Shown here: piece after piece, positions 1 to 64,000 of the stretch
Numbering within the stretch: position 1 is the first letter of the stretch
Layout of the letters: each line of letters begins with the position of its first letter
Assembly: GCF_028716865.1 (NCBI RefSeq)
Contig: NZ_JAQUOY010000009.1
Coordinates: 1 to 64,000, forward strand
DNA from: Candidatus Methylomirabilis sp.
GTDB taxonomy: Bacteria > Methylomirabilota > Methylomirabilia > Methylomirabilales > Methylomirabilaceae
DNA: 64,000 nucleotides
Direction of reading: 5' to 3'
Position numbers and translations under genes: made by a program
Notes under the pieces: model-generated
Told to the model about the DNA's origin: nothing
The model's input: only the letters and a program-made list of their open reading frames with translations
Databases searched by the model: none

Positions 1-185
1 CGGACCGTAAAGCCGCAGCGCGAACATCGCTTGTAGTAAAACTTTCTGTCGTCCTCCACCTGCACCTGTCCGATCCGGTTCATACGGGCCATGCAACACT
101 GGCTCGGGGTGGGGGGAGATATGATCTTTAGAGGATAGCTGTTCCGCGCCTTCTTCTCCGCGGAGTATTCAATAACGCTGACCAT
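1..185 (-). CDS. Small cysteine-rich protein, cut by the left edge
   Basis: Reading leftwards from an ATG at 185, an open frame runs off the window. The visible 61 residues are hydrophilic and carry a CC pair (SQCCMARMNRIG) and, near the cut, the motif CSRCGFTV, a CxxC zinc-ribbon knuckle. The run AGGGGGG ahead of the ATG could be its ribosome binding site; an in-frame ATG at 215 is the alternative start. It has the same orientation as the receiver protein upstream (352-744). A zinc-binding regulatory role is inference; the family is not recognised and the C-terminus is missing. Confidence 0.4.
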   Translation of the reverse strand, partial: MVSVIEYSAEKKARNSYPLKIISPPTPSQCCMARMNRIGQVQVEDDRKFYYKRCSRCGFTV

Positions 186-351
186 CTGACCCCCCTGGGG
201 CAACTGTTCCTCCATCCCAACTCGTGGATCAGAAACGCCTTTGTTCCGCCTGTAGTGACGAAATGCATACGAATGATGATATGAATTCCTCATGCGACCA
301 CTCCTCCCTTGTGAGATTCCTTTGAAGGAGAAAGCCCATCAATCAATCCTC

Positions 352-744
352 TCATTGTGCTGACCCCGCGCCGGACGGAAACCTGGTTCTTTCGGTCTCC
401 AACAACCCGGTCAAGAGCACCTGCATCGCCCCGGCAGATCCTGACGGCAACGTCGCATATGAGACCCCTTTGTGGGAGACAACCCGCGCATCCACCTGGG
501 GCTTCGTCGAAACCGCCACAATCGGTAACGTCGGGGCCAACTCCTTGACGGCTGCGACGATCAGGAGGCCGTCAAGCCCGGGCGTGTCCAGATCCAGGAT
601 CAGGAGATCGGCATCCATAACCTCGACGACCCCTAGAGCCTCCAGCCCGCACTCACAGACCGTAAGGCGACACCCATCTTTACTGAACGCTCTGGACGCC
701 GCGTCCACCAGTTCCACATTATTAGAACACAGCATGATATGCAT
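352..744 (-). CDS. Stand-alone response-regulator receiver (REC) domain protein
   Basis: 130 residues with little beyond one receiver domain. The phospho-acceptor region reads DADLLILDLDTPGLDGL, with the acidic pocket near the N-terminus poorly kept (MLCSNNVELVDAA), and the beta-5 region PIVAVSTKPQ supplies the Thr/Ser and Lys switch residues. There is no output domain, as in CheY or Spo0F. The start is ATG at 744 because GAGGGA lies about 9 nt upstream; an earlier in-frame codon at 789 has no such site. No histidine kinase is in the window, so the partner is unknown. The weak acidic pocket could mean it is phosphorylated poorly or not at all. Confidence 0.7.
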   Translation of the reverse strand: MHIMLCSNNVELVDAASRAFSKDGCRLTVCECGLEALGVVEVMDADLLILDLDTPGLDGLLIVAAVKELAPTLPIVAVSTKPQVDARVVSHKGVSYATLPSGSAGAMQVLLTGLLETERTRFPSGAGSAQ

Positions 745-1044
745 GTTTACCGATCCCTCATTTGGCCTGACAATCACTGAATATAGCAAAGCTCGTACCA
801 GCCAAAGGAGCCAGCAGAATAGGGAAGAATACCTATCTAACTATTTGTAACTAAAGGAACAGTGTGAGTTAATGGAGGATTCAATCGTCGTAGGAACTCT
901 TCGGTAGGGTGGGAATTCTTCCGAGGGGATCGGAGTTTCTCCTGGTGCCGCCGCATACAGCAGGACTTCGGTGTTATGCCAGGCTACGGACTCGCTCTCC
1001 TGTTTCGACCTTTAAATATGGAGCTATTATTGAGCTTTGCATAA

Positions 1045-1317
1045 ATTACGAAACTTCTACCCTTCGAATACCCCGGCCGCTTCGAGATACGCTACATCAG
1101 TGCCAATGGCAGCATCTGCTGGAATTCGGACTGGGTGAGTGTTTCCATCGTCTGCGCTGGGGCGTACCTAAGCTTGGAAGAAATCGACGATGGCATCTGG
1201 AACGTCTACTTCGGCCCGCTCAAACTCGGTTGGCTCCATAAACGACATATGCACATCATCGAAGATGAATATGGTGGACTAACGCGCCACAAGGTGCAAC
1301 CCACCCCTGGACTTTTT
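1045..1317 (+). pseudogene. Relic of an integrase-type (IS481-like) transposase C-terminus
   Basis: The frame after a stop at 1042 reads LPFEYPGRFEIRYISANG, then VSVSIVCAGAYLSLEEIDDG and IWNVYFGPLKLG. This matches my memory of the C-terminal segment of IS481/integrase-core transposases (YPGHFEVR, then a GEYVGLEEVDDG-like stretch and VYFGPLKLG). No start codon, DDE catalytic core or upstream frame remains, so this is only the last quarter of a transposase. It sits in gene-poor DNA (745-1348) where I see no other gene. The similarity is recognised by eye. Confidence 0.6.
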
Positions 1318-1348
1318 TGTTACCTACGTCTCAGGCCGGTTAAAGCAC

Positions 1349-2239
1349 TTACTTGCCTCTCAGCTCTGTGTTCGTGAGGCTCACCATGGTGTAATACGAG
1401 CGGCTCGGTTTCGGATGCGTGACAACCCACTCGGCCCGCAGGCGACCTTCGGATATTGGCCACTCAAGTCGCAAGAAGGGAACGCCACCAAAGCTGGCGT
1501 AGTCCAGAGGGACGGCAGGATCGGGATGTAGCAGGCCCACAGTTGTCAGTTGGTCGTCCCAGAGCGCGACTAACAGGATGGCTGAGATACTGCATCGGAC
1601 GGTCACGATCCGGTCGCCTTCGAAACGGAGGAAGGCTGCATTCTTTAAGTCCGTAACAGACTCAGACGGAACTGGCTCACCGTGTTCGGCGAGCGGCCAG
1701 ACAATCTTTGGCTCTGACATCATCAGCCACTCCGCGGCTAGGGTACCAAGAAGTGCACCCGCGCCGACGTGGGTGAGGCACACTATAAGAACCCTGGGCA
1801 CATCCGCCGCTCTAAATTGGGGCGCCTTGACTCGCGCTTTGGACCAGAGGTTCGGTGTAATCATGCCAAAGGAGTGCGCACTCTTGCTTAACTCGTCTGG
1901 CCAGCCGGATCGCCGCCCCACCGCCTCCCGGTTGAGTGCCGTAACCTCGACGAGAAGAGGTTGCCCACCGTTAGGGACACAGAGGAAGTCTGGTCCCCCC
2001 ACTGACGGTGACTCCGCAACTTGCGGCTCTAGCCGCCGCTGGCGGAGCCAAGAAAATACGACCGCCTCAGCCTTTGCGGCATCCGGGTTTACTGCGAGCC
2101 TCGCGATGAACAGCCTGTGGTGATTGGGATGGCACACATCGAGGAAGTTGGCGTACGACTTGGTGACCTCCTCGATTGTGGCCTTTGGTAAGTATGGAGG
2201 CTGGCCAGGAGTCCATAGGCCGTCTTCGCCTTCTTTCAC
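1349..2239 (-). CDS. Unknown protein with a PD-(D/E)XK-like motif
   Basis: 296 residues, starting at GTG 2239 with GGAGA six bases upstream and no usable in-frame ATG nearby. No signal peptide or clear membrane helix. The middle of the N-terminal half has GGPDFLCVP followed after a few residues by LLVEVTAL, an arrangement (Asp on one strand, ExT on the next) typical of PD-(D/E)XK nuclease folds. It lies between a transposase relic and decayed DNA, a setting common for orphan restriction or defence genes, but no methyltransferase or other partner is present. The nuclease assignment is inference from one motif; the family is not recognised. Confidence 0.6.
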   Translation of the reverse strand: MKEGEDGLWTPGQPPYLPKATIEEVTKSYANFLDVCHPNHHRLFIARLAVNPDAAKAEAVVFSWLRQRRLEPQVAESPSVGGPDFLCVPNGGQPLLVEVTALNREAVGRRSGWPDELSKSAHSFGMITPNLWSKARVKAPQFRAADVPRVLIVCLTHVGAGALLGTLAAEWLMMSEPKIVWPLAEHGEPVPSESVTDLKNAAFLRFEGDRIVTVRCSISAILLVALWDDQLTTVGLLHPDPAVPLDYASFGGVPFLRLEWPISEGRLRAEWVVTHPKPSRSYYTMVSLTNTELRGK

Positions 2240-2882
2240 GTCGCGTCTCCGTACTTCAGTATCTGAGAAGCGTCTAACTACAACAAGTAGACAGGTCTGT
2301 CTAATACCGTAAACACTATTGAAAAGAGTTTAACATGTCTCACCGGCTCTCCCATCGGCCGACGAGCCGGTCGGCCTGACTGCGAACGGCGCTACGCCTG
2401 GTTGAGGGTCTGGGTGTCGATTCTGGTCGCGCTTAGATCCCTGAGACCCAAAGGCCCCCGGACGATTTGGAGGAGGCGCCATCCCCCTGGCCGTGGATGG
2501 GCCAACCCTATCAGATCCTGTGTTGGACGGGAATACCCCTTGAGCCCATAGTCCCGCTTGCCACTGAACGCCATGGACAAACACCACATCTCGCGGAGCG
2601 TCGATCAGCGCCACGATAGGTCTCCCATCTGCTGCCTGTTGCGGAGTATGCGCAGGTGCTCACGCTACGCCCGCGCTGGCCAGAGATCGCGATAACTGGC
2701 ATCCTCCCACTCCTCACGAAAAAAGGCAAGAGTTTTAACGGCCAGGAAGTTCATACCTTCTCACACATTTGGCCTTGAAGAATACGGCAAAACGTAAGAT
2801 GCTTAGGGAGTGGAATATTGGGAGGTCTTGTGGCAGCACATGGGGGTGGCAGCGCTCATTGGGTATATCACAGGAGGTCGTC
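2240..2882. other. Gene-poor, probably decayed DNA
   Basis: About 640 bases without a convincing gene. The open frames between 2330 and 2729 overlap one another on the minus strand, have no ribosome binding sites and do not resemble a family I know. One frame (about 2400-2590) ends in a stretch rich in RDL/ATRID that could be a fragment of a mobile-element protein, but this is too weak to name. Confidence 0.4.
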
Positions 2883-3314
2883 ATGGCAGATGAGAAACCA
2901 ATCGTCTGGCGCACGAAGCATGGAGAGTTGACCCTTGGCCAGATTGCGGAACTGCAACCTGGGTTAGGTCAATTGATGCCGCTCATGAGCGAACGCTACT
3001 GGATTTGCTACTACGCCGCCAAGGGCGGCAATTGGGCACTGGCCGCGTACCAGCTCAATGGCCTGCGGAGTCTGTTTAAGAAGGCCAATACCACGCGGCC
3101 GAAGTACAAGGCGATGCTCGAGAGCTATGCCAAGGCGATCTTCGACCCGCTTGCGCTGCACATCGAGGCCAAGAACTTCGTCGAGTTTGAAAAGTGCTAC
3201 ATACAGGGCATCGAGTTGGCTAACAAGATGCACGGGTCCACCCATCACCCTGAGATTATCTGGAAGTTGCCGCCCACTCCCCCGCAGCACCTGGAATTGG
3301 GCCCTTGTGTGTAG
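2883..3314 (+). CDS. Unknown soluble helical protein, 143 residues
   Basis: Start is ATG 2883, preceded by AGGAGG at good spacing; the frame is open further upstream but without a start signal. The sequence is predicted mostly alpha-helical and cytoplasmic, with no signal peptide. Notable is an aromatic-rich stretch (ERYWICYYAAKGGNWALAAY) followed by amphipathic helices with charged surfaces and two cysteines. Two histidines and the C-terminal PPTPPQH tail could form a ligand or heme site, but no CxxCH is present. I do not recognise the family. It stands alone ahead of the peptidase gene. Confidence 0.65.
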   Translation: MADEKPIVWRTKHGELTLGQIAELQPGLGQLMPLMSERYWICYYAAKGGNWALAAYQLNGLRSLFKKANTTRPKYKAMLESYAKAIFDPLALHIEAKNFVEFEKCYIQGIELANKMHGSTHHPEIIWKLPPTPPQHLELGPCV

Positions 3315-3363
3315 CGCGGTGTTCCACAAGTCCCCTTACAAAGTTCGACAGCCCAGGGCACTG

Positions 3364-3397
3364 AAATCCCCCCTGACCCACCTTTTGCAAAGGAGGG
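3364..3397. repeat. Dispersed palindromic repeat, copy 1
   Basis: A C-rich/G-rich imperfect palindrome centred on CCTTTTGCAAAGG, preceded by CCCCCCTGACCCA. Nearly the same sequence recurs at 30626-30658. It lies just ahead of the M23 peptidase start, and its right arm may also supply that gene's ribosome binding site. It looks like a REP-type intergenic repeat. Confidence 0.55.
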
Positions 3398-3411
3398 AGA
3401 CGGGAAGGGGG

Positions 3412-4308
3412 ATGGAACGGAGCCTCGTGAAGAAGTTAGTTGCTATCGCCATAGCCCTGTTTGTCTGCATGACCCTCGATTCGGGGGCTCGAGCAGAGCC
3501 TCTGGATGCACTGACGCTCCGTCAGGGAGACGTGAGGATAGTGAAGGTTGCCGACGGCGCGAAGACTTCAGACCTTCAGGGTGTCATAGAAATGGGTGGT
3601 GTGTCCTCCGCTATCCCGATATTCAGCAAGGGGGGCGCGCTGTACGGAATCGTCGCGGTGGATTTATACCAGCAACCCGGTGAATATCGGATGACGGTGT
3701 ATGAGACGGCAACCAAGCGAGCGTTATCCTCAAAAGCACTCATCGTGAAACAAGGGGAATTCCAGAAGAGTGTCAGCCCGCGCTGGAATACACAGGTCTT
3801 TGGCCAAACCGATCTCGATAGAATTGCCAGAGAAAAAAAGGAAATGGCTGATGCCCTTCACACCTCCTCGTCTTTGCCGCTCTGGCAGGACGGAACGATC
3901 TATCCGATTGAAAAGACTGATCACACTGGATTGATGACGACTCCCTTCGGCCAGATCCGGGTGAATCCAGCTCAAGACTGGTTTCGGTTTCACCGGGGAA
4001 CCGATTTTCAGGCCCCCGAGGGCTTTCCGATATGGGCGATTGCCGCCGGAAGGGTCGCGCACCTCGGTCATGATTATCTATTGGAAGGCAATATCACGGT
4101 GATCGATCACGGCCTGGGGATCTTTTCTTCGTACCTGCATCAGTCAGCGTTTCTCGTGAAGGTGGGCGACGAGGTCAAGAAAGGCGAGGTCATCGGACGA
4201 GTCGGGAGCACCGGGAACAGTAACGCGCCCCACTTGCACCTTGCGCTCAGGATCGGTACCGCCTTGGTCGATCCGACACAATTTATTGAAGCGCTGCGTG
4301 GACTGTAA
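3412..4308 (+). CDS. Secreted M23-family (LytM) metallopeptidase
   Basis: 298 residues. Start ATG 3412 has GGAGG/GGGGG-type sites upstream and gives a clean signal peptide (MERSLVKKLVAIAIALFVCM, cleavage after about residue 28). The frame is open upstream to 3058 but that part overlaps the previous gene and lacks a start signal. The N-terminal half is an unassigned beta-rich domain. The C-terminal about 120 residues are a peptidase M23 domain with the zinc motifs HRGTDF (HxxxD) and HLHLAL (HxH). Such enzymes cut peptidoglycan cross-links in the periplasm, or act as cell-division activators when the zinc site is degenerate; here the site looks intact. Confidence 0.9.
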   Translation: MERSLVKKLVAIAIALFVCMTLDSGARAEPLDALTLRQGDVRIVKVADGAKTSDLQGVIEMGGVSSAIPIFSKGGALYGIVAVDLYQQPGEYRMTVYETATKRALSSKALIVKQGEFQKSVSPRWNTQVFGQTDLDRIAREKKEMADALHTSSSLPLWQDGTIYPIEKTDHTGLMTTPFGQIRVNPAQDWFRFHRGTDFQAPEGFPIWAIAAGRVAHLGHDYLLEGNITVIDHGLGIFSSYLHQSAFLVKVGDEVKKGEVIGRVGSTGNSNAPHLHLALRIGTALVDPTQFIEALRGL

Positions 4309-4463
4309 CCGAAATAGAAGATAAAGATCACTCACCCCCGCAAGGAGATTCAGCCCCCCATCACAGCCGCCAAGCGGCACACCTGGAGAATTCCATGGGG
4401 TAATTCCTCTTTACAATCTTCGAGTTATTGTGTTATTTTCGCATGTGGTAAGGAGGTGAATCT

Positions 4464-5213
4464 ATGTCTGGACATTCTAAGTGGGCGGGCATTAAGCACA
4501 AGAAGGCAAAGGTAGATGCCCAGCGTGGCCGTGCGTTTACCAAGCTGATCAGGGAGATCACGGTAGCCGCCAGGGTGGGCGGCGGCGACCCGACCGGGAA
4601 TCCCCGCCTTCGATTGGCGATCGAGAAGGCTAAGGCTGTCAATATGCCTCAGGACAACATCCAGCGAGGTATCCTGAAGGGAACGGGTGAGCTTCCTGGT
4701 GTTTCTTACGAGGAGTATGTCTACGAAGGGTACGGGCCGGGTGGCGTCGCCGTCCTGCTTGAGGTGCTGACCGATAACAAAAACCGAACCGCCCCGGAGT
4801 TCCGTAAGGTATTTTCCAAATATGGAGGAAACCTTGGTGAATCGGGATGCGTCGCGTGGCTGTTTGAAAAGAAGGGGCTGATTCAAGTGGAAACAGCTAC
4901 GGTTGACGAGGATCGACTGCTGGGCGTTGCGCTGGAGGCAGGCGCCGAGGATGTTCGCCGGTCGGATAACACCTTCGAGATTATCACCGCGCCCAAAGAC
5001 CTCGAGCGGGTCAAGGAGTCCCTAGCGAAGGAGAAGATCGAGATCGCCGATGGAGAGGTGACCATGCTTCCGCAGAACACCATCAGGCTGGAGGGAAAGC
5101 AGGCACAACAGATGCTCCAGTTGATGGAAGCGTTTGAAGAGCATGATGACGTCCAGCATGTGTACGCGAACTTCGACATCCCCGAAGAGATCATGGCGGC
5201 AGTGACCGGCTAG
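4464..5213 (+). CDS. yebC: YebC/PmpR-family protein
   Basis: 249 residues, the usual family length, beginning [20 protein letters not shown], the family hallmark. AAGGAGGTG precedes ATG 4464. Members are cytosolic three-domain proteins described as DNA-binding regulators, and in some bacteria as translation factors that help ribosomes through difficult sequences. The gene lies directly upstream of ruvCAB, a conserved neighbourhood in many bacteria, and is probably co-transcribed with it (57 bp gap to ruvC). No anomalies seen. Confidence 0.95.
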
Positions 5214-5270
5214 GCCTGTGGTAAGGTCTGTCGAACCATTCGATCGCCCGATGATTACGACGGAACTGCC

Positions 5271-5771
5271 GTGCTGGTCTTAGGGGTCGATCCAGGGGCC
5301 AGCGCGACCGGCTATGGGATGGTGGCTCGCAGTGACGGTGTATTGCGAGCCGTCGAATACGGCAGCATCATCACCACACCCAGTGATCCCTTCCCTTCCC
5401 GCCTGCAACAAATCTTCAGCCGCCTGGCTGAACTGATCCGTTGTTATCAGCCGGAGTGGGCAGCGATTGAAAGCCTCATCTTCGCAAAAAATGTGCAAAG
5501 CGCGTTCAAGCTGGGCCAGGCGAGAGGAGTCGCGATTCTGGCTGCTGCGCAGAGCGGGCTTGCCATTGCGGAGTACACCCCGCTGCAGGTGAAAAGTGCG
5601 GTGACCGGGTATGGCGCTGCGGGCAAACGCCAGGTCCAGCAGATGGTCGAATCGCTCCTTGGGCTCGAAGAGCCGCTCTGTTCGTCCGACGCTGCCGATG
5701 CGCTGGCCGTGGCTATTTGCCATCACCATTCGGCCAAGCTCCTGCATCTGACGAAAGGCAGAGGACGGTGA
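5271..5771 (+). CDS. ruvC: Holliday junction resolvase RuvC
   Basis: 166 residues. RNase H-like fold with the first catalytic Asp in GVDPG at the N-terminus, the Glu in WAAIESLIF and the C-terminal acidic pair in SSDAADALAVAICH. It cuts four-way DNA junctions made during recombination and works on the junction bound by RuvAB. The start is GTG 5271; a nearby ATG at 5251 is out of frame. The stop overlaps the ruvA start (GTGA, 5768-5771), so translation is coupled. Confidence 0.96.
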   Translation: MLVLGVDPGASATGYGMVARSDGVLRAVEYGSIITTPSDPFPSRLQQIFSRLAELIRCYQPEWAAIESLIFAKNVQSAFKLGQARGVAILAAAQSGLAIAEYTPLQVKSAVTGYGAAGKRQVQQMVESLLGLEEPLCSSDAADALAVAICHHHSAKLLHLTKGRGR

Positions 5772-6394
5772 TCGCTCAACTCCGCGGTCTGTTGGTGTCC
5801 AAGGATCCCGGGCAGATTGTGATCGATGTGAACGGGGTCGGCTATCAGGTCTTTGTCCCGCTTTCGACGTACTATCAACTCCCGGAAATCCATCAGGATG
5901 TCTTCCTTCGCGTGTACACGCATGTCCGCGAGGATGCCATCCAATTGTACGGGTTTCATGCGCTCGAAGAGAAGATGACGTTCGAGTTGCTGACGGGAGT
6001 GTCCGGGATCGGGCCTCGCCTCGCAGCCAATATCCTGTCGGGAATCGCGGTGGAGGAGTTTATCCCGGCCATCCTGGAGGGCGACATCGCAAGGCTCAAA
6101 GCGATTCCAGGGGTGGGTCGGAAAACGGCCGAGCGGATCATCCTGGAATTGAAGGACAAGGTCCTGGGGGTTCCTCGTGCGGGTCGAGTCGTGGTTGGCC
6201 ACCAGCCGAGCCCGGAACGGGATCGAACCATCGAAGATGTGGTCTCCGCGCTGCTGAACTTAGGTTGCAGCCGCAAAGAAGCCTCGGCGGCGGCAGAGGC
6301 AGCGCATCACGCCGTTGGCGATGGGGCGGACTTTGAACAGTTCGTCAAGCAGGCGCTGAAGCATCTCTCCGAGGGGACGGGGAAGCGGCTATGA
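5768..6394 (+). CDS. ruvA: Holliday junction DNA helicase subunit RuvA
   Basis: 208 residues from GTG 5768, which overlaps the ruvC stop. N-terminal OB fold (about 1-63), central helix-hairpin-helix pair ([14 protein letters not shown] and [16 protein letters not shown]) and a C-terminal domain (about 155-208) that binds RuvB. RuvA tetramers clamp the Holliday junction and load RuvB rings. The stop overlaps the ruvB start (ATGA), continuing a tightly coupled ruvC-ruvA-ruvB operon. Confidence 0.96.
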
Positions 6395-7446
6395 CAGCGC
6401 CGAAGCAGAACAAGGAGAGCGGGCGAGAACGGGTGGCGAACCGGCAACTCCAGGACGAGGATCAGGATCTCGAACTCAGCCTGCGTCCAAAAGCCTGGGA
6501 TGACTACATTGGCCAGGAGAAGGTCAAGGCGAACCTCCAGGTCTTCGTACGGGGCGCTAAAGCACGAAGAGAGCCCCTGGACCACCTGCTCTTCTACGGC
6601 CCGCCGGGACTTGGCAAGACCTCTCTCGCCTCTATCATCGCCTCAGAGATGGGGGTGAGTATCCGGGTCACCTCCGGACCGGTGATCGAACGGCAGAAAG
6701 ACTTGGCGGCCATCCTCTCCAGCCTCAGAGAACAGGATGTGCTGTTCATCGACGAGATCCACCGGCTGAATCCTCTGGTCGAAGAGACCCTCTACCCGGC
6801 CATGGAAGATTACCGGCTGGATCTGATCATCGGTCAGGGGCCGAGCGCACAGACCTACCGGCTGAAGCTGCCGCGTTTTACGTTGATCGGGGCCACGACT
6901 CGCGCCGGACTTCTGGCCTCACCTTTGCTCAACCGGTTTGGTGTGGTCCAGCGCCTGGACTTTTACGATGAGACTGACCTCTTCAGGATCGTCCTGCGGT
7001 CGGCAAAGATCCTGGGGGTGTCGATCATCGAGGACGGCGCGTGGGAAATTGCGCGGCGCTCCCGCGGAACGCCTCGCGTTGCCAATCGTCTGCTGCGGCG
7101 CGTCAGGGATTTCGCCCAGGTGCTGGGGGATGGCGTCATCACCCGTGAAGTCGCGCAGAGCGCGCTGGAGCGGCTCGAGGTGGATACCAACGGGTTCGAC
7201 GAGATGGATCGGCGGATCCTGTATACCATCATCGAAAAGTTTGCCGGCGGGCCGGTGGGAATCGAGACGATCGCGGTCGCTGTGGGAGAGGAAAAAGAGA
7301 CGATCGAGGACGTCTACGAGCCGTTTTTGATCCAGCAAGGGTTTCTGGCCAGGACTCCAAGGGGCCGTACCGTCACTCGCCTGGCTTTTGATCACTTCAA
7401 GCTCCCCCGGCCGCCCGAGTTGCAGGGCGACTTGTGGCACGGGTAG
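6391..7446 (+). CDS. ruvB: Holliday junction branch-migration ATPase RuvB
   Basis: 351 residues with the AAA+ ATPase signature: Walker [10 protein letters not shown], Walker B LFIDEIHR, sensor region TLIGATTR, arginine-finger region [10 protein letters not shown], and a C-terminal winged helix (about 270-340). It drives branch migration of junctions held by RuvA. The N-terminal 25 residues are a polar extension rich in Glu, Asp and Gln. The start overlaps the ruvA stop. Family length and order are standard. Confidence 0.97.
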
Positions 7447-7485
7447 CGCGTATGGGCGCTTGATGTCGCTGGAGGCGGTAGGATA

Positions 7486-7710
7486 GTGCAGGGGCTGGAT
7501 TCATTCGCCAGGATGTTGATCCTGTTCGGCCTCGTTCTGGCCGCCGCAGGGGGACTCATCCTGTTCATCGGAAAGGTCCCTTTCATTGGGAGGCTACCGG
7601 GGGATATCTATCTCCAGCGAAAGAACTTCTCATTCTATTTCCCCCTGACCACCTCGATACTCTTGAGCATCCTCCTGACCATACTCTTTTCATTATTTCG
7701 CCGCCGGTGA
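7486..7710 (+). CDS. Small inner-membrane protein, DUF2905 type
   Basis: 74 residues with two hydrophobic helices (about 8-27 and 49-68) joined by a loop with GRLPGDIYLQRKNFSFYFPL, the hallmark of the DUF2905 family. Start GTG 7486, with GGAGG about 10 nt upstream. The function is not known. It is commonly found near ruvB and queA, as here, and probably belongs to the same transcript. Confidence 0.85.
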   Translation: MQGLDSFARMLILFGLVLAAAGGLILFIGKVPFIGRLPGDIYLQRKNFSFYFPLTTSILLSILLTILFSLFRRR

Positions 7711-7744
7711 GCGTCGCCGACGCTGCCAGGAGTTGACTTCTTCC

Positions 7745-8815
7745 GTGTCTATTCCTCTTCGGACGGCCGACTTTGATTACATCCTGCCCCCCGATCTGAT
7801 TGCCCAGGCGCCCGCCCCCGAGCGCGATCGCTCGCGGCTCCTGGTCCTGGATCGGAGCACAGGTGTTCTGCAGGATCGAATCTTCCGGGATATTCCGGAA
7901 TACCTCGTTCCAGGCGACCTGTTGGTCATCAACGAGGCGAAAGTCATTCCCGCCAGGCTCTTTGGTCGATCCGAGCGGCGGCATCGTATCGAGGTGTTGT
8001 TGCTTCTGGAAGTTGAAACAGACTGCTGGGAGGCCTTGGTCAAGCCATCCAGGCAGATTCGGGTGGGCGACCGCCTTGCTCTGGCCGATGAAACGATCAC
8101 AGCAGAGGTAATAGAGAAACGCGGTGAGGGACGCCACCTGCTCAAGCTCGTGTATGACGGAACACTCAGCGACCTTTTGTGGCAATTCGGTCAGATGCCG
8201 GTTCCACCCTATATCAAAAGACAACCTTCCCTAACCCCTACACCCTCTACCCTAGACCCTAGCACTTTGGATCGCGATCGGTACCAGACGGTATACGCAA
8301 AACATGAAGGGGCCATCGCGGCGCCTACGGCCGGCCTCCACTTCACGCCGGAACTGATCGAGACGCTCACACGGCAGGGTGTCGCCGTGGCCCCGATCAC
8401 CCTCTATGTCGGGCCTGGCACGTTTCGTCCTGTTCGAGTGGAGGAGGTGTCTGCACATCGGATGGAGCCGGAGCGCTACATGATTCCGGAACAGACGGCC
8501 CTGGCGGTCAAGGCCGCGAGGAGAGAGGGGCGGAGGGTCATCGCGGTCGGGACCACGACCGTCCGGGCACTGGAACATGCCGCAGTTAATGGTGATGTAA
8601 GATCCGGGGCCGGCGTCACAGATCTCTTCATCTACCCAGGCTATCGCTATACGTGTATCGATGCTTTGATTACCAACTTTCATCTGCCCCGCTCTACCCT
8701 CTTCATGCTGGTCTCAGCCTTCGCAGGCCGGCAGGCTGTCTTGGCTGCGTATCATGAAGCCATCGCACTACGCTACCGTTTCTATTCCTACGGCGACGCG
8801 ATGTTGATTGTGTGA
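7745..8815 (+). CDS. queA: S-adenosylmethionine:tRNA ribosyltransferase-isomerase
   Basis: 356 residues. QueA transfers the ribosyl part of SAM onto preQ1 in tRNA to make epoxyqueuosine. Family motifs seen: DFDYILPPDLIAQ at the N-terminus, VPPYIKR, AAPTAGLHFTPEL and TNFHLPRSTLFMLV. GTG 7745 is chosen because AGGAG ends 12 nt upstream; the in-frame TTG at 7733 directly abuts that site. Odd: between PPYIKR and DRYQTVYA there are about 14 extra residues (SLTPTPSTLDPSTL) encoded by a CCCTA-rich run, absent from the QueA proteins I remember. The next gene, tgt, acts one step earlier in the same pathway. Confidence 0.95.
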   Translation: MSIPLRTADFDYILPPDLIAQAPAPERDRSRLLVLDRSTGVLQDRIFRDIPEYLVPGDLLVINEAKVIPARLFGRSERRHRIEVLLLLEVETDCWEALVKPSRQIRVGDRLALADETITAEVIEKRGEGRHLLKLVYDGTLSDLLWQFGQMPVPPYIKRQPSLTPTPSTLDPSTLDRDRYQTVYAKHEGAIAAPTAGLHFTPELIETLTRQGVAVAPITLYVGPGTFRPVRVEEVSAHRMEPERYMIPEQTALAVKAARREGRRVIAVGTTTVRALEHAAVNGDVRSGAGVTDLFIYPGYRYTCIDALITNFHLPRSTLFMLVSAFAGRQAVLAAYHEAIALRYRFYSYGDAMLIV

Positions 8816-8854
8816 TAAGGTGGCAGGACAACCTTTACGGTCAGCACGTTATAG

Positions 8855-10024
<1,170 letters not shown>

Positions 10025-10052
10025 CAGAAGAGAACTCAGAGGAGGTCAAGAA

Positions 10053-10397
10053 ATGGGAATGGCGTTTGCGCAACAGGGAGGGGCTCCGGCTGGAGGTGAA
10101 CTCAAAGGCATGATCGGAACCCTCGTCACCCCGATGGCGATACTGTTGGTCTTTTATCTCTTAATGATTCGCCCCCAGCAAAAGAAGTCGCGAGAGCAAA
10201 AGGAGATGCTCGACAATCTGAAGACCGGCGATCAGATCGTAACTACTGGAGGCTTGTACGGCACGATTGTCAAGTTCGGTGAGGACAATCGAGTCAAGGT
10301 CAAGATCGCCGAGAATGTCACCGTTCTCATCGCCAGGAGCGCCATCACCGAGAAGGCCGCCGGAACAACAGAGGGGGTAAAGGGCAAGACCGATTAA
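10053..10397 (+). CDS. yajC: Preprotein translocase accessory subunit YajC
   Basis: 114 residues. One N-terminal membrane helix (about 22-42) ending in the family signature MIRPQQKKSREQ, then a small cytosolic beta domain (LKTGDQIVTTGGLYGTIVKF). GAGGAGG precedes ATG 10053. YajC joins SecDF and YidC at the Sec translocon. SecD and SecF usually follow, but here the next gene is a hydrolase on the opposite strand, so the usual tgt-yajC-secDF order is broken. Confidence 0.93.
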   Translation: MGMAFAQQGGAPAGGELKGMIGTLVTPMAILLVFYLLMIRPQQKKSREQKEMLDNLKTGDQIVTTGGLYGTIVKFGEDNRVKVKIAENVTVLIARSAITEKAAGTTEGVKGKTD

Positions 10398-10420
10398 AGC
10401 TGCGCCCCAAGAATAGCGCA

Positions 10421-11191
10421 CTACGGGGTGCCGAAATGGTACGTTTTCCCCTGGTCGAGAGGCGAGACCGGCAGATCGGAAAGCGCGGTAAGTTCTTCTA
10501 CGATTTCCGAGATATATTGGGGCTTCATGTGCTGAGCGTAGACTGATGTCTGAACCCTGAGCTTGGTTAACTCGGCCCTCAACAACTCCGGTGTCAGGTG
10601 GCCGGTCCGGACAGCATGATCACCGAGCCGGTTAGGAAATGAGGCTTCCACAATGAGAGCGTCTAGTTTGGCCGTCCGATTGGCCAGGCGCCAGAGTTCG
10701 GTCGTCGGACCGCTATCCCCCTGATAGAGGATAGAGGAGGCGCCATCAGAGATCACGTAACCCGCCGCCTCAACGGTATGGTGTACGCCCACTGCTGTTA
10801 CTTCATATTCACCTATCTGGTGCGGACGACCTTCCAACAACTCATGGAAGGACACGATTGGGCGCAGGGGAGACGGGAGGACGCTGAAGTCAGGCCACAG
10901 TATGCCGTTGAAGAGGTGCGTCTTCAACTGGTTAATAACCGGAGGGATGCTCCAGACCTCGATCGGGCGCGATCTGACTCCAAGGAGATTTTCTGCCAAA
11001 AGGGCCAATCCAGCCACATGATTGAGGTGGATGTGGCTAATCAGGACATGATCAACAGTCGCCTGGGTGTCAAGGGAAAGGGTAGTAGTCACCGACCCGG
11101 CATCGAGCAGCAGCTTTCCGTCAACCAACAGACTGGTCAGTTGACAGTCATAGGCTTCCCCCCCATAACACCCTAACGCCTGAACACGCAT
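10421..11191 (-). CDS. Metallo-beta-lactamase-fold hydrolase resembling class II cyclic-nucleotide phosphodiesterase
   Basis: 256 residues with no signal peptide. The metal motif is SHIHLNHVAGL, where class II 3',5'-cyclic nucleotide phosphodiesterases and RNase Z-like enzymes usually have HxHLDH; the Asp is an Asn here. Later ligands look kept (GVHHTVEAAG, YQGDSGPTTELW, TGHLTPELL). The role is inferred as hydrolysis of a cyclic nucleotide or another phosphodiester; the D-to-N change could alter the second metal site. It lies downstream of hcp on the same strand, 269 bp away, in a region with two cyclic-nucleotide-binding proteins. Start ATG 11191 with GGAGGAGACC upstream. Confidence 0.75.
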   Translation of the reverse strand: MRVQALGCYGGEAYDCQLTSLLVDGKLLLDAGSVTTTLSLDTQATVDHVLISHIHLNHVAGLALLAENLLGVRSRPIEVWSIPPVINQLKTHLFNGILWPDFSVLPSPLRPIVSFHELLEGRPHQIGEYEVTAVGVHHTVEAAGYVISDGASSILYQGDSGPTTELWRLANRTAKLDALIVEASFPNRLGDHAVRTGHLTPELLRAELTKLRVQTSVYAQHMKPQYISEIVEELTALSDLPVSPLDQGKTYHFGTP

Positions 11192-11460
11192 GGTCTCCTC
11201 CGGTGTCTCCGAGATTATGGCATGGAAGCAGCCCTGTGACAGATCGGCGCTACCGACCTAGAAATACGGTTCCCTCTTTCCTATATCGGCGGGTTCACCA
11301 TCTTGTATGAGCAATTCTTAGCAATTGTATCGAGTTTGTCCTCTGTTACCTAGAAAATATCGACTGAGCCTGTCCTAGGCCGAGTCGAAGGACTCAATAC
11401 AAACAGGACACACCAATAAGCGCGGCGCTCATATCGACGAGGAGCCGAACGGGTGGCGGA

Positions 11461-12753
11461 TCATACCGTCGCACACTCGAATAACTCGCGTGGTGGCTCG
11501 CTTTCAATGAGCTTCAAATCAAACTTCTCTTGTAGCACCTCAAAGACCTTTGGGGTGATAAACGCCGGGGCCGATGGACCGATCCGGATGCCTTTGACCC
11601 CCAAGTGCAACAGCGTCAGTAAGACGGCGACCGCCTTCTGCTCGTACCAGGAAATCACCAACGTCAGCGGCAAGTCGTTTACTCCGCAGTGGAGCGCCTT
11701 GGCCAGTCCCAGGGCGACCTGAATGGCGCTGAACGCATCGTTGCACTGCCCCATATCAAGGAGACGGGGTAGACCCGCTACTTCACCATAATCCTCGCCG
11801 CGAATGCGGTATTTCCCGCAACCGACCGTCAACATGATGGACTCGTGCGGTGTGGACCGAGCAACCTCTGTATAGTAGCTTCGCTCGGCTTTCGCGCCAT
11901 CGCAACCGCCGATCAGATAGAAATGTTTGATCGCGCCGGACTTGATCGCCTGAACGATCGTATCGGCAAGGTCCAAGACTACACGATGATGGAAGCCGAT
12001 GGTCGATTCGCCTACCTGCTTGTCCGGAAGCGGGGGGCAGGCTTTGGCCTGCTCGATGACACGCGAAAAATCGTTGGTTCTGAGACGTGTTCCCCCAGGA
12101 ACCGCCGTCACGCGTGTGGTGTACAGACGGTCCTTGTACGTCGGCCATGGCAGCATGACACAGTTGGTCGTCGCGATGATCGGCCCGGAAAAGACCGTAA
12201 ACTCGAGATTTTGATTTTGCCATGCGGTGCCGTAGTGCCCCGCCAGATGCGTATGAGCTCGTAACGTGGGATAACTGTGAGCCGGCAACATTTCACCATG
12301 CGTATAGACGTTCACCCCGGCATTTGCGGTTTGTTCGAGTAGATCCGACAAATCTAACAAATCGTGCCCGGTCACCAGGATGCCCGGACCGGCCTTCGTC
12401 CCTTCGTAGACCGTACTGGGCGTCGGTGCACCGAAGCGTTCCGTATTGCCGGCGTCCAGCATCTCCATCACGCGCAGGTTCATACGGCCGCACTCCAGCA
12501 CCATCTCCAACAGGCTGTCAAAGTCGAAGTTCACATTGGTCATGGTCGCAAACAGGGCGTCCGCGAAAAACGCATCGACCTCTTCATCGACCTTGCCCAG
12601 CCGACGGGCATGGTGCGCATAGGCCGCCATCCCTTTGAGACCGTAGAGCAAGGTTTCCTGTAACGACTGGATATCCGGGTCCTTCCCGCACGTGCTGATA
12701 TCCGTACACCCGCTGCCACCGGATGTCTGCTCACATTGATTACAAAACATCAT
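11461..12753 (-). CDS. hcp: Hybrid cluster protein (hydroxylamine/NO reductase family)
   Basis: 430 residues. The N-terminal cluster motif is C-x2-C-x8-C-x5-C (CNQCEQTSGGSGC, then TC). Hybrid-cluster ligands are visible as TGHDLLDL, GEMLPAHSYP, TNCVMLP, GGCDGAKAE, DMGQCNDAF and YEQKAV. At 430 residues it is shorter than the about 550-residue E. coli type, fitting the class lacking part of the N-terminal helical bundle. Hcp reduces hydroxylamine in vitro and is now viewed as an NO scavenger or nitrosylase. Start is the first of two ATGs at 12753, with AAGGGGTG upstream. It lies 28 bp after the globin-sensor gene, so co-transcription with napAB is likely. Confidence 0.93.
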   Translation of the reverse strand: MMFCNQCEQTSGGSGCTDISTCGKDPDIQSLQETLLYGLKGMAAYAHHARRLGKVDEEVDAFFADALFATMTNVNFDFDSLLEMVLECGRMNLRVMEMLDAGNTERFGAPTPSTVYEGTKAGPGILVTGHDLLDLSDLLEQTANAGVNVYTHGEMLPAHSYPTLRAHTHLAGHYGTAWQNQNLEFTVFSGPIIATTNCVMLPWPTYKDRLYTTRVTAVPGGTRLRTNDFSRVIEQAKACPPLPDKQVGESTIGFHHRVVLDLADTIVQAIKSGAIKHFYLIGGCDGAKAERSYYTEVARSTPHESIMLTVGCGKYRIRGEDYGEVAGLPRLLDMGQCNDAFSAIQVALGLAKALHCGVNDLPLTLVISWYEQKAVAVLLTLLHLGVKGIRIGPSAPAFITPKVFEVLQEKFDLKLIESEPPRELFECATV

Positions 12754-12781
12754 GTCACCCCTTTCTCTCTCGAAGACGAGG

Positions 12782-13774
12782 CTATGAAAAGTCGATGTGC
12801 AGTGGAGGGGGCGGTTCGGTCTGTAGCCGGGCTTCGGCCACACGGCGCAACCTTTCCATCAATTCCGGCTCCGTCTTGAGACATTGTTCAAAATCGGCTC
12901 GGCGCAATTCGAGTAACTGGCAGTAGCCCAGCGTGACGACATCGGCCGTGCGCCGGCCTCCGAAGACCAGCGCGATCTCTCCGAAAAAGTCGCCCGGACC
13001 GAGCCCTACAGGTTCGGGTTCTACCATGACCTCTACGAATCCGGACGTAATAAAGAACATGCTGTCACCGGATTCACCACGACGAACGATGTATTTGTCC
13101 GGTTGCACAAGACGAGGCCTGAGGAGACCTGCAAGCTCATCAATCCGAGCCGATGTCAGCACTCCGAAAAGCGGCACCATGCGCATAAGCGACTGGATGT
13201 CTGCGGCCGCATAATGGCGAACAATAAAATCATTCTGTATCCAAAGTATTTTCTGAAACGCACGCAGACAGTTGATCTTGGTATCGTCATCCGTGTTCAA
13301 CGCAAGCAATCGCTCAGTCAACAGATCGGCGAGCATACCCATGAAGGCGTTCATCTGGACGAGCGGCACATTGATTTTCGGGTTTCCCGTTTTGGGCGTA
13401 TGCATTTTACCTACAGCATCGAGCAGGACCGCAATCTTACTGTCGAACGGATGACCAATCAACTGCATGAGATAGGACTGCATGTGGTCCATTCGGAACT
13501 TGACCTGTCCATGCTTCGCCGAGAGGTCCGCGAGCGACTCAGGCGGTGGCGATGCACACCCATGTTGACGCTCGACAAAATGGCGAGCCGTCGCATCGTA
13601 GGCAAGGAGCTTGTGATACTGTTCCTTCACGATTTCCGGCATCAACACGACGAGTTCGGCAAGCACCTTTCGTATCGCAGCCACGTCCTCATCGCCGAAG
13701 CCGATAAAATTCTTCAAGAACTCATAGCGGTAGGCGAGATCCAGCTCCAACCGTTGTTCGTCTAACTTTTCCAT
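12782..13774 (-). CDS. Protoglobin-like heme sensor fused to a cyclic-nucleotide-binding domain
   Basis: 330 residues. Residues about 1-190 resemble a globin-coupled-sensor/protoglobin domain (YRYEFLKNFIGFGDEDVAAI at the start), with a likely proximal heme His in VGKMHTPKTGNPKINVPL. Residues about 200-315 are a Crp-type cyclic-nucleotide-binding domain (VRRGESGDSMFFITSGFVEV, GDFFGEIAL, GRRTADV) with the Glu and Arg that contact the cyclic phosphate. The protein ends without a helix-turn-helix, so it is not a classical Crp/Fnr regulator. It sits between napB and hcp (gaps 53 and 28 bp). A gas-responsive protein (NO or O2) coupled to a cyclic nucleotide is inferred. ATG 13774 is chosen over an upstream start at 13795. 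Confidence 0.8.
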   Translation of the reverse strand: MEKLDEQRLELDLAYRYEFLKNFIGFGDEDVAAIRKVLAELVVLMPEIVKEQYHKLLAYDATARHFVERQHGCASPPPESLADLSAKHGQVKFRMDHMQSYLMQLIGHPFDSKIAVLLDAVGKMHTPKTGNPKINVPLVQMNAFMGMLADLLTERLLALNTDDDTKINCLRAFQKILWIQNDFIVRHYAAADIQSLMRMVPLFGVLTSARIDELAGLLRPRLVQPDKYIVRRGESGDSMFFITSGFVEVMVEPEPVGLGPGDFFGEIALVFGGRRTADVVTLGYCQLLELRRADFEQCLKTEPELMERLRRVAEARLQTEPPPPLHIDFS

Positions 13775-13826
13775 TGTTATCCCGCTCCCAAGCAACGAGG
13801 ATGTTGAAAACAGACCTCGACCCCTT

Positions 13827-14156
13827 TCACTTCAGTGTCTTCTCGTTCTGAGATGAAGCGGCCGGGAATGCCTGCACCGAAAGGTCTTGGCCGACATGGC
13901 ACTGCAAGCACTGGTAATTGCGCTCAGGATGTCGAACGATCGTCGCCTTCGCAAGCCCGGTTCTGTGGCAATCCAGGCAGACCGCTTTTCTCCTCTCGAC
14001 ATCGTGGGGGATCAAGGGTGGGGCGCCCTTATAGGCGCGAGGCAGTTTCTTGCTGTCTTGCCGGGGGACCACCTGCTCAGCACGCGCGCTACCGCTTAAC
14101 GTAGCCGGCACACAACAGAGGAAAACCCAAAAGAATATTGTCTTGAGTGGCTTCAC
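13827..14156 (-). CDS. napB: Diheme cytochrome subunit of periplasmic nitrate reductase, copy 1
   Basis: 109 residues: signal peptide (about 1-26), then KLPRAYKGAPPLIPHDV and two heme sites, CLDCH and CLQCH, with distal His residues nearby (HPERNYQ and the HD of LIPHD). NapB passes electrons to NapA in the periplasm. It starts 9 bp after napA. Mature length is short for NapB but both hemes are intact. A paralog lies at 36863-37195. Confidence 0.9.
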   Translation of the reverse strand: MKPLKTIFFWVFLCCVPATLSGSARAEQVVPRQDSKKLPRAYKGAPPLIPHDVERRKAVCLDCHRTGLAKATIVRHPERNYQCLQCHVGQDLSVQAFPAASSQNEKTLK

Positions 14157-14165
14157 GATGATCCC

Positions 14166-16538
14166 CTACACCTTCTCGATTCGAACCGCGCATTTCTTAA
14201 AGTCCGGCTGCTTGGAAATAGGGTCGTAGGCATCAAGCGTCACCAGGTTGATGAGAACATTCTCGTCAAAGAAAGGAACAAAGATCACGCCTTTCGGGAC
14301 CGTATTCCTTCCGCCTAACTCGGCCTTTGCGACGACCTCCCCGCGGCGGGATTTGACACGAACCGGATCCCCAGTCTTAATGCCCAAGGCAGCCGCGTTC
14401 TCGACGTTGATCCACACAGGAGCAAAGGGGGCGGCGCGATGAAGCTCAAGGACTCTCCGCGTCATCGTCCCTGTATGCCAGTGCTCAAGTATGCGACCTG
14501 TCGTCAGCCAAAACGGATACTTCTCATCCGGCTGCTCGGCGGGCGGCTCGTAGGGGCGCGCCCAGATCACGGCGCGACCATCGGGCTGGCCGTAGAAACG
14601 GACATCCTCGTCCTTTTTGACGTACGGGTCGAACCCCTCTCTATAACGCCACCGTGTTTCTTTTCCCTCGACAACCGGCCAGCGCAGCCCGCCATGGACC
14701 TTCGTGTATACATCGTACGGCGCAAGATCTTTTCCCGACCCCACGCCGAATTTTCGATACTCCTCAAAGAGCGCTCTCTGTAGAGGCTCCCCCCCATAGG
14801 CGAACAGGTGCCCCAAATCAAGACGCTTGGCCAACTCGACGATCTGCCAGAGGTCGTCCTTGGCTTCGCCAGGCGGATCGACCATCTTGAACCAGTGCTG
14901 CGTACGCCGCTCAGCGTTACCGAACATCCCCTCTTTCTCCACCCACATGGCCGACGGCAGAATGAGATCGGCGTGCCGAGCGGTTTCACTGGGATACACC
15001 TCGGAGACCACGATAAATCGCTCGCCTCCCTTTCGGGCGCCCCTGCGATAGCGACTCACATGCGGGAGGGTCTGAAAGGGGTTGGTGGTGTTGATCCAGA
15101 TGACCTTAATATCACCGCGCTCCAGGGTACGAAACATCTCCATCGTATGGTAGCCAGGTCTGGGTGAAATCTTCTCAATCGGGACATTCCAGATCTGTGC
15201 GGCTTTCTTGCGATGCTCCGGATTCGCAATAAACATCCCACCGGGCAGCGTGTGGGAGAGCACGCCGACCTCCCGGGTCGTCCCGCACGCCGACGGCTGT
15301 CCGGTCAGCGAAAAGGGACTGTTGCCGGGCTCGGCGATTTTTCCGGTAAGAAGATGGAGGTTATAGACGAGGTTGTTGATCCAGGTGCCACGTACGTGCT
15401 GGTTAAAGCCCATTGTCCAACACGACACAGCCTTGCGCTTGGGATCACCTAAGAGTCGGGCAATCTGACGAATCGTGTCGGCCGGAACACCAGAGAGTGT
15501 GGCGGCATACTCCGGGGTGTAGGTTTTCAGGAATTTCTTGTACTCCTCGAAACTGATCGGCTGGGGCTTATCGGTAAACGGCTTGTAGGTCTTCCAACTG
15601 GTTTCCGAAGCTCCTCCGTACTCGAAGTTATCCTCCACGCCATATCCGATCCCCGTCAGCCCCTTTTTGAAGGCGACATGCTTCTGAATAAACGTTTCGT
15701 TGATGAGCCCTTCCTTGACGATGACATGCGCCATCGCATTCGCAATGGCGAGGTCCGTATGAGGCTTGAAAATCGCAACGATATCCGCCGGCTCATCGGT
15801 GCTGCGGTTCAGAAAGGTTTGCAGGCTCACGATCTTGACCTCGGAATCCCGACGTTTTCGCTCGACCATCCGCGAGTAAAGGACCGGTTGCGTCTCAGCG
15901 AAGTTCGCGCCCCAGACAAAAAAGGTATCGGTCAGATCAATGTCGTCGTAACATCCCATCGGCTCATCCATGCCGAAGGTCGAGTAGAAACCGGTCACGG
16001 CTGAGGCCATACAGAGGCGCGGATTGCCCTCGACATTGTTGGAGCCAATCCCCGCCTTCATCAGTTTATTGACGGCGTACCCTTCAAAGACCGTGGTTTG
16101 ACCCGAGAAGTAGACCGCCACCGACTCCGGACCATATTGTTGGATCGCCTCCTTAAACTTAGAGGCCATGATATCCAACGCCTTGTCCCAGGAGATCTGA
16201 ACAAACTTATTGCCTTGGCGAAGCAGAGGGGTCTTATAACGGTCACGGCCATAAAGAATTTTGGGAAGGTTATAGCCTTTGACGCAAAGGAGGCCGCGAT
16301 TCACGGGTACCTCCGGATCGCCCTTGACGGCGACCACCTTTCCTTTCCGAAGACCCACCAGGACGCCGCATCCGACGCCGCAGAAACGGCAAGGGCTCTT
16401 TTCCCATGTGTCCGCCTCCGGCTCTGCAGCCTGCGCGTGACCTACGGCGGGTGGGAGGAGCGCATCAGGTAAGGCAATGATGGCCGCGCCTGCTCCCGCC
16501 AAGGTTTTTAACAGCTCTCTGCGAGACAGTTCCATCAT
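14166..16538 (-). CDS. napA: Periplasmic nitrate reductase catalytic subunit, copy 1
   Basis: 790 residues. Tat signal with SRRELLK at residues 5-11, [4Fe-4S] cysteines at about 50, 53, 57 and 85 (CRFCGVGC), and the molybdenum-ligating Cys at about 176 (PRLCMAS). The rest is a DMSO-reductase-family fold binding a bis-MGD cofactor (FSGQTTVFEGY, GFNQHVRGTW, CGTTREVG). It reduces nitrate to nitrite. Start: tandem ATG at 16538/16535 with GGAGG upstream. It begins a run napA-napB-globin sensor-hcp. A very similar second copy lies at 37202-39571. Confidence 0.96.
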   Translation of the reverse strand: MMELSRRELLKTLAGAGAAIIALPDALLPPAVGHAQAAEPEADTWEKSPCRFCGVGCGVLVGLRKGKVVAVKGDPEVPVNRGLLCVKGYNLPKILYGRDRYKTPLLRQGNKFVQISWDKALDIMASKFKEAIQQYGPESVAVYFSGQTTVFEGYAVNKLMKAGIGSNNVEGNPRLCMASAVTGFYSTFGMDEPMGCYDDIDLTDTFFVWGANFAETQPVLYSRMVERKRRDSEVKIVSLQTFLNRSTDEPADIVAIFKPHTDLAIANAMAHVIVKEGLINETFIQKHVAFKKGLTGIGYGVEDNFEYGGASETSWKTYKPFTDKPQPISFEEYKKFLKTYTPEYAATLSGVPADTIRQIARLLGDPKRKAVSCWTMGFNQHVRGTWINNLVYNLHLLTGKIAEPGNSPFSLTGQPSACGTTREVGVLSHTLPGGMFIANPEHRKKAAQIWNVPIEKISPRPGYHTMEMFRTLERGDIKVIWINTTNPFQTLPHVSRYRRGARKGGERFIVVSEVYPSETARHADLILPSAMWVEKEGMFGNAERRTQHWFKMVDPPGEAKDDLWQIVELAKRLDLGHLFAYGGEPLQRALFEEYRKFGVGSGKDLAPYDVYTKVHGGLRWPVVEGKETRWRYREGFDPYVKKDEDVRFYGQPDGRAVIWARPYEPPAEQPDEKYPFWLTTGRILEHWHTGTMTRRVLELHRAAPFAPVWINVENAAALGIKTGDPVRVKSRRGEVVAKAELGGRNTVPKGVIFVPFFDENVLINLVTLDAYDPISKQPDFKKCAVRIEKV

Positions 16539-16978
16539 CCGCGCCTCCGACTGAACGTGCTCATGGTTCTCATCCTTAACCCGAGTCTTCGCCGTTACCG
16601 GACAAAGGTTACGGGAATTCGTCTGCGCCTGTGGAATATGATGGAGACATGAGAGTGCAAATCCAATATCCAACTGTGTTAGTTGTCAACTGTGAAATAT
16701 GTATTTCTTTGGAGCCGGAACAAGCACGTTAGCGACAGTAATATCAATTCAGCCAAGCATTGCAGTGAGAAAGCGTCGTTGTGTCCGTGACCCTTTGCTA
16801 ACGTGGGGTTCGCTCATCATACACCCACACAAAGGAGGGACAAAACGATACTTTCGTAACTGCAATGATTGGGTAGTCATACAAAGAATAGCCTAACAGC
16901 AAGGTCAAAGATGGTTGAACCGGAACCTGGAAGACCGAGTAGCATGATTATCGAATCGGTGAGTACATGATGTTCCTG
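16539..16978 (-). other. Intergenic region upstream of napA1, likely promoter region
   Basis: About 440 bases without a convincing gene; a 65-codon frame on the plus strand (16699-16896) lacks a ribosome binding site and family resemblance. On the minus strand TTGACA (16684-16689) could be a -35 element for napA1, but no good -10 hexamer is seen at normal spacing. AGTTGTCAACT at 16681-16691 is a small palindrome overlapping it. No clear FNR box (TTGAT-N4-ATCAA) was found. Confidence 0.3.
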
Positions 16979-17548
16979 TCAGCGGCGCAACGCAAGATCC
17001 TTGAGACGGGATTCCATCACTTGTTGGAAGTGACCTCGAAATCCGGGGAGGTTGGTATACAGGGCTACGAAGCTGTTCGGGTTCATCCTGTACACTTGCA
17101 CCGCCGTAGCGGTTCGGATGGTGGCCGTTCGCGGCGCCTTTTGGATCAGGGCGATCTCGCCGAAGTGGTCCCCGGGCTGCAGGCGGGCAATCACTTGCTC
17201 CGTGCGATCCGGTCCCTTCTGCATCACCTCGACGGTCCCTGACTTGATCACATACACGTGGCGTCCCTCGTCCCCCTCCCGAAAGATGATCTCGCCCGGT
17301 CCATACTGTTCAAGCACCATCGTCCGCTGGGAGAAGACGGCCACAATAGCGAAGAGGACGAGCCCAACCAGCAGTAACCCCTGCAGGAGGGTAAAACTCA
17401 CCAGGAGGAACGACCCTTTCGTGGTCATGGCGAGCAAGCCGAGCAACGTGACGAACCCGACACAGAGCTGGGCCAGACCAATGAGTTTTGATCGCCAATC
17501 GCCGCTCCTGATTCCCGGTAAGATGCCTCCACGAACGTCGCGAGTCAA
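16979..17548 (-). CDS. Membrane-anchored cyclic-nucleotide-binding protein
   Basis: 189 residues if started at TTG 17548, whose TTGA overlaps the stop of the NapC-like gene and which has AGGGA upstream; the frame stays open to 17620. Two hydrophobic helices (LAQLCVGFVTLLGLLAM and LLQGLLLVGLVLFAIVAVF) precede a Crp-type cyclic-nucleotide-binding domain with YGPGEIIFREGDEG, GDHFGEIALI and PRTATI, where the phosphate-binding Glu and Arg are intact. No DNA-binding domain follows. Coupling to the tetraheme cytochrome gene suggests it modulates electron delivery in response to a cyclic nucleotide; that role is inference. Confidence 0.82.
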   Translation of the reverse strand: MTRDVRGGILPGIRSGDWRSKLIGLAQLCVGFVTLLGLLAMTTKGSFLLVSFTLLQGLLLVGLVLFAIVAVFSQRTMVLEQYGPGEIIFREGDEGRHVYVIKSGTVEVMQKGPDRTEQVIARLQPGDHFGEIALIQKAPRTATIRTATAVQVYRMNPNSFVALYTNLPGFRGHFQQVMESRLKDLALRR

Positions 17549-18186
17549 CTGATCCCTCCCGTCTTCCGGCCTTGTTTGGGCAGAGTTACCGTATGGGCGG
17601 GACCGTGACACTCGAGGCACCTCATCTCCTCGCTTCGTATCTCGGGAGCCATAGCCACATGAATCGCCAGCGCCACGTATCGCTTGGCGCCATCATGACA
17701 TTTTAAGCAGAAAGCGTTGGCAAGGGGGGCGCGCATCTTGATGGGTAACTCATACGAGTGAGTCCAGTGCTTGTAGGCATCTGTCAGCCCATTCAGCTTG
17801 GCTCGGAGGGTCCCATGGACGCCATAGTTGACGTGGCAAGAGTAGCACTCACTCCCTGACGACGACCGCTGTTGGAAATGATAGGCGGCGAGGGACCGGC
17901 TCTGACTGCTGCGCATGTCATCGATGTACGGTTGGTGGCAGGTCCCGCAGAACTGGACTTCCTTTGCATATTCAAGCGCGGTGAAATTACCAACGCCAAG
18001 GAGCAACAGCGGCAGAATGCCCAGGGACAGCAGATGCAGCCACAAGACATTCCCCTCGATCTGCCGGCCTTTGAAGACGATGAGCGTGACGACAATGCAG
18101 CCGAGAATAGCGATTGAGATGCCGATAGTGAGAAGAATCCCCCAATCCAGCCAACTTCCCCACTTCAACCCCTCGGCATTGACCAT
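17545..18186 (-). CDS. NapC/NirT-like membrane tetraheme cytochrome c
   Basis: 213 residues from ATG 18186 (GAGG five bases upstream); a TTG at 18204 preceded by GGAG is nearly as good. Two membrane helices lie in the first 70 residues, unlike classical NapC with one. Four CxxCH sites follow: CGTCH, CYSCH, CLKCH and CLECH. NapC/NirT proteins oxidise quinol and feed periplasmic reductases, so it is a likely donor to NapAB1. Its stop overlaps the membrane cyclic-nucleotide receptor gene, and napA1 lies 440 bp further on. The extra helix and the divergence from NapC make the exact partner uncertain. Confidence 0.85.
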   Translation of the reverse strand: MVNAEGLKWGSWLDWGILLTIGISIAILGCIVVTLIVFKGRQIEGNVLWLHLLSLGILPLLLLGVGNFTALEYAKEVQFCGTCHQPYIDDMRSSQSRSLAAYHFQQRSSSGSECYSCHVNYGVHGTLRAKLNGLTDAYKHWTHSYELPIKMRAPLANAFCLKCHDGAKRYVALAIHVAMAPEIRSEEMRCLECHGPAHTVTLPKQGRKTGGIS

Positions 18187-18212
18187 CTGTGCCTCAGCCA
18201 GCAACTTCGCTC

Positions 18213-21200
18213 CTACGGCCTCGATCCCGGCACCAGGACAAAGGCCCCTCGGCCATGCGTGAAGGCGACGAATCGATGCGTGGCCTGCTGACTCTTCAGG
18301 TCAAAGACCGCCACGTTGGGCATCCCGGTCTCCGGGCCCATATGCGTCCACGTGCTGCCGGCGGTGCCGCTCGTCCAGACCCCCAGGTCCGTCCCGACGT
18401 ACACGATGGCGGGATCTCTGGGGTCCACGACCAGCGTATTGTGGGGGAGATCGACGGGCGGACTCACATTGGACCAGGTGGGCGCGCCGGACAACGCCGT
18501 GGTGGTCTTGAAAACGTGACCCGGCTGCCCAGGGGTCCCCTCATCAAAGCCGGATAGGGTCACGTAGAGCCCATTGGCGGTCGTCGGATCAAAGGCCAGG
18601 TCCGTCACCGCGCGATGGGGCACCCCGTTGCCGATGTCCACCCACGTGCGCCCCCCATCCGCGGTCAGCCGCAGCGCGCCACTGCCGCCCCCCACGGCGT
18701 AGGTGTTGCAGGTGGGATCGGACGGGGCAACGGCCAGGGCGGTGATCCCGCCGGCAAAGGTTCCACTGTGGTTGTCCACCCAGTCGGGGGTGGCCGCGCT
18801 AAAGAAGTTCGTGGTTCTCCACAGCCGGTCGGTACCCGCCAGCAGCACATCGGCATTGGCCGGACACGTGTCCAGGCGCGCGATAAAGGGCGCGCCAGTC
18901 TTGTCGATGCCGGCATCCGCCGCCTCGAACGAGGCGCCCCCATTCCTGGTGCGCCAGAGGCTGAGGGATTGCGACGAGACGGCCCAGTTCGTCTCCGGGC
19001 AGCTCGACGACAGCACGCTTGCGGCCCCATTCCCGCCGAAGACGAACCCCCACGGCTCCGTCTCGGTCCAACGCGCCGTGCCGGTCCCCTGGGTCCCGCC
19101 CAGGATCACGTTGCGATTGGTGGGGTGCAGGGTCCCCTCGTAGAACTGGGTGATGGCCAGCGTTGTGTTGTGGTCGGTCCAGGTGGCGCCGCGATCCGTG
19201 GTACTCCAGACGCCGCCATCGTTCCCCACGATCAGCCGACTCCCCGCCCACGCCAGGCGGTGCTGGCCCGCGTGAATGCCGTCTGAGGGCTGTGCCGCCA
19301 TCTGGCTGATCTCCGTCCACGTGGGGGTCGCGCCGCAGTTCGTACACTCCCACAGGGGGATCCCGCCCGCGTACACGGTGCCGGCGTTGGTCGGGTCCAC
19401 GAGGAGGGTGTGGCTAAACCAGCACTGGTCAGACGCCGCCGCATAGGCGCGATCCCAGCCGCAATACCCGTGCACCCCGGAGCCGTCGTCGGTCGCCCCG
19501 ATGGGGATGCGGGTCCACGCGGGGCTCGGGGCCCAGGCGTTGTCGGTCCGCCAGAGGCCCAGCAGGCCGCCATCCGTCCCCACGCCGTCGAGGGCATCCT
19601 GGATGCTCACGTAGAGCGTGCTGGGCTGCGACGGGGCCAGGGCCACCTCTACCCGGCCGACCCCGCCGGTCATGGCGCTCCACGGCCCGTCGAGGCGCGT
19701 CCAGGTCTGGCCGGCGTCGAAGGAGCGATACACCCCGTTGCTCGGGGCGCCAAAGAGGTCGCCCAGGCCCGCGTAGTGTCTCGTGAAGGTGGTCGGATCC
19801 GCGACGAGGGCGGTGGCCGGGCCGGGCAAGGTGAGGGTCCAGGTGGTCCCTCCATCAGCGGAGGTGAAGAGGCCGGTTGGGGAAGGCCAGGGTGGCCAGG
19901 CCGCCACGCGTCCGGCGACTCCCGCCGAGGTCGCCGCGAGCACGCGGGCCGGATTGCCGGGATCGACCGTGAGGGCGCTGACGGCGGTGCTGGTGAACGT
20001 AGAGACGGCCAGGGACGTCCATGTGGCGCCGCCGTCGGTGGACTTCAGCAGCCCCGCCCCCCCGTAGGAGTCCCCGCTGTTGTTGGCCTCTCCGGTCCCC
20101 GCATAGATGATGGCCGGGTTGCTCGGGGCGAAGGCGATCGCCCCCATGGCCAGCGAGGGCTGGTCATCGGTCTTCGGGGTCCAGGTCGCCCCGGCATCGT
20201 GCGTGTCCCACAGGCCGCCCTGGGCTGCGCCGGCCACCCAGTGGGCGGGATTGCCGGGATCGACCGCGAGGGCCCCGATGCGCCCGCTCATCGGCCGCGT
20301 GGTGGCGGTGGCCCCAACCTGCCCGCCCAGTATCGGCCCCGGGCCGATCGCCATCCAGGTGTCGCTCGTGCCCGGTTCGGATCGGGAGGTTCGCTCAGTT
20401 TTCGACTGTTCGATCTGCTGGACGGCGCGGAGTCGGGCGCCCTCGGGGATGGTGCCCAGGGGATAGGCGCGCTGCTGCACGGTCCACGACCCCAGATGGC
20501 TGGGCTGACTGCTGGTGGGGGTGGGGAATTGCTGTACGGGCTCTCTCGCGCCCTCGGCCCGCATCATCGCGGTCTCCAAAAGAGCGGGGCTACAGGCCGC
20601 GAGGCTATTGAAGATGGCGGTGCAGCTCTTGGCGGCGTCCAGGGTCACCTGCCCACTGCTGGTGCAGTTGCCCGACCAGGCGGTGAAGGTCGAGCCGGGG
20701 TCCGGGATGGCGGTGAGGGTCACGGGGGTCCCGCCGGCAAAGCTCGCCGCACAGGTAGGACCGCAATCAATCCCGGAGGGGCTGCTGGTCACGGTGCCCG
20801 AGCCGGTGCCCGCTTTGGTCACGGTGAGGGTGGACGGGAGCAAGGTGAAGGTGGCGGTGCAGCTCTTGGCGGCGGTCATCGTCACGCTGCCATCGCTACA
20901 GTCGGGGTCACCCGACCAGCCGGTGAAGCTGGAGCCGGCGGCGGGGGTAGCGGTGAGGGTGACGGAGGTACCGCTGGCGTAGGGTTCCGTGCAGTCGGTG
21001 CCGCAACTGATCCCGGCGGGGCTGCTGGTCACAGTGCCGGAGCCGGTGCCCGCTTTCGTGACGGTGAGGGTGTAGGCGATCGGCGTCAACGTAAAGGTGG
21101 CGGTACAGACCTCATTCGCATCCATCGTGACCTGTCCACTGCTGGGACAGTCGCCACTCCAGCCGGTGAAGGTGGAGCCGGTGGCAGGGGTCGCGGTGAG

Positions 21201-24200
21201 GGTGACAAGGGTGCCGCTAGTGTAGGCTTCTGAGCAGTCGGTGCCGCAACTGATCCCGGCGGGGCTGCTGGTGACGGTGCCGGAGCCGGTGCCGGTCTTG
21301 GTGACGGTGAGGGTGAAGGAGAGTACATTAAAAGTCGCGGTGACGGACTTGGCCGCGTCCAGGGTCACGCTGCAGGCGCCGGTGCCCGTGCAGGCCCCCG
21401 ACCAGCCGGCGAAGGTGGAGCCGGTCGCGGGGGTGGCAGTGAGGGTGACCGTGGCGCCGTTGGCAAAGGTCGTCGCACAGGTAGTCCCGCAACTGATCCC
21501 GGCGGGGCTGCTGGTCACAGTGCCGGAGCCGGTGCCCGCTTTGGTGACGGTAAGGGCGTAAGTGCTTAGTGTGAAGGTGGCGGTGCAGGTTTTGGCGGCG
21601 TCGAGGGTGACGCTGCCGTTCGTACAGTCACTGCCGGCAGCCCTACTCTTCTGGCTGCTGCGGCGACGCGCGAATACGGCTCTGTTCGAGGTGCTCGACC
21701 AGCCGGCAAAGGTCGAGCCGGGGTCGGGGGTGGCGGTGAGGGTGACGGAGGTGCCGCTGGCATAGGGTTCCGTGCAGTCGGTCCCGCAACTGATCCCGGC
21801 GGGGCTGCTGGTCACGGTGCCGGAGCCGGTGCCGGTCTTGGTGACGGTGAGGGTGTAGGCGATCAGGGTGAAGGTCGCGGTGCAACTCTTGGCAACGTCC
21901 AGGGTCACGCCGCCATCGCTACAGTCTGGGTCGCCCGACCAGCCGGTGAAGGTGGAGCCGGTCGCGGGGGTGGCGGTGAGGGTGACGGAGGTGCCGCCTG
22001 GAAACATCACTGTACAGGAGGGGCCGCAGTCGATCCCAGTGGGGCTGCTGATCACCGTGCCGCTACCGGTTCCCGCTTTGGTCACAGTGAGGGTGTAGGT
22101 GGTGCTGGCGAAGTTCGCCGTGACTGTGACATTGGCTGTGACGCTGCTATCCGTGCGCGGGTTGGCCGTCGAGCCGTCGCTCCAGGAGACGAAGTGGTAG
22201 CCCGTGTTGGGGACCGCCGTCACCGCTGTGCCGCTACCACCGGAGGCCACCGTCTGCGGCGACGTCCCACTGATCGTGCCGTTCGCTCCCGCCGTGTAGG
22301 TGAGGGTGTAGGAGATCGGCGTCGACGTAAAGGTGGCGGTGCAGGTCTTGTTGGCGGTCATCGTGACCAGCCCACCGCTAGTGCAGTGGCCCGACCAGCC
22401 GGCGAAGGTGGAGCCGGTGGCCGGGGTGGCGGTGAGGGTCACCGTGGTCCCGCTGGCAAAGGGCGTCGTGCAGGTCGCCCCGCAGGTGATCCCGGCGGGG
22501 CTGCTGGTCACCGTGCCCGAGCCGGTACCCACTTTGGTCACGGCGAGGGCAAACCCGCCCACGTCGATATTCAACTTGAAGACCGTGCCCAGATCGCCGG
22601 CCCCGCCACTATCAGTCGTCACGTACAAGGCGCCATCCGCGCCCTGAAGGAGACCGCCCACGGGGTGGGCCCCGTCGTCAACCCCACCCACAAAGTAATG
22701 CAGGAGGGTAAAGCCGCTGCCGTTGGTGTTCAGCTTAAAGATCGTGCCAAGATCGCTGACCCCGCCGTCATGCGTCGTCCCGTACAGGGTACCATCCGCG
22801 CCCTGGATAAGACCGGCCCAGGACTGGCTCCCGTCGGTAACTCCGCCGAAGCTATGCAGGAGGGTAAAGCCGCTGCCGTTGGTAGTCAGCTTAAAGACCG
22901 TACCCACGCCGGCCCCGCCACCCCACGTCGTCCCGTACAAGGCGCCATCCGCGCCCTGGATGAGACCGGCCAGGGGGTAGGCCCCGTCGGCACTCCCGCT
23001 CACAAAGGTGTGCAGGAGGGTAAAGCCGCTGCCGTTGGTAGTCAGCTTAAAGACCGTACCCAGACCGCTGGACCCGCCCAATTCAGTCGTCCCGTACAAG
23101 GCACCATCCGTGCCCTGGATGAGACCGGCCCAGGACTGGCTCCCGTCGGTAACTCCGCCCGCGAAGTGATGCAGCACGGTATAGCTGCTCCCGTCGGCAT
23201 TGAGCTTGAAGACCGTGCCCAGATTGCTGGACCCGCCCTCATACGTCGTCCCGTACAAGGCGCCATCCGCGCCCTGGATGAGACCGGCCTGGGGGCCGCG
23301 CCCGTCGGCACCCCCGCCCACGAAGCTGTGCAGGATGGTATAGCCGCTCCCGTCGGCATTGAGCTTAAAGACCGTACCCAGACCGCCGGACCCGCCCCCA
23401 ACAGTGGTCCCGTACAAGGCGCCATCCGCGCCCTGGATGAGACCGGCCCAGGACTGGCTCCCGTCGCCAACCCCGCCGAAGCTGTGCAGGACGGTATAGC
23501 CGCTGCCGTCGGCATTGAGTTTGAAGATCGTACCCAGATCGTTGGACCCGCCATTGTCAGTCGTCCCGTACAAGACGCCGTTCGCGCCCCGAAGGAGGCC
23601 ACCCACGGGCCTGCGCCCGTCGGTACTCCCGCCCACGAAGGTATGCGGGAGGGTGGAACTCGGTGTTTGCGTGAAGGTGGCGGTGACGGCCTTGGCGGCA
23701 TCCATCGTCACGTTGCAGGAGCCGGTGCCCGTACACGCCCCCGACCAGCCGGTGAAGGTGGTGGAGCCGGTGGCCGGGGTGGCGGTGAGAGTCACCGTGG
23801 TGCCGCTGCTAAAGCTTGCTGTGCAGGTGGCGCCGCAGTTGATCTCCAGCGAGCCGCTGGTCACGGTGCCGGAGCCGGTGCCTGCTTTGGTCACGGTGAG
23901 GGTGTACGTCACGGCGTCGAAGACGTAGGCGGCGCCCTGATCGACGTTGATGCCAATGTTGGCGTTGGCATATGGCACTCCTACGATGACGGTGTTACCA
24001 CTGATGGCCACGGAGGCGCCGAAGTCGTCCCACGCCGCCCCGTCGGAGGCGGTGAGTTTTGTATTGAAGGTCGAGGTCGTCGCCCAGCCGGAGCCGGGCT
24101 TGACGAAGACATAGGCGGCGCCCTGGACACCGTTGTCACCGATGGCGGCTCCCCACGCCCCAATAACGACGGTGTCGCCGCTGATAGCCACGGAGTCGCC

Positions 24201-27071
24201 GAAGAGATCCCACGCTACCCCATCGGAGGCGGTGAGCTTGGCGGTCTGAGTCATCGTGGTCCAGCCGCCACCGGGCTTGACGAAGACATAGGCGGCGCCC
24301 TGCCAGCTGTTGCCACCGATGGTGGCGTGATACGCTCCTACGACGACGGTGTCGCCGCTGATAGCCACGGAGTTGCCGAAGTCGTCGCCCATTGCCCCGT
24401 CGGAGGCGGTAAGCGTCGCGGTCTGGGTCATCGTGGTCCAGCCGCCACCGGGTTTGACGAAGACGTAGGCGGCGCCCTGACTCCACCAACGCGTCCCCAC
24501 GACCACCGTATCGCCGCTGATGGCGACCGAGAGGCCGAAGTTGTCACCTACGGCCTCGTCGGAGGCGGTGAGTTTGGCGGTCTGGGTCATGGGATTCGAG
24601 GCCGTCGCCCAGCCGGAGCCGGGCTTGACGAAGACGTAGGCCGAGCCTCGAATGCAGAGGGCGGAACAGGAGGGATCCCCTGGAGCTCCTACCACCACCG
24701 TGTCACCGTTGATGGCGACAGAGGTGCCGAAGCGGTCATCCACCGCTCCGTCGGAGGCGGTGAGCTTCGCGTCGAAGGTGGAAGTCGTCGCCCAGCCGGA
24801 GCCGGGTTTGACGAAGACGTAGGCGGCGCCCTGGTCCCAGTTGGCGCCGATGTCGGCCCAATATGCCCCCACGACGATGGTGTCGCCGCTGATGGCGACG
24901 GAGGTGCCGAACTTGTCATACGCATCCCCATCGGAAGCGGTGAGTTTGGCGGTCTGGGTCATCGTCGTCCAACTGGCGCCGGACTTGACGAAGACGTAGG
25001 CGGCGCCTTGATCGACGTTCGTGCCGATGTCGGCGTGATGCGCCCCTACGACGATCGTGTCGCCGCTGATGGCGACGGCGATGCCGAACTCGTTATCCAC
25101 CGGCTGAGCAAAGACGTAGGCAGCGCCCTGGCTGGTGTTGGCGGCGCCCGCCCCCACAACGACGGTGTCGCCGCTGATGGCGACGGAGGTGCCGAAGACG
25201 TCAGAGGCCGCCCCGTCGGAGGCGGTGAGCTTCGCGGTTTGGGTCATGGTGGCCCAGCCGGTGCCGGGCTTGACGAAGACGTAGGCTGAGCCCTGATAGG
25301 TATTGGAGCCAATGGTGTCGGTGTCGGCCCCCACAACGACGGTGTCGCCGCTGATGGCGACGGACCAGCCGAACTCGTCACCCGCTGCCCCGTCGGAGGC
25401 GGTGAGTTTAGCGGTGAAGGTCGAGGTCGTCGCCCAGCCGGAGCCGGGTTTGACGAAGACGTAGGCGGCGCCCTGGTTGCTGTTGGAACCGATGTTGTCT
25501 CCATACGCCCCCACCACCACCGTGTCGCCGCTGACGGCGACGGAGTAGCCGAAGGCGTCAGAGGCCGCCCCGTCGGAGGCGGTGAGCTTAGCGGTCTCGG
25601 TCATGGTGGCCCAGCCGGTGCCGGGTTTGACGAAGACGTAGGCGGCGCCCTGGCTGGCGGTGGCGCCGATGTCGGCCCCCACCGCCCCCACCACCACCGT
25701 GTTGCCGATGATGGCGACGGAACGGCCGAAGAAGTCATACGCGGCTCCGTCGGAGGCAGTGAGTTTCGAGTCGAAGGTCGAAGTCGTCGCCCAGCCGGAG
25801 CCGGGTTTGACGAAGACGTAGGCGGCGCCCTGGTAGGCGGTGGCGCCGATGTTTGCGCGATACGGCCCTACGACGATGGTGTCGCCGCTGATGGCGACAG
25901 AGGTGCCGAATTCGTCACCCCCGGCCCCGTCGGAGGCGGTGAGTTTGGCGGTCTCGGTCATGCTCACCCAGTGAACAGCTTCGGGCACCTTGACAAAGAC
26001 GTAGGCGGCGCCCTGATCGGCGGTGGCGCCGATGTCGGCCGACGGCACCCCCACGACGATGGTATCGCCGCTAATGGCGACGGAGTAGCCGAACTGGTCA
26101 CTCGCCGCTCCGTCGGAGGCAGTGAGTTTAGCCTGCTGGCTCCAGACGCCGCCTGTGCGCGTGAAGACGTAGGCGGCACCTTGGTAGGTGTTGGAGCCAA
26201 TGGTGGCGTACCACGCCCCCACGACCAGGGTGTCGCCGCTGATGGCGACGGAGTAGCCGAACTCGTCACCCACTGCCCCGTCGGAGGCGGTGAGCTTGGA
26301 GGTCTCAGTCGTCGTACTCCAGACACCCAGTGGATCGGAGGCGGTGAGTTTGGCTTGCTGGATGAATGGGTCGATGGTTAGCGGGTAGCGGGCATGGGTA
26401 TCGTCCACTTGGATGAGCAGGCGCGGGCCGTCAGTCGTGAGCCACGCAGGGAGCGTCGCGCCGGTCGCATCGGTTACCGTGAGGCCCGTATAGCGGAGCT
26501 GGGGCGCGCCCGTATGGGTGAGCAACGTGGCCGCCGTCTTGCTCGTCTCCACGCGGGCTGTCAAATCCCCGCCGACGGTCAAGGCGAGAGTGAGCGGCCC
26601 GGTCCCGCGCCGTGGCGGCGCGCTCATGGTGATCCCCTGCTCCAGCCCAAGAGGGCCGTTGATGTACCATTCGGTGAGGGGACCGCGGCGGTACTCGATC
26701 CGGTTGTGCTCGGCGCGTGGCGCGGCATGGCGAACGGACTCGGAGGGCGTCCCGTACCCCCAGCCGGTGAGCTGAAGCGTGCCTGTGGTTTGCCCCTGCG
26801 TCAGCGTGAGGCCCGTATCCGTGAGCGTGGCGGTGAGACCGTGCTTGGAGTTATTGAAGCTGAAGCCGGTCCCCTGCGAACGGGCGCGGTAGGTCGACTG
26901 ATCCTTTCCAAGGGTAGCGGCAATGGCGGCCTGGGCCGGGAGGGGCAGGTCGGCCAGGGTCTGTTGCTGTTTGGGGGCTGCCCAACTCGCGGATGGACGC
27001 ATGAAGAGCCATCCGGCGAGGAGCAGGAGCAGTAATACGCTACGTTGTCGCTGAGACAGGTGTCGCAGCAT
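18213..27071 (-). CDS. Giant secreted multi-repeat protein (FG-GAP, GloVer-type, InlB-type and BNR/sortilin-like repeats)
   Basis: 2952 residues, starting at ATG 27071 with AGGAGAG seven bases upstream. Signal peptide about 1-31 (cleavage near ASWA). Roughly: unassigned beta domain 32-230; 14 FG-GAP-like repeats 234-1050 (unit [20 protein letters not shown]); one InlB-B-type repeat; seven GloVer-type units about 1137-1500 (ADGALYGTT); a run of about eight InlB-B-type repeats 1504-2160 ([17 protein letters not shown]); then BNR/VPS10-like propeller blades to the end ([12 protein letters not shown]). No clear sortase, PEP-CTERM or autotransporter anchor is seen. It is probably exported or surface-exposed, with an adhesion or matrix role inferred. 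One InlB-type unit carries a 20-odd-residue insertion. Confidence 0.85.
20590..22560 (-). repeat. Tandem array of InlB-B-type repeat units
   Basis: Inside the giant gene, units of about 230-260 bp each encode [20 protein letters not shown], a CG(T/P)xC pair and GSTFxGWSG. About seven typical copies and one variant ([15 protein letters not shown]) are seen; a single further unit lies at about 23660-23915. The units are close enough in DNA sequence to recombine. Confidence 0.8.
22570..23660 (-). repeat. Tandem array of seven GloVer-type units
   Basis: Seven units of about 160 bp within the giant gene encode [18 protein letters not shown], then [20 protein letters not shown]. This matches the choice-of-anchor tandem repeat called GloVer. 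DNA identity between units is high (the run gcgccatccgcgccctgga recurs). Confidence 0.8.
23920..26370 (-). repeat. Tandem array of 14 FG-GAP-like units
   Basis: Units of about 160-180 bp within the giant gene encode [20 protein letters not shown] followed by [14 protein letters not shown] and [11 protein letters not shown]. Integrin-type FG-GAP units fold as blades of a beta-propeller; 14 units could make two seven-bladed propellers. One unit near 25090 is shortened. Confidence 0.82.
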
Positions 27072-27386
27072 CAGTACTCTCCTATTCGAACGCAGTGGTA
27101 CTGGAACGGCACAAATTATCGGTACGCTACACAATTCCACCTGAAGAGTCAAGGTGAAAATACTTTCGCGTAAGAGGATTATCAGACTTGGCTGTCAACG
27201 CTATTCTATGGTAGAAAAGTGTAAGAAACTACAGTCTATCACCCGAAGAAAGTACGAGCTTATCCATGCCACATTGTATGTATTGTATGTATAAGACAAC
27301 AGCGGGCTTGGTACCGATTGCACCGGTTCCAGCAAGGCCCAGACACTCGATGAAGATGATAAATATTGATTTCCTAGAAAATAGTG
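27072..27386. other. AT-rich intergenic region ahead of the giant gene
   Basis: Upstream of the giant gene the sequence is clearly AT-richer than its surroundings and holds a short direct repeat (atgtattgtatgtat near 27275). No convincing gene is present; the 91-codon minus-strand frame at 27201-27476 has no start signal and unlikely composition. Promoter elements for the giant gene probably lie here but I cannot assign them. The last eight bases (27379-27386, AAAATAGT) are one copy of the direct repeat that flanks the next element. Confidence 0.4.
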
Positions 27387-27413
27387 GCTATCCGGATTGA
27401 TCTGTTGAAAACA
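27379..27413 (+). repeat. Left end of putative transposon: 8-bp direct repeat plus 27-bp inverted repeat
   Basis: AAAATAGT (27379-27386) is followed by a 27-base terminal repeat beginning GGCTATCCGGATTGATCTGT. The reverse complement at 30556-30582 matches at 23 of 27 positions and is followed by the same AAAATAGT. A related inner copy (GGATTAATCTGTGGAA) lies at 27440-27455. Confidence 0.7.
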
Positions 27414-27619
27414 CCTGGTGGACACTCGGCGCTCATTTCGGATTAATCTGTGGAATCCGCCGAATGAATCCCGCATCCATTCCGACTAAAATCCATCAGG
27501 CGTACCGATGTTGATGCAGATTCGTGATGTCAGAAGGGCGGTGGCTTCCTCCCCAGCATGGGGTAGGCTGGGCACTCAGAGGAGCGCGCATTGACCCGCT
27601 GAGGGAGGAGGCTAACGCC

Positions 27620-27766
27620 CTGGGACACGTCGGCGTGGACGTGCACACACGCGTGTCGCAGATTGCCGTATTGAGCGCCAACGGGGACCTGACGCAGCAT
27701 CGCCTGGAGAATGATCGGTTCCAGATGCCTCGGGTCTTCGGGCGGGTTCCCGCCCCACCCCGGTGA
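27620..27766 (+). pseudogene. Fragment of an IS110-like transposase N-terminus
   Basis: The frame reads LGHVGVDVHTRVSQIAVLSA followed by NGDLTQHRLENDR, matching the start of IS110-family transposases (GxDVHxxxxQxAVL), where the Asp is the first catalytic acid of the DEDD/RuvC-like domain. The frame stops at 27766 after about 45 residues of similarity and nothing further of the family follows. It is decayed and lies inside the inverted-repeat-bounded segment. Confidence 0.55.
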
Positions 27767-28090
27767 TGCGTCTGGCGATACTGGGAGGACCGCGACCGAC
27801 ACAGTTGCCCGAGGATCGACGATGCCCTGGAACTCATCCTTAGGGTGAGTCCTCCCCAAGAGGAGGAGCGGAGGTTGAGGAAGGGACAGGACTTGACAAA
27901 GCTGATGCTCGCAGAGTAGAGATATTTGTAATCTACACTGCCACCTACGTTATGACGGTATTCCAAACACGCTTGCGGGTGTGGTCGACAGGCGCGGGCG
28001 GCCCTGAGACAACGCGGGCCGCCCGAGGTCGCATTGGGCATCGAACGCGGGGGCACGGCCCGGTCGGGTCCCCCAGAGGAGGAGTAAGCA

Positions 28091-30234
28091 ATGCGCAGTA
28101 TCCGCACGTCGATCGCTGTCCTGGGGGGGGAATCGCCCTGAGCGCCGGCGGGCGCGTCCGCCGCCTCGCCCTGAATGTGCTCGTCACCACGCTCCTCGTC
28201 TTGAGCGGCGCTAGCTTGGCTGCTGCCCAGACGACGTACTACGTCCGCGGCGACGGCGGTGCCGCCGCCCAGTGCACCGGTCTCGCCAACGCGCCCTACC
28301 CGGGCTCTGGCCTCGGGCAGCCGTGCGCCTGGAACCATCCGTTCCAGGCCCTTCCGCCAGGCGGCGCCGCCCGCATGCGCGGCGGCGACACGCTCATCAT
28401 CGGCGCCGGCAGCTACGCCGTCGGCATCGGCGCGCCCGGCGCCGAGGGCTGCGACCCCGGCGACTCTCCCCACTGTCTGCTGCCCCGGGTGCCGTCAGGT
28501 CCGGACCTGAGTCGGCCCACGCGCCTCCTCGGCGCCGGCTGGGACGGCGGCTGTCCGAGCCCGCCCGAGCTGTGGGGCCGCGAGCGCCTCGCCTACGTGA
28601 TCAACCTCGAAGGCTCGTCCAACGTGGAGCTGGCCTGCCTCGACATCACCGACCACTCCTCCTGCATTGAGGACCACAACCAGGAGCGCCTTCCGTGCGT
28701 GGGCTGCAACGTGGCTTGCAACAGGACCGTATCCCCCTACGGCGACTGGGCCGAGATAGGTCTCTATGCCGCCGACTCGGCCAACGTCCACCTGGCCGAC
28801 CTCAACATCCACGGGCTTGCGGTCGATGGTGTCCTCGCCGGCCGGCTCAGCAATTGGACGGTCGAGCGGGTGCGCATCATCGGCAACGGTGCTGCCGGCT
28901 GGAACGGCGACCTCACCGGCGACGGCAGCAACACCTCCAACAGCGGTGACATCGTCTTTAGGAAGCTCGAGGTCGGCTGGAACGGCTGCTCCGAGACCTA
29001 CCCGTCTCGGAGCATCGCGGTCAACACCTGCTGGGCGCAGATGGCGGGCGGCTACGGCGACGGCTTCGGCATCGGCTTCAGCCAGGGTCGCTGGGTGTTT
29101 GAGGACGCTGACTTCCACCACAACACCTCCGACGGCCTCGACCTCCTCTACCTCCAGGGGCAGTCGAGCGTCGAGCTCCGCCGCGTCCGCACCGAGGCCA
29201 ACGCCGGCAACCAGCTCAAGATGGCGGGCTCGGCCCGAGTCGAGAACGCTGTGGTCGTCGGGAGCTGTGGGTACTTCCAGCGTGCCGGGTCACCGCTCAT
29301 GGTCGAGGGCGATCACTGCCGCGCCGCCGGAAACGCCGTGGCCTTCGAGCTGAACCCGGGCAGCCAGGTGACGCTCATGAACAGCACGGTGACTGGCGAG
29401 GGCAATGTCCTCATCGAGGAGAGCTGCCACGGCCCATGGCCGGGCGCGCCTACTCCGCAACCGGATTGCCTCGGCACCGAGCGCGTGACCGTGCGCAACA
29501 CGATCCTCCTGGGCCAACCCCAGTGGGGCGATCCGACGACGCCCGTCGTCTACCACTACTGGGAGCTGGCGCCGGGCGAGGTGCCCCCCACCCTGGTCCG
29601 GCCAGACCCGCTCGATGTCGCCTCGAACCTCGACTTCGGGGTTCGCGACGGCGAGTGCCCGGGCATCGGCGACATCTGCGGCCGGGATCCGCTGCTCGCC
29701 AACGCCACCCTCGCGTCCTTCGACGGCCGCCTCAAGCAGGGGAGCCCCGCGATCGACGCCGGTACTAACACGGGGTGCCCGGTCACCGACCAGCGCGGTG
29801 TGGTCCGCCCGCAGGGCGCGGCCTGCGACATCGGGGCGTATGAGTTTGGGCCTGCTGTCGCGGCAGTCGTGCTCAATGGGTCAGCGTTCCGCACGGGCCA
29901 GGCGATCGCCTATCAGGCCACACTCATTCCAGGCATCACACCGGCCCAGGTGGACATCTACCTTGGCGCCATCCTGCCCGATGGGGGTACGTTCCTGTCG
30001 CTCGTCCAGGTGTCTCCTGGGGTCATCTCCATCGCCCTCGGTCCCGCCCCCGTTCCCTTCTTGGCGAACGTGCCGCTCACGCAGACCGTTGTACCATTCT
30101 CGTATGCATTCACCGGCGGTGAGCCAGTCGGCACCTACTTTACCTATGCGGGCTTAACGATTGCCGGGAGCAATCCCTTCGAATCCGCGAATCAACTCAA
30201 TCTCGGGATCCAACCTTTCGAGCGTACCCCATAG
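28091..30234 (+). CDS. Secreted right-handed beta-helix protein, frame interrupted at a G8 tract
   Basis: The best start, ATG 28091 with GAGGAGGAG upstream, reads MRSIRTSIAVLGG and meets a stop (TGA 28139) after the run of eight G at 28123-28130. One more G joins it to the long frame and gives a normal signal peptide (RRLALNVLVTTLLVLSGASL, then AAAQ); the product would be about 714 residues. The only in-frame alternative near the signal is GTG 28177. The body looks like a parallel beta-helix with polar, Gly/Asn/Cys-rich turns and ends in GSPAIDAGTNTGC and CDIGAYEFG, the choice-of-anchor Q signature, plus a 115-residue beta tail. GC is far above its neighbours, suggesting transfer. Function unknown; surface polysaccharide binding or cleavage is possible. 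Confidence 0.75.
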
Positions 30235-30555
30235 ATACGGTATGAGGGTCACGTAAATGCTTGATCGTTCACTTGCCATGTCAGGTGCAGATGATACCCC
30301 CCGTAATCTGCACGTCGTCGCCCTCTCCTCAAGACGCTATCCCCTCCTCTCAACCGATAGCGCTTTCTCCTGGCATCCCGATAGCACAGCCCATCTAACG
30401 GTAAGGCGGCTCTCCCCGTACTCTACCTCCAAGTCGCCATACCGAATGACGGGTGGAGCCGGGATCTCATGGGCGTGTTGCTCGTGAGAACTGAAGAGAT
30501 CGGAGCGGACATTGCTACAATGTCGCGGCTATTTCACGAAGGCTGCCTACAACCC

Positions 30556-30590
30556 ATTTTCCACAGATCAATCTGGATCGCCAAAATAGT
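30556..30590 (-). repeat. Right end of putative transposon: inverted repeat plus 8-bp direct repeat
   Basis: 30556-30582 is the inverted counterpart of 27387-27413 (core ACAGATCAATC, ending GCC) and is followed directly by AAAATAGT at 30583-30590, identical to 27379-27386. Confidence 0.7.
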
Positions 30591-30625
30591 ATTCAGCAAT
30601 CAGCGCTCAGCCGTCAGCTTCAGAT

Positions 30626-30658
30626 AAACCCCCCTGACCCCCCTTTCGCAAAGGGGGA
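30626..30658. repeat. Dispersed palindromic repeat, copy 2
   Basis: CCCCCCTGACCCC, then CCCTTTCGCAAAGGGGG, nearly identical to 3364-3397. Both copies are intergenic. The palindrome could fold as a hairpin in RNA or DNA. Confidence 0.6.
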
Positions 30659-30801
30659 AAAAGGAGAATGGCTGCCAAAAGGGGGGATGCTAAAAGGCCA
30701 GGGAACCCACAGAAAACTCGGAAGAGCCCATTTGAGACTTGACCGCTATGCCGGCCAGCCGTATACTTGTCTTGCTTGTATTACACATGAGGAGGTAAAC
30801 C

Positions 30802-31026
30802 ATGCCGGTGTCTATCTCACTACGACTGCCTGAAGCCACGGCGAAGGCGCTCGACGAGCTGGCAAGCGCCACTGAGCGGTCAAGGACCTATCTGATTCGG
30901 AAGGCGCTGGAAGCCTATATGGCGGAGTACGCTGACTACCAGGTAGCGTTGGACCGATTGCGGGACAAGGACGATCCTGTCATCTCCTCGACTGAGCTAC
31001 GGAAGCGCCTTGGCCGCAAGCATTGA
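30802..31026 (+). CDS. Ribbon-helix-helix antitoxin (CopG/RelB type)
   Basis: 74 residues starting at ATG 30802 after GAGGAGG. The N-terminal VSISLRLPEATAKALDELAS and RSRTYLIRKALEAYM form a typical ribbon-helix-helix DNA-binding unit, followed by a polar tail that would wrap the toxin. It overlaps the downstream RelE-like gene by 17 bp, the normal arrangement for a type II toxin-antitoxin operon, and would repress its own promoter. Confidence 0.9.
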   Translation: MPVSISLRLPEATAKALDELASATERSRTYLIRKALEAYMAEYADYQVALDRLRDKDDPVISSTELRKRLGRKH

Positions 31027-31282
31027 GTACAAGGCCTCCGTCGCGCGGGATCTGCGGAAGCTCGGTCACGCTGCAGCGGTGCGGGTTCTGCTGAAAGTCG
31101 AGCGGATGCTGGCCTCAGAGGGGCACCAGGGGGAAGCTCTCTCCGGAGCATTCGCAGGATTGTACAAACTTCGCGTAGGGGACTATCGCGTCATCTACGC
31201 TAGAACGGAGGAAGGATTCCTCGTGCTCCGGATTGGTCACCGCGAAGACGTGTACAAAAAAGGGCGACCTGAGGTCAACTAA
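31010..31282 (+). CDS. RelE/ParE-type toxin
   Basis: 90 residues, apparently from TTG 31010 inside the antitoxin gene. The sequence SIEYKASVARDLRKLG, then GLYKLRVGDYRVIYAR and VLRIGHREDVYKK, is typical of RelE-superfamily toxins; the basic and aromatic residues (RVGDYRVIY, HREDVY) correspond to the mRNA-cutting site of RelE. Whether it is a ribosome-dependent nuclease (RelE) or a gyrase poison (ParE) cannot be decided; I favour RelE. The cyclase gene starts only 2 bp after its stop. Confidence 0.88.
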   Translation: MAASIEYKASVARDLRKLGHAAAVRVLLKVERMLASEGHQGEALSGAFAGLYKLRVGDYRVIYARTEEGFLVLRIGHREDVYKKGRPEVN

Positions 31283-31284
31283 CG

Positions 31285-33084
31285 ATGCACGCGCCGGATC
31301 GTAAACGGCTTCGCCGGATTTTCCGCTGGGGGCTGGCCGTTGGGTCCGTGGTGGTCGTCGTCGCTCTCCTCGGCACCTTCGACGGCCCGGAACTCAAAGC
31401 GCTTGATGCCCGCTTCCTCCTCAGGGGTCCCCAACAGCCCGCCTCCCCCATCGTCATTGTGGCGATCGACGACAACTCCTTCCAGGAGCTGTATGAGCGA
31501 GGGGCTCAGTGGCCCTGGCCCCGGTCGTGGCACGCGGAATTGATTGATCGGCTCAGCAGGGGGCGTCCGCGCCTCATCGGTTTCGACATCCTCTTTACCG
31601 AGCCGAGCCGGTTCGGCCCCCAGGACGATCGGGCGTTCGCAGACGCCATCCGACGGGCCGGAAACGTGGTTCTGGCGGCCCACCTTAGTTGGGGGCAGAT
31701 CGCCGCGGAGGGGACGGAAGGCGGATCCGTCGTGGGCGCCAAGGAGAGTTTGGACCTCCCCCTTCCCCTCTTGAGAGACCAGGCGGCGGGATACGGCTTT
31801 GTGAATATGTCGCCTGATACTGATGCCTTCATCCGGCGGGCCCAGATCACCCGCAGCCACCAGGGAAGGCCGGAGCCAAGCTTCGTCACACGCCTCTTCG
31901 AGCTGGCCTCTGGCGTTCAGGGGAAGGCCCAGACGGACGAACCCGTCCTGATCAATTTCCGCGGGCCTGTCGGCACCTTTCCCACCATCCCGTACTATCA
32001 GGTCCTGCTGGGGGAGGTGGGGCCGGAGACGTTCGCGGGAAAGATTATATTGGTCGGATCGGCAGCCCCCAGCTTGCAGGACCTCTTCCCGACCCCCTTT
32101 GCCGCCCAGCAGAGGATGTTGGGGGTGGAGATCCAGGCGAACCTTCTCGAAACCCTCCTTCAGAAGATCGCGCTAATCCACCCACCGTTGCTCTTCCATC
32201 TCTTCGTGGTGATGGTCTGGGCCCTGGTCGCCGCGTGCATCGGCTTTCTTTTCCGACCCCTGAAGGGGTTCGGCCTCGTGGCCGGCTTGAGCCTGGTGTA
32301 CGGCCTCGCCGCCGTGGCGGCGTTCGTCTGGTTCCGGGTGTGGCTCGACATCGTTGCGCCGTCCACGGCCCTCTTCACCACCTATGGCGCCGTCGTCCTC
32401 CGCAACTACATCCAGGAGGAAGGGGAGAAGCGGCGGCTCTCCCGCTACTTCTCGCCGGCCGTCCTGGATGAGATCGTGCGCCACCCGGAAAAGATGAGTT
32501 TAGGTAGCGCCAGAAGGCGGGCGACGATCCTCTTCTCCGACATCCGCGGGTTTACGTCCATCTCGGAACAGCTCCCGCCGGAGGAGGTGGTGGAGCTTCT
32601 GCGGGAATATCTCACCGCCATGACCGAGATCGTCTTCAAGCACGGCGGCGTAGTGGACAAATTCATCGGCGACGCGATCATGGCGTTATACGGGGTGCCG
32701 CTTTCGTACGAAGATCATGCCGCCCGTGCGGTCAGAACCGCGTTGGAGATGCAAGCCCAAACGGCGGCCCTGGCGACCCGATGGGCCGACAGGTGCGGGG
32801 CGCCGCTCCGAATCGGGGTGGGGATCCATACTGGGGAGGTTGTCGTCGGAACCATGGGCTCGGCCCAGCGGCTGGAGTATACCGCCATCGGGGACACGGT
32901 GAATCTGACCTCTCGGCTGGAGGGGATGACAAAGGACCTGAACGCCTCGATTGTGATCAGTCAGGATACCAAGACGGAGATCGAGGGACTCTTTGATGTC
33001 CGGCGACTAGGCCAGGTCAAGGTGAGAGGTCGGGAGACGCCGGTGGAGGTCTATACCGTGGTGACTGAGGCGAACGCGGATTAA
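31285..33084 (+). CDS. CHASE2-domain adenylate/guanylate cyclase
   Basis: 599 residues. An N-terminal membrane helix (about 12-31), an extracytoplasmic CHASE2 sensor (about 35-290; PIVIVAIDDNSFQEL, WPRSWHAELIDRL, GFDILFTEPSRFG), about three further helices (290-375) and a C-terminal class III cyclase domain (about 405-590). Metal-binding acids lie in ILFSDIRGFTSIS and KFIGDAIMALYG, and the transition-state Asn/Arg pair in GDTVNLTSRLEG. The adenine-type pattern favours cAMP, not proven. It begins 2 bp after the toxin gene and meets the TPR gene tail to tail over TTAA. CHASE2 cyclases often occur near FecR-domain proteins, as here. Confidence 0.93.
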   Translation: MHAPDRKRLRRIFRWGLAVGSVVVVVALLGTFDGPELKALDARFLLRGPQQPASPIVIVAIDDNSFQELYERGAQWPWPRSWHAELIDRLSRGRPRLIGFDILFTEPSRFGPQDDRAFADAIRRAGNVVLAAHLSWGQIAAEGTEGGSVVGAKESLDLPLPLLRDQAAGYGFVNMSPDTDAFIRRAQITRSHQGRPEPSFVTRLFELASGVQGKAQTDEPVLINFRGPVGTFPTIPYYQVLLGEVGPETFAGKIILVGSAAPSLQDLFPTPFAAQQRMLGVEIQANLLETLLQKIALIHPPLLFHLFVVMVWALVAACIGFLFRPLKGFGLVAGLSLVYGLAAVAAFVWFRVWLDIVAPSTALFTTYGAVVLRNYIQEEGEKRRLSRYFSPAVLDEIVRHPEKMSLGSARRRATILFSDIRGFTSISEQLPPEEVVELLREYLTAMTEIVFKHGGVVDKFIGDAIMALYGVPLSYEDHAARAVRTALEMQAQTAALATRWADRCGAPLRIGVGIHTGEVVVGTMGSAQRLEYTAIGDTVNLTSRLEGMTKDLNASIVISQDTKTEIEGLFDVRRLGQVKVRGRETPVEVYTVVTEANAD

Positions 33085-34661
33085 AACCGCCAGGCGAGGC
33101 TGACAGAGACGACCTGTCGATCGTAATTGAACGCGTCGAGTCTCGAATTGTTATCGTCGAGCAGAAAATCAACCAACACCACCATGTTGTAGGGAAGGTC
33201 TTTCGCAACGCTGACCAGGTGGCGCGGTTCAAAGTCGCGGCGGCGGACGGTATTCGGCCGATCCACCGGGAGTAGGCTGTTCGGATGCCAATAGAACCGC
33301 CAATGGAGATCGAAGTCGTACCGCAAGCGGACCCCCCACTCTGAAATAGTATACTGGGCGCCCACCAGCGCGCGGTGACCCTGATAGCTCCAGTTTCTCC
33401 CCTCCGCATCATCCACGTCGAACTGATATCCCAGCCTGATAAAATGCCGATCCTCCGCAAATCGAATGGTGTGGGTGAAGCCGGCCATATAATTCCTCGC
33501 ATCCCGCACCTCTTCCGGGGGAATGCCTTGATCGTCAAAGTCTTTATGCTGAAAGCGGACGAAGAGCGAGGTCAGATGCGAGAAATTTTCGGCCAACGAG
33601 AAGAACGGTTGGGCGCTCACCACGTTGACAAACTTATGTGTCGGATTGTCCAGGGAGACAAAGGCATCAGCAACCTCGATCCCCGCAAAAAAAGGCATCC
33701 GGTTCACGGTATTCCTGTAGGTCCCCCCGATCGATCCGGTATGGCTCTGGATGTTAAAGTTCGACAGGTGGTTGTTCCAGGTCTGCGAGAACGTGTACGA
33801 GGCCGTGGCCTCCCAATCAGCGGTCTGCAGCCACGTGTAGGCAAGACGGAGGCTTCCGAGCTCTCCATCGCTTCGATGCTTCCGCGCACGCAGGTCCTGG
33901 GCTACGATGTCGGCGCTGGCACTGGGAACAACCGCGACGTTATCATCATAGAAATACCCGAGCCGCAGTTCGCCTTCGAACCGCCGCGCCCCCTTGTAAG
34001 TCGGCTCAAGCAATTCTCGGAACCGTTGGGCGGACGTCACCAGCGGGGAGAGCGGCTGAATACGGATGATCTCTTCGACCTCAGCTCTGGCCTCTGCGAG
34101 CGATCCTGATGCGCTCATGGCCAGGCCAATGTAGAACCGGGCGAGCTGGTTAAAGGTCGCATCACTGGGAACGTTCGCACGAAGGAATCCGAGCGCTTCT
34201 TGGTAATGCTGCTGTCGGTACTCGATCACCCCGAGATAATACCCCAGGTTCGGATATTGGGGTTGCGCGCGCAACACCTCCCTGAACAAGGGGTCTGCCT
34301 TCTCATATTGTTGCTGATTAAAAAGGAAGACGCCGAGCTGGAAGGCCACATCAACATCGGTGGGATCAAGCGCGCGAGCCTTCTCCAACGCATCCTGGGC
34401 ATCATCCGATCGATCCAAGGCGATGGACACGAGACCCTGGTAGTACAGCGCCTCGACATTGTCCGGATCGAGGCGAAGGGCTTCCCACAACTCCTCCAAC
34501 GCGTCGGCGTACCGTCGCTCCTCATAGGCAATGATGGCTCGATCGGTATAGACGATCGCCTCGGCCGGCTCTTCCGCCCATGCGTCGGAAACCATCCGAC
34601 TCAGGAGGATAGCGAACAGCACGAACACTGTACCCCAACGTCTCAAACATCTCCTTCGCAT
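33081..34661 (-). CDS. TPR protein with a C-terminal outer-membrane beta-barrel
   Basis: 526 residues. Signal peptide (about 1-29, cleavage after DAWA), then about five tetratricopeptide repeats (32-215; YEERRYADALEELWEALRLD), a linker, and about 290 residues of alternating aromatic strands typical of an outer-membrane barrel, ending in the Phe expected for BAM substrates (SVSLAWRF). It probably acts as an outer-membrane scaffold or pore. It follows the FecR gene by 12 bp on the same strand. A relation to surface-lipoprotein assembly modifiers is possible by layout only. Confidence 0.8.
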   Translation of the reverse strand: MRRRCLRRWGTVFVLFAILLSRMVSDAWAEEPAEAIVYTDRAIIAYEERRYADALEELWEALRLDPDNVEALYYQGLVSIALDRSDDAQDALEKARALDPTDVDVAFQLGVFLFNQQQYEKADPLFREVLRAQPQYPNLGYYLGVIEYRQQHYQEALGFLRANVPSDATFNQLARFYIGLAMSASGSLAEARAEVEEIIRIQPLSPLVTSAQRFRELLEPTYKGARRFEGELRLGYFYDDNVAVVPSASADIVAQDLRARKHRSDGELGSLRLAYTWLQTADWEATASYTFSQTWNNHLSNFNIQSHTGSIGGTYRNTVNRMPFFAGIEVADAFVSLDNPTHKFVNVVSAQPFFSLAENFSHLTSLFVRFQHKDFDDQGIPPEEVRDARNYMAGFTHTIRFAEDRHFIRLGYQFDVDDAEGRNWSYQGHRALVGAQYTISEWGVRLRYDFDLHWRFYWHPNSLLPVDRPNTVRRRDFEPRHLVSVAKDLPYNMVVLVDFLLDDNNSRLDAFNYDRQVVSVSLAWRF

Positions 34662-34673
34662 GCGAATCCCGCT

Positions 34674-35573
34674 TTATCTCGGCGGCGGCGGTGGCGGTGA
34701 TGGCGGTGGAGGAGGAGGATTGGCTACCACCTGCGGTATCTGTCTGGCGGAGGGGAAAGTCGTCTGCGTCACACCCCCCACCGACGACGACGTTCCAGAC
34801 GACGACGTTCCAGACATGGACGGCGTGGGGAGAGCTGGGGGACGCGTGGTCGTCCGCGCCATTTCGGTGACGGTTTCGACCTGGGTCTGGGTATTCTCCA
34901 CCTTATGGGAGGGCCCGGCGTTGAGCCCTGCCTGCGCCTTGCCGACCTCGGCCGGGGTCATCTCCTTGACAGGTCCACCCTGGATACCGGTTGCCTGGGT
35001 ACCGGTCGTGGTCACCATTTTATTGAACGTCAGGGCGAATGGTGTCTGGCCCAGAGGGGTGATAAGCGCTTCTCCGGAGATCATAGAGAAGATCGTGTGG
35101 GCGAGTTCTGGGATGTATTGGGCAATGATCGTTGATCCACGGACCGCAGCCACGGCGTTCGGGGTCTGGATCAAGACCTCGCTCCCCGGACTCAAGAGAC
35201 GGCGTGAGATGCTCACGCGGATCTTGCCTGTGGAAAGGTTGAAGATGGAGCGGGTCGCGCCGGTGGGGAGGGTTTCTTCCCGGAGCTCAAAGCGAGTGAG
35301 TTCGCGGACGGTAACGGTAAACTTTCCCCCAAGAAGGGTCCGGACAACCGAGTCCTTTTGGGTATCCACGATGTCGTGGAGGAACAGATCGTCCTTGAAA
35401 TGGAGCGCGGTCGGCGTTGGGAGGCGAGAAGCCGTCAATTGAGCTGTGCCGCGGATGGCGGTCACCACTCCAACCGGCGACTCCTGGGCCGACGCTAGAA
35501 GGGGCGAGAAGAGGAAGAGCGTCAGAGTGAAGAAAAGGACTCCGATGAGACGATGCCGCCATTGCTTCCGCAT
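34674..35573 (-). CDS. Exported FecR-domain protein
   Basis: 299 residues: signal peptide (about 1-29, ASAQ), then a FecR domain about 33-150 (VGVVTAIRGTAQLTASR, LFLHDIVDTQKDSVVRTLLG, ELREETLP), and a C-terminal half with AVAAVRGSTIIAQY followed by a Pro/Thr/Ser-rich tail ending in a polyproline run. FecR domains of this kind are periplasmic and often accompany CHASE2 cyclases or TPR/barrel proteins rather than sigma factors; no ECF sigma factor is nearby. ATG 35573 has GGAAGAAGG upstream. Probably one transcript with the TPR/barrel gene. Confidence 0.85.
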   Translation of the reverse strand: MRKQWRHRLIGVLFFTLTLFLFSPLLASAQESPVGVVTAIRGTAQLTASRLPTPTALHFKDDLFLHDIVDTQKDSVVRTLLGGKFTVTVRELTRFELREETLPTGATRSIFNLSTGKIRVSISRRLLSPGSEVLIQTPNAVAAVRGSTIIAQYIPELAHTIFSMISGEALITPLGQTPFALTFNKMVTTTGTQATGIQGGPVKEMTPAEVGKAQAGLNAGPSHKVENTQTQVETVTEMARTTTRPPALPTPSMSGTSSSGTSSSVGGVTQTTFPSARQIPQVVANPPPPPPSPPPPPPR

Positions 35574-35645
35574 GGCCTTCTTCCTTTCGCAGTCCGAGGG
35601 AAAACGTAAGTCAGGCCAAGGATATCCGATGACAAACGGTATGGC

Positions 35646-36776
35646 TCATCGCGCAAGTCCATGGGCCACAGCCTGATCGCTTGGCTCCAGAGGAGCTTTC
35701 GAAGGAATCCGAGTTGCGGCTTTTTCCTCCCAGGCCGCATAGTCCTCAGTAAAATATTTCAGCCGAACTTTTTTGAATTCCCGCGTCGTCCACAGCATTG
35801 CGTAATCGCTAATTCCAGCCTCCAGGCTGATCGCCGCCACCGTTTCTTCACACGCTTCTCGGCTCTTCTGATGGACCATCGTAAAGAGCGTAAAGGGCCA
35901 CTCCGGGTAGGCGGGGCGCTGATAGCAGTGGCTCACCGCGCGAAATTGCGCCATTTGAAGTCCTACAGCCTCTACCTTTTCTTCGGGTACAGGCCACGCC
36001 ACCATCACATTCCCGGCGTAACCGGCCTTGCGATGGTTCAAAATCGCGGCAAAGCGACGCATGATGTTCCGCTGCAGTAACTCCTGGGCACCGGCTAACA
36101 CCGCCTCAACGTCCAGTTCGCACTGCCGGGCGACCTCGCGAAACGGCTCCTCAACGAGCGCCAGATCATGTTGCAAAACCCGCACGATCTGACGCTCCGT
36201 AGGACTTAAGCCATTCCCAACAGCCCCGTTACCCGTGAAGAAATTACCCGTTTCCTTACGTACGCCCGCTGCTTCAGCGTCCATATCCAGGCGCACCCCA
36301 ATCTTGAAGACTCTGAGCGCCGGAAAGAGCCGTGCCGCATTGGCACCTGCATCTCGCGCCAAAACGGCCATACTGGTCTCAAGCCCGAGTTGGCTCTCGG
36401 GAGCGACAGCAAGGGTAAACCACATATTGTACGGGCAATACGCAGCAGGCCTGTAGTCGTTAGAAAATGCGAACGAACGCAGATAATTGTGGCTTACACC
36501 CGGATGAGCGTTAACCAGGACAGCCGCTTCGTCAACACGCTCCTCACGCAGCCTGAAGCCGACCAGCGATGACCGATAGCCAAGGCGCGATGTATCGAAG
36601 ATAGCGCCGATGTTCCGAATAATGCTGTCGGCTTTGAGCCTGGCAATGCGCTCAAGCACATCACCCTCGGTCAGTCCCAGGCCTTCACCTAGAGCGCGGT
36701 ACGGGCGCTCCACAAGTGGGATACCGGCCTGCACCGCATCCAGCAGTTTACCGTCAATCGCGTCTATCCCAATCAC
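35646..36776 (-). CDS. nirDLGH: Siroheme decarboxylase for heme d1, fused NirDL-NirGH type
   Basis: 376 residues made of two homologous Lrp/AsnC-like halves (about 5-165 and 190-350), each with a helix-turn-helix-like N-terminus and a catalytic part containing conserved His/Tyr (VSHNYLRSFAFSNDY; VSHCYQRPAYPEWPF). In other denitrifiers these are separate NirD, L, G and H proteins that decarboxylate 12,18-didecarboxysiroheme precursors on the way to heme d1. GTG 36776 is chosen because GGAGGG lies six bases upstream; TTG 36779 is too close. It is the last gene of the nirS-nirJ-nirF-napA2-napB2 cluster. Confidence 0.92.
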   Translation of the reverse strand: MIGIDAIDGKLLDAVQAGIPLVERPYRALGEGLGLTEGDVLERIARLKADSIIRNIGAIFDTSRLGYRSSLVGFRLREERVDEAAVLVNAHPGVSHNYLRSFAFSNDYRPAAYCPYNMWFTLAVAPESQLGLETSMAVLARDAGANAARLFPALRVFKIGVRLDMDAEAAGVRKETGNFFTGNGAVGNGLSPTERQIVRVLQHDLALVEEPFREVARQCELDVEAVLAGAQELLQRNIMRRFAAILNHRKAGYAGNVMVAWPVPEEKVEAVGLQMAQFRAVSHCYQRPAYPEWPFTLFTMVHQKSREACEETVAAISLEAGISDYAMLWTTREFKKVRLKYFTEDYAAWEEKAATRIPSKAPLEPSDQAVAHGLAR

Positions 36777-36862
36777 CAAGATCCCTCCATTCTATAACTC
36801 TGAACTTCTGCGGCCGAGCGGCGATTAGCGCAGGGATTATTCTCGACTTTCTTCGGATCCCT

Positions 36863-37195
36863 TCACTCTGGTCTCTTCTCTTCCTGAGACGAAACGGGCG
36901 AGAATGCTTTTACCGATAGGTCTTGGCCAACGTGACACTGCAAGCAAAAATGATTGCGCGTCGGATGCGGGACGATCGGAGCCCCGGCGATCCCGAATTC
37001 GTGACAAGCCAGGCACACGCCTTTCCTCGCTTCCGCATCGTGGGGGATTAAGGGCGGAGCGCCTTCATAGGCACGAGGCAGTCTCTTACTGCCTTGTTGG
37101 GCAGCAACCTGTCCAACAAGCGTACTGACGCTCAGAGCGGCCAACAAGCCCAGAAAGAAAATCCGGAGGCAGAATCTCGTAAGCGGCTTCATCAT
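36863..37195 (-). CDS. napB: Diheme cytochrome subunit of periplasmic nitrate reductase, copy 2
   Basis: 110 residues: signal peptide (about 1-32), RLPRAYEGAPPLIPHDA, and two heme sites CLACH and CLQCH. It begins at tandem ATGs after GAGGGATC, 6 bp downstream of napA2. It is clearly paralogous to the copy at 13827-14156 but has diverged more than the two NapA proteins have, mostly in the signal peptide and between the hemes. Confidence 0.9.
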   Translation of the reverse strand: MMKPLTRFCLRIFFLGLLAALSVSTLVGQVAAQQGSKRLPRAYEGAPPLIPHDAEARKGVCLACHEFGIAGAPIVPHPTRNHFCLQCHVGQDLSVKAFSPVSSQEEKRPE

Positions 37196-37201
37196 GATCC
37201 C

Positions 37202-39571
37202 TCACGCCTTCTCGATCCGAACCGCACACTTCTTAAAGTCCGGCTGCTTGGAAATAGGATCGTAGGCATCAAGCGTCACCAGATTGATTAAAACATTTTC
37301 GTCAAAGAAAGGAACAAAGATCACTCCTTTCGGGACCGTGTTTCTTCCATCCAGTTGGGCCTTTGTGACGATCTCACCGCGGCGCGATTGGACACGGACT
37401 GAGTCGCCGGCCTTGATTCCCAAGGCGCCCGCGTCCTCGGGGTTGATCCACACGGGGGCAAAGGGGACGGCACGATGAAGCTCAAGGACTCTCCTCGTAA
37501 TGGTCCCTGTATGCCAGTGTTCAAGAACGCGACCTGTCGTGAGCCACAAAGGATATTGCTTATCGGGCTGCTCGGCGGGTGGCTCATAGGGGCGCTCCCA
37601 GATTACGGCGCGGCCATCAGGCTGACCGTAAAAACGAACACCCTCGCCCTTCTTGACATACGAGTCGAACCCCTCCCTGTAGCGCCACCTGGTTTCTTTT
37701 CCTTCGACAACCGGCCAGCGCAGTCCGCCCCGGACCTTCGCATACACGTCATAGGGCGCGAGATCTTTTCCCGACCCCTGGCCAAACTTTCGATACTCCT
37801 CGAAGAGCGCCTTTTGCAGGGGCTCCTCCCCATAGGCAAACAGGTGTCCCAAATCAAGACGCTTGGCCAATTCAATAATCTGCCAGAGATCGTCCTTCGC
37901 TTCACCAGGCGCGTCTACCATCTTGAACCAGTGCTGCGTGCGCCGCTCGGTGTTACCAACCATCCCCTCCTTCTCAACCCACATGGCCGACGGAAGGATG
38001 AGATCGGCGTGCCGAGCGGTTTCGCTGGGATACACCTCGGAGACAACGATAAACCGCTCGCCTCCCTTTCGCGCACCCTTGCGATAGCGGCCCACATGGG
38101 GCAAGGTCTGAAAAGGGTTGGTGGTGTTGATCCATATGACCTTGATATCCCCGCGATCCAGCGCGCGAAACATCTCCATGGTGTGGTAACCGGGCCTAGA
38201 TGAAATCTTCTCAACTGGGACGTTCCAGATGTGCGCTGTTTTTTTGCGATGCTCTGGGTTCGCAATCAACATGCCGCCAGGAAGAGCGTGGGACAGTACT
38301 CCTACCTCCCGCGAAGTCCCGCACGCTGAAGGCTGCCCGGTCAGCGATAAGGGACCGTTGCCAGGCTCGGCAATTTTTCCGGTCAGAAGGTGGAGGTTAT
38401 AGACAAGATTATTGATCCAGGTCCCGCGCACGTGCTGGTTGAAGCCCATCGTCCAACAGGACACGGCCTTACGCTTGGGATCGCCCAATAACCGGGCAAT
38501 CTGACGGATCGTGTCAGCCGGGACGCCGGAGAGTTTTTCCGCATATTCCGGTGTATAGGTTTCCAGGAATTTCTTATACTCCTCGAAACTGATCGGTTGC
38601 GCCTTGTCAGCAAAAGGTTTGTACGTCTTCCAACTGGTTTCCGAAGCCCCGCCATACTCAAAGTTATCCCCTACGCCATAGCCGATTCCTGTCAGCCCCT
38701 TCTTGAAGGTGACATGCTGCTGAATAAATGCCTCATTTGCAAGTCCCTCTTTCACGATGATATGGGCCATGGCATTCGCGATAGCAAGATCCGAGTGAGG
38801 CTTGAAAATAGCGACGATATCCGCAGGTTCATCGGTGCTGCGGTTCAGATAGGTTTGCAGGCTGATGATCTTGACGTTGGAATCCTGGTGCTTTCGCTCA
38901 ACCATCCGCGAATAGAGGATCGGATGCATCTCGGCGAAGTTTGAGCCCCAGACAAAAAAGGTATCGGTCAACTCAAAATCGTCGTAACACCCCATCGGCT
39001 CATCCATGCCGAAGGTCGAGTAGAAACCGGCCACGGCCGAGGCCATACAGAGACGTGCATTGCTCTCGACGTTGTTGGAGCCTATCCCAGCCTTCATCAA
39101 TTTATTGATGGCGTAACCTTCAAAGATGGTTGTTTGACCCGAGAAGTACACCGCTACCGACTCCGGACCATGTTGTTGGATAGTCTCTTTGAACTTAGAG
39201 GCCATGATATCCAACGCCTGATTCCAAGAGATCTTGACAAACTTGTTACCTTGGCGAAGCAGCGGTGCACTATAGCGGTCAGGGCCATAGAGAATTTTGG
39301 GTAAACTATAGCCTTTGATACAGAGAAGGCCTCGATTGACGGGAGCCTCCGGATCTCCCTTGACAGCTACCACCTTGCCTTCCCGAAGCCCTACCAGCAC
39401 GCCGCATCCGACGCCGCAGAAGCGACAGGGGCTCTTCTTCCAGGCCTCTACTGCCGTCTCAGCAGCCTCCGCGAGACCCTCAGGGGTAGGGAGTAATGCA
39501 TCAGGCGAGGAAATGATTGCCGCGCTTGCTCCCACCAAGGTCTTTAACAGTTCTCTACGAGAAAGTTTCAT
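37202..39571 (-). CDS. napA: Periplasmic nitrate reductase catalytic subunit, copy 2
   Basis: 789 residues with Tat motif SRRELLK at the N-terminus, cluster cysteines at about 49, 52, 56 and 84, and the molybdenum Cys in ARLCMAS. Nearly co-linear with copy 1, with high identity through the whole length including the C-terminal FDENVLINLVTLDAYDPISK; differences gather in the signal peptide and scattered surface positions. ATG 39571 with GAGGTG upstream. It sits inside the nir cluster between nirF and napB2, placing nitrate and nitrite reduction under shared control. Confidence 0.96.
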   Translation of the reverse strand: MKLSRRELLKTLVGASAAIISSPDALLPTPEGLAEAAETAVEAWKKSPCRFCGVGCGVLVGLREGKVVAVKGDPEAPVNRGLLCIKGYSLPKILYGPDRYSAPLLRQGNKFVKISWNQALDIMASKFKETIQQHGPESVAVYFSGQTTIFEGYAINKLMKAGIGSNNVESNARLCMASAVAGFYSTFGMDEPMGCYDDFELTDTFFVWGSNFAEMHPILYSRMVERKHQDSNVKIISLQTYLNRSTDEPADIVAIFKPHSDLAIANAMAHIIVKEGLANEAFIQQHVTFKKGLTGIGYGVGDNFEYGGASETSWKTYKPFADKAQPISFEEYKKFLETYTPEYAEKLSGVPADTIRQIARLLGDPKRKAVSCWTMGFNQHVRGTWINNLVYNLHLLTGKIAEPGNGPLSLTGQPSACGTSREVGVLSHALPGGMLIANPEHRKKTAHIWNVPVEKISSRPGYHTMEMFRALDRGDIKVIWINTTNPFQTLPHVGRYRKGARKGGERFIVVSEVYPSETARHADLILPSAMWVEKEGMVGNTERRTQHWFKMVDAPGEAKDDLWQIIELAKRLDLGHLFAYGEEPLQKALFEEYRKFGQGSGKDLAPYDVYAKVRGGLRWPVVEGKETRWRYREGFDSYVKKGEGVRFYGQPDGRAVIWERPYEPPAEQPDKQYPLWLTTGRVLEHWHTGTITRRVLELHRAVPFAPVWINPEDAGALGIKAGDSVRVQSRRGEIVTKAQLDGRNTVPKGVIFVPFFDENVLINLVTLDAYDPISKQPDFKKCAVRIEKA

Positions 39572-39600
39572 AATCGGCACCTCACCGTCACCGTATCCTC

Positions 39601-40827
39601 TCACATTCCGAACTTATGCGCCCGGCTGGTAAAAAAGATCCCGGAAGGATGAGCCGCCGGAAACTCCTTCAGTACCTTAAACGTCGTCGTATCATATACA
39701 ACCACTTTGCCGCCATCCATCAAAGAGACGTAAGCAGCCTCTCCCTTCGGTGTGAACTGCGGGTGCGTGGCGCCGGGCCCGGGATTGAGCGTCTTGACAA
39801 CCTTCATGCTCTCGACGTCAATGACATCGATCAGGTCTCCGTTTTTGCCGACAATGTCTACCCAGACCTGACGTCCGTCAGGTCGGACGACGGGATAGAG
39901 CGCGGTACCGCTGATCGGGATGGGCGTCAGCGGTGTCCAGTCGAGCGCCGAATACACCAGGACGGCCTCGCGTTTGATTGCGGGAAGAAAGGCCAGCCGT
40001 CCAGCAAGCGCCCAGCCTTTGAGATGCGGAATTTTCCACAGTGGGACCTCTGGACCTTTGCCCTGCTCGGCCGGGATCGGAACGACCCGCTCGAGTTTCC
40101 ATGTGTCAAGGAGCCCCATCCAGTCAGAGTCCAACAAGCCCACAATGTAGTAGCGCCCATCAGGACTAATCAGGGCATCGTAGGGTGTCTTCCCGACATT
40201 CGCAAACTTTCGGATGACCGGAAAATCCTTTTTCCCTGCATCCACGACCCATACGCTGTTGCCATCCATCAAGGAAAACACAAGGAGATTGCCCGGAGCG
40301 TCAACCAGCCCCACTACTCTGGACGGAAGCTCTTTTCCACCCGCGTCTGTATACACCGCCGGAATCGTCTTGACCAACTCCAGCGTCTCAGCATCCAGAA
40401 TACGCACCTCGCCGGGGACGTAATTACTGAGAGCCACGTACTTGCCATCCTGACTGATGACACCGCCGACGGATACCCCTCCCGCATTGACCTGCTTGAC
40501 AAGTTTAAGCGTCAAGAGGTCGATCTTCGATACCTGGGCCTGGCGACCAATGACGTAGGCATAACGCGCGTCTGGCGAAAACTTTACGGTAGCATGGGTC
40601 AGGTTGCCGAGTCCGGAAATCCGCCCCAAAAGCTCCTGGCGGAAGGAGTCGATGATCAGAACACTGCCGGCCTCTCGTTCAACGACAACCACCAACGATG
40701 CCGTACCCCAACGCGGGTCACCGGCGCTCGACTGGATGGGAAGGCCGAGCGCAAAGAGAAAGAGAATGAGAAAAGTCTTAGCAACGTACTGGAAAAAGCG
40801 TGCCGACACGATTATTTTCCTTTCCAT
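39601..40827 (-). CDS. nirF: NirF-like heme d1 biosynthesis protein
   Basis: 408 residues. Signal peptide about 1-35, then a cytochrome-d1-type eight-bladed propeller with YVTN-like units (YAYVIGRQAQVSKIDLLTLK, VALSNYVPGEVRILDAETLE, HPQFTPKGEAAYVSL) but no CxxCH, as expected for NirF rather than NirS or NirN. NirF acts in the periplasm on dihydro-heme d1. ATG 40827 lies inside the end of nirJ (50-bp overlap); a GTG at 40809 with AAGGA eight bases upstream is an alternative that would still keep the signal peptide. Confidence 0.9.
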   Translation of the reverse strand: MERKIIVSARFFQYVAKTFLILFLFALGLPIQSSAGDPRWGTASLVVVVEREAGSVLIIDSFRQELLGRISGLGNLTHATVKFSPDARYAYVIGRQAQVSKIDLLTLKLVKQVNAGGVSVGGVISQDGKYVALSNYVPGEVRILDAETLELVKTIPAVYTDAGGKELPSRVVGLVDAPGNLLVFSLMDGNSVWVVDAGKKDFPVIRKFANVGKTPYDALISPDGRYYIVGLLDSDWMGLLDTWKLERVVPIPAEQGKGPEVPLWKIPHLKGWALAGRLAFLPAIKREAVLVYSALDWTPLTPIPISGTALYPVVRPDGRQVWVDIVGKNGDLIDVIDVESMKVVKTLNPGPGATHPQFTPKGEAAYVSLMDGGKVVVYDTTTFKVLKEFPAAHPSGIFFTSRAHKFGM

Positions 40828-41995
40828 CCGATAAGATCCCTAACTCCTCATCGCTCAGGTAGCATCCAGGGTCTGAGGCCCACAAGTCCCCGGTCGTCGC
40901 CTCCGCTCGTACTCTCGAATTGCCGCCGCACAGCTCAAGATACGGGCAGCGAGCGCAGCGACCTTTGAGGGATTGACGACGATCCTTCAATGCACGCATG
41001 ACTGGATCGGCCGTATCTTCCCAGATTGCCCCAAAACTCCTCTCACGGACATTGCCGAAGGAGTAATGGCTCCAAAAAGGATCGGCATGGACGTTCCCGA
41101 GGCTATCGATGTTTCCCAACGAGGTGCCGGAACTATTCCCCCCTTGACGTTGAAGAAGGCGAAAAACCGATTGCGCCCGCGCAGGGTCGGAGCGTCGCAT
41201 CTTCAAATAGAGATAGACGCCATCGGCATCGTTATTGCCGGTGGTCACTTCGATCTTTACGCCACGGCGGTGAAAATCCTCAGCCCTTTGCATGAGATAA
41301 TCGAGCGCGCCTTGCTGTTCCTCAGGCAAAAGATCGTCATGGATAAGTCCCGCTCCCCGTCCCGCATAGACCAGATGCGAGAAGTAGAGGCGATCCAGGT
41401 TCTCCTGCTCTGCCATGTCAAAGATCGCCGGCAGGTCAGGGAGTATCCGGCGGCAAAGAGCGGTCCGAATACCGACTTTCATCCCTTCATCGCGGGAGTG
41501 GCGCAGTCCTTGTAGCGCCAGCGCGAACGATCCCTGCATTCCGCGAAAGCGATCATGCACCTGCCCGATTCCATCCAGGCTCACGCCGACGTAGGTGATA
41601 CCGGAACGCCGCAGCCTCTTCGCCGCCGCGGCGTCTATCAACGTCCCGTTCGTTGACAGCGCGCAACGCACCCCAAGATCTTGGGCGTAATCCGCGAGTG
41701 TGTAGAGATCCTCCCGATATAAAGGATCCCCACCGGAAAGGATGAGTACCGGAATCCTGTAGTGGGCCAGGTCAGCAATCAGCCGTTTCCCTTCGTCGGT
41801 CGTTAACTCATCGGCGTAGGCGCGGTCCTGTGATTGGCTGTAGCAGTGCAGGCAATGGAGGTTGCAACGTCGGGTAAGGTTCCAGATGACTATCGGCTTT
41901 TGGGCAGAGGGCGGCAAAGACAACCCGTCTTTCGGCCTCGGAAGCATTTCAGGGCCCTGAACCGGCCCACACGACAGTTCCGTAATCCTCAGCAT
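40778..41995 (-). CDS. nirJ: Radical SAM heme d1 biosynthesis protein NirJ
   Basis: 405 residues with the radical SAM cluster motif CNLHCLHC (C-x3-C-x2-C, about residues 44-51), the GGDPL motif, and a C-terminal SPASM-like cysteine region (CARCPYLELCGG and the DPGC further on). NirJ replaces propionate side chains with oxo groups on the heme d1 precursor. ATG 41995 starts the frame. It follows nirS after a 126-bp gap that holds a perfect hairpin. Confidence 0.93.
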   Translation of the reverse strand: MLRITELSCGPVQGPEMLPRPKDGLSLPPSAQKPIVIWNLTRRCNLHCLHCYSQSQDRAYADELTTDEGKRLIADLAHYRIPVLILSGGDPLYREDLYTLADYAQDLGVRCALSTNGTLIDAAAAKRLRRSGITYVGVSLDGIGQVHDRFRGMQGSFALALQGLRHSRDEGMKVGIRTALCRRILPDLPAIFDMAEQENLDRLYFSHLVYAGRGAGLIHDDLLPEEQQGALDYLMQRAEDFHRRGVKIEVTTGNNDADGVYLYLKMRRSDPARAQSVFRLLQRQGGNSSGTSLGNIDSLGNVHADPFWSHYSFGNVRERSFGAIWEDTADPVMRALKDRRQSLKGRCARCPYLELCGGNSRVRAEATTGDLWASDPGCYLSDEELGILSDGKENNRVGTLFPVRC

Positions 41996-42061
41996 TGCCG
42001 ATAATCCAATCCTTAGTCTGCAATATTGACGAATCTAGGAACCATCATACCACGCAATAGA

Positions 42062-42095
42062 CTTCGGGGCGAGCCCAGAAGGACTCGCCCCGAAG
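42062..42095 (-). terminator. 12-bp perfect hairpin between nirS and nirJ
   Basis: CTTCGGGGCGAG (42062-42073) and CTCGCCCCGAAG (42084-42095) are exact complements around a 10-base loop. On the minus-strand transcript it lies just after the nirS stop; no U-run follows, so it may act as a partial terminator or an mRNA 3'-end stabiliser that sets nirS above the biosynthesis genes. Confidence 0.6.
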
Positions 42096-42121
42096 GTGTG
42101 ATTCTTCAAACATAACCCCAG

Positions 42122-43759
42122 TTAATAGATGTCGCGCACTGTGTTATAGACGTTAAACTTGCCCGTCGGCGTGATGATGCGCGGATCGTCGATCCTAGCT
42201 ACTTCTTGAAGTGTCTTATCATTATAGACGACGATCTCGCTCTTACCGTCTTTCTTCCCCCACACGCTTATCCATACCTCGTCCCCGGCCTTGTTGAACT
42301 CGAAATGGACCGCGCGCCCTTTGTCCGAAACCTTCCAGCACTTCGGATCTTTGTCCATGTTCGCTTTCTCGAAGACGCAGACTTGCTTTTGAATGGCCGG
42401 ATCACCGTTCAGGGCGTGGTCTACCCAGACATTTTTGCTCTTCGGATGCGTCTTGATAAACAGGCCGCCGCCTCCCAGGGTCTTGAGCTCCCTCACCTTT
42501 TTCCAGGCATACTCCTTGTGCTTGGCCGGATCGGTTCCGTAGACGGTAACCTTGCCTTCGCCGAGATGCGGAGTGCCATTCACCGGACCGAATTTCGGAT
42601 CGATCCAGTTGGCGCCGCGTCCCGGATGAGGCTTGATTCCCGATTCGAAGATCGCCTCCAGCTTGCCTTTCTCGACGTCGATCACGACCACCTTGTTCGC
42701 CATGTTAGCCGCCACCATGAAGTAGCGTTTGGTGCTGTCCCAGCCGCCGTCGTGCAGAAACTTCTCGCCTTGGATCTGGGTCATCTTGAGGTTCTTGAGA
42801 TCCGAGTAATCGACAAGCCAGATCAGCCCGGTCTCCTTAATGTTAATGACCCACTCGGGCTTGAAGTGCGACGCCACGATCGAGGCGACCCGGGGCTCGG
42901 GGTGATACTCCATGGTATCGTAGGTCATGCTCCGGCTGCTGATGACCTTCATCGGTTCCAGCGTGGCGCCGTCCAACACAATGATCTGCGGCGGCCAATA
43001 GCAACCAATAACAGCAAGCTTATCCGTGAAGTCGCCCAGCTTGCCTTTATACTTACTCGTGTCAATAGAGCGCGCATCACTGCATGGCTTCACCTCGGCG
43101 ACCTTATCCGGAACCTTCATCCACAGGTCGATCATCGTCGCCCGGCCATCGCGGCCGATGGTGTACATGTAGCGTCCTGAAAAGGAACTGCGCGAGATAT
43201 GGACCGCAAAGCCGGTCTTGACAGTGTTGACGATCTCCTTGGTGTCGCCGTCGATGATCGCCACCTGGCCGGCATCGCGGAGGGTCACGGCAAAAAAGTT
43301 CTGCCAGTCACGGTTATGCTCAGGCTTTGTGGGTCGCTTGTCCGGCGGCACGATCAGGCTCCAACTTTTCTTCATATCCGCCATGGAGAGCTCGGGTGGC
43401 ACGGGCGGGTCGTGCTGGATGTAGCGAGCCATCAGGTCGACTTCACTGTCCGAGAGAATGCCTTGCCGACCCCAGTCCGGCATACCACCGCCTGTGCCGT
43501 TTGCGATGAACGCCTTCAGAACCGGCGTTGTTAACGCACGAGTTTTCGACGGCAGAAGCTGCGGGCCCGTTGCGCCTTTTCTCAAGACTCCGTGACAGCC
43601 CGCGCACCGATCGAAATAAATACGCTTGGCCGATTCAAGCTCACCCGGCGCCAACGGTGGAGCCGGCGGAAGCTCTGGCGCCGCAGGCGCCTGCTGGGCC
43701 AGCGCTGGAGCGACCCATAGCAACAGGGCTAACAACGCCAACATTGCCTTCCTCGCCAT
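42122..43759 (-). CDS. nirS: Cytochrome cd1 nitrite reductase
   Basis: 545 residues from ATG 43759 with AAGGAG upstream. Signal peptide (about 1-21), a cytochrome c domain with CAGCH (about 55-60) and a large d1-heme propeller. The heme d1 and active-site histidines are recognisable in AVHISRSSFSG, VASHFKPEW and FLHDGGWD. NirS reduces nitrite to NO in the periplasm. In this organism type NO is proposed to feed the Nod enzyme encoded at the right edge of the window. First gene of the nir/nap cluster, divergent from mtnA. Confidence 0.96.
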   Translation of the reverse strand: MARKAMLALLALLLWVAPALAQQAPAAPELPPAPPLAPGELESAKRIYFDRCAGCHGVLRKGATGPQLLPSKTRALTTPVLKAFIANGTGGGMPDWGRQGILSDSEVDLMARYIQHDPPVPPELSMADMKKSWSLIVPPDKRPTKPEHNRDWQNFFAVTLRDAGQVAIIDGDTKEIVNTVKTGFAVHISRSSFSGRYMYTIGRDGRATMIDLWMKVPDKVAEVKPCSDARSIDTSKYKGKLGDFTDKLAVIGCYWPPQIIVLDGATLEPMKVISSRSMTYDTMEYHPEPRVASIVASHFKPEWVINIKETGLIWLVDYSDLKNLKMTQIQGEKFLHDGGWDSTKRYFMVAANMANKVVVIDVEKGKLEAIFESGIKPHPGRGANWIDPKFGPVNGTPHLGEGKVTVYGTDPAKHKEYAWKKVRELKTLGGGGLFIKTHPKSKNVWVDHALNGDPAIQKQVCVFEKANMDKDPKCWKVSDKGRAVHFEFNKAGDEVWISVWGKKDGKSEIVVYNDKTLQEVARIDDPRIITPTGKFNVYNTVRDIY

Positions 43760-43925
43760 GCCACTTCTCCTTTCGTTAGGTAGTGTCCCCAGGACTTTCA
43801 TGGTTAGCGCGCTGACAGACCCCACTCATGACCTCACGTTGACTGGATGCTGTTTATACTGCTCAACTGTATGTTTCTATGACTCGTGAGGCTATTTGGA
43901 ACAGTCTCAAGCCGCATCGGGCGTG

Positions 43926-43955
43926 ACTATCTCACTGCCAGCGTCTGCCTGTCAA
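43926..43955 (-). promoter_or_regulatory. Candidate nirS promoter with overlapping inverted repeat
   Basis: On the minus strand TTGACA (43950-43955) is followed 18 bp later by GATAGT (43926-43931), four of six matches to TATAAT. The -35 hexamer overlaps a perfect inverted repeat TCAAGA-N4-TCTTGA (43952-43967), which could be an operator. Seen by eye only; it is not an FNR box. Confidence 0.4.
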
Positions 43956-44105
43956 GAGTTTTCTTGAGCCGTACCGGGCAACATATTTCGGTTGAAAGCG
44001 TCTGGACTGCAATGGTAGGGTAGGGATGGAGTTATGCGCCGTTTTTCAGCATACAACACCGGGAGGAGCCCGAGGACGGGAACGGGCGAGTCATGGAGAC
44101 ATGAG

Positions 44106-45149
44106 ATGTTTGAGACCATTGAATGGACGTCGGCAGGCGCGGTCCGGCTTCTGGATCAGCGCCGATTGCCGACGGAGGAAGTGTATGTCGAATGCCGCGA
44201 TGCGGCGGCTGTAGCGCAGGCAATCCGATCGATGCAGATTCGCGGAGCCCCGGCAATCGGTGTGGCCGGCGCGATGGGCCTGGCGTTAGCGGCACAGTCG
44301 ATCGGGGCCAGCAGTTTCGAGGAGTTCTACGCGGAGTTGTCGCGCCAGGGCGAGCTCCTACGCCGGACCCGTCCCACGGCTGTGAACCTGGCATGGGGAA
44401 TCGAGCGGATGCAGCGATGCGCGGAACAACAGAAATTCCTGCCGATCCCCGAACTCGTCCGGACCCTCATCCGGGAGGCGCAACAGATCCGGGAGGAAGA
44501 CATCCGGGACAACCAGGCGATCGGCGCGCATGGTCGTGGGCTTATCCCCGATGGGGCCGCCGTCCTGACTCACTGTAACGCCGGCGCCTTGGCCACCGCC
44601 GGCTATGGGACCGCCCTGGGGGTCATCCGCGCGGCGCACGCGGCCGGGACCAGACTATCGGTGTGGGCCGGCGAGACACGACCGTTTCTACAAGGCGCCA
44701 GACTGACTGCCTGGGAATTGCAGCAGGACGGCATCCCGGTTACGCTCATCACCGACAATATGGCCGGGCACCTGATGCAGCGGGGCGAGATCAATCTCAT
44801 CATCGTCGGAGCCGACCGGATCGCTCGTAACGGCGATGTGGCGAATAAGATCGGAACCTACACCCTGGCCGTTCTGGCACAAGCGCACGGGCTCCCGTTC
44901 TATGTCGCAGCCCCCCTGTCCACCCTGGATCTGTCGCTTCGTGATGGAGAGGCAATCCCAATCGAGGAGCGTGATCCCGAGGAGGTAACCAGTTGGGCGG
45001 GTGTCCGGACCGCGCCGGTGGGTGTGAGAGCGAGAAATCCCGTCTTTGACGTGACACCACACCGCTACATTACCGCCCTGATTACCGAGCGGGGGGTAGT
45101 CCGGCCGCCCTACGACACAAGCCTGGCCGCGCTGGTCGAGGCCCAGTGA
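44106..45149 (+). CDS. mtnA: S-methyl-5-thioribose-1-phosphate isomerase
   Basis: 347 residues. Methionine-salvage enzyme converting methylthioribose-1-phosphate to the ribulose form. Motifs: [17 protein letters not shown], the active-site Cys in [20 protein letters not shown], and the Asp in [21 protein letters not shown] 44106 with GGAG eight bases upstream; the frame is open from 44034 but that part lacks family similarity. An eIF2B-like relative (ribose-1,5-bisphosphate isomerase) is the alternative, but the Cys/Asp pair favours MtnA. Confidence 0.93.
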
Positions 45150-45234
45150 GACTCGCCTGGGCCCGCGTCACAATGGTAGGGGTCTGATGGGGATGCTGTA
45201 TCGTGCGCAGTACGGCAAAGAATAGGGATAGGGG

Positions 45235-46449
45235 ATGACGCTACAGGGCAAACAGCTCGTACTCGGCGTGACCGGGAGCATCGCCGCCTATAAGGCCGTG
45301 GAACTGCTGCGAGCGCTCACCACGGCAGGGGCCGGTGTCCGCGTCGTCATGACCGCCGCAGCGCAACGCTTTGTGAGCCCCCTGACGTTCGCCACCCTCT
45401 CACGACAGGACGTGCTGACTGACGACGGAGCCCGGGAGACTGAGGCGATCATGCCGCACCTCGCCGCAGCGCAGGAGGCCGACCTGCTCCTGGTAGCCCC
45501 CGCCACGGCCCACACCATCGCCAAGTTCGCCCAAGGGCTCGCCGACGATCTGCTGAGCACCCTCTTCCTGGCGACGACACAGCCGGTCGTGCTCGCACCC
45601 GCTATGGACGCGGCTATGGCCCGTCACCCCGCCGTTCAAGAGAATCTGGCGCGACTCCAGCGCTGGGGGGTGCACCTGGTGGGGCCGGCGACCGGGGCGC
45701 TCGCCTCAGGGCAGTGGGGTCCCGGTCGGCTAGCCGACCTCGATGAGATCCTGCAGGCCGTAACTGAATTGCTCAGCCCGAGCCAGGACCTGCGCGACGA
45801 GGTGGTCCTGATCACCGCCGGCCCGACGCGCGAGCCGCTCGATCCGGTCCGCTACCTGACCACCCGGTCCTCCGGCAAGATGGGCTATGCGCTGGCGGAG
45901 GAGGCGGTAGCGCGCGGCGCGCGGACCATCCTGGTTAGTGGCCCGACCGCCTTGCACCCGCCGCACGGGGTCGAGTGCCTCCAGGTTGAAACCGCCTTAC
46001 AGATGCGTGAGGCCGTGTTCAGCCGCCTGGCGGAGGCCACGGTAGTCATTAAGGCCGCCGCAGTCAGCGACTATCGGATCGCGCAGCCGGCGGACGCCAA
46101 GCTGCCGAAACGGGATACGCCTCTGACGCTGGAGCTGGTGCCGAACCCGGATATCCTCAAAGAGGTCGGCGCGAAAAAGGGCACGCGGATTGTCGTCGGC
46201 TTCGCGGCCGAGACCGGCGAACTCGTGCAACGGGCTTCCCGCAAGCTCACCACGAAGCAGCTCGACCTGCTCGTGGCGAACGACGTGAGCCAGGAAGGAG
46301 CCGGGTTCGCGTGCAACACCAATCTGGTAATCATCCTTGATCCGGCAGGGGGAGTCGAAGAACTTCCTCTGCTTCCCAAACGGCAGGTGGCGCGTCGCAT
46401 CCTCGACCGCGTGGTGGGTCTCCGGAAAAAGATAGGGTATAGGAGTTAG
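45235..46449 (+). CDS. coaBC: Bifunctional phosphopantothenoylcysteine decarboxylase/synthetase
   Basis: 404 residues, usual length. N-terminal flavin-dependent decarboxylase (CoaC, about 1-180; GVTGSIAAYKAVELLRAL, APAMDAAMARHP) and C-terminal synthetase (CoaB, about 188-398; ITAGPTREPLDPVRYLT, SSGKMGYALAEEA, KAAAVSDYR, LVANDVS). They join cysteine to phosphopantothenate and decarboxylate it in coenzyme A synthesis. ATG 45235, with GGGATAGGGG upstream. The stop lies in a TAGGGTATA-rich stretch, so the last few residues may be non-homologous. Confidence 0.95.
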   Translation: MTLQGKQLVLGVTGSIAAYKAVELLRALTTAGAGVRVVMTAAAQRFVSPLTFATLSRQDVLTDDGARETEAIMPHLAAAQEADLLLVAPATAHTIAKFAQGLADDLLSTLFLATTQPVVLAPAMDAAMARHPAVQENLARLQRWGVHLVGPATGALASGQWGPGRLADLDEILQAVTELLSPSQDLRDEVVLITAGPTREPLDPVRYLTTRSSGKMGYALAEEAVARGARTILVSGPTALHPPHGVECLQVETALQMREAVFSRLAEATVVIKAAAVSDYRIAQPADAKLPKRDTPLTLELVPNPDILKEVGAKKGTRIVVGFAAETGELVQRASRKLTTKQLDLLVANDVSQEGAGFACNTNLVIILDPAGGVEELPLLPKRQVARRILDRVVGLRKKIGYRS

Positions 46450-46469
46450 GGTATAATGGGACATGCGAT

Positions 46470-47204
46470 ATGACTGATATGCTCGGTTCCGACATCGATA
46501 GCCTCCGGAAGCTGATTGACCAGACGCGCGCCCACCTGCGTCGGCAGCAGCTTCTAGGGGTGGAGCGCCTGTATGTTGCGTGGCCTGAGCGTCTGGAGGT
46601 GCAGCCCACATCCTCCTTACCCCTTGCCCAGGTCCGGCAGGCACTGGGGGAGTGTACCCGGTGTAAGTTGCACAAGGGTCGGCAGCATATCGTCTTTGGA
46701 GTCGGTAATCCGCAGGCATGGCTGGTCTTCGTTGGGGAGGCGCCAGGGGCGGATGAAGATCAACGGGGCGAGCCGTTCGTTGGGCGCGCGGGACAACTGC
46801 TCACCCGGATCATTGAGGCGATGAAGCTCACCCGTGAGCAGGTCTATATCTGTAACATCATCAAGTGCCGGCCTCCAGGCAATCGCAATCCGGAATCAGA
46901 CGAGATCACCGCGTGCGAGCCGTTCTTGGTCGCGCAGCTTCAGGCCATCCAGCCGAAATTGATCTGCGCGCTGGGCACCTTTGCGGCTCAGACGCTCCTG
47001 CGCACCAAGGAGCCGATCTCGAAATTACGCGGGCGATTTCATGACTATCACGGAATTCCGGTTCTGCCTACCTTCCATCCTGCGTATCTGCTGCGCAACC
47101 CGCACGAGAAGAAGACGGTGTGGGCGGACATGCAGCTCCTTCAGCGGCAGTATGAAATCCTCACCAATGCACCCCCCCTTGCCTCGATTCCAGAATCCTC
47201 TTGA
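46470..47204 (+). CDS. udg: Family 4 uracil-DNA glycosylase
   Basis: 244 residues. The iron-sulfur cysteines are seen in CTRCKLHKGR and in the CNIIKC region, the uracil-binding motif in GEAPGADEDQRGEPFVGRAG and the C-terminal motif in TFHPAYLLRNP. It removes uracil from DNA. The N-terminal 60 residues are an extra helical segment. Start could be ATG 46470 or the in-frame ATG 46479. It follows coaBC by 20 bp and is probably co-transcribed. Confidence 0.94.
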   Translation: MTDMLGSDIDSLRKLIDQTRAHLRRQQLLGVERLYVAWPERLEVQPTSSLPLAQVRQALGECTRCKLHKGRQHIVFGVGNPQAWLVFVGEAPGADEDQRGEPFVGRAGQLLTRIIEAMKLTREQVYICNIIKCRPPGNRNPESDEITACEPFLVAQLQAIQPKLICALGTFAAQTLLRTKEPISKLRGRFHDYHGIPVLPTFHPAYLLRNPHEKKTVWADMQLLQRQYEILTNAPPLASIPESS

Positions 47205-47562
47205 CGGGCAGATTGACATAACACAGTTTAGCATAAGATACTTATTGTGGCGGAAGTTCACTAACGGAAAGGCATAAATCTCATCCGTATCACTTTTTAC
47301 ACATCTGAGCAGAAATAGTGACATCTCAGTAGGCGTAGTTGCCTTACGTCAACCATGATAGACATGGTGTAACTGATTAAATATGCGAGTCTTGCAGGAT
47401 TTCTCCGTCGATCGCGTGCCGATGGCCTGCGAATTGCGAGTCGTCCAATGCAGTAGCCTAAGGCGCTTATTGTCGGAGACGACTATCCATGCCGCCACCA
47501 ACCAGGAGCTGATCAATTCCGGAAGAAGCACTTAACCGCGCTAATACGCAGGAGGCAAACAC
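47205..47562. other. Intergenic region, nothing recognised
   Basis: About 360 bases between the glycosylase gene and the peptidase gene. The minus-strand frames here have no start signals, and I see no tRNA-like or repeat structure. GGAGG ahead of ATG 47563 belongs to the next gene. Confidence 0.4.
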
Positions 47563-48477
47563 ATGGCGGAGATGAATGAGCAGCGTGGAATGGGATGGTT
47601 GCCGGATTACCCCGACTTTCGGGATCACACGGTCGAACTGGATGAGCTATCTCCACGACTCAAGGCGCTCGGCCAGCGCGACTCGGTCAAGGTAATGCTA
47701 AAAAAGGTGGGGGCTGCCGCCTCCCCCAAGGCGCTGCCGGCCTCTGTCGATCTGAGGGCGTGGTGCTCCCCTATCGAGGATCAGGGTGCCTTGGGCTCCT
47801 GCACCGCCAATGCCGGGGTAGGCGTGGTGGAGTACTTTGAGCGCCGGGCCTTCGGACACCATCTGGACGCCTCCCGCCTCTTTTTGTACAAGGCAACCAG
47901 AAACCTGATGCATTGTACCGGGGATACAGGCGCCTTCCTCAGGAGCACGATGGGGACCCTGGTGCTGTTCGGTGTTCCACCCGAAGAGTATTGGCCGTAT
48001 GCTATCACTGACTTCGATAAGGAGCCAAGCGCCTTCTGCTATGCCTTTGCCCAGAACTATCAGGCGATTCAATACTACCGGCTTGATCCGCCCGGCACCA
48101 GTAAGCCGACCCTGCTCACCCGGATCAAAACGAATCTGGCAGCGGGGCTGCCGTCGATATTCGGATTTACGGTTTACACTTCGATCTCTCAGGCGGCCGG
48201 AAGCGGCAAGATCCCTTGCCCTACCTCGGGGGAAAAGGTAGCGGGCGGACATGCCATCGTGGCCGTGGGGTATGACAACGCCATGAAGATTAAGAACGCC
48301 CATTCCGGAGGTGTCGAGACCGTAGGAGCCCTGCTCATCCGGAACTCCTGGGGAACAGGATGGGGCGACCACGGATATGGCTGGCTGCCTTACGACTATG
48401 TGTTGCAAGGGCTGGCTGAAGATTGGTGGTCACTCCTGAAAAACGAGTGGGTGGATACCGGGGCGTTTAAGATTTAA
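47563..48477 (+). CDS. Papain-like (C1A) cysteine peptidase, apparently cytosolic
   Basis: 304 residues. Catalytic Cys in IEDQGALGSCTANAG, His in GGHAIVAVGYD and Asn in IRNSWGTGWGDHGYGWLPY, the full papain triad; the Gln of the oxyanion hole is in DQG. No signal peptide: the protein opens with MAEMNEQRGMGWLPDYPDFR, a short segment typical of bacterial C1A relatives. AGGAGG precedes ATG 47563. Substrate unknown. The next gene, 81 bp on, is glgX, but a functional link is not evident. Confidence 0.9.
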   Translation: MAEMNEQRGMGWLPDYPDFRDHTVELDELSPRLKALGQRDSVKVMLKKVGAAASPKALPASVDLRAWCSPIEDQGALGSCTANAGVGVVEYFERRAFGHHLDASRLFLYKATRNLMHCTGDTGAFLRSTMGTLVLFGVPPEEYWPYAITDFDKEPSAFCYAFAQNYQAIQYYRLDPPGTSKPTLLTRIKTNLAAGLPSIFGFTVYTSISQAAGSGKIPCPTSGEKVAGGHAIVAVGYDNAMKIKNAHSGGVETVGALLIRNSWGTGWGDHGYGWLPYDYVLQGLAEDWWSLLKNEWVDTGAFKI

Positions 48478-48558
48478 AGAGTTCTTCCGGCATCCAGGAT
48501 ATCGTTTACCCACGCAAGATCCGGTAGAGCCGATTTGTACGTCAAGGAGGCACGCCCG

Positions 48559-50649
48559 ATGACGGTCGTCACTGTCAAGAATCGACTTCAGGTAGAGAAG
48601 GGATCGCCCCATCCGCTCGGGGCCACTCCTGATCAAAACGGGGTGAACTTCTCGCTGTTCTCGGAGAATGCCACGGGTGTTGAGATCCTCTTATTCGAGC
48701 GGCATGATGTCCCAGAACCATTTCAGATCATCCAATTCGACCCCTTCGTCAACAAGACCTTCCATTTCTGGCATGTCTACGTGCGGGGAGCAAGGCCGGG
48801 TATTCTCTATGCCTACCGCGTGGACGGCTCGCCGGATCGTGGCGCAGGGCATCGTTTCGATCGGACAAAGGTGCTGATCGATCCATACGCCAGGGGCAAC
48901 ACGAACAGCCTCTGGAGGCGGGCGGATGCCTGCGGACCCGATGATAACCTCTCGACCTCTATGCGATCGGTCGCGATCGAGACATCAGGATACGACTGGG
49001 AAGGCGATCGGCCCCTCAACCGACCCATGGAAGACACCATCATCTACGAACTGCATGTGAGGGGGTTCACCAAGTCACCCTCATCGGGAGTCGCGCACCC
49101 GGGAACCTTTTCGGGCGTCATCGAGAAGGTTCCCTACCTCAAGGAACTGGGCGTGACGGCCGTAGAATTGCTGCCGATCTTTGATTTTGATGAAACCGAT
49201 GTTCTTCGCGTGGTGGACGGCACGCCTCTCAATAACTTCTGGGGATATAGCACCATGGGGTTCTTCGCGCCGCAATCCGCCTATTGCGTTTCTCCCAAAA
49301 GCGGCTCTCATCTCCGGGAGTTTCGCGATATGGTGAAGGCGCTGCACAAGGCCGGCATCGAGGTGATCCTGGATGTCGTCTTCAACCATACCGATGAGGG
49401 GAACCACCTGGGACCCGTCTTTTCCTTCAAGGGAATCGATAATCTGGTCTACTACTTCCTGGTGCCGTGGGACAGACAGTTTTACCTTGACTACTCAGGC
49501 TGCGGGAATACGTTAAACTGCAACCATCCGATCCCGCAGAAACTGATCGTTGAGTGCCTCCGATACTGGGTTCGAGAGACGCACGTAGATGGGTTCCGAT
49601 TTGACGAGGGCTCCATACTGTCGCGGGGCGAGGACGGCAGCCCCCTCCCTCATCCACCCGTCGTCTGGCAGATCGAACTGGATGAGGAGCTGGCGGATAC
49701 GAAGGTGATCGCCGAGGCATGGGACGCTGCGGGTCTGTACCAGATCGGTCATTTTCCCGGCGACCGCTGGGCAGAGTGGAATGGGCGCTATCGCGATGAT
49801 ATCCGGCGCTTTGTCAAAGGAGACCCGGGACTGATCGGCACTGTGGCATCCCGGCTGGCTGGAAGCGCCGACCTCTATCAGGCGGTCGGAGAACTCCCCA
49901 TCAACAGTATCAACTTCATCACCTGCCATGATGGCTTCACCCTGAACGATCTGGTCTCCTACAACGTGAAACACAACGAAGGGAACGGCGAAGGGAACCG
50001 GGATGGCATCAATGACAATCTGAGCTGGAACTGCGGCGTGGAGGGCGAAACGGATGATGCCGCCATTGAAGCGCTCCGAGAGCGCCAGATCAAGAACTTC
50101 ATCACGATCTTGCTGCTCTCACGCGGGGTGCCGATGATCTTATCCGGGGATGAGGTCCGCCGGACGCAGAAAGGGAACAACAACGCCTACTGCCAGGATA
50201 ATGAGATCGGATGGGTTGACTGGACCATGTCGCAGACGTACTATGAGATGTTTCGCTTCTGGAAGCGGATGATCGAATTTCGAAAGACCCATTCTACCCT
50301 TCGCCAGCGTTTCTTCTTCAGTGGGGCAGTTAATGAGCGAGACGTGGCAGATGTCTCCTGGCATGGCTGCAAATTGAACCAACCCGAGTGGTCCGATCTG
50401 GGGGCCAGGGAGCTAGGGATGACCCTGGGCGGCTTTGATGACGAACCGGATATTCACGTCATGCTGAACATGCACTGGGAGGGCCGCGAGTTTGAGATCC
50501 CGTCGATTCCCGATCGTCGGTGGTTCAAGGTGATCGATACGGCTGCGTCCTCGCCCCACGACATCGCGGATCCGGGGGATGAGACGGAGTTCGCTGGTCA
50601 TGTCTGCTCGGTACAGGGGCGGAGCATCGTCGTGCTGGTTTCTGGGTAA
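48559..50649 (+). CDS. glgX: Glycogen debranching enzyme GlgX
   Basis: 696 residues. N-terminal CBM48 domain (about 10-130; GVNFSLFSENATGVEILLF), GH13 barrel with nucleophile Asp in DGFRFDEGS, acid Glu in VIAEAWDA and Asp in ITCHDGFTLNDLVSY, and a C-terminal beta domain. It hydrolyses alpha-1,6 branches of limit dextrins in glycogen breakdown. ATG 48559 has AAGGAGG eight bases upstream; the short in-frame extension to 48535 is unlikely. Confidence 0.95.
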   Translation: MTVVTVKNRLQVEKGSPHPLGATPDQNGVNFSLFSENATGVEILLFERHDVPEPFQIIQFDPFVNKTFHFWHVYVRGARPGILYAYRVDGSPDRGAGHRFDRTKVLIDPYARGNTNSLWRRADACGPDDNLSTSMRSVAIETSGYDWEGDRPLNRPMEDTIIYELHVRGFTKSPSSGVAHPGTFSGVIEKVPYLKELGVTAVELLPIFDFDETDVLRVVDGTPLNNFWGYSTMGFFAPQSAYCVSPKSGSHLREFRDMVKALHKAGIEVILDVVFNHTDEGNHLGPVFSFKGIDNLVYYFLVPWDRQFYLDYSGCGNTLNCNHPIPQKLIVECLRYWVRETHVDGFRFDEGSILSRGEDGSPLPHPPVVWQIELDEELADTKVIAEAWDAAGLYQIGHFPGDRWAEWNGRYRDDIRRFVKGDPGLIGTVASRLAGSADLYQAVGELPINSINFITCHDGFTLNDLVSYNVKHNEGNGEGNRDGINDNLSWNCGVEGETDDAAIEALRERQIKNFITILLLSRGVPMILSGDEVRRTQKGNNNAYCQDNEIGWVDWTMSQTYYEMFRFWKRMIEFRKTHSTLRQRFFFSGAVNERDVADVSWHGCKLNQPEWSDLGARELGMTLGGFDDEPDIHVMLNMHWEGREFEIPSIPDRRWFKVIDTAASSPHDIADPGDETEFAGHVCSVQGRSIVVLVSG

Positions 50650-50738
50650 CGTAAAGATCCAACTCTTAACGTCACGCTTAAGCCATGTCGGGAACGGCGA
50701 AAGATGAACAGATTCCGAAGCAATTAAGGAGGTAGTTC

Positions 50739-51068
50739 ATGCTGAGAACGGGGTGGCACATGCTCAGGTTCACCGGCGCCGGCATCTTGCTCACGGTGAC
50801 CTTGGCCTTCATTGGACCGATCTCTGCCGATGCCGGTTTAGTGTCCGGACGCGTCAACGATACGAAGGGGAAATTTCAAGCGGGGGGGACTTTCCGTGTG
50901 AAAGATTCCACAGGCAAAATGGTCAACGACCACGTGAAGACAGATGAGCGCGGGGGGTACAGTATTTTCCTGCCCCCTGGCGTTTATACGGTAGAATTTA
51001 GCGATGGCAGGAACGCAGTAATCCAGAGCCATCCAGAACCTCTTCAGCAGAACATCTACCTGAAGTAA
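50739..51068 (+). CDS. Small exported protein with a carboxypeptidase-regulatory-like fold
   Basis: 109 residues starting after AAGGAGG. Signal peptide about 1-31 (SADA), then a single beta-sandwich of the CarboxypepD_reg/Cna-B type: VSGRVNDTKGKFQAGGTFRV and DERGGYSIFLPPGVYTVEF. Such domains serve as stalks or binding modules; no catalytic residues are apparent. The next gene follows by 16 bp, so the two are likely co-transcribed. Confidence 0.75.
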   Translation: MLRTGWHMLRFTGAGILLTVTLAFIGPISADAGLVSGRVNDTKGKFQAGGTFRVKDSTGKMVNDHVKTDERGGYSIFLPPGVYTVEFSDGRNAVIQSHPEPLQQNIYLK

Positions 51069-51084
51069 GAGACGGAGCGAAGCC

Positions 51085-52098
51085 ATGCCGGGCAACCCGG
51101 AAGAGGGGTCGAGTTCAGAAACAGCCGATCCAGTGCGACGTTCAGGTCGCATCAAGGATGCGGTCGAGATCATTGCCAAACTTGCCACGCCCGTAGCCGT
51201 CATTGTGGCAGCATGGGTAGGAGCTCACATTGCTAACACCTTTCAGGATCAAATCACTCGTACCACCCTGGAAAGCCAGCGTCAGATTTCAGGTACAACC
51301 CTGCTCAGCGAGCGGGAGAAGGCGGAAAGCCAGCTCCGGGCCTCCATGTTCAGCAGTCTCATCGATCCGATCGTCGGACCGAAGCAAGGAGGCGGCGTGT
51401 CCGCCGAAGGGGAACGACTGCTGGTAGAACTGCTGGCCCTCAATTTCCATGAGCATTTTGAGTTAAAGCCATTGTTCGACCGGGTGGATAAGCGACTCGT
51501 CGGTGAGGGGGCACGGGAAGCACGCCGATCGTTGCGATCGGTCGCCGACCGGATCATTGATCGGCAGATCGCCTCGCTGCGAAAAGAGGGGAGCGCAAGC
51601 GCCAACGGCTCTGACAAGGCTGGAGCGAGGGTTGACATGTTAACCATTACGGAGCCGCCGGTGACCCCTGCACAGAAGGCGGTATTTGATGCGCTCGCCG
51701 CCAATGAGCAACGGCCGTATCAGGTTGTGGCGACATTGAAAGAACCGATCGGCGGTTTAACCTCACCCGATGGGCAACATCGATTGACCATTGTCGTAGA
51801 CGAAGCCGACTGGGCCAACCACCGGTTGAGGGTGCAACTCGTCGACGTCAGCACGAAAGGGGAGTCGCTGAACTCAAACGTGGCGTTCACCCTTACGCAC
51901 TTCGACTTCCCCCTTACCGACAACACCCTCTTCCCGGATGGCAATCGGATCGCGCTCGCACTCTCCAGCGTCCAGGCTGATATGGGATTAAAAAGCGTGG
52001 TGCTCAAGCTCATCTGGTTTCCAAAAGATTATTTCACGCCTCGGGAACGGCCCCTCGACAATAGTGAGTTCCTGAAACTGGTGGGAAAGAAAACATAG
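51085..52098 (+). CDS. Unknown protein with one N-terminal membrane helix
   Basis: 337 residues. After a polar 35-residue head there is one hydrophobic helix (LATPVAVIVAAWVGAHIA), then a probable coiled coil (TLESQRQISGTTLLSEREKA), a helical region to about 165, a linker and a C-terminal beta-rich domain (about 200-325; LTIVVDEADWANHRLRVQLV). ATG 51085 after GACGGAGCG. The topology resembles a signal-anchor protein with a sensory or scaffolding body. No family recognised. Confidence 0.7.
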   Translation: MPGNPEEGSSSETADPVRRSGRIKDAVEIIAKLATPVAVIVAAWVGAHIANTFQDQITRTTLESQRQISGTTLLSEREKAESQLRASMFSSLIDPIVGPKQGGGVSAEGERLLVELLALNFHEHFELKPLFDRVDKRLVGEGAREARRSLRSVADRIIDRQIASLRKEGSASANGSDKAGARVDMLTITEPPVTPAQKAVFDALAANEQRPYQVVATLKEPIGGLTSPDGQHRLTIVVDEADWANHRLRVQLVDVSTKGESLNSNVAFTLTHFDFPLTDNTLFPDGNRIALALSSVQADMGLKSVVLKLIWFPKDYFTPRERPLDNSEFLKLVGKKT

Positions 52099-52558
52099 GC
52101 TGTGGATTCGTGGGTACCTTCCAGGGGATCTCGCCCGGGCGCTATGGATAGACGCTCGGCATAATTCATTGAAATAATCGTACTATATACACACAGGCGG
52201 TAACGTGCCGTTGCGAAGGAACAAAGCGACCGGAGTCACCGCATAAGACAAGGCTCCATGTCTCCTCGGCGCATCTATGGACTTTGACAGTCGCCCGCCT
52301 GACTGCTCTCCAACTTCATTATTTCCGTAGTGAATTTCAGATGTATAATAGCCCTCGAATGTGAGACGGTAGATCAGAATGCTACGCCTCCTCCTCAAAG
52401 CGGAGGCAGGAGCGATGACAGAATACGGCAGGCATCGCGTCACCGCATCCATCAACGCGAAGAACGCGATCAATGGGCGAGCGTCTGTGAGCCGATCGTC
52501 AAGCAACAGAGACATGCGTGACGCTCAGATTAACCACCAGAGAAAGGAGAAGTGGGGG
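52099..52558. other. Intergenic region, no gene seen
   Basis: About 460 bases ahead of the lipoprotein gene. The long frame that runs in from 52379 is the upstream part of the lipoprotein frame and lacks a start signal. No hairpin, repeat or RNA gene was recognised. Confidence 0.35.
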
Positions 52559-53266
52559 ATGACCGGAAAGATACCGATCCTCATTACTGTAACGTTGAGT
52601 TTGGTCCTTACTATGGGATGTCGGATGAAGAGCGATATGAATCTCAAGACCGCCAAGGTAAGCTCTCCAGCCGTCTACTGTCTCTTTGATCCATCCTGTG
52701 CAGTACCCGTCACTGACAGTAATACTGTTCCTATCCCGATGCAGGCTGGGGGAACGGCTTTTCTTCAGTCCCGTACATTCGCGGGTAAGCCTGGTACGCC
52801 GGCAAGCGGTTTATATGGATATGAGTACCGGCTTGATCTCGAGAAGGCTGTTGAGACGAAGGTCCAGGTCGAGGAGGTCGGGGAGGTCACGTACATGCCT
52901 TGTTTGCGGTCGATAGTATTTGACTTCGGTCCTATCATCGACACCCTGGATTACAATGGCGATGGGCAGGCCGGCGATCTGATTTATGTCGTTACGAGCG
53001 GCGGTCCGGGAAGGGTAGGTCTTGGATCCGTAGAGCGGTTTCACGGCAGGCTGACGTTTAACTTCGACTCCCCAGTCTGCGTCGGGGGCCCTCATAGTCA
53101 CGGTGACAGCACCTTCTTCTTTGGCCTGGTCTCCGCACAACCGCCGAGATCCGTCGACGCAACGATCATGGAGACGGGCGGCTTAAGTGTAGCATCGCCA
53201 AAAATGAAGAAAAATATTAGGTATCACGTCAACGTCTATGCGCCCCAAGTAGGCGCCGGAGGATAA
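52559..53266 (+). CDS. Unknown predicted lipoprotein
   Basis: 235 residues. ATG 52559 follows AAGGAG and gives a lipoprotein signal with lipobox LTMG before Cys-21 (ITVTLSLVLTMGC). The mature part has six or so cysteines, suggesting disulfides, a DYNGDGQAGDLIYV segment resembling a calcium-binding loop, and a His-rich GGPHSHGDS. Family not recognised. A strong hairpin terminator lies 36 bp after the stop. Confidence 0.75.
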   Translation: MTGKIPILITVTLSLVLTMGCRMKSDMNLKTAKVSSPAVYCLFDPSCAVPVTDSNTVPIPMQAGGTAFLQSRTFAGKPGTPASGLYGYEYRLDLEKAVETKVQVEEVGEVTYMPCLRSIVFDFGPIIDTLDYNGDGQAGDLIYVVTSGGPGRVGLGSVERFHGRLTFNFDSPVCVGGPHSHGDSTFFFGLVSAQPPRSVDATIMETGGLSVASPKMKKNIRYHVNVYAPQVGAGG

Positions 53267-53301
53267 GCCGGATCGTCCCGGAAGCCCTTGAGAGCAATTG
53301 G

Positions 53302-53355
53302 GACCGAGGACCGACGACGGTCACGATCGTCGGTCCTCGGTCAGGGCGCCTTTTT
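53302..53355 (+). terminator. Strong rho-independent-like terminator
   Basis: A perfect 16-bp stem (GACCGAGGACCGACGA at 53302-53317 with its complement at 53327-53342), 9-base loop, then TTTTT at 53351-53355. It ends the lipoprotein transcript and isolates priA. Confidence 0.8.
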
Positions 53356-53419
53356 CAAACGGCGTGCAACTGCATGACGATCCTTTACAGGTAACAGCCG
53401 CCTCGGCTATAGTCTGGGC

Positions 53420-55885
53420 ATGCCCACCGAAGTCAATCATCTTCTCGCGGAAATCGCCTTGCCGGTTCCACCGCGAAGAGTCCTGACGTATACTATCCCA
53501 TCCCTCTTGCAGAAACAGGTCGAGGTCGGTAAGCGAGCCCTCGTCCCGCTCGGTCCTCGCTTGGTGACCGGGTATATTGTCGGTCTCCTCTCTTCCGGAC
53601 CGGTTGACCTTCAAAACCTCAAGCCGATCGATGCGATCCTGGACTCCGAGCCGCTGCTCGATCACCACATGCTGAAACTGACGCGCCTCGTAGCGGACTA
53701 TTATCTGACATCGTGGGGGCTGGTTATTCGAGTATCCCTCCCCCCTGGGATCGATCGCAGGACGGCCCGGACCGTCGAGATCATCGAGTCGCCGGAGCGC
53801 CTCGCCCAAGAGGCCGGCAAGCTGAGTCCCCTCCAGCGTGAGATATTGACTGCGCTTCAGGCACGGCGTCGCATGCCCCTGTCATCCCTCAAACGGCGTT
53901 GGCCGGCCAAAGAGGTCGATAGGCTCATCCGAACCCTCGTCAGTCTGAATCTCGCAAGTCTTACCTACCGTGAGAATATTCCGGCTGTCCGACCCGCCTA
54001 CCGATCACTGGTTGACTTAGCGGCTGACCGGGCCATGGTCCGGGCGGAGATCGACGTGTTCCACAGAAGGGCGCGGCGGCAAGCCTCATTGCTCGAACAC
54101 CTGTTGCAATCCGGCTCAACAATCACCTCTGCCGAGGCCATATCTATCGCCGGCGCCTCCGGGGTTCGCAGCCTTATCGCCAAAGGCTTCATCCGTCAGG
54201 TCATGGAGGAGATCGAGCGATCGCCCTGGGAAGAGACCGCTGTGGCTGCGGATTCCTGGCCCGAACCAAACTCAGCCCAGCAAACAGCGGTTGATGGGCT
54301 CATCCAGGGACTGAACTCACGGACATTTTTCCCGGCGTTGCTGTATGGCGCGACGGGGAGCGGCAAAACCGAGGTCTATCTTCGGGTGATCAGCGAGGTG
54401 GTACGGCAGGGAAGGCAGGCGCTCGTGCTCGTCCCTGAAATCGCCTTGACGCCGGTTACTGCCGATCGATTCCGCTCCCGCTTCGGGGATCGAATCGCGC
54501 TGCTGCATAGCGGCCTCTCACCCGGCGAACGGCTGGATCAGTGGCGCCGCATCAAGCGCGGAATGGCCGATATCGTCATCGGTGCGCGGTCCGCGGTCTT
54601 CGCTCCCCTCTCCCGCCTCGGTCTCATCGTTGTCGATGAAGAGCACGACACCTCCTACAAACAGGATGATGACCCACGCTACCATGCGAGGGACGTAGCC
54701 ATGGCCAGAGGGCAGATGCTTGGCATTGCAGTCCTCCTTGGTTCCGCAACCCCAAGCTTCGAAAGTATCCATCGCGCCAAGGAAGGGGCCTACCGACTGT
54801 TCCTGCTTCCGGAAAGGGTCCACGCCAGGGCGCTGCCCTCGATCACGCTGATCGATATGCGCGAAGAACGTGCGCAGATTGGGGTGCGTGGTGCGCCGCT
54901 CATCTTCTCCAGACGGCTGACGGACGCGATCAAGGAGACGCTTGCGAAAGGAGAACAGATCCTGCTGTTCATCAATCGACGAGGTTACGCCAGGTTGTTG
55001 CTCTGCCGCGAGTGCGGCTTTACCTTGCGGTGTCCGCATTGCAGCACCTCGCTCATCTATCATGCTGCGGATGATAAGATGCGCTGCCATTACTGCGATT
55101 ATCGGGAACGGCCACCAGGACGTTGCCCTCAGTGCGGCGGAATCGCCTGCGGATGGCTCGGGTACGGGACGCAGCAGGTCGAAGCTGCCGCTCGGATCCT
55201 CGCTCCGAATACAACTATCGCAAGGATGGATCGCGACACCACCAGAGGGCGGCAGGCATACCGACAGATCCTCAAAAGCGTGCAGCAGAGACAAACGCAG
55301 ATTCTTATCGGGACACAGATGGTTGGGAAAGGGCACGACTTCCCAGGAATTACCCTGGTGGGCATCCTCTCTGCCGACGGTTCAATGCAGATCCCGGATT
55401 TCAGAGCCGGGGAGCGAACCTATGCCCTGCTCACACAGGTAGCCGGACGAGCCGGCCGTGGAGACCGCCCCGGTCAGGTCATCGTTCAGACGTATAACCC
55501 GGAACACTATTGCATCCTCGCAGCTCGCAATCATGATTATGAAGCGTTGTGCCAAATCGAGCGGCCGCTCAGAGAGAAACGCGGTCTCCCGCCCTTTGGC
55601 TTCCTCATCCTACTCCTGGTCACTGCTGTAAACGAGGCTCACACGCAGGCGAAAGCCGAGCGACTCGCCGACCTTCTCCTGGAGCGGGCTGGTTCATCCG
55701 TTACCATCGAGGGACCTGCGCCGGCGCCGCTTTACCGACTGAAAGGACGCTATCGCTGGCAGATCCTCGCCAAAGGTCATGACTCGAGTACATTGCATCG
55801 CTGGGTGAAGGAGACGATTGCGCTGCTCCCGCCATTAGAACAAGCGGGAGTCGAGATCGATGTCGATCCCGTTGATCTGTGTTGA
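53420..55885 (+). CDS. priA: Primosomal replication restart helicase PriA
   Basis: 821 residues. N-terminal 3'-DNA-binding domain (about 1-105), winged helix, DEAD/H-type helicase with Walker A LYGATGSGKTEVYL and Walker B VVDEEHDTSYKQ, a zinc-binding insert (LCRECGFTLRCPHCSTSL, then CHYCDYRERPPGRCPQCG; eight cysteines) and helicase motifs V-VI (TQMVGKGHDFPG, QVAGRAGRGDRPG). It reloads the replisome at stalled forks. ATG 53420 immediately follows a terminator, so it has its own promoter, not identified. Confidence 0.97.
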   Translation: MPTEVNHLLAEIALPVPPRRVLTYTIPSLLQKQVEVGKRALVPLGPRLVTGYIVGLLSSGPVDLQNLKPIDAILDSEPLLDHHMLKLTRLVADYYLTSWGLVIRVSLPPGIDRRTARTVEIIESPERLAQEAGKLSPLQREILTALQARRRMPLSSLKRRWPAKEVDRLIRTLVSLNLASLTYRENIPAVRPAYRSLVDLAADRAMVRAEIDVFHRRARRQASLLEHLLQSGSTITSAEAISIAGASGVRSLIAKGFIRQVMEEIERSPWEETAVAADSWPEPNSAQQTAVDGLIQGLNSRTFFPALLYGATGSGKTEVYLRVISEVVRQGRQALVLVPEIALTPVTADRFRSRFGDRIALLHSGLSPGERLDQWRRIKRGMADIVIGARSAVFAPLSRLGLIVVDEEHDTSYKQDDDPRYHARDVAMARGQMLGIAVLLGSATPSFESIHRAKEGAYRLFLLPERVHARALPSITLIDMREERAQIGVRGAPLIFSRRLTDAIKETLAKGEQILLFINRRGYARLLLCRECGFTLRCPHCSTSLIYHAADDKMRCHYCDYRERPPGRCPQCGGIACGWLGYGTQQVEAAARILAPNTTIARMDRDTTRGRQAYRQILKSVQQRQTQILIGTQMVGKGHDFPGITLVGILSADGSMQIPDFRAGERTYALLTQVAGRAGRGDRPGQVIVQTYNPEHYCILAARNHDYEALCQIERPLREKRGLPPFGFLILLLVTAVNEAHTQAKAERLADLLLERAGSSVTIEGPAPAPLYRLKGRYRWQILAKGHDSSTLHRWVKETIALLPPLEQAGVEIDVDPVDLC

Positions 55886-55989
55886 GCAAGCAGCAATCAG
55901 CTCAGCAGGTAAATAGACTGAAGACTGAAGGCTTTTAGGAATAGGATTCAATGAGTAGTTACGAGCCTTCACCAATTGTCTTTTGAACG

Positions 55990-56814
55990 ATGATGTATTA
56001 CAGTAGCGGCATAATGACGAGAATAATGAGCCCAAGGGAGACCGAGTCGCCGCTTCGCATGGGCGAATCCCTGGACAACCTTGGCATCTCGGGTCTAAAG
56101 GTCATCCAGAGTCTGACGGGCTTCCGCTATTCGATGGATGCGCTATTGCTGGCGCAGTGGGCCGCACCGCAATCCACCGATCGAGTCCTTGATCTCGGCT
56201 GCGGAAACGGCGCCATCGCCTTCCTGCTGGCTCATCGGCATCCACATATCCGCATCATTGGACTTGAGGTTCAGCCTGCCTTGGCTGACCGGGCCTGGCG
56301 GGGCACACGATTCAATGGGTTACAGAGCCGCATCGAGATCATGGAGGGCGACCTTCGTCAGATTAGAGGGCTACTGCCGGCGTCGAGCTTTGATATGGTG
56401 CTTTGCAACCCGCCGTATCGGGAACTCAGCCGAGGTCGGCTGAGCCCGGCTCTCGAGATTCAACAGGCCAAACATGAGCTAACCGTCACCCTTCAAGAGG
56501 CGATTGCGGCCATCCGATATGTGCTCGCCCCCAAAGGACGAGCGCACCTGATCTACCATGCCTCTCGGCTTACCGATGTACTGAGCGGCCTCAGGGCTGA
56601 TCGGTTAGAGCCGAAAATGTTGCGGCTGGTCCATTCCTACCCTGGCGCCGAGGCGGAACTGTGCTTGATTGAGGCGCGGCGAGACGGGCGGCCAGGACTG
56701 CAGATCCTTGCCCCTCTTTTTGTCTATCAAACACGGAGCGGACCTTTGTCACCCGGTATGGAAGCTATCTATCACAGTCTGGCTACCTCTGACGTACGGA
56801 GTGGAGGAGCATGA
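55990..56814 (+). CDS. tRNA (adenine-N6)-methyltransferase, TrmN6/YfiC type
   Basis: Up to 274 residues. Class I SAM methyltransferase with motif I LDLGCGNGAIAFLL and the N6-adenine catalytic NPPY in MVLCNPPYRELS. The leading GFRYSMDALLLAQW matches the YfiC/TrmN6 family, which modifies A37 of tRNA-Val. Start uncertain: ATGs at 55990, 56014, 56026 and 56059 are in frame with no clear ribosome binding site. The stop overlaps the next start (ATGA). Confidence 0.88.
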   Translation: MMYYSSGIMTRIMSPRETESPLRMGESLDNLGISGLKVIQSLTGFRYSMDALLLAQWAAPQSTDRVLDLGCGNGAIAFLLAHRHPHIRIIGLEVQPALADRAWRGTRFNGLQSRIEIMEGDLRQIRGLLPASSFDMVLCNPPYRELSRGRLSPALEIQQAKHELTVTLQEAIAAIRYVLAPKGRAHLIYHASRLTDVLSGLRADRLEPKMLRLVHSYPGAEAELCLIEARRDGRPGLQILAPLFVYQTRSGPLSPGMEAIYHSLATSDVRSGGA

Positions 56815-57668
56815 GTCGATACACCATCGCCCTTGCGCAGATTAACCCCGCTCTCGGCGATCTGGAGCGGAACCTGGCCCTGCATGAAAAGACGGCTGAG
56901 GAGGCGATCGTCCGGGGTGCCAGCCTTGTGATCTTTCCCGAACTGAGCCTAACCGGGTACTTTCTCAAGGATATTGTCTCATCCGTAGCCTTTCCCCTGA
57001 CCAGTTCCATCCTCGATAGACTTCGAAATCTGAGCCGTCGTATCGATCTTGTTATTGGACTGGTCGAGGAATCGCCTGAACACCTGTTCTATAATACCGC
57101 TCTCTACCTTTCTATGGGTGAGATCCGGCATGTCCACCGCAAGGTCTATTTGCCCACGTATGGGATCTTCGATGAGCAACGATACCTTGCGGAAGGCGGT
57201 CAGATCAGGACATTTCGCGCAAAAGTCGGTCGGTCTGCGATCCTGATCTGCGAAGACATGTGGCATCCATCGGCGGTATTCGTTGCCTCCCTCGATGGGA
57301 TGAAGATTCTTATCTCGCCCTCCGCCAGTCCGGGTCGCGGGGGTCTGGAAGAAGGCAAATCGTTCGCGAACGCCAGAGCCTGGGAGACGATCAACCGGGC
57401 CTATGCCCAGCTCTTTACCTGCTATGTCCTCTACGCAAATCGGGTCGGATACGAGGATGGAGCCTGCTTCTGGGGCGGCTCAGAGGTGATCGCCCCCTCC
57501 GGCGAGCCGGTGGCCAAGGCAGAGTATCTCAGCGAACAGATCCTGGTGGCCGAGATCGATCCGGCAGAGGTCCGGCGAGCCAGGATGTTGAATCCATTAG
57601 TTCGCGATGAGCGATTGGATGTTACGTTGCGAGAGTTAGAGCGGGTGAGAAGGGAGGGGGCCAGGTGA
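56811..57668 (+). CDS. Nitrilase-family glutaminase subunit of NAD synthetase
   Basis: 285 residues with the nitrilase triad: Glu in [11 protein letters not shown], Lys in [11 protein letters not shown] and Cys in [11 protein letters not shown]. In glutamine-dependent NAD synthetases this domain is usually the N-terminal half of one polypeptide; here it is a separate gene overlapping nadE by four bases (GTGA). The inferred role is releasing ammonia from glutamine for NadE. Ribosomal coupling would keep the two products equimolar. Confidence 0.85.
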
Positions 57669-58486
57669 TCGGTCTCTCCTTAAATTGCGAATTTGTCCAA
57701 CAAATCCTGACCGGGTTTATTACCAACGAAGTCCGAAAGACCGGGTTCAGTCGTGTCGTGGTTGGGCTGTCCGGCGGGGTGGATTCAGCGCTATCCGCCT
57801 ATCTCGGAGCCGAGGCCCTCGGCGCTGAGAATGTCTTAGCCCTCCTGATGCCGTACCGAACCAGCAGTCCGGAGAGTCGGGAGCACGCCGAACTGGTGGT
57901 GAAACGACTCCGCATCCAATCGGACGTCATCGAGATCACGCCGATGGTAGACGCCTACTTCGAACGCTTCCCCGAGTCAGATCAGGTCCGCCGCGGCAAC
58001 AAGATGGCCCGCGAGCGAATGACCATCCTCTTCGACCATTCGGCCAAGCTCAAGGCCCTGGTCCTGGGGACCAGCAACAAGACGGAGCTGCTGCTGGGAT
58101 ATGGCACGCTGTATGGTGATATGGCCAGCGCCATCAATCCCCTAGGTGACCTGTACAAGACCCAGATCAGGCACCTGGCGCGCCACATGGGCATCCCGGA
58201 GGTCATCGTTGGTAAGGCGCCCAGTGGCGATCTCTGGGTTGGGCAAACAGATGAGGCGGAGCTTGGCTTCACCTACGAGGAGGTCGATCGAGTCCTCTAC
58301 CTGATGGTGGACCGCCGGTACGACATCCCCGATCTTATCGCCGCCGGATTCGACGAGCGATTCGTCAGAGCCGTTCTCGCCAAGGTCCAAGCCTCCCAGT
58401 ACAAACGGCGCCTGCCCCTTATCGCCAAGATCTCCGCCCGCACCATTGACCGCGACTTCCGCTACCCACGCGACTGGGGCAAGTAG
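57665..58486 (+). CDS. nadE: NAD synthetase (ammonia-dependent domain)
   Basis: 273 residues from GTG 57665. PP-loop [16 protein letters not shown], then [17 protein letters not shown] and [12 protein letters not shown], all NadE hallmarks. It adenylates nicotinate adenine dinucleotide and amidates it to NAD with ammonia. Length fits the single-domain bacterial enzyme, with the glutaminase encoded by the overlapping upstream gene. No further gene follows on this strand. Confidence 0.95.
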
Positions 58487-58536
58487 CGCTGTTATTGGAT
58501 CCACAGCGGGTTCATTCCCCGCAGCTTGCCGTAAGT

Positions 58537-58630
58537 TCGTCATACCGGAGAAAGCCGGTATCCAGAAGGCCAAGCTGGATTCCCCCGTATCCAGTACGGG
58601 GCAGGCTCGTCGAGCACGGAATGACGGGCC
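58537..58630. repeat. Intergenic repeat-like sequence with inverted segments
   Basis: Contains GTCATACCGGAGAAAGCCGGTATCCAG-like sequence (inverted arms ATACCGG and CCGGTAT) followed by a segment ending GGAATGAC. This resembles the dispersed GTCATTCCCGCGAAAGCGGGAATCCAG-type intergenic repeat common in many bacterial genomes. Only one copy is in this window. Confidence 0.4.
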
Positions 58631-58689
58631 AGATCTCACCCTCCTCGATAACGCAGGCCTCACGAACCGGTCGGTGGCGAACCCTTTCC

Positions 58690-59217
58690 CTACTTAAAGG
58701 CATAGTCCAGGTAGACGTGGTACGCCATGAGCAGCAACAACGCCATAGATAATCCGACATGGGCGCTGATCCATACCGGTCTGTACCAAGGCTTGTGGAT
58801 TTTGACGATTTGAAAATTGAACAGGCCGGTGAGGAAGGCCAGCAACAACGTCAGGCTGAGGATTTCGAGATAGCCGTATCCCAAGGTTTGGGAATGTCCA
58901 AAGAAAAACAACAGAAGCAGGGCGCCGAACAGTTTGTGGCGATCCATCATGGTTGCGACATTGCGCTGCTCCCCCTGAGCGCGCTTCACGGAAAAACGCC
59001 ATTGATACAGAACAAACGCAAACAATCCGAAGCCTGTGGCGAGCTTATACGTGTTGTCGCCTTGCAGTCCGGTCAATAAGGTCCACTGCCACCCCGTCGA
59101 TTGCTGGACAAGCAAAGCCACCAGCAGGAACAGACCCAGCCAAAAATACCCCTTGGTGGGTACACCGGACTTCAGGCCGTCCGTGAGTAACGATTTAAAT
59201 CGGTTGAAGCCTTGCAT
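58690..59217 (-). CDS. Cytochrome-b-like membrane protein
   Basis: 175 residues with about five membrane helices. Histidines placed within or at the ends of helices (RHKLFG, FFGHSQTLG, KIHKPWYRP, SAHVGLSM, MAYHVYLDY) suggest bis-His b-heme binding as in ferric-reductase-like or cytochrome b561 proteins; this is inferred. ATG 59217 lies 13 bp after the Tll0287-like gene's stop, with no strong ribosome binding site, so translation may be coupled. It is the last gene of the cluster downstream of the Nod candidate and could link its cytochromes to the quinone pool. Confidence 0.7.
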   Translation of the reverse strand: MQGFNRFKSLLTDGLKSGVPTKGYFWLGLFLLVALLVQQSTGWQWTLLTGLQGDNTYKLATGFGLFAFVLYQWRFSVKRAQGEQRNVATMMDRHKLFGALLLLFFFGHSQTLGYGYLEILSLTLLLAFLTGLFNFQIVKIHKPWYRPVWISAHVGLSMALLLLMAYHVYLDYAFK

Positions 59218-59230
59218 AAAGACCAGGCTT

Positions 59231-60103
59231 TTAACGGGCAATGACAAGGGCACCTCCTTCTTTGTTCGCTGCAGACCCTCCTGGTTTAGGCTTGCTTGCC
59301 AGTGAGCTGAGCACCGCCAAGGTGTGCGGGGCTGTGCGCTTGGCGATTTCCCCCATGAACACCTCGGAGCTTGGCAGGAAATAACCCTCAGCCGGCCAGT
59401 GTTCGCCAATGGTGGGGGGATTGGCAAATTTCCGCGCCTTTTCAAGATAAGACTCGTAGGCATCCTTGAAGCCTTGACGTAAGGCGGCGAGCGTGCGGAG
59501 CAACTCGTCCATGGACACGCTGCCGCTTGGGTACATCCACGTGGTCGCGCCCATCACATCATTGAGCTTCCAGTCGTGCTTCGGTGATTGTTCGTGCTTG
59601 TTGTGGCATTGGATGCAGCCCTCGACAACCGCCACATCACTGAACATGGCGACCTGCATTTGAATGTCGGGCATGAAGAAGAATTGCGGCTTGAGGGTTT
59701 GCTTGACCACCTGGAATTTTTCCAACTGCAGCCCCTCGAAGCGGTTCGCTGAGTTGACGGGATAGTCCGATCCCAGGAACAGGCTGAGCGGCGTCGGGTT
59801 CTTTTCCAGGCTTTTCGCCGTCTCACGCAGAAACAACGCGGGCAAAGGGCCGGCCTCTACGTCCGCATCGCGCCAACGCTCGTCAAACTTCAAGCCGGTC
59901 TGCTTGCCCGCGCCGACAACTTCCTTGGTCCACATCGCCCTCACCACGTCGTTTTCCGCCTTGAGAATCTCAAACATCCGTTCCACCGGGATGGCCGCGT
60001 CGGAGATCTTCTTCTCTTCCAATGGCGGCGGGGCGCTCACAAATAGGTATATGCTTAAGGCACCCAGCGCCAGGCAGGCGATCCAGAAGTTTTGTTTAGC
60101 CAT
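59231..60103 (-). CDS. Exported Tll0287-like (DUF3365) monoheme cytochrome
   Basis: 290 residues from ATG 60103 (another at 60112 overlaps the previous stop). One N-terminal hydrophobic helix (FWIACLALGALSIYLFV) then a Tll0287-like domain with RMFEILKAENDVVRAMWTKE and the heme site EGCIQCHNKHEQSPKHDWKL (CxxCH). The C-terminal about 90 residues are helical and unassigned. Such heme-PAS-like domains serve as sensors or electron carriers. It overlaps or abuts the pentaheme gene, so the two are translated together. Confidence 0.8.
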   Translation of the reverse strand: MAKQNFWIACLALGALSIYLFVSAPPPLEEKKISDAAIPVERMFEILKAENDVVRAMWTKEVVGAGKQTGLKFDERWRDADVEAGPLPALFLRETAKSLEKNPTPLSLFLGSDYPVNSANRFEGLQLEKFQVVKQTLKPQFFFMPDIQMQVAMFSDVAVVEGCIQCHNKHEQSPKHDWKLNDVMGATTWMYPSGSVSMDELLRTLAALRQGFKDAYESYLEKARKFANPPTIGEHWPAEGYFLPSSEVFMGEIAKRTAPHTLAVLSSLASKPKPGGSAANKEGGALVIAR

Positions 60104-60104
60104 C

Positions 60105-60794
60105 TTAACCATCCTGTTTTGCTTTGTAGTGAAGGGTTGTGCCGTAAGGGGAGGGCCCGCCGTCAAAATAGGCGCGGATTTTCTCTGTCGGCGTTCGCTT
60201 ACCGACCGATTTCTCGATCTGCATGATGTGGTTGCCGTGGAAGTCGTGGCAACCCAGGCAGGAGTCCCATTGCTTATCGGCGATCAGATCCGCATGGGAT
60301 ACGTCGATCGGATCTTTCTTTAACCGGGTGTTCTTGTGGCAGTTCACGCAATAGCCGGTCTCCGCCAACGTGACACGCCTGCCATGGTGCTCGGCGTGAC
60401 AGGAGACGCACTGATGGGGACGCAGCTTCTCCCGAGCCTGGCTGAAACGGGGCTCGAGGAAGCGATAGACCGGGTGACGGTCATTGGGCCGCTCGTGACA
60501 GGCCATACAGTCCGCATTACCCACAGGAAGTCGTCCGAAGAAGGGGGCGGGCCCTTCGCGCCGGCCAAAGGCATGGCGCAGGTTGGCCTGAATCTGCTGA
60601 CGGAAGCTGCCCGGTGCGTGTTTATGGCAGGCCGCGCAGGCAAGCTTACCGTGGCCTGTATTCATAGGTCCTTTAGCATGAAACCACTCCCCGACGGGAA
60701 GCACGGTAAACGCCAGGATCGCAAGTCCCAAACAAAAGCCGATCACGTAGGCGCGGTTTTGCCATTTCCGTGCTCCTCCAGCTTTCGCTCTCAT
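60105..60794 (-). CDS. Membrane-anchored pentaheme cytochrome c
   Basis: 229 residues from ATG 60794. One N-terminal helix (VIGFCLGLAILAFTVLPVG) then five CxxCH sites: CAACH, CMACH, CVSCH, CVNCH and CLGCH, with further His (HGKLA, HPVYRF, HAEHHG, HADLI, HGNHI) as likely distal ligands. It looks like a cytochrome c3/NapC-NrfH-class electron carrier but not an exact member. Tail-to-start contact with the Tll0287-like gene suggests a shared complex. Partner inferred only. Confidence 0.85.
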   Translation of the reverse strand: MRAKAGGARKWQNRAYVIGFCLGLAILAFTVLPVGEWFHAKGPMNTGHGKLACAACHKHAPGSFRQQIQANLRHAFGRREGPAPFFGRLPVGNADCMACHERPNDRHPVYRFLEPRFSQAREKLRPHQCVSCHAEHHGRRVTLAETGYCVNCHKNTRLKKDPIDVSHADLIADKQWDSCLGCHDFHGNHIMQIEKSVGKRTPTEKIRAYFDGGPSPYGTTLHYKAKQDG

Positions 60795-60914
60795 AGCCAC
60801 CACATCACGCTACGCGCCAGAAACTCATGCTGATGTATTAGGCCTTATTATGTTTGTCTGCTGTGGAGCTTACCGGTGGCGAAGATGAAACGTCTGCTCA
60901 CCCTCCGAATGAAG

Positions 60915-60960
60915 AGGGTGGGGGTGATCTGAAGGCAACCACTTAGCTCACCCCCACCCT
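60915..60960 (-). terminator. 13-bp perfect hairpin after the small alpha/beta gene
   Basis: AGGGTGGGGGTGA (60915-60927) and TCACCCCCACCCT (60948-60960) are exact complements around a 20-base loop. On the minus strand it lies 32 bp after the stop of the 60993-61280 gene and 120 bp ahead of the pentaheme gene. No U-run follows; partial termination or RNA stabilisation is likely. Confidence 0.5.
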
Positions 60961-60992
60961 ATCCTTCCGCCCCTCAAGAGAACTTCTGAGAG

Positions 60993-61280
60993 CTACTCGA
61001 TGACCTCCATAATCCGACTCTGCACATTTGAGGCTAACGTCATCAGTTCGCTGCGAAGCGCTTTACGCTCATCGAGAGCCAAAATTTTATCAAAGTTACT
61101 GAAGTCGCCCACCTCAATCGTAATGACTCGCTCCAACTTATTTGCCAAATGGTCCCCAAAGACGTGGAACCTCGAGACCCCTTGGTTGCCGAGCCAAAAC
61201 TTTTTCATTTTACCGATCAAGAAGGCATCCAATGCCTCTTCTTTCCCTGGTGAGACTTCACACATGATGTGATAGATCAT
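60993..61280 (-). CDS. Small protein with a dimeric alpha/beta-barrel-like pattern
   Basis: 95 residues, ATG 61280 after AGGAGGAGG, one of the strongest ribosome binding sites in the window. Pattern: beta (MIYHIMCEVSPG), helix, beta (VSRFHVFGDH), beta (ERVITIEVGDF), two helices, resembling ferredoxin-like Dabb/NIPSNAP folds. Several His and a Cys could bind heme or metal, but nothing proves it. It lies between the monoheme cytochrome and pentaheme cytochrome genes. Function unknown. Confidence 0.75.
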   Translation of the reverse strand: MIYHIMCEVSPGKEEALDAFLIGKMKKFWLGNQGVSRFHVFGDHLANKLERVITIEVGDFSNFDKILALDERKALRSELMTLASNVQSRIMEVIE

Positions 61281-61513
61281 CGTTCCTCCTCCTTTGACAT
61301 CGAGTGTACGTTATGGTTGTCTCCCTTCATCTCTACACACTTCATCGATCACCCCCCTTCCAGAGATCAGTGCGCCGAACTGCTGCATACTCATCAATCG
61401 CCTCGAGTGCTCTTGGGGGACGCACCGGCTGTCGTTATCGAGTACGATCCTGACGCACGCCTGCTTGTAGCACTTAGCCATCATTCAGCGCGTCGCTCCC
61501 GTCGGTCCTGGCA

Positions 61514-61894
61514 TTATGGGGTCTTGGTAAAGCTTCTGATATAGACCACCAGCTCCTTGATTTCGGGATCGGTCAGTTTTAGCCCAAACGAAGGCATCGA
61601 TGCTTTACCTTGCTTAATAGTTCGAAAGAGAACGTCATCAGACCGTGTTTGCATATAGGCCGGATCGGCCATGTTAGGCACCTTAAACATAAAAAACAAC
61701 GCCATCGCCTGCGGTCCATTGCCTTTTCCGCTTGCGCCATGGCATCGAGCACACCCGGCAGCATCGTACTTCGACTGACCGCTTACCGTATTTTTGGGCT
61801 CAGCGGCAAGCGTGGACGAGGCCCCCACGACGAACAACATCACCATCACGCATAACCACTGGCAACGGAGCCGGGACGGAAAAAAAACGCGCAT
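61514..61894 (-). CDS. Periplasmic monoheme cytochrome c (class I)
   Basis: 126 residues: signal peptide (about 1-31, cleavage after TLAA), heme site CARCHGASGKGNGPQ and axial Met in ASMPSFGLKLTDPEIKELVV. GGAGGG eight bases before ATG 61894. A small soluble electron carrier. It directly follows the Nod candidate downstream of that gene's hairpin, so it is a plausible carrier for the same pathway. Confidence 0.92.
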   Translation of the reverse strand: MRVFFPSRLRCQWLCVMVMLFVVGASSTLAAEPKNTVSGQSKYDAAGCARCHGASGKGNGPQAMALFFMFKVPNMADPAYMQTRSDDVLFRTIKQGKASMPSFGLKLTDPEIKELVVYIRSFTKTP

Positions 61895-62070
61895 CGTAAT
61901 TGCCCTCCTCTCATCTAAAGGGGTAACCTGTGCGTGCAGCGTTGTGTCACTTGTGTATACGTGGTTGGCGAGCTAAATCTATGATATCAAAGGGTTACGG
62001 ATAATACAATGCTTTTTGACTGTAACGTTCTGGGTTAGGTCTCACGGAAAAGGCTTCCGCGCTTACAAAG

Positions 62071-62112
62071 CGACACCCCCAGCACAGCGTTATCGCTACG
62101 CTGGGGGTGTCG
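62071..62112 (-). terminator. 13-bp hairpin after the Nod candidate gene
   Basis: CGACACCCCCAGC (62071-62083) pairs exactly with GCTGGGGGTGTCG (62100-62112), and the loop itself contains AGCG-TTAT-CGCT, so the stem can extend. It sits 35 bp beyond the stop of the 62148 gene. Weak U-richness follows on the minus strand. Likely terminator. Confidence 0.7.
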
Positions 62113-62147
62113 GAACGAAGTGTGATGTACCTACCTAGATTATCGGG

Positions 62148-64000
62148 TTAGAAGGCTTCATCGCCAGCCGCCCAGGCCTCTCTCTCTTTCGCCTTCTCCT
62201 TATCGTAGATTGTCCATTCGCCTTCCTCAACGACGGCCTCGCGGACCATCCGCCCCGCCCTTGACAGAATGAAATAGACGAGAGGCAGTACGCCACCAAA
62301 GAGGAAGATCGCCCCGCCGACCGTGCGCATCCACGTCAAGGTGATCCACACGTTATCCGTAACGTGCGCCTGCGCTCGGGCAGCCCAGAGGCCTTGCTTG
62401 AAGACGGTCGCAACCTGGTACAGGCCAACCGGGAACAGATCCAACATCATCATCAGCACCAAGCCGACCTGCAGTGACCAGAACACACCCTTGATCAGCT
62501 TCTCATTCCAGGCAGAGCGCTGGAACAGGTGCTGGCAGGCAAACAGCATACCGGCAATGGCGATGTTACCCTTGACGCCGAACATGGCGGCATGCGCATG
62601 GTTACCAGTGAGATAGGTGCCGTGCTCATAGTAGTTGACGATGGGTAGGTTGATCAGTGAGCCGAAGACGCCCGCGCCGAAGATGTTCCAGAAGTTGACG
62701 GCAAGGATGAACGTCCAGACGCCCTCCATCACGAAGCGCTGCTTGCCCTCGGCAACGTTTTCCTGGGCCTTCGTCCGCTCCGTCCGCATCTTCCAGGCAT
62801 CCAGGGTGATCAGGAGCAGTGGCAATACCTGCATGGTGGAGAACACGCTACCCAGTGCGATGATCCCTGTCGGCTTGGCGATCCAGTAGAAGTTGTGGGA
62901 GATCCCGATCAGGGCGGTCACCAGGAACATCATGACGGCCAGGAAGATAACCCGCTCGGCCATGGCCCGGTTGACCAGACCCATCTGTACCAGCATGTAC
63001 CCAACGATACAGGTGGTGAACACTTCGAAGGTCACCTCAACCCACATATGGATGTTCATCCACCGCCAGTAGTCTGCGATGGCGAAGTTCTGGGTCGGGG
63101 TCATGAACATCCCGAAGAACAGGAACAGCACCATGATCCCGCTGCCGTAGAACAGCCAGGCCGGCACGGACCAGAGGTTCTGGCTCGTGATCCAGGGCTT
63201 CACGGCACGGAAGATGATAAAGACCCACAGACAGAACGAGGCCAGCATGAGAATGTGCCAGAACCGGCCGAGCTCCAGAAACTCCCACCCCTGGCTCCCG
63301 AACCAGTAGGCCATATCGTCGCTGAAGAATCCCGTGTGGCCGAGATAGATGCCGAACAGCGCGCCGGCGCCCACGATGAGACACAACGTAAAGAGCAGAT
63401 TAATCAGGAACCGCTGGCCGTTCGGGACCTTCGAAATCCTGGGCAGGAAGAAGAGGGTATAGCCGACCCAAGCCATGAAGAACCAGTAGATCTGCACGAT
63501 GGTATGCCAGCCGCGAGTGACCGTGAAGGGGATGATGAATCCGAGTATGCTGCGCTCCAGGTAGTTGGCCGGTCCCCCTCCGACGAAATCCTCTGCGCTC
63601 AGGATACCTGCGCACACCTGAACCAGGAACAGGATCACGGCGAAGGCAAAGAACTTATACGTGGCGCGCTGAGTTGGACGAACGTAGGCATCGCCCTTGT
63701 TTTCGAGGTCAACAGTGGTGAGCGACCAATCCCGCCCATTGAACGGCTCGCCGGGTAGGGTCTTCATTTCACCGTAGACATACAGGATCAGCATGGTGCC
63801 ACAGAACAGCACGAAGATCGAGATAAAGCTCCAAATATACGTCGGGAACGTCGGGACGTTGCCGACAGCCGGATCGGGCGGCCAGTTGTGGGTATAGCTA
63901 TAGTCCTCACCTGGCCGAGTCGCCCCGGAAACCCAACCTCCCCAGAAGAAATATCCCGCAAGCGCCTTGAGGTCTTCCGGGTTGTTGATATGATTTTTGA
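62148..64000 (-). CDS. nod: Putative nitric oxide dismutase (Nod; qNor-like), N-terminus beyond the window
   Basis: The frame is open to the right edge (617 residues visible; the internal GTG at 63812 is not the start). Visible N-terminal part matches quinol-NO-reductases (DLKALAGYFFWGGWVSGATRPG, YSYTHNWPPDPAVGN). About 12 membrane helices follow. FeB-site region: HMWVE keeps the first His and Glu (codon His at 63048-63050), but the His-His pair is SHNFYW, so the third FeB His is Asn (AAC at 62892-62894). Further on, FSTMQVLPL has Gln where qNor has Glu (62829-62831). These two changes match those I recall from Methylomirabilis oxyfera Nod. The heme His motif GNHAHAAMFG is kept. Nod is proposed to turn 2 NO into N2 and O2. 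A divergent true qNor is the alternative. Confidence 0.88.
   Translation of the reverse strand, partial: KNHINNPEDLKALAGYFFWGGWVSGATRPGEDYSYTHNWPPDPAVGNVPTFPTYIWSFISIFVLFCGTMLILYVYGEMKTLPGEPFNGRDWSLTTVDLENKGDAYVRPTQRATYKFFAFAVILFLVQVCAGILSAEDFVGGGPANYLERSILGFIIPFTVTRGWHTIVQIYWFFMAWVGYTLFFLPRISKVPNGQRFLINLLFTLCLIVGAGALFGIYLGHTGFFSDDMAYWFGSQGWEFLELGRFWHILMLASFCLWVFIIFRAVKPWITSQNLWSVPAWLFYGSGIMVLFLFFGMFMTPTQNFAIADYWRWMNIHMWVEVTFEVFTTCIVGYMLVQMGLVNRAMAERVIFLAVMMFLVTALIGISHNFYWIAKPTGIIALGSVFSTMQVLPLLLITLDAWKMRTERTKAQENVAEGKQRFVMEGVWTFILAVNFWNIFGAGVFGSLINLPIVNYYEHGTYLTGNHAHAAMFGVKGNIAIAGMLFACQHLFQRSAWNEKLIKGVFWSLQVGLVLMMMLDLFPVGLYQVATVFKQGLWAARAQAHVTDNVWITLTWMRTVGGAIFLFGGVLPLVYFILSRAGRMVREAVVEEGEWTIYDKEKAKEREAWAAGDEAF

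Follow-up and report, generated by a model that had tools for sequence, protein, structure and literature searches.

The window analysed here covers positions 1-64,000 of contig C9, which is 81,578 bases long and belongs to a 2.54-Mb Candidatus Methylomirabilis genome assembled in 53 contigs. At its far end lies nodA, a reverse-strand gene of which 616 open codons (62148-63998) precede the point where the reading frame runs off the edge. The missing N-terminus was recovered by a search of the whole genome, in which nodA is an intact 807-aa open reading frame (C9:62148-64571, corresponding to L004:2148-4571). A second copy, nodB (810 aa, C9:65364-67796), is located 0.8 kb upstream of nodA; it carries the same SHNFYW and FSTMQVLPL motifs, and the two copies are 86-87% identical over the portion in the window and 83% identical overall. 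The features around nodA are the following:

35646-36779, reverse strand: fused sirohaem decarboxylase AhbA/AhbB (NirDLGH-type, haem d1 synthesis)
37202-39604, reverse strand: napA, periplasmic nitrate reductase (above the NCBIfam NapA cut-off)
39601-40827, reverse strand: nirF/nirN-like cytochrome d1 propeller protein (Cytochrom_D1, E=9.3e-87)
40778-41995, reverse strand: nirJ-like radical SAM protein (haem d1 synthesis)
42122-43825, reverse strand: nirS, cytochrome cd1 nitrite reductase, the source of NO (Cytochrom_D1, E=1.9e-129)
58690-61894, reverse strand: run of small genes for a predicted membrane protein without a family match, a Tll0287-like protein, a multihaem CXXCH cytochrome, a 95-aa protein and a c-type cytochrome
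61514-61894, reverse strand: small cytochrome (c-type, 126 aa) encoded downstream of nodA
62148-64000, reverse strand: nodA, the 3' 616 codons of a gene for a putative NO dismutase of 807 aa (orthologous to M. oxyfera DAMO_2434)

The proximity of nirS and nap to nodA, from which the preliminary description had read a role in intra-aerobic methane oxidation, is borne out, and the genes from the AhbA/AhbB-like decarboxylase through napA, nirF/nirN and nirJ to nirS all lie on one strand (35646-43825). Moreover, pmoC, pmoA and pmoB are found upstream, beyond nodB (L083:17005-14011), with pmoA approx. 11.6 kb from nodB; these genes are a more direct link between nod and methane oxidation than nirS and nap. 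Altogether, napA, nirFJS, nod and pmoCAB occupy a stretch of no more than 45 kb, and their order matches that of M. oxyfera. The comparison was made with the single-contig Methylomirabilis genome G005, which we take to be that of M. oxyfera: the order napA-nirF-nirJ-nirS, nod-nod, pmoB-A-C is kept there over 41 kb with 57-95% protein identity; one exception is the gene for a lytic-transglycosylase-like protein, the best match of which is at another place within the G005 block. A gene for a PAS-LuxR regulator located just upstream of nodB is also conserved in G005. A hairpin and a T-rich sequence directly follow nodB, and a G+C-rich inverted repeat resembling that of nodB was noted by eye after nodA, at about 62110-62065; each nod thus probably forms its own transcription unit. 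The small genes that separate nod from nadE (58690-61894) keep their order in G005, with 69-95% identity, and their products are possibly electron carriers or proteins involved in NO or O2 handling. In particular, the 61514-61894 cytochrome occupies the same place in G005 (69% identity) and may be associated with Nod.

Several other loci in the window, all on the reverse strand, were also recorded. Separate from napA, the window encodes a second molybdopterin oxidoreductase of 835 aa that contains an Fe4S4 domain; its neighbours are genes for a cyclic-nucleotide-binding protein and a NapC/NirT-type cytochrome (14166-16673 and 16979-18204). At 11461-13795, a hybrid-cluster (prismane) protein adjoins a fusion of a protoglobin with a cyclic-nucleotide-binding domain, a pair that may sense NO or O2 and detoxify NO. 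The protein encoded at 18213-27152 is 2979 aa long, carries 14 FG-GAP and seven InlB-type repeats, and is probably a giant surface protein.

The 807-aa nodA product contains the NorB cytochrome-c-like N-terminal domain (PF22085, E=3.6e-46) followed by the multi-helix core of the COX1 domain (PF00115, E=1.2e-48), and the closest named relatives retrieved by protein search are from Ca. Methylomirabilis and Methylomirabilota MAGs. An AlphaFold2 model of the part encoded in the window is of low confidence (mean pLDDT 60.8) and was used for the overall fold only, site geometry being beyond its reach; in a Foldseek search with this model, the top matches were all qNORs, with 3AYF ranked first (TM 0.74). 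Active-site and quinol-site positions were assigned by codon reading and by an alignment of 23 Nods, 10 qNors (including PDB 3AYF and 6QQ5) and four cNors, whose columns are given in the numbering of 3AYF (Geobacillus stearothermophilus qNOR):

63591-63593, reverse strand: Glu replacing quinol-site His328
63504-63506, reverse strand: haem b ligand His355, kept
63036-63050, reverse strand: HMWVE, with the kept FeB ligands His508 (63050-63048) and Glu512 (63038-63036)
62895-62897, reverse strand: FeB ligand His559, kept
62892-62894, reverse strand: Asn (AAC) replacing FeB ligand His560
62829-62831, reverse strand: Gln (CAG) replacing active-site Glu581
62592-62600, reverse strand: HAH, kept haem ligands His651 (62600-62598) and His653 (62594-62592)
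62313-62315, reverse strand: Gly replacing quinol-site Asp746

The preliminary description had read an Asn for an FeB ligand in SHNFYW, a Gln for Glu in FSTMQVLPL, and retention of the FeB Glu of HMWVE and of the haem His residues; all of these readings hold, the Asn codon lying exactly where it had been placed, and the loss of quinol-site residues that was expected of a Nod was likewise found at both positions. Asn560, Gln581, Gly746 and a residue other than His at position 328 are common to all 23 aligned Nods, whereas His560, Glu581, Asp746 and His328 are present in each of the 10 qNors, so that nodA has replaced four of the four residues that mark a qNOR. His508, Glu512, His559, His651 and His653 occur in every row of the alignment, and His355 in every row inspected. 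The putative NO dismutase was defined by these residue features (Ettwig et al. 2012, PMC3413370), and, judged from its sequence, the nodA product conforms to that definition in having His560Asn, Glu581Gln and no quinol-site His328 or Asp746. The protein is thus predicted to be a membrane protein of the qNOR fold in which both haem sites and the larger part of the FeB site are retained, and the quinol site, one FeB His and the catalytic Glu are lost.

It was also considered whether nodA might be an ordinary qNor whose Asn codon had arisen through faulty sequencing or assembly. No point in support of this explanation was found, and it is refuted. An error is ruled out by the presence of the same Asn and Gln in nodB, in the Methylomirabilis relatives with contigs spanning this position, and in nod from MAGs that are labelled as Acidobacteria, Gammaproteobacteria and Deltaproteobacteria; an ordinary qNor is ruled out by four independent site changes occurring together and by the position of the protein in the tree. 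In the maximum-likelihood tree (LG+F+I+R4, 554 columns, cNor outgroup), built with a modest sample of ten qNor sequences, all Nods form one clade (SH-aLRT/UFBoot 97.9/93) beside the qNor clade (89.8/88), and the nodA product groups with the M. oxyfera Nods and not inside qNor.

Within the Nod clade, nodA pairs with the lower-coordinate G005 copy and nodB with the other; by locus-tag order, these G005 copies would be DAMO_2434 (CBE69496) and DAMO_2437 (CBE69502), respectively. The M. oxyfera pair has the same order, the same surroundings and the same catalytic and quinol-site substitutions as the pair described here. The nodA product is 94% identical to the lower-coordinate copy over 616 aa and 91.7% identical over the full length, and the nodB product is 94.4% identical to the other copy; the divergence is of species level only, with short N-terminal and loop differences. 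Two nod genes with the same published residue changes are also known from Ca. M. lanthanidiphila (mela_02433/02434), and this pair was reported to be 95/96% identical to that of M. oxyfera (PMC6094997). Because the full-length values found here (92/94%) are lower, the genome probably represents another Methylomirabilis species. Canonical qNORs (G. stearothermophilus 3AYF, Achromobacter xylosoxidans 6QQ5 and a qNor of the same genome) resemble Nod in the fold, the cytochrome-c-like N-terminal domain, the haem ligands and FeB ligands His508, Glu512 and His559, but differ in having His560, Glu581, His328 and Asp746, none of which is kept in Nod. The same-genome qNor, encoded on contig C48, is only 37% identical to the nodA product and carries the motifs GHHWYW and FSAMEVVPL; as a canonical qNor, it serves as an internal control. 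nodA is therefore a gene of a known kind, expected in Methylomirabilis, and not a surprise.

The residues, the tree and the synteny support the earlier reading that the locus serves intra-aerobic methane oxidation, with the Nod activity itself being putative. We estimate the probability that nodA encodes a DAMO_2434-type NO dismutase, which would convert NO into N2 and O2 and thereby feed methane oxidation by pMMO, at about 0.72. According to this mechanism, for which we infer the cofactor occupancy, the reaction and the O2 transfer, nearby NirS would supply NO, two molecules of which would bind to Nod at the haem b3/FeB pocket. Since the quinol site is lost and an electron donor is lacking, the N-O bonds would be rearranged to give N2 and O2 (2 NO -> N2 + O2) instead of being reduced to N2O, and the O2 would pass to nearby pMMO, which oxidises methane. 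A literature search retrieved no purified Nod activity, and the chemistry is unproven (PMC3413370, PMC6094997); characterisation of Nod is still to be achieved (PMC6094997).

Two other functions might be assigned to such a protein. After loss of the quinol site, it could still act as an NO reductase (2 NO -> N2O) that receives electrons from another donor, e.g., the c-type cytochrome encoded at 61514-61894, whose gene adjoins nod in both genomes; the kept haem ligands, three FeB ligands and cytochrome-c-like N-terminal domain would suit this activity. However, the N-terminal domain of Nod is reported to be without haem c (PMC3413370), every aligned Nod has exchanged Glu581 for Gln and the FeB His for Asn, and a complete qNor is already encoded in the same genome. 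Moreover, an N2O reductase was not found in the genome, yet M. oxyfera is reported to give little N2O (PMC3413370). Continued reduction of NO to N2O is thus considered unlikely. Somewhat less probable still is that the protein binds NO without turnover, as a sensor, NO buffer or carrier, or catalyses some other reaction on NO. The change of two metal-site residues and the lack of a recognisable electron entry would agree with such a role, but the remaining metal ligands are strictly conserved across distant phyla and the Nod proteins of M. oxyfera are abundant according to published data (PMC3413370).

Part of the argument for dismutation is that no N2O reductase was found. A search for the NosZ propeller domain detected none in either the genome studied here or G005, whereas it was positive in six other nod-bearing genomes, which served as controls. 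A model of the lactonase-type enzyme (L-NosZ) gave no match above the cut-off in the genome studied here; the weak matches are generic beta-propellers of a kind also hit in the genus, in Escherichia coli and in Bacillus subtilis. A hidden N2O reductase, through which N2 would be made in the ordinary way, was therefore rejected. Outside NC10, NosZ is encoded in six of the 10 nod-bearing MAGs (G064-G069); Nod need therefore not be the sole route to N2 in these organisms and may work beside classical denitrification.

The one unexpected point concerns the relationship between the two nod copies, the rest of the nodA system being already known. In the five genomes in which both copies are complete, the nodA- and nodB-type copies agree at third positions with an identity of mostly 0.3-0.6 in codons 1-250 (G009: 0.6-0.8), whereas in codons 451-600 the value is 0.84-1.00 in each genome and 1.00 in G005. 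In a tree of the core (codons 440-600, spanning HMWVE at 508, SHNFYW at 558 and TMQ at 579), the two copies of one genome cluster together in four of the five cases (UFBoot 83-99), whereas the tree of codons 700-800 groups the sequences cleanly by copy and that of codons 1-250 nearly so. By AU tests, a by-copy topology was rejected for the core (delta lnL 119, p 0.0004), as was a by-genome topology for both flanks (delta lnL 404 and 262). Grouping of third positions by genome is expected from repeated gene conversion, but neither from selection acting at the protein level nor from a common codon bias. It is therefore highly likely that the catalytic core of the Methylomirabilis nod copies is kept alike by repeated gene conversion, while the termini diverge for good. 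None of the papers searched connects gene conversion to nod of Methylomirabilis, and the two that mention concerted evolution as well as Methylomirabilis bear titles on different subjects; the report that both nod copies of M. limnetica cluster together (PMC6636425) fits this explanation.

Some contigs of six other Methylomirabilis genomes (G003, G004, G007, G010, G012 and G014; e.g., L028-L032, L041, L042, L048 and L049) start or stop inside nod. The near-identical core produced by gene conversion would break short-read assembly at this point and is probably the cause of these breaks. In a deltaproteobacterial MAG, two tandem nod-like frames were observed (L017, G068:C65:19494-23577), the second of which is broken by TGA, owing either to decay of this copy or to faulty assembly.

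Nod has been proposed as the enzyme behind intra-aerobic methane oxidation, which is among the few biological sources of O2 in the dark, and the genome described here adds a clean, complete nod pair with all its pathway neighbours from another Methylomirabilis. Core-only gene conversion would distort nod-based trees and short-read assemblies of Methylomirabilis, and it is a warning that nod copy counts and nod amplicon trees of NC10 can mislead. Counts taken from MAGs with a broken nod are unreliable. For the organisms themselves, such gene conversion would mean that two isoforms are maintained with an identical active site and different outer parts, which may concern partners, regulation or location, and homogenisation confined to the core would mark the part of Nod that is under shared constraint.
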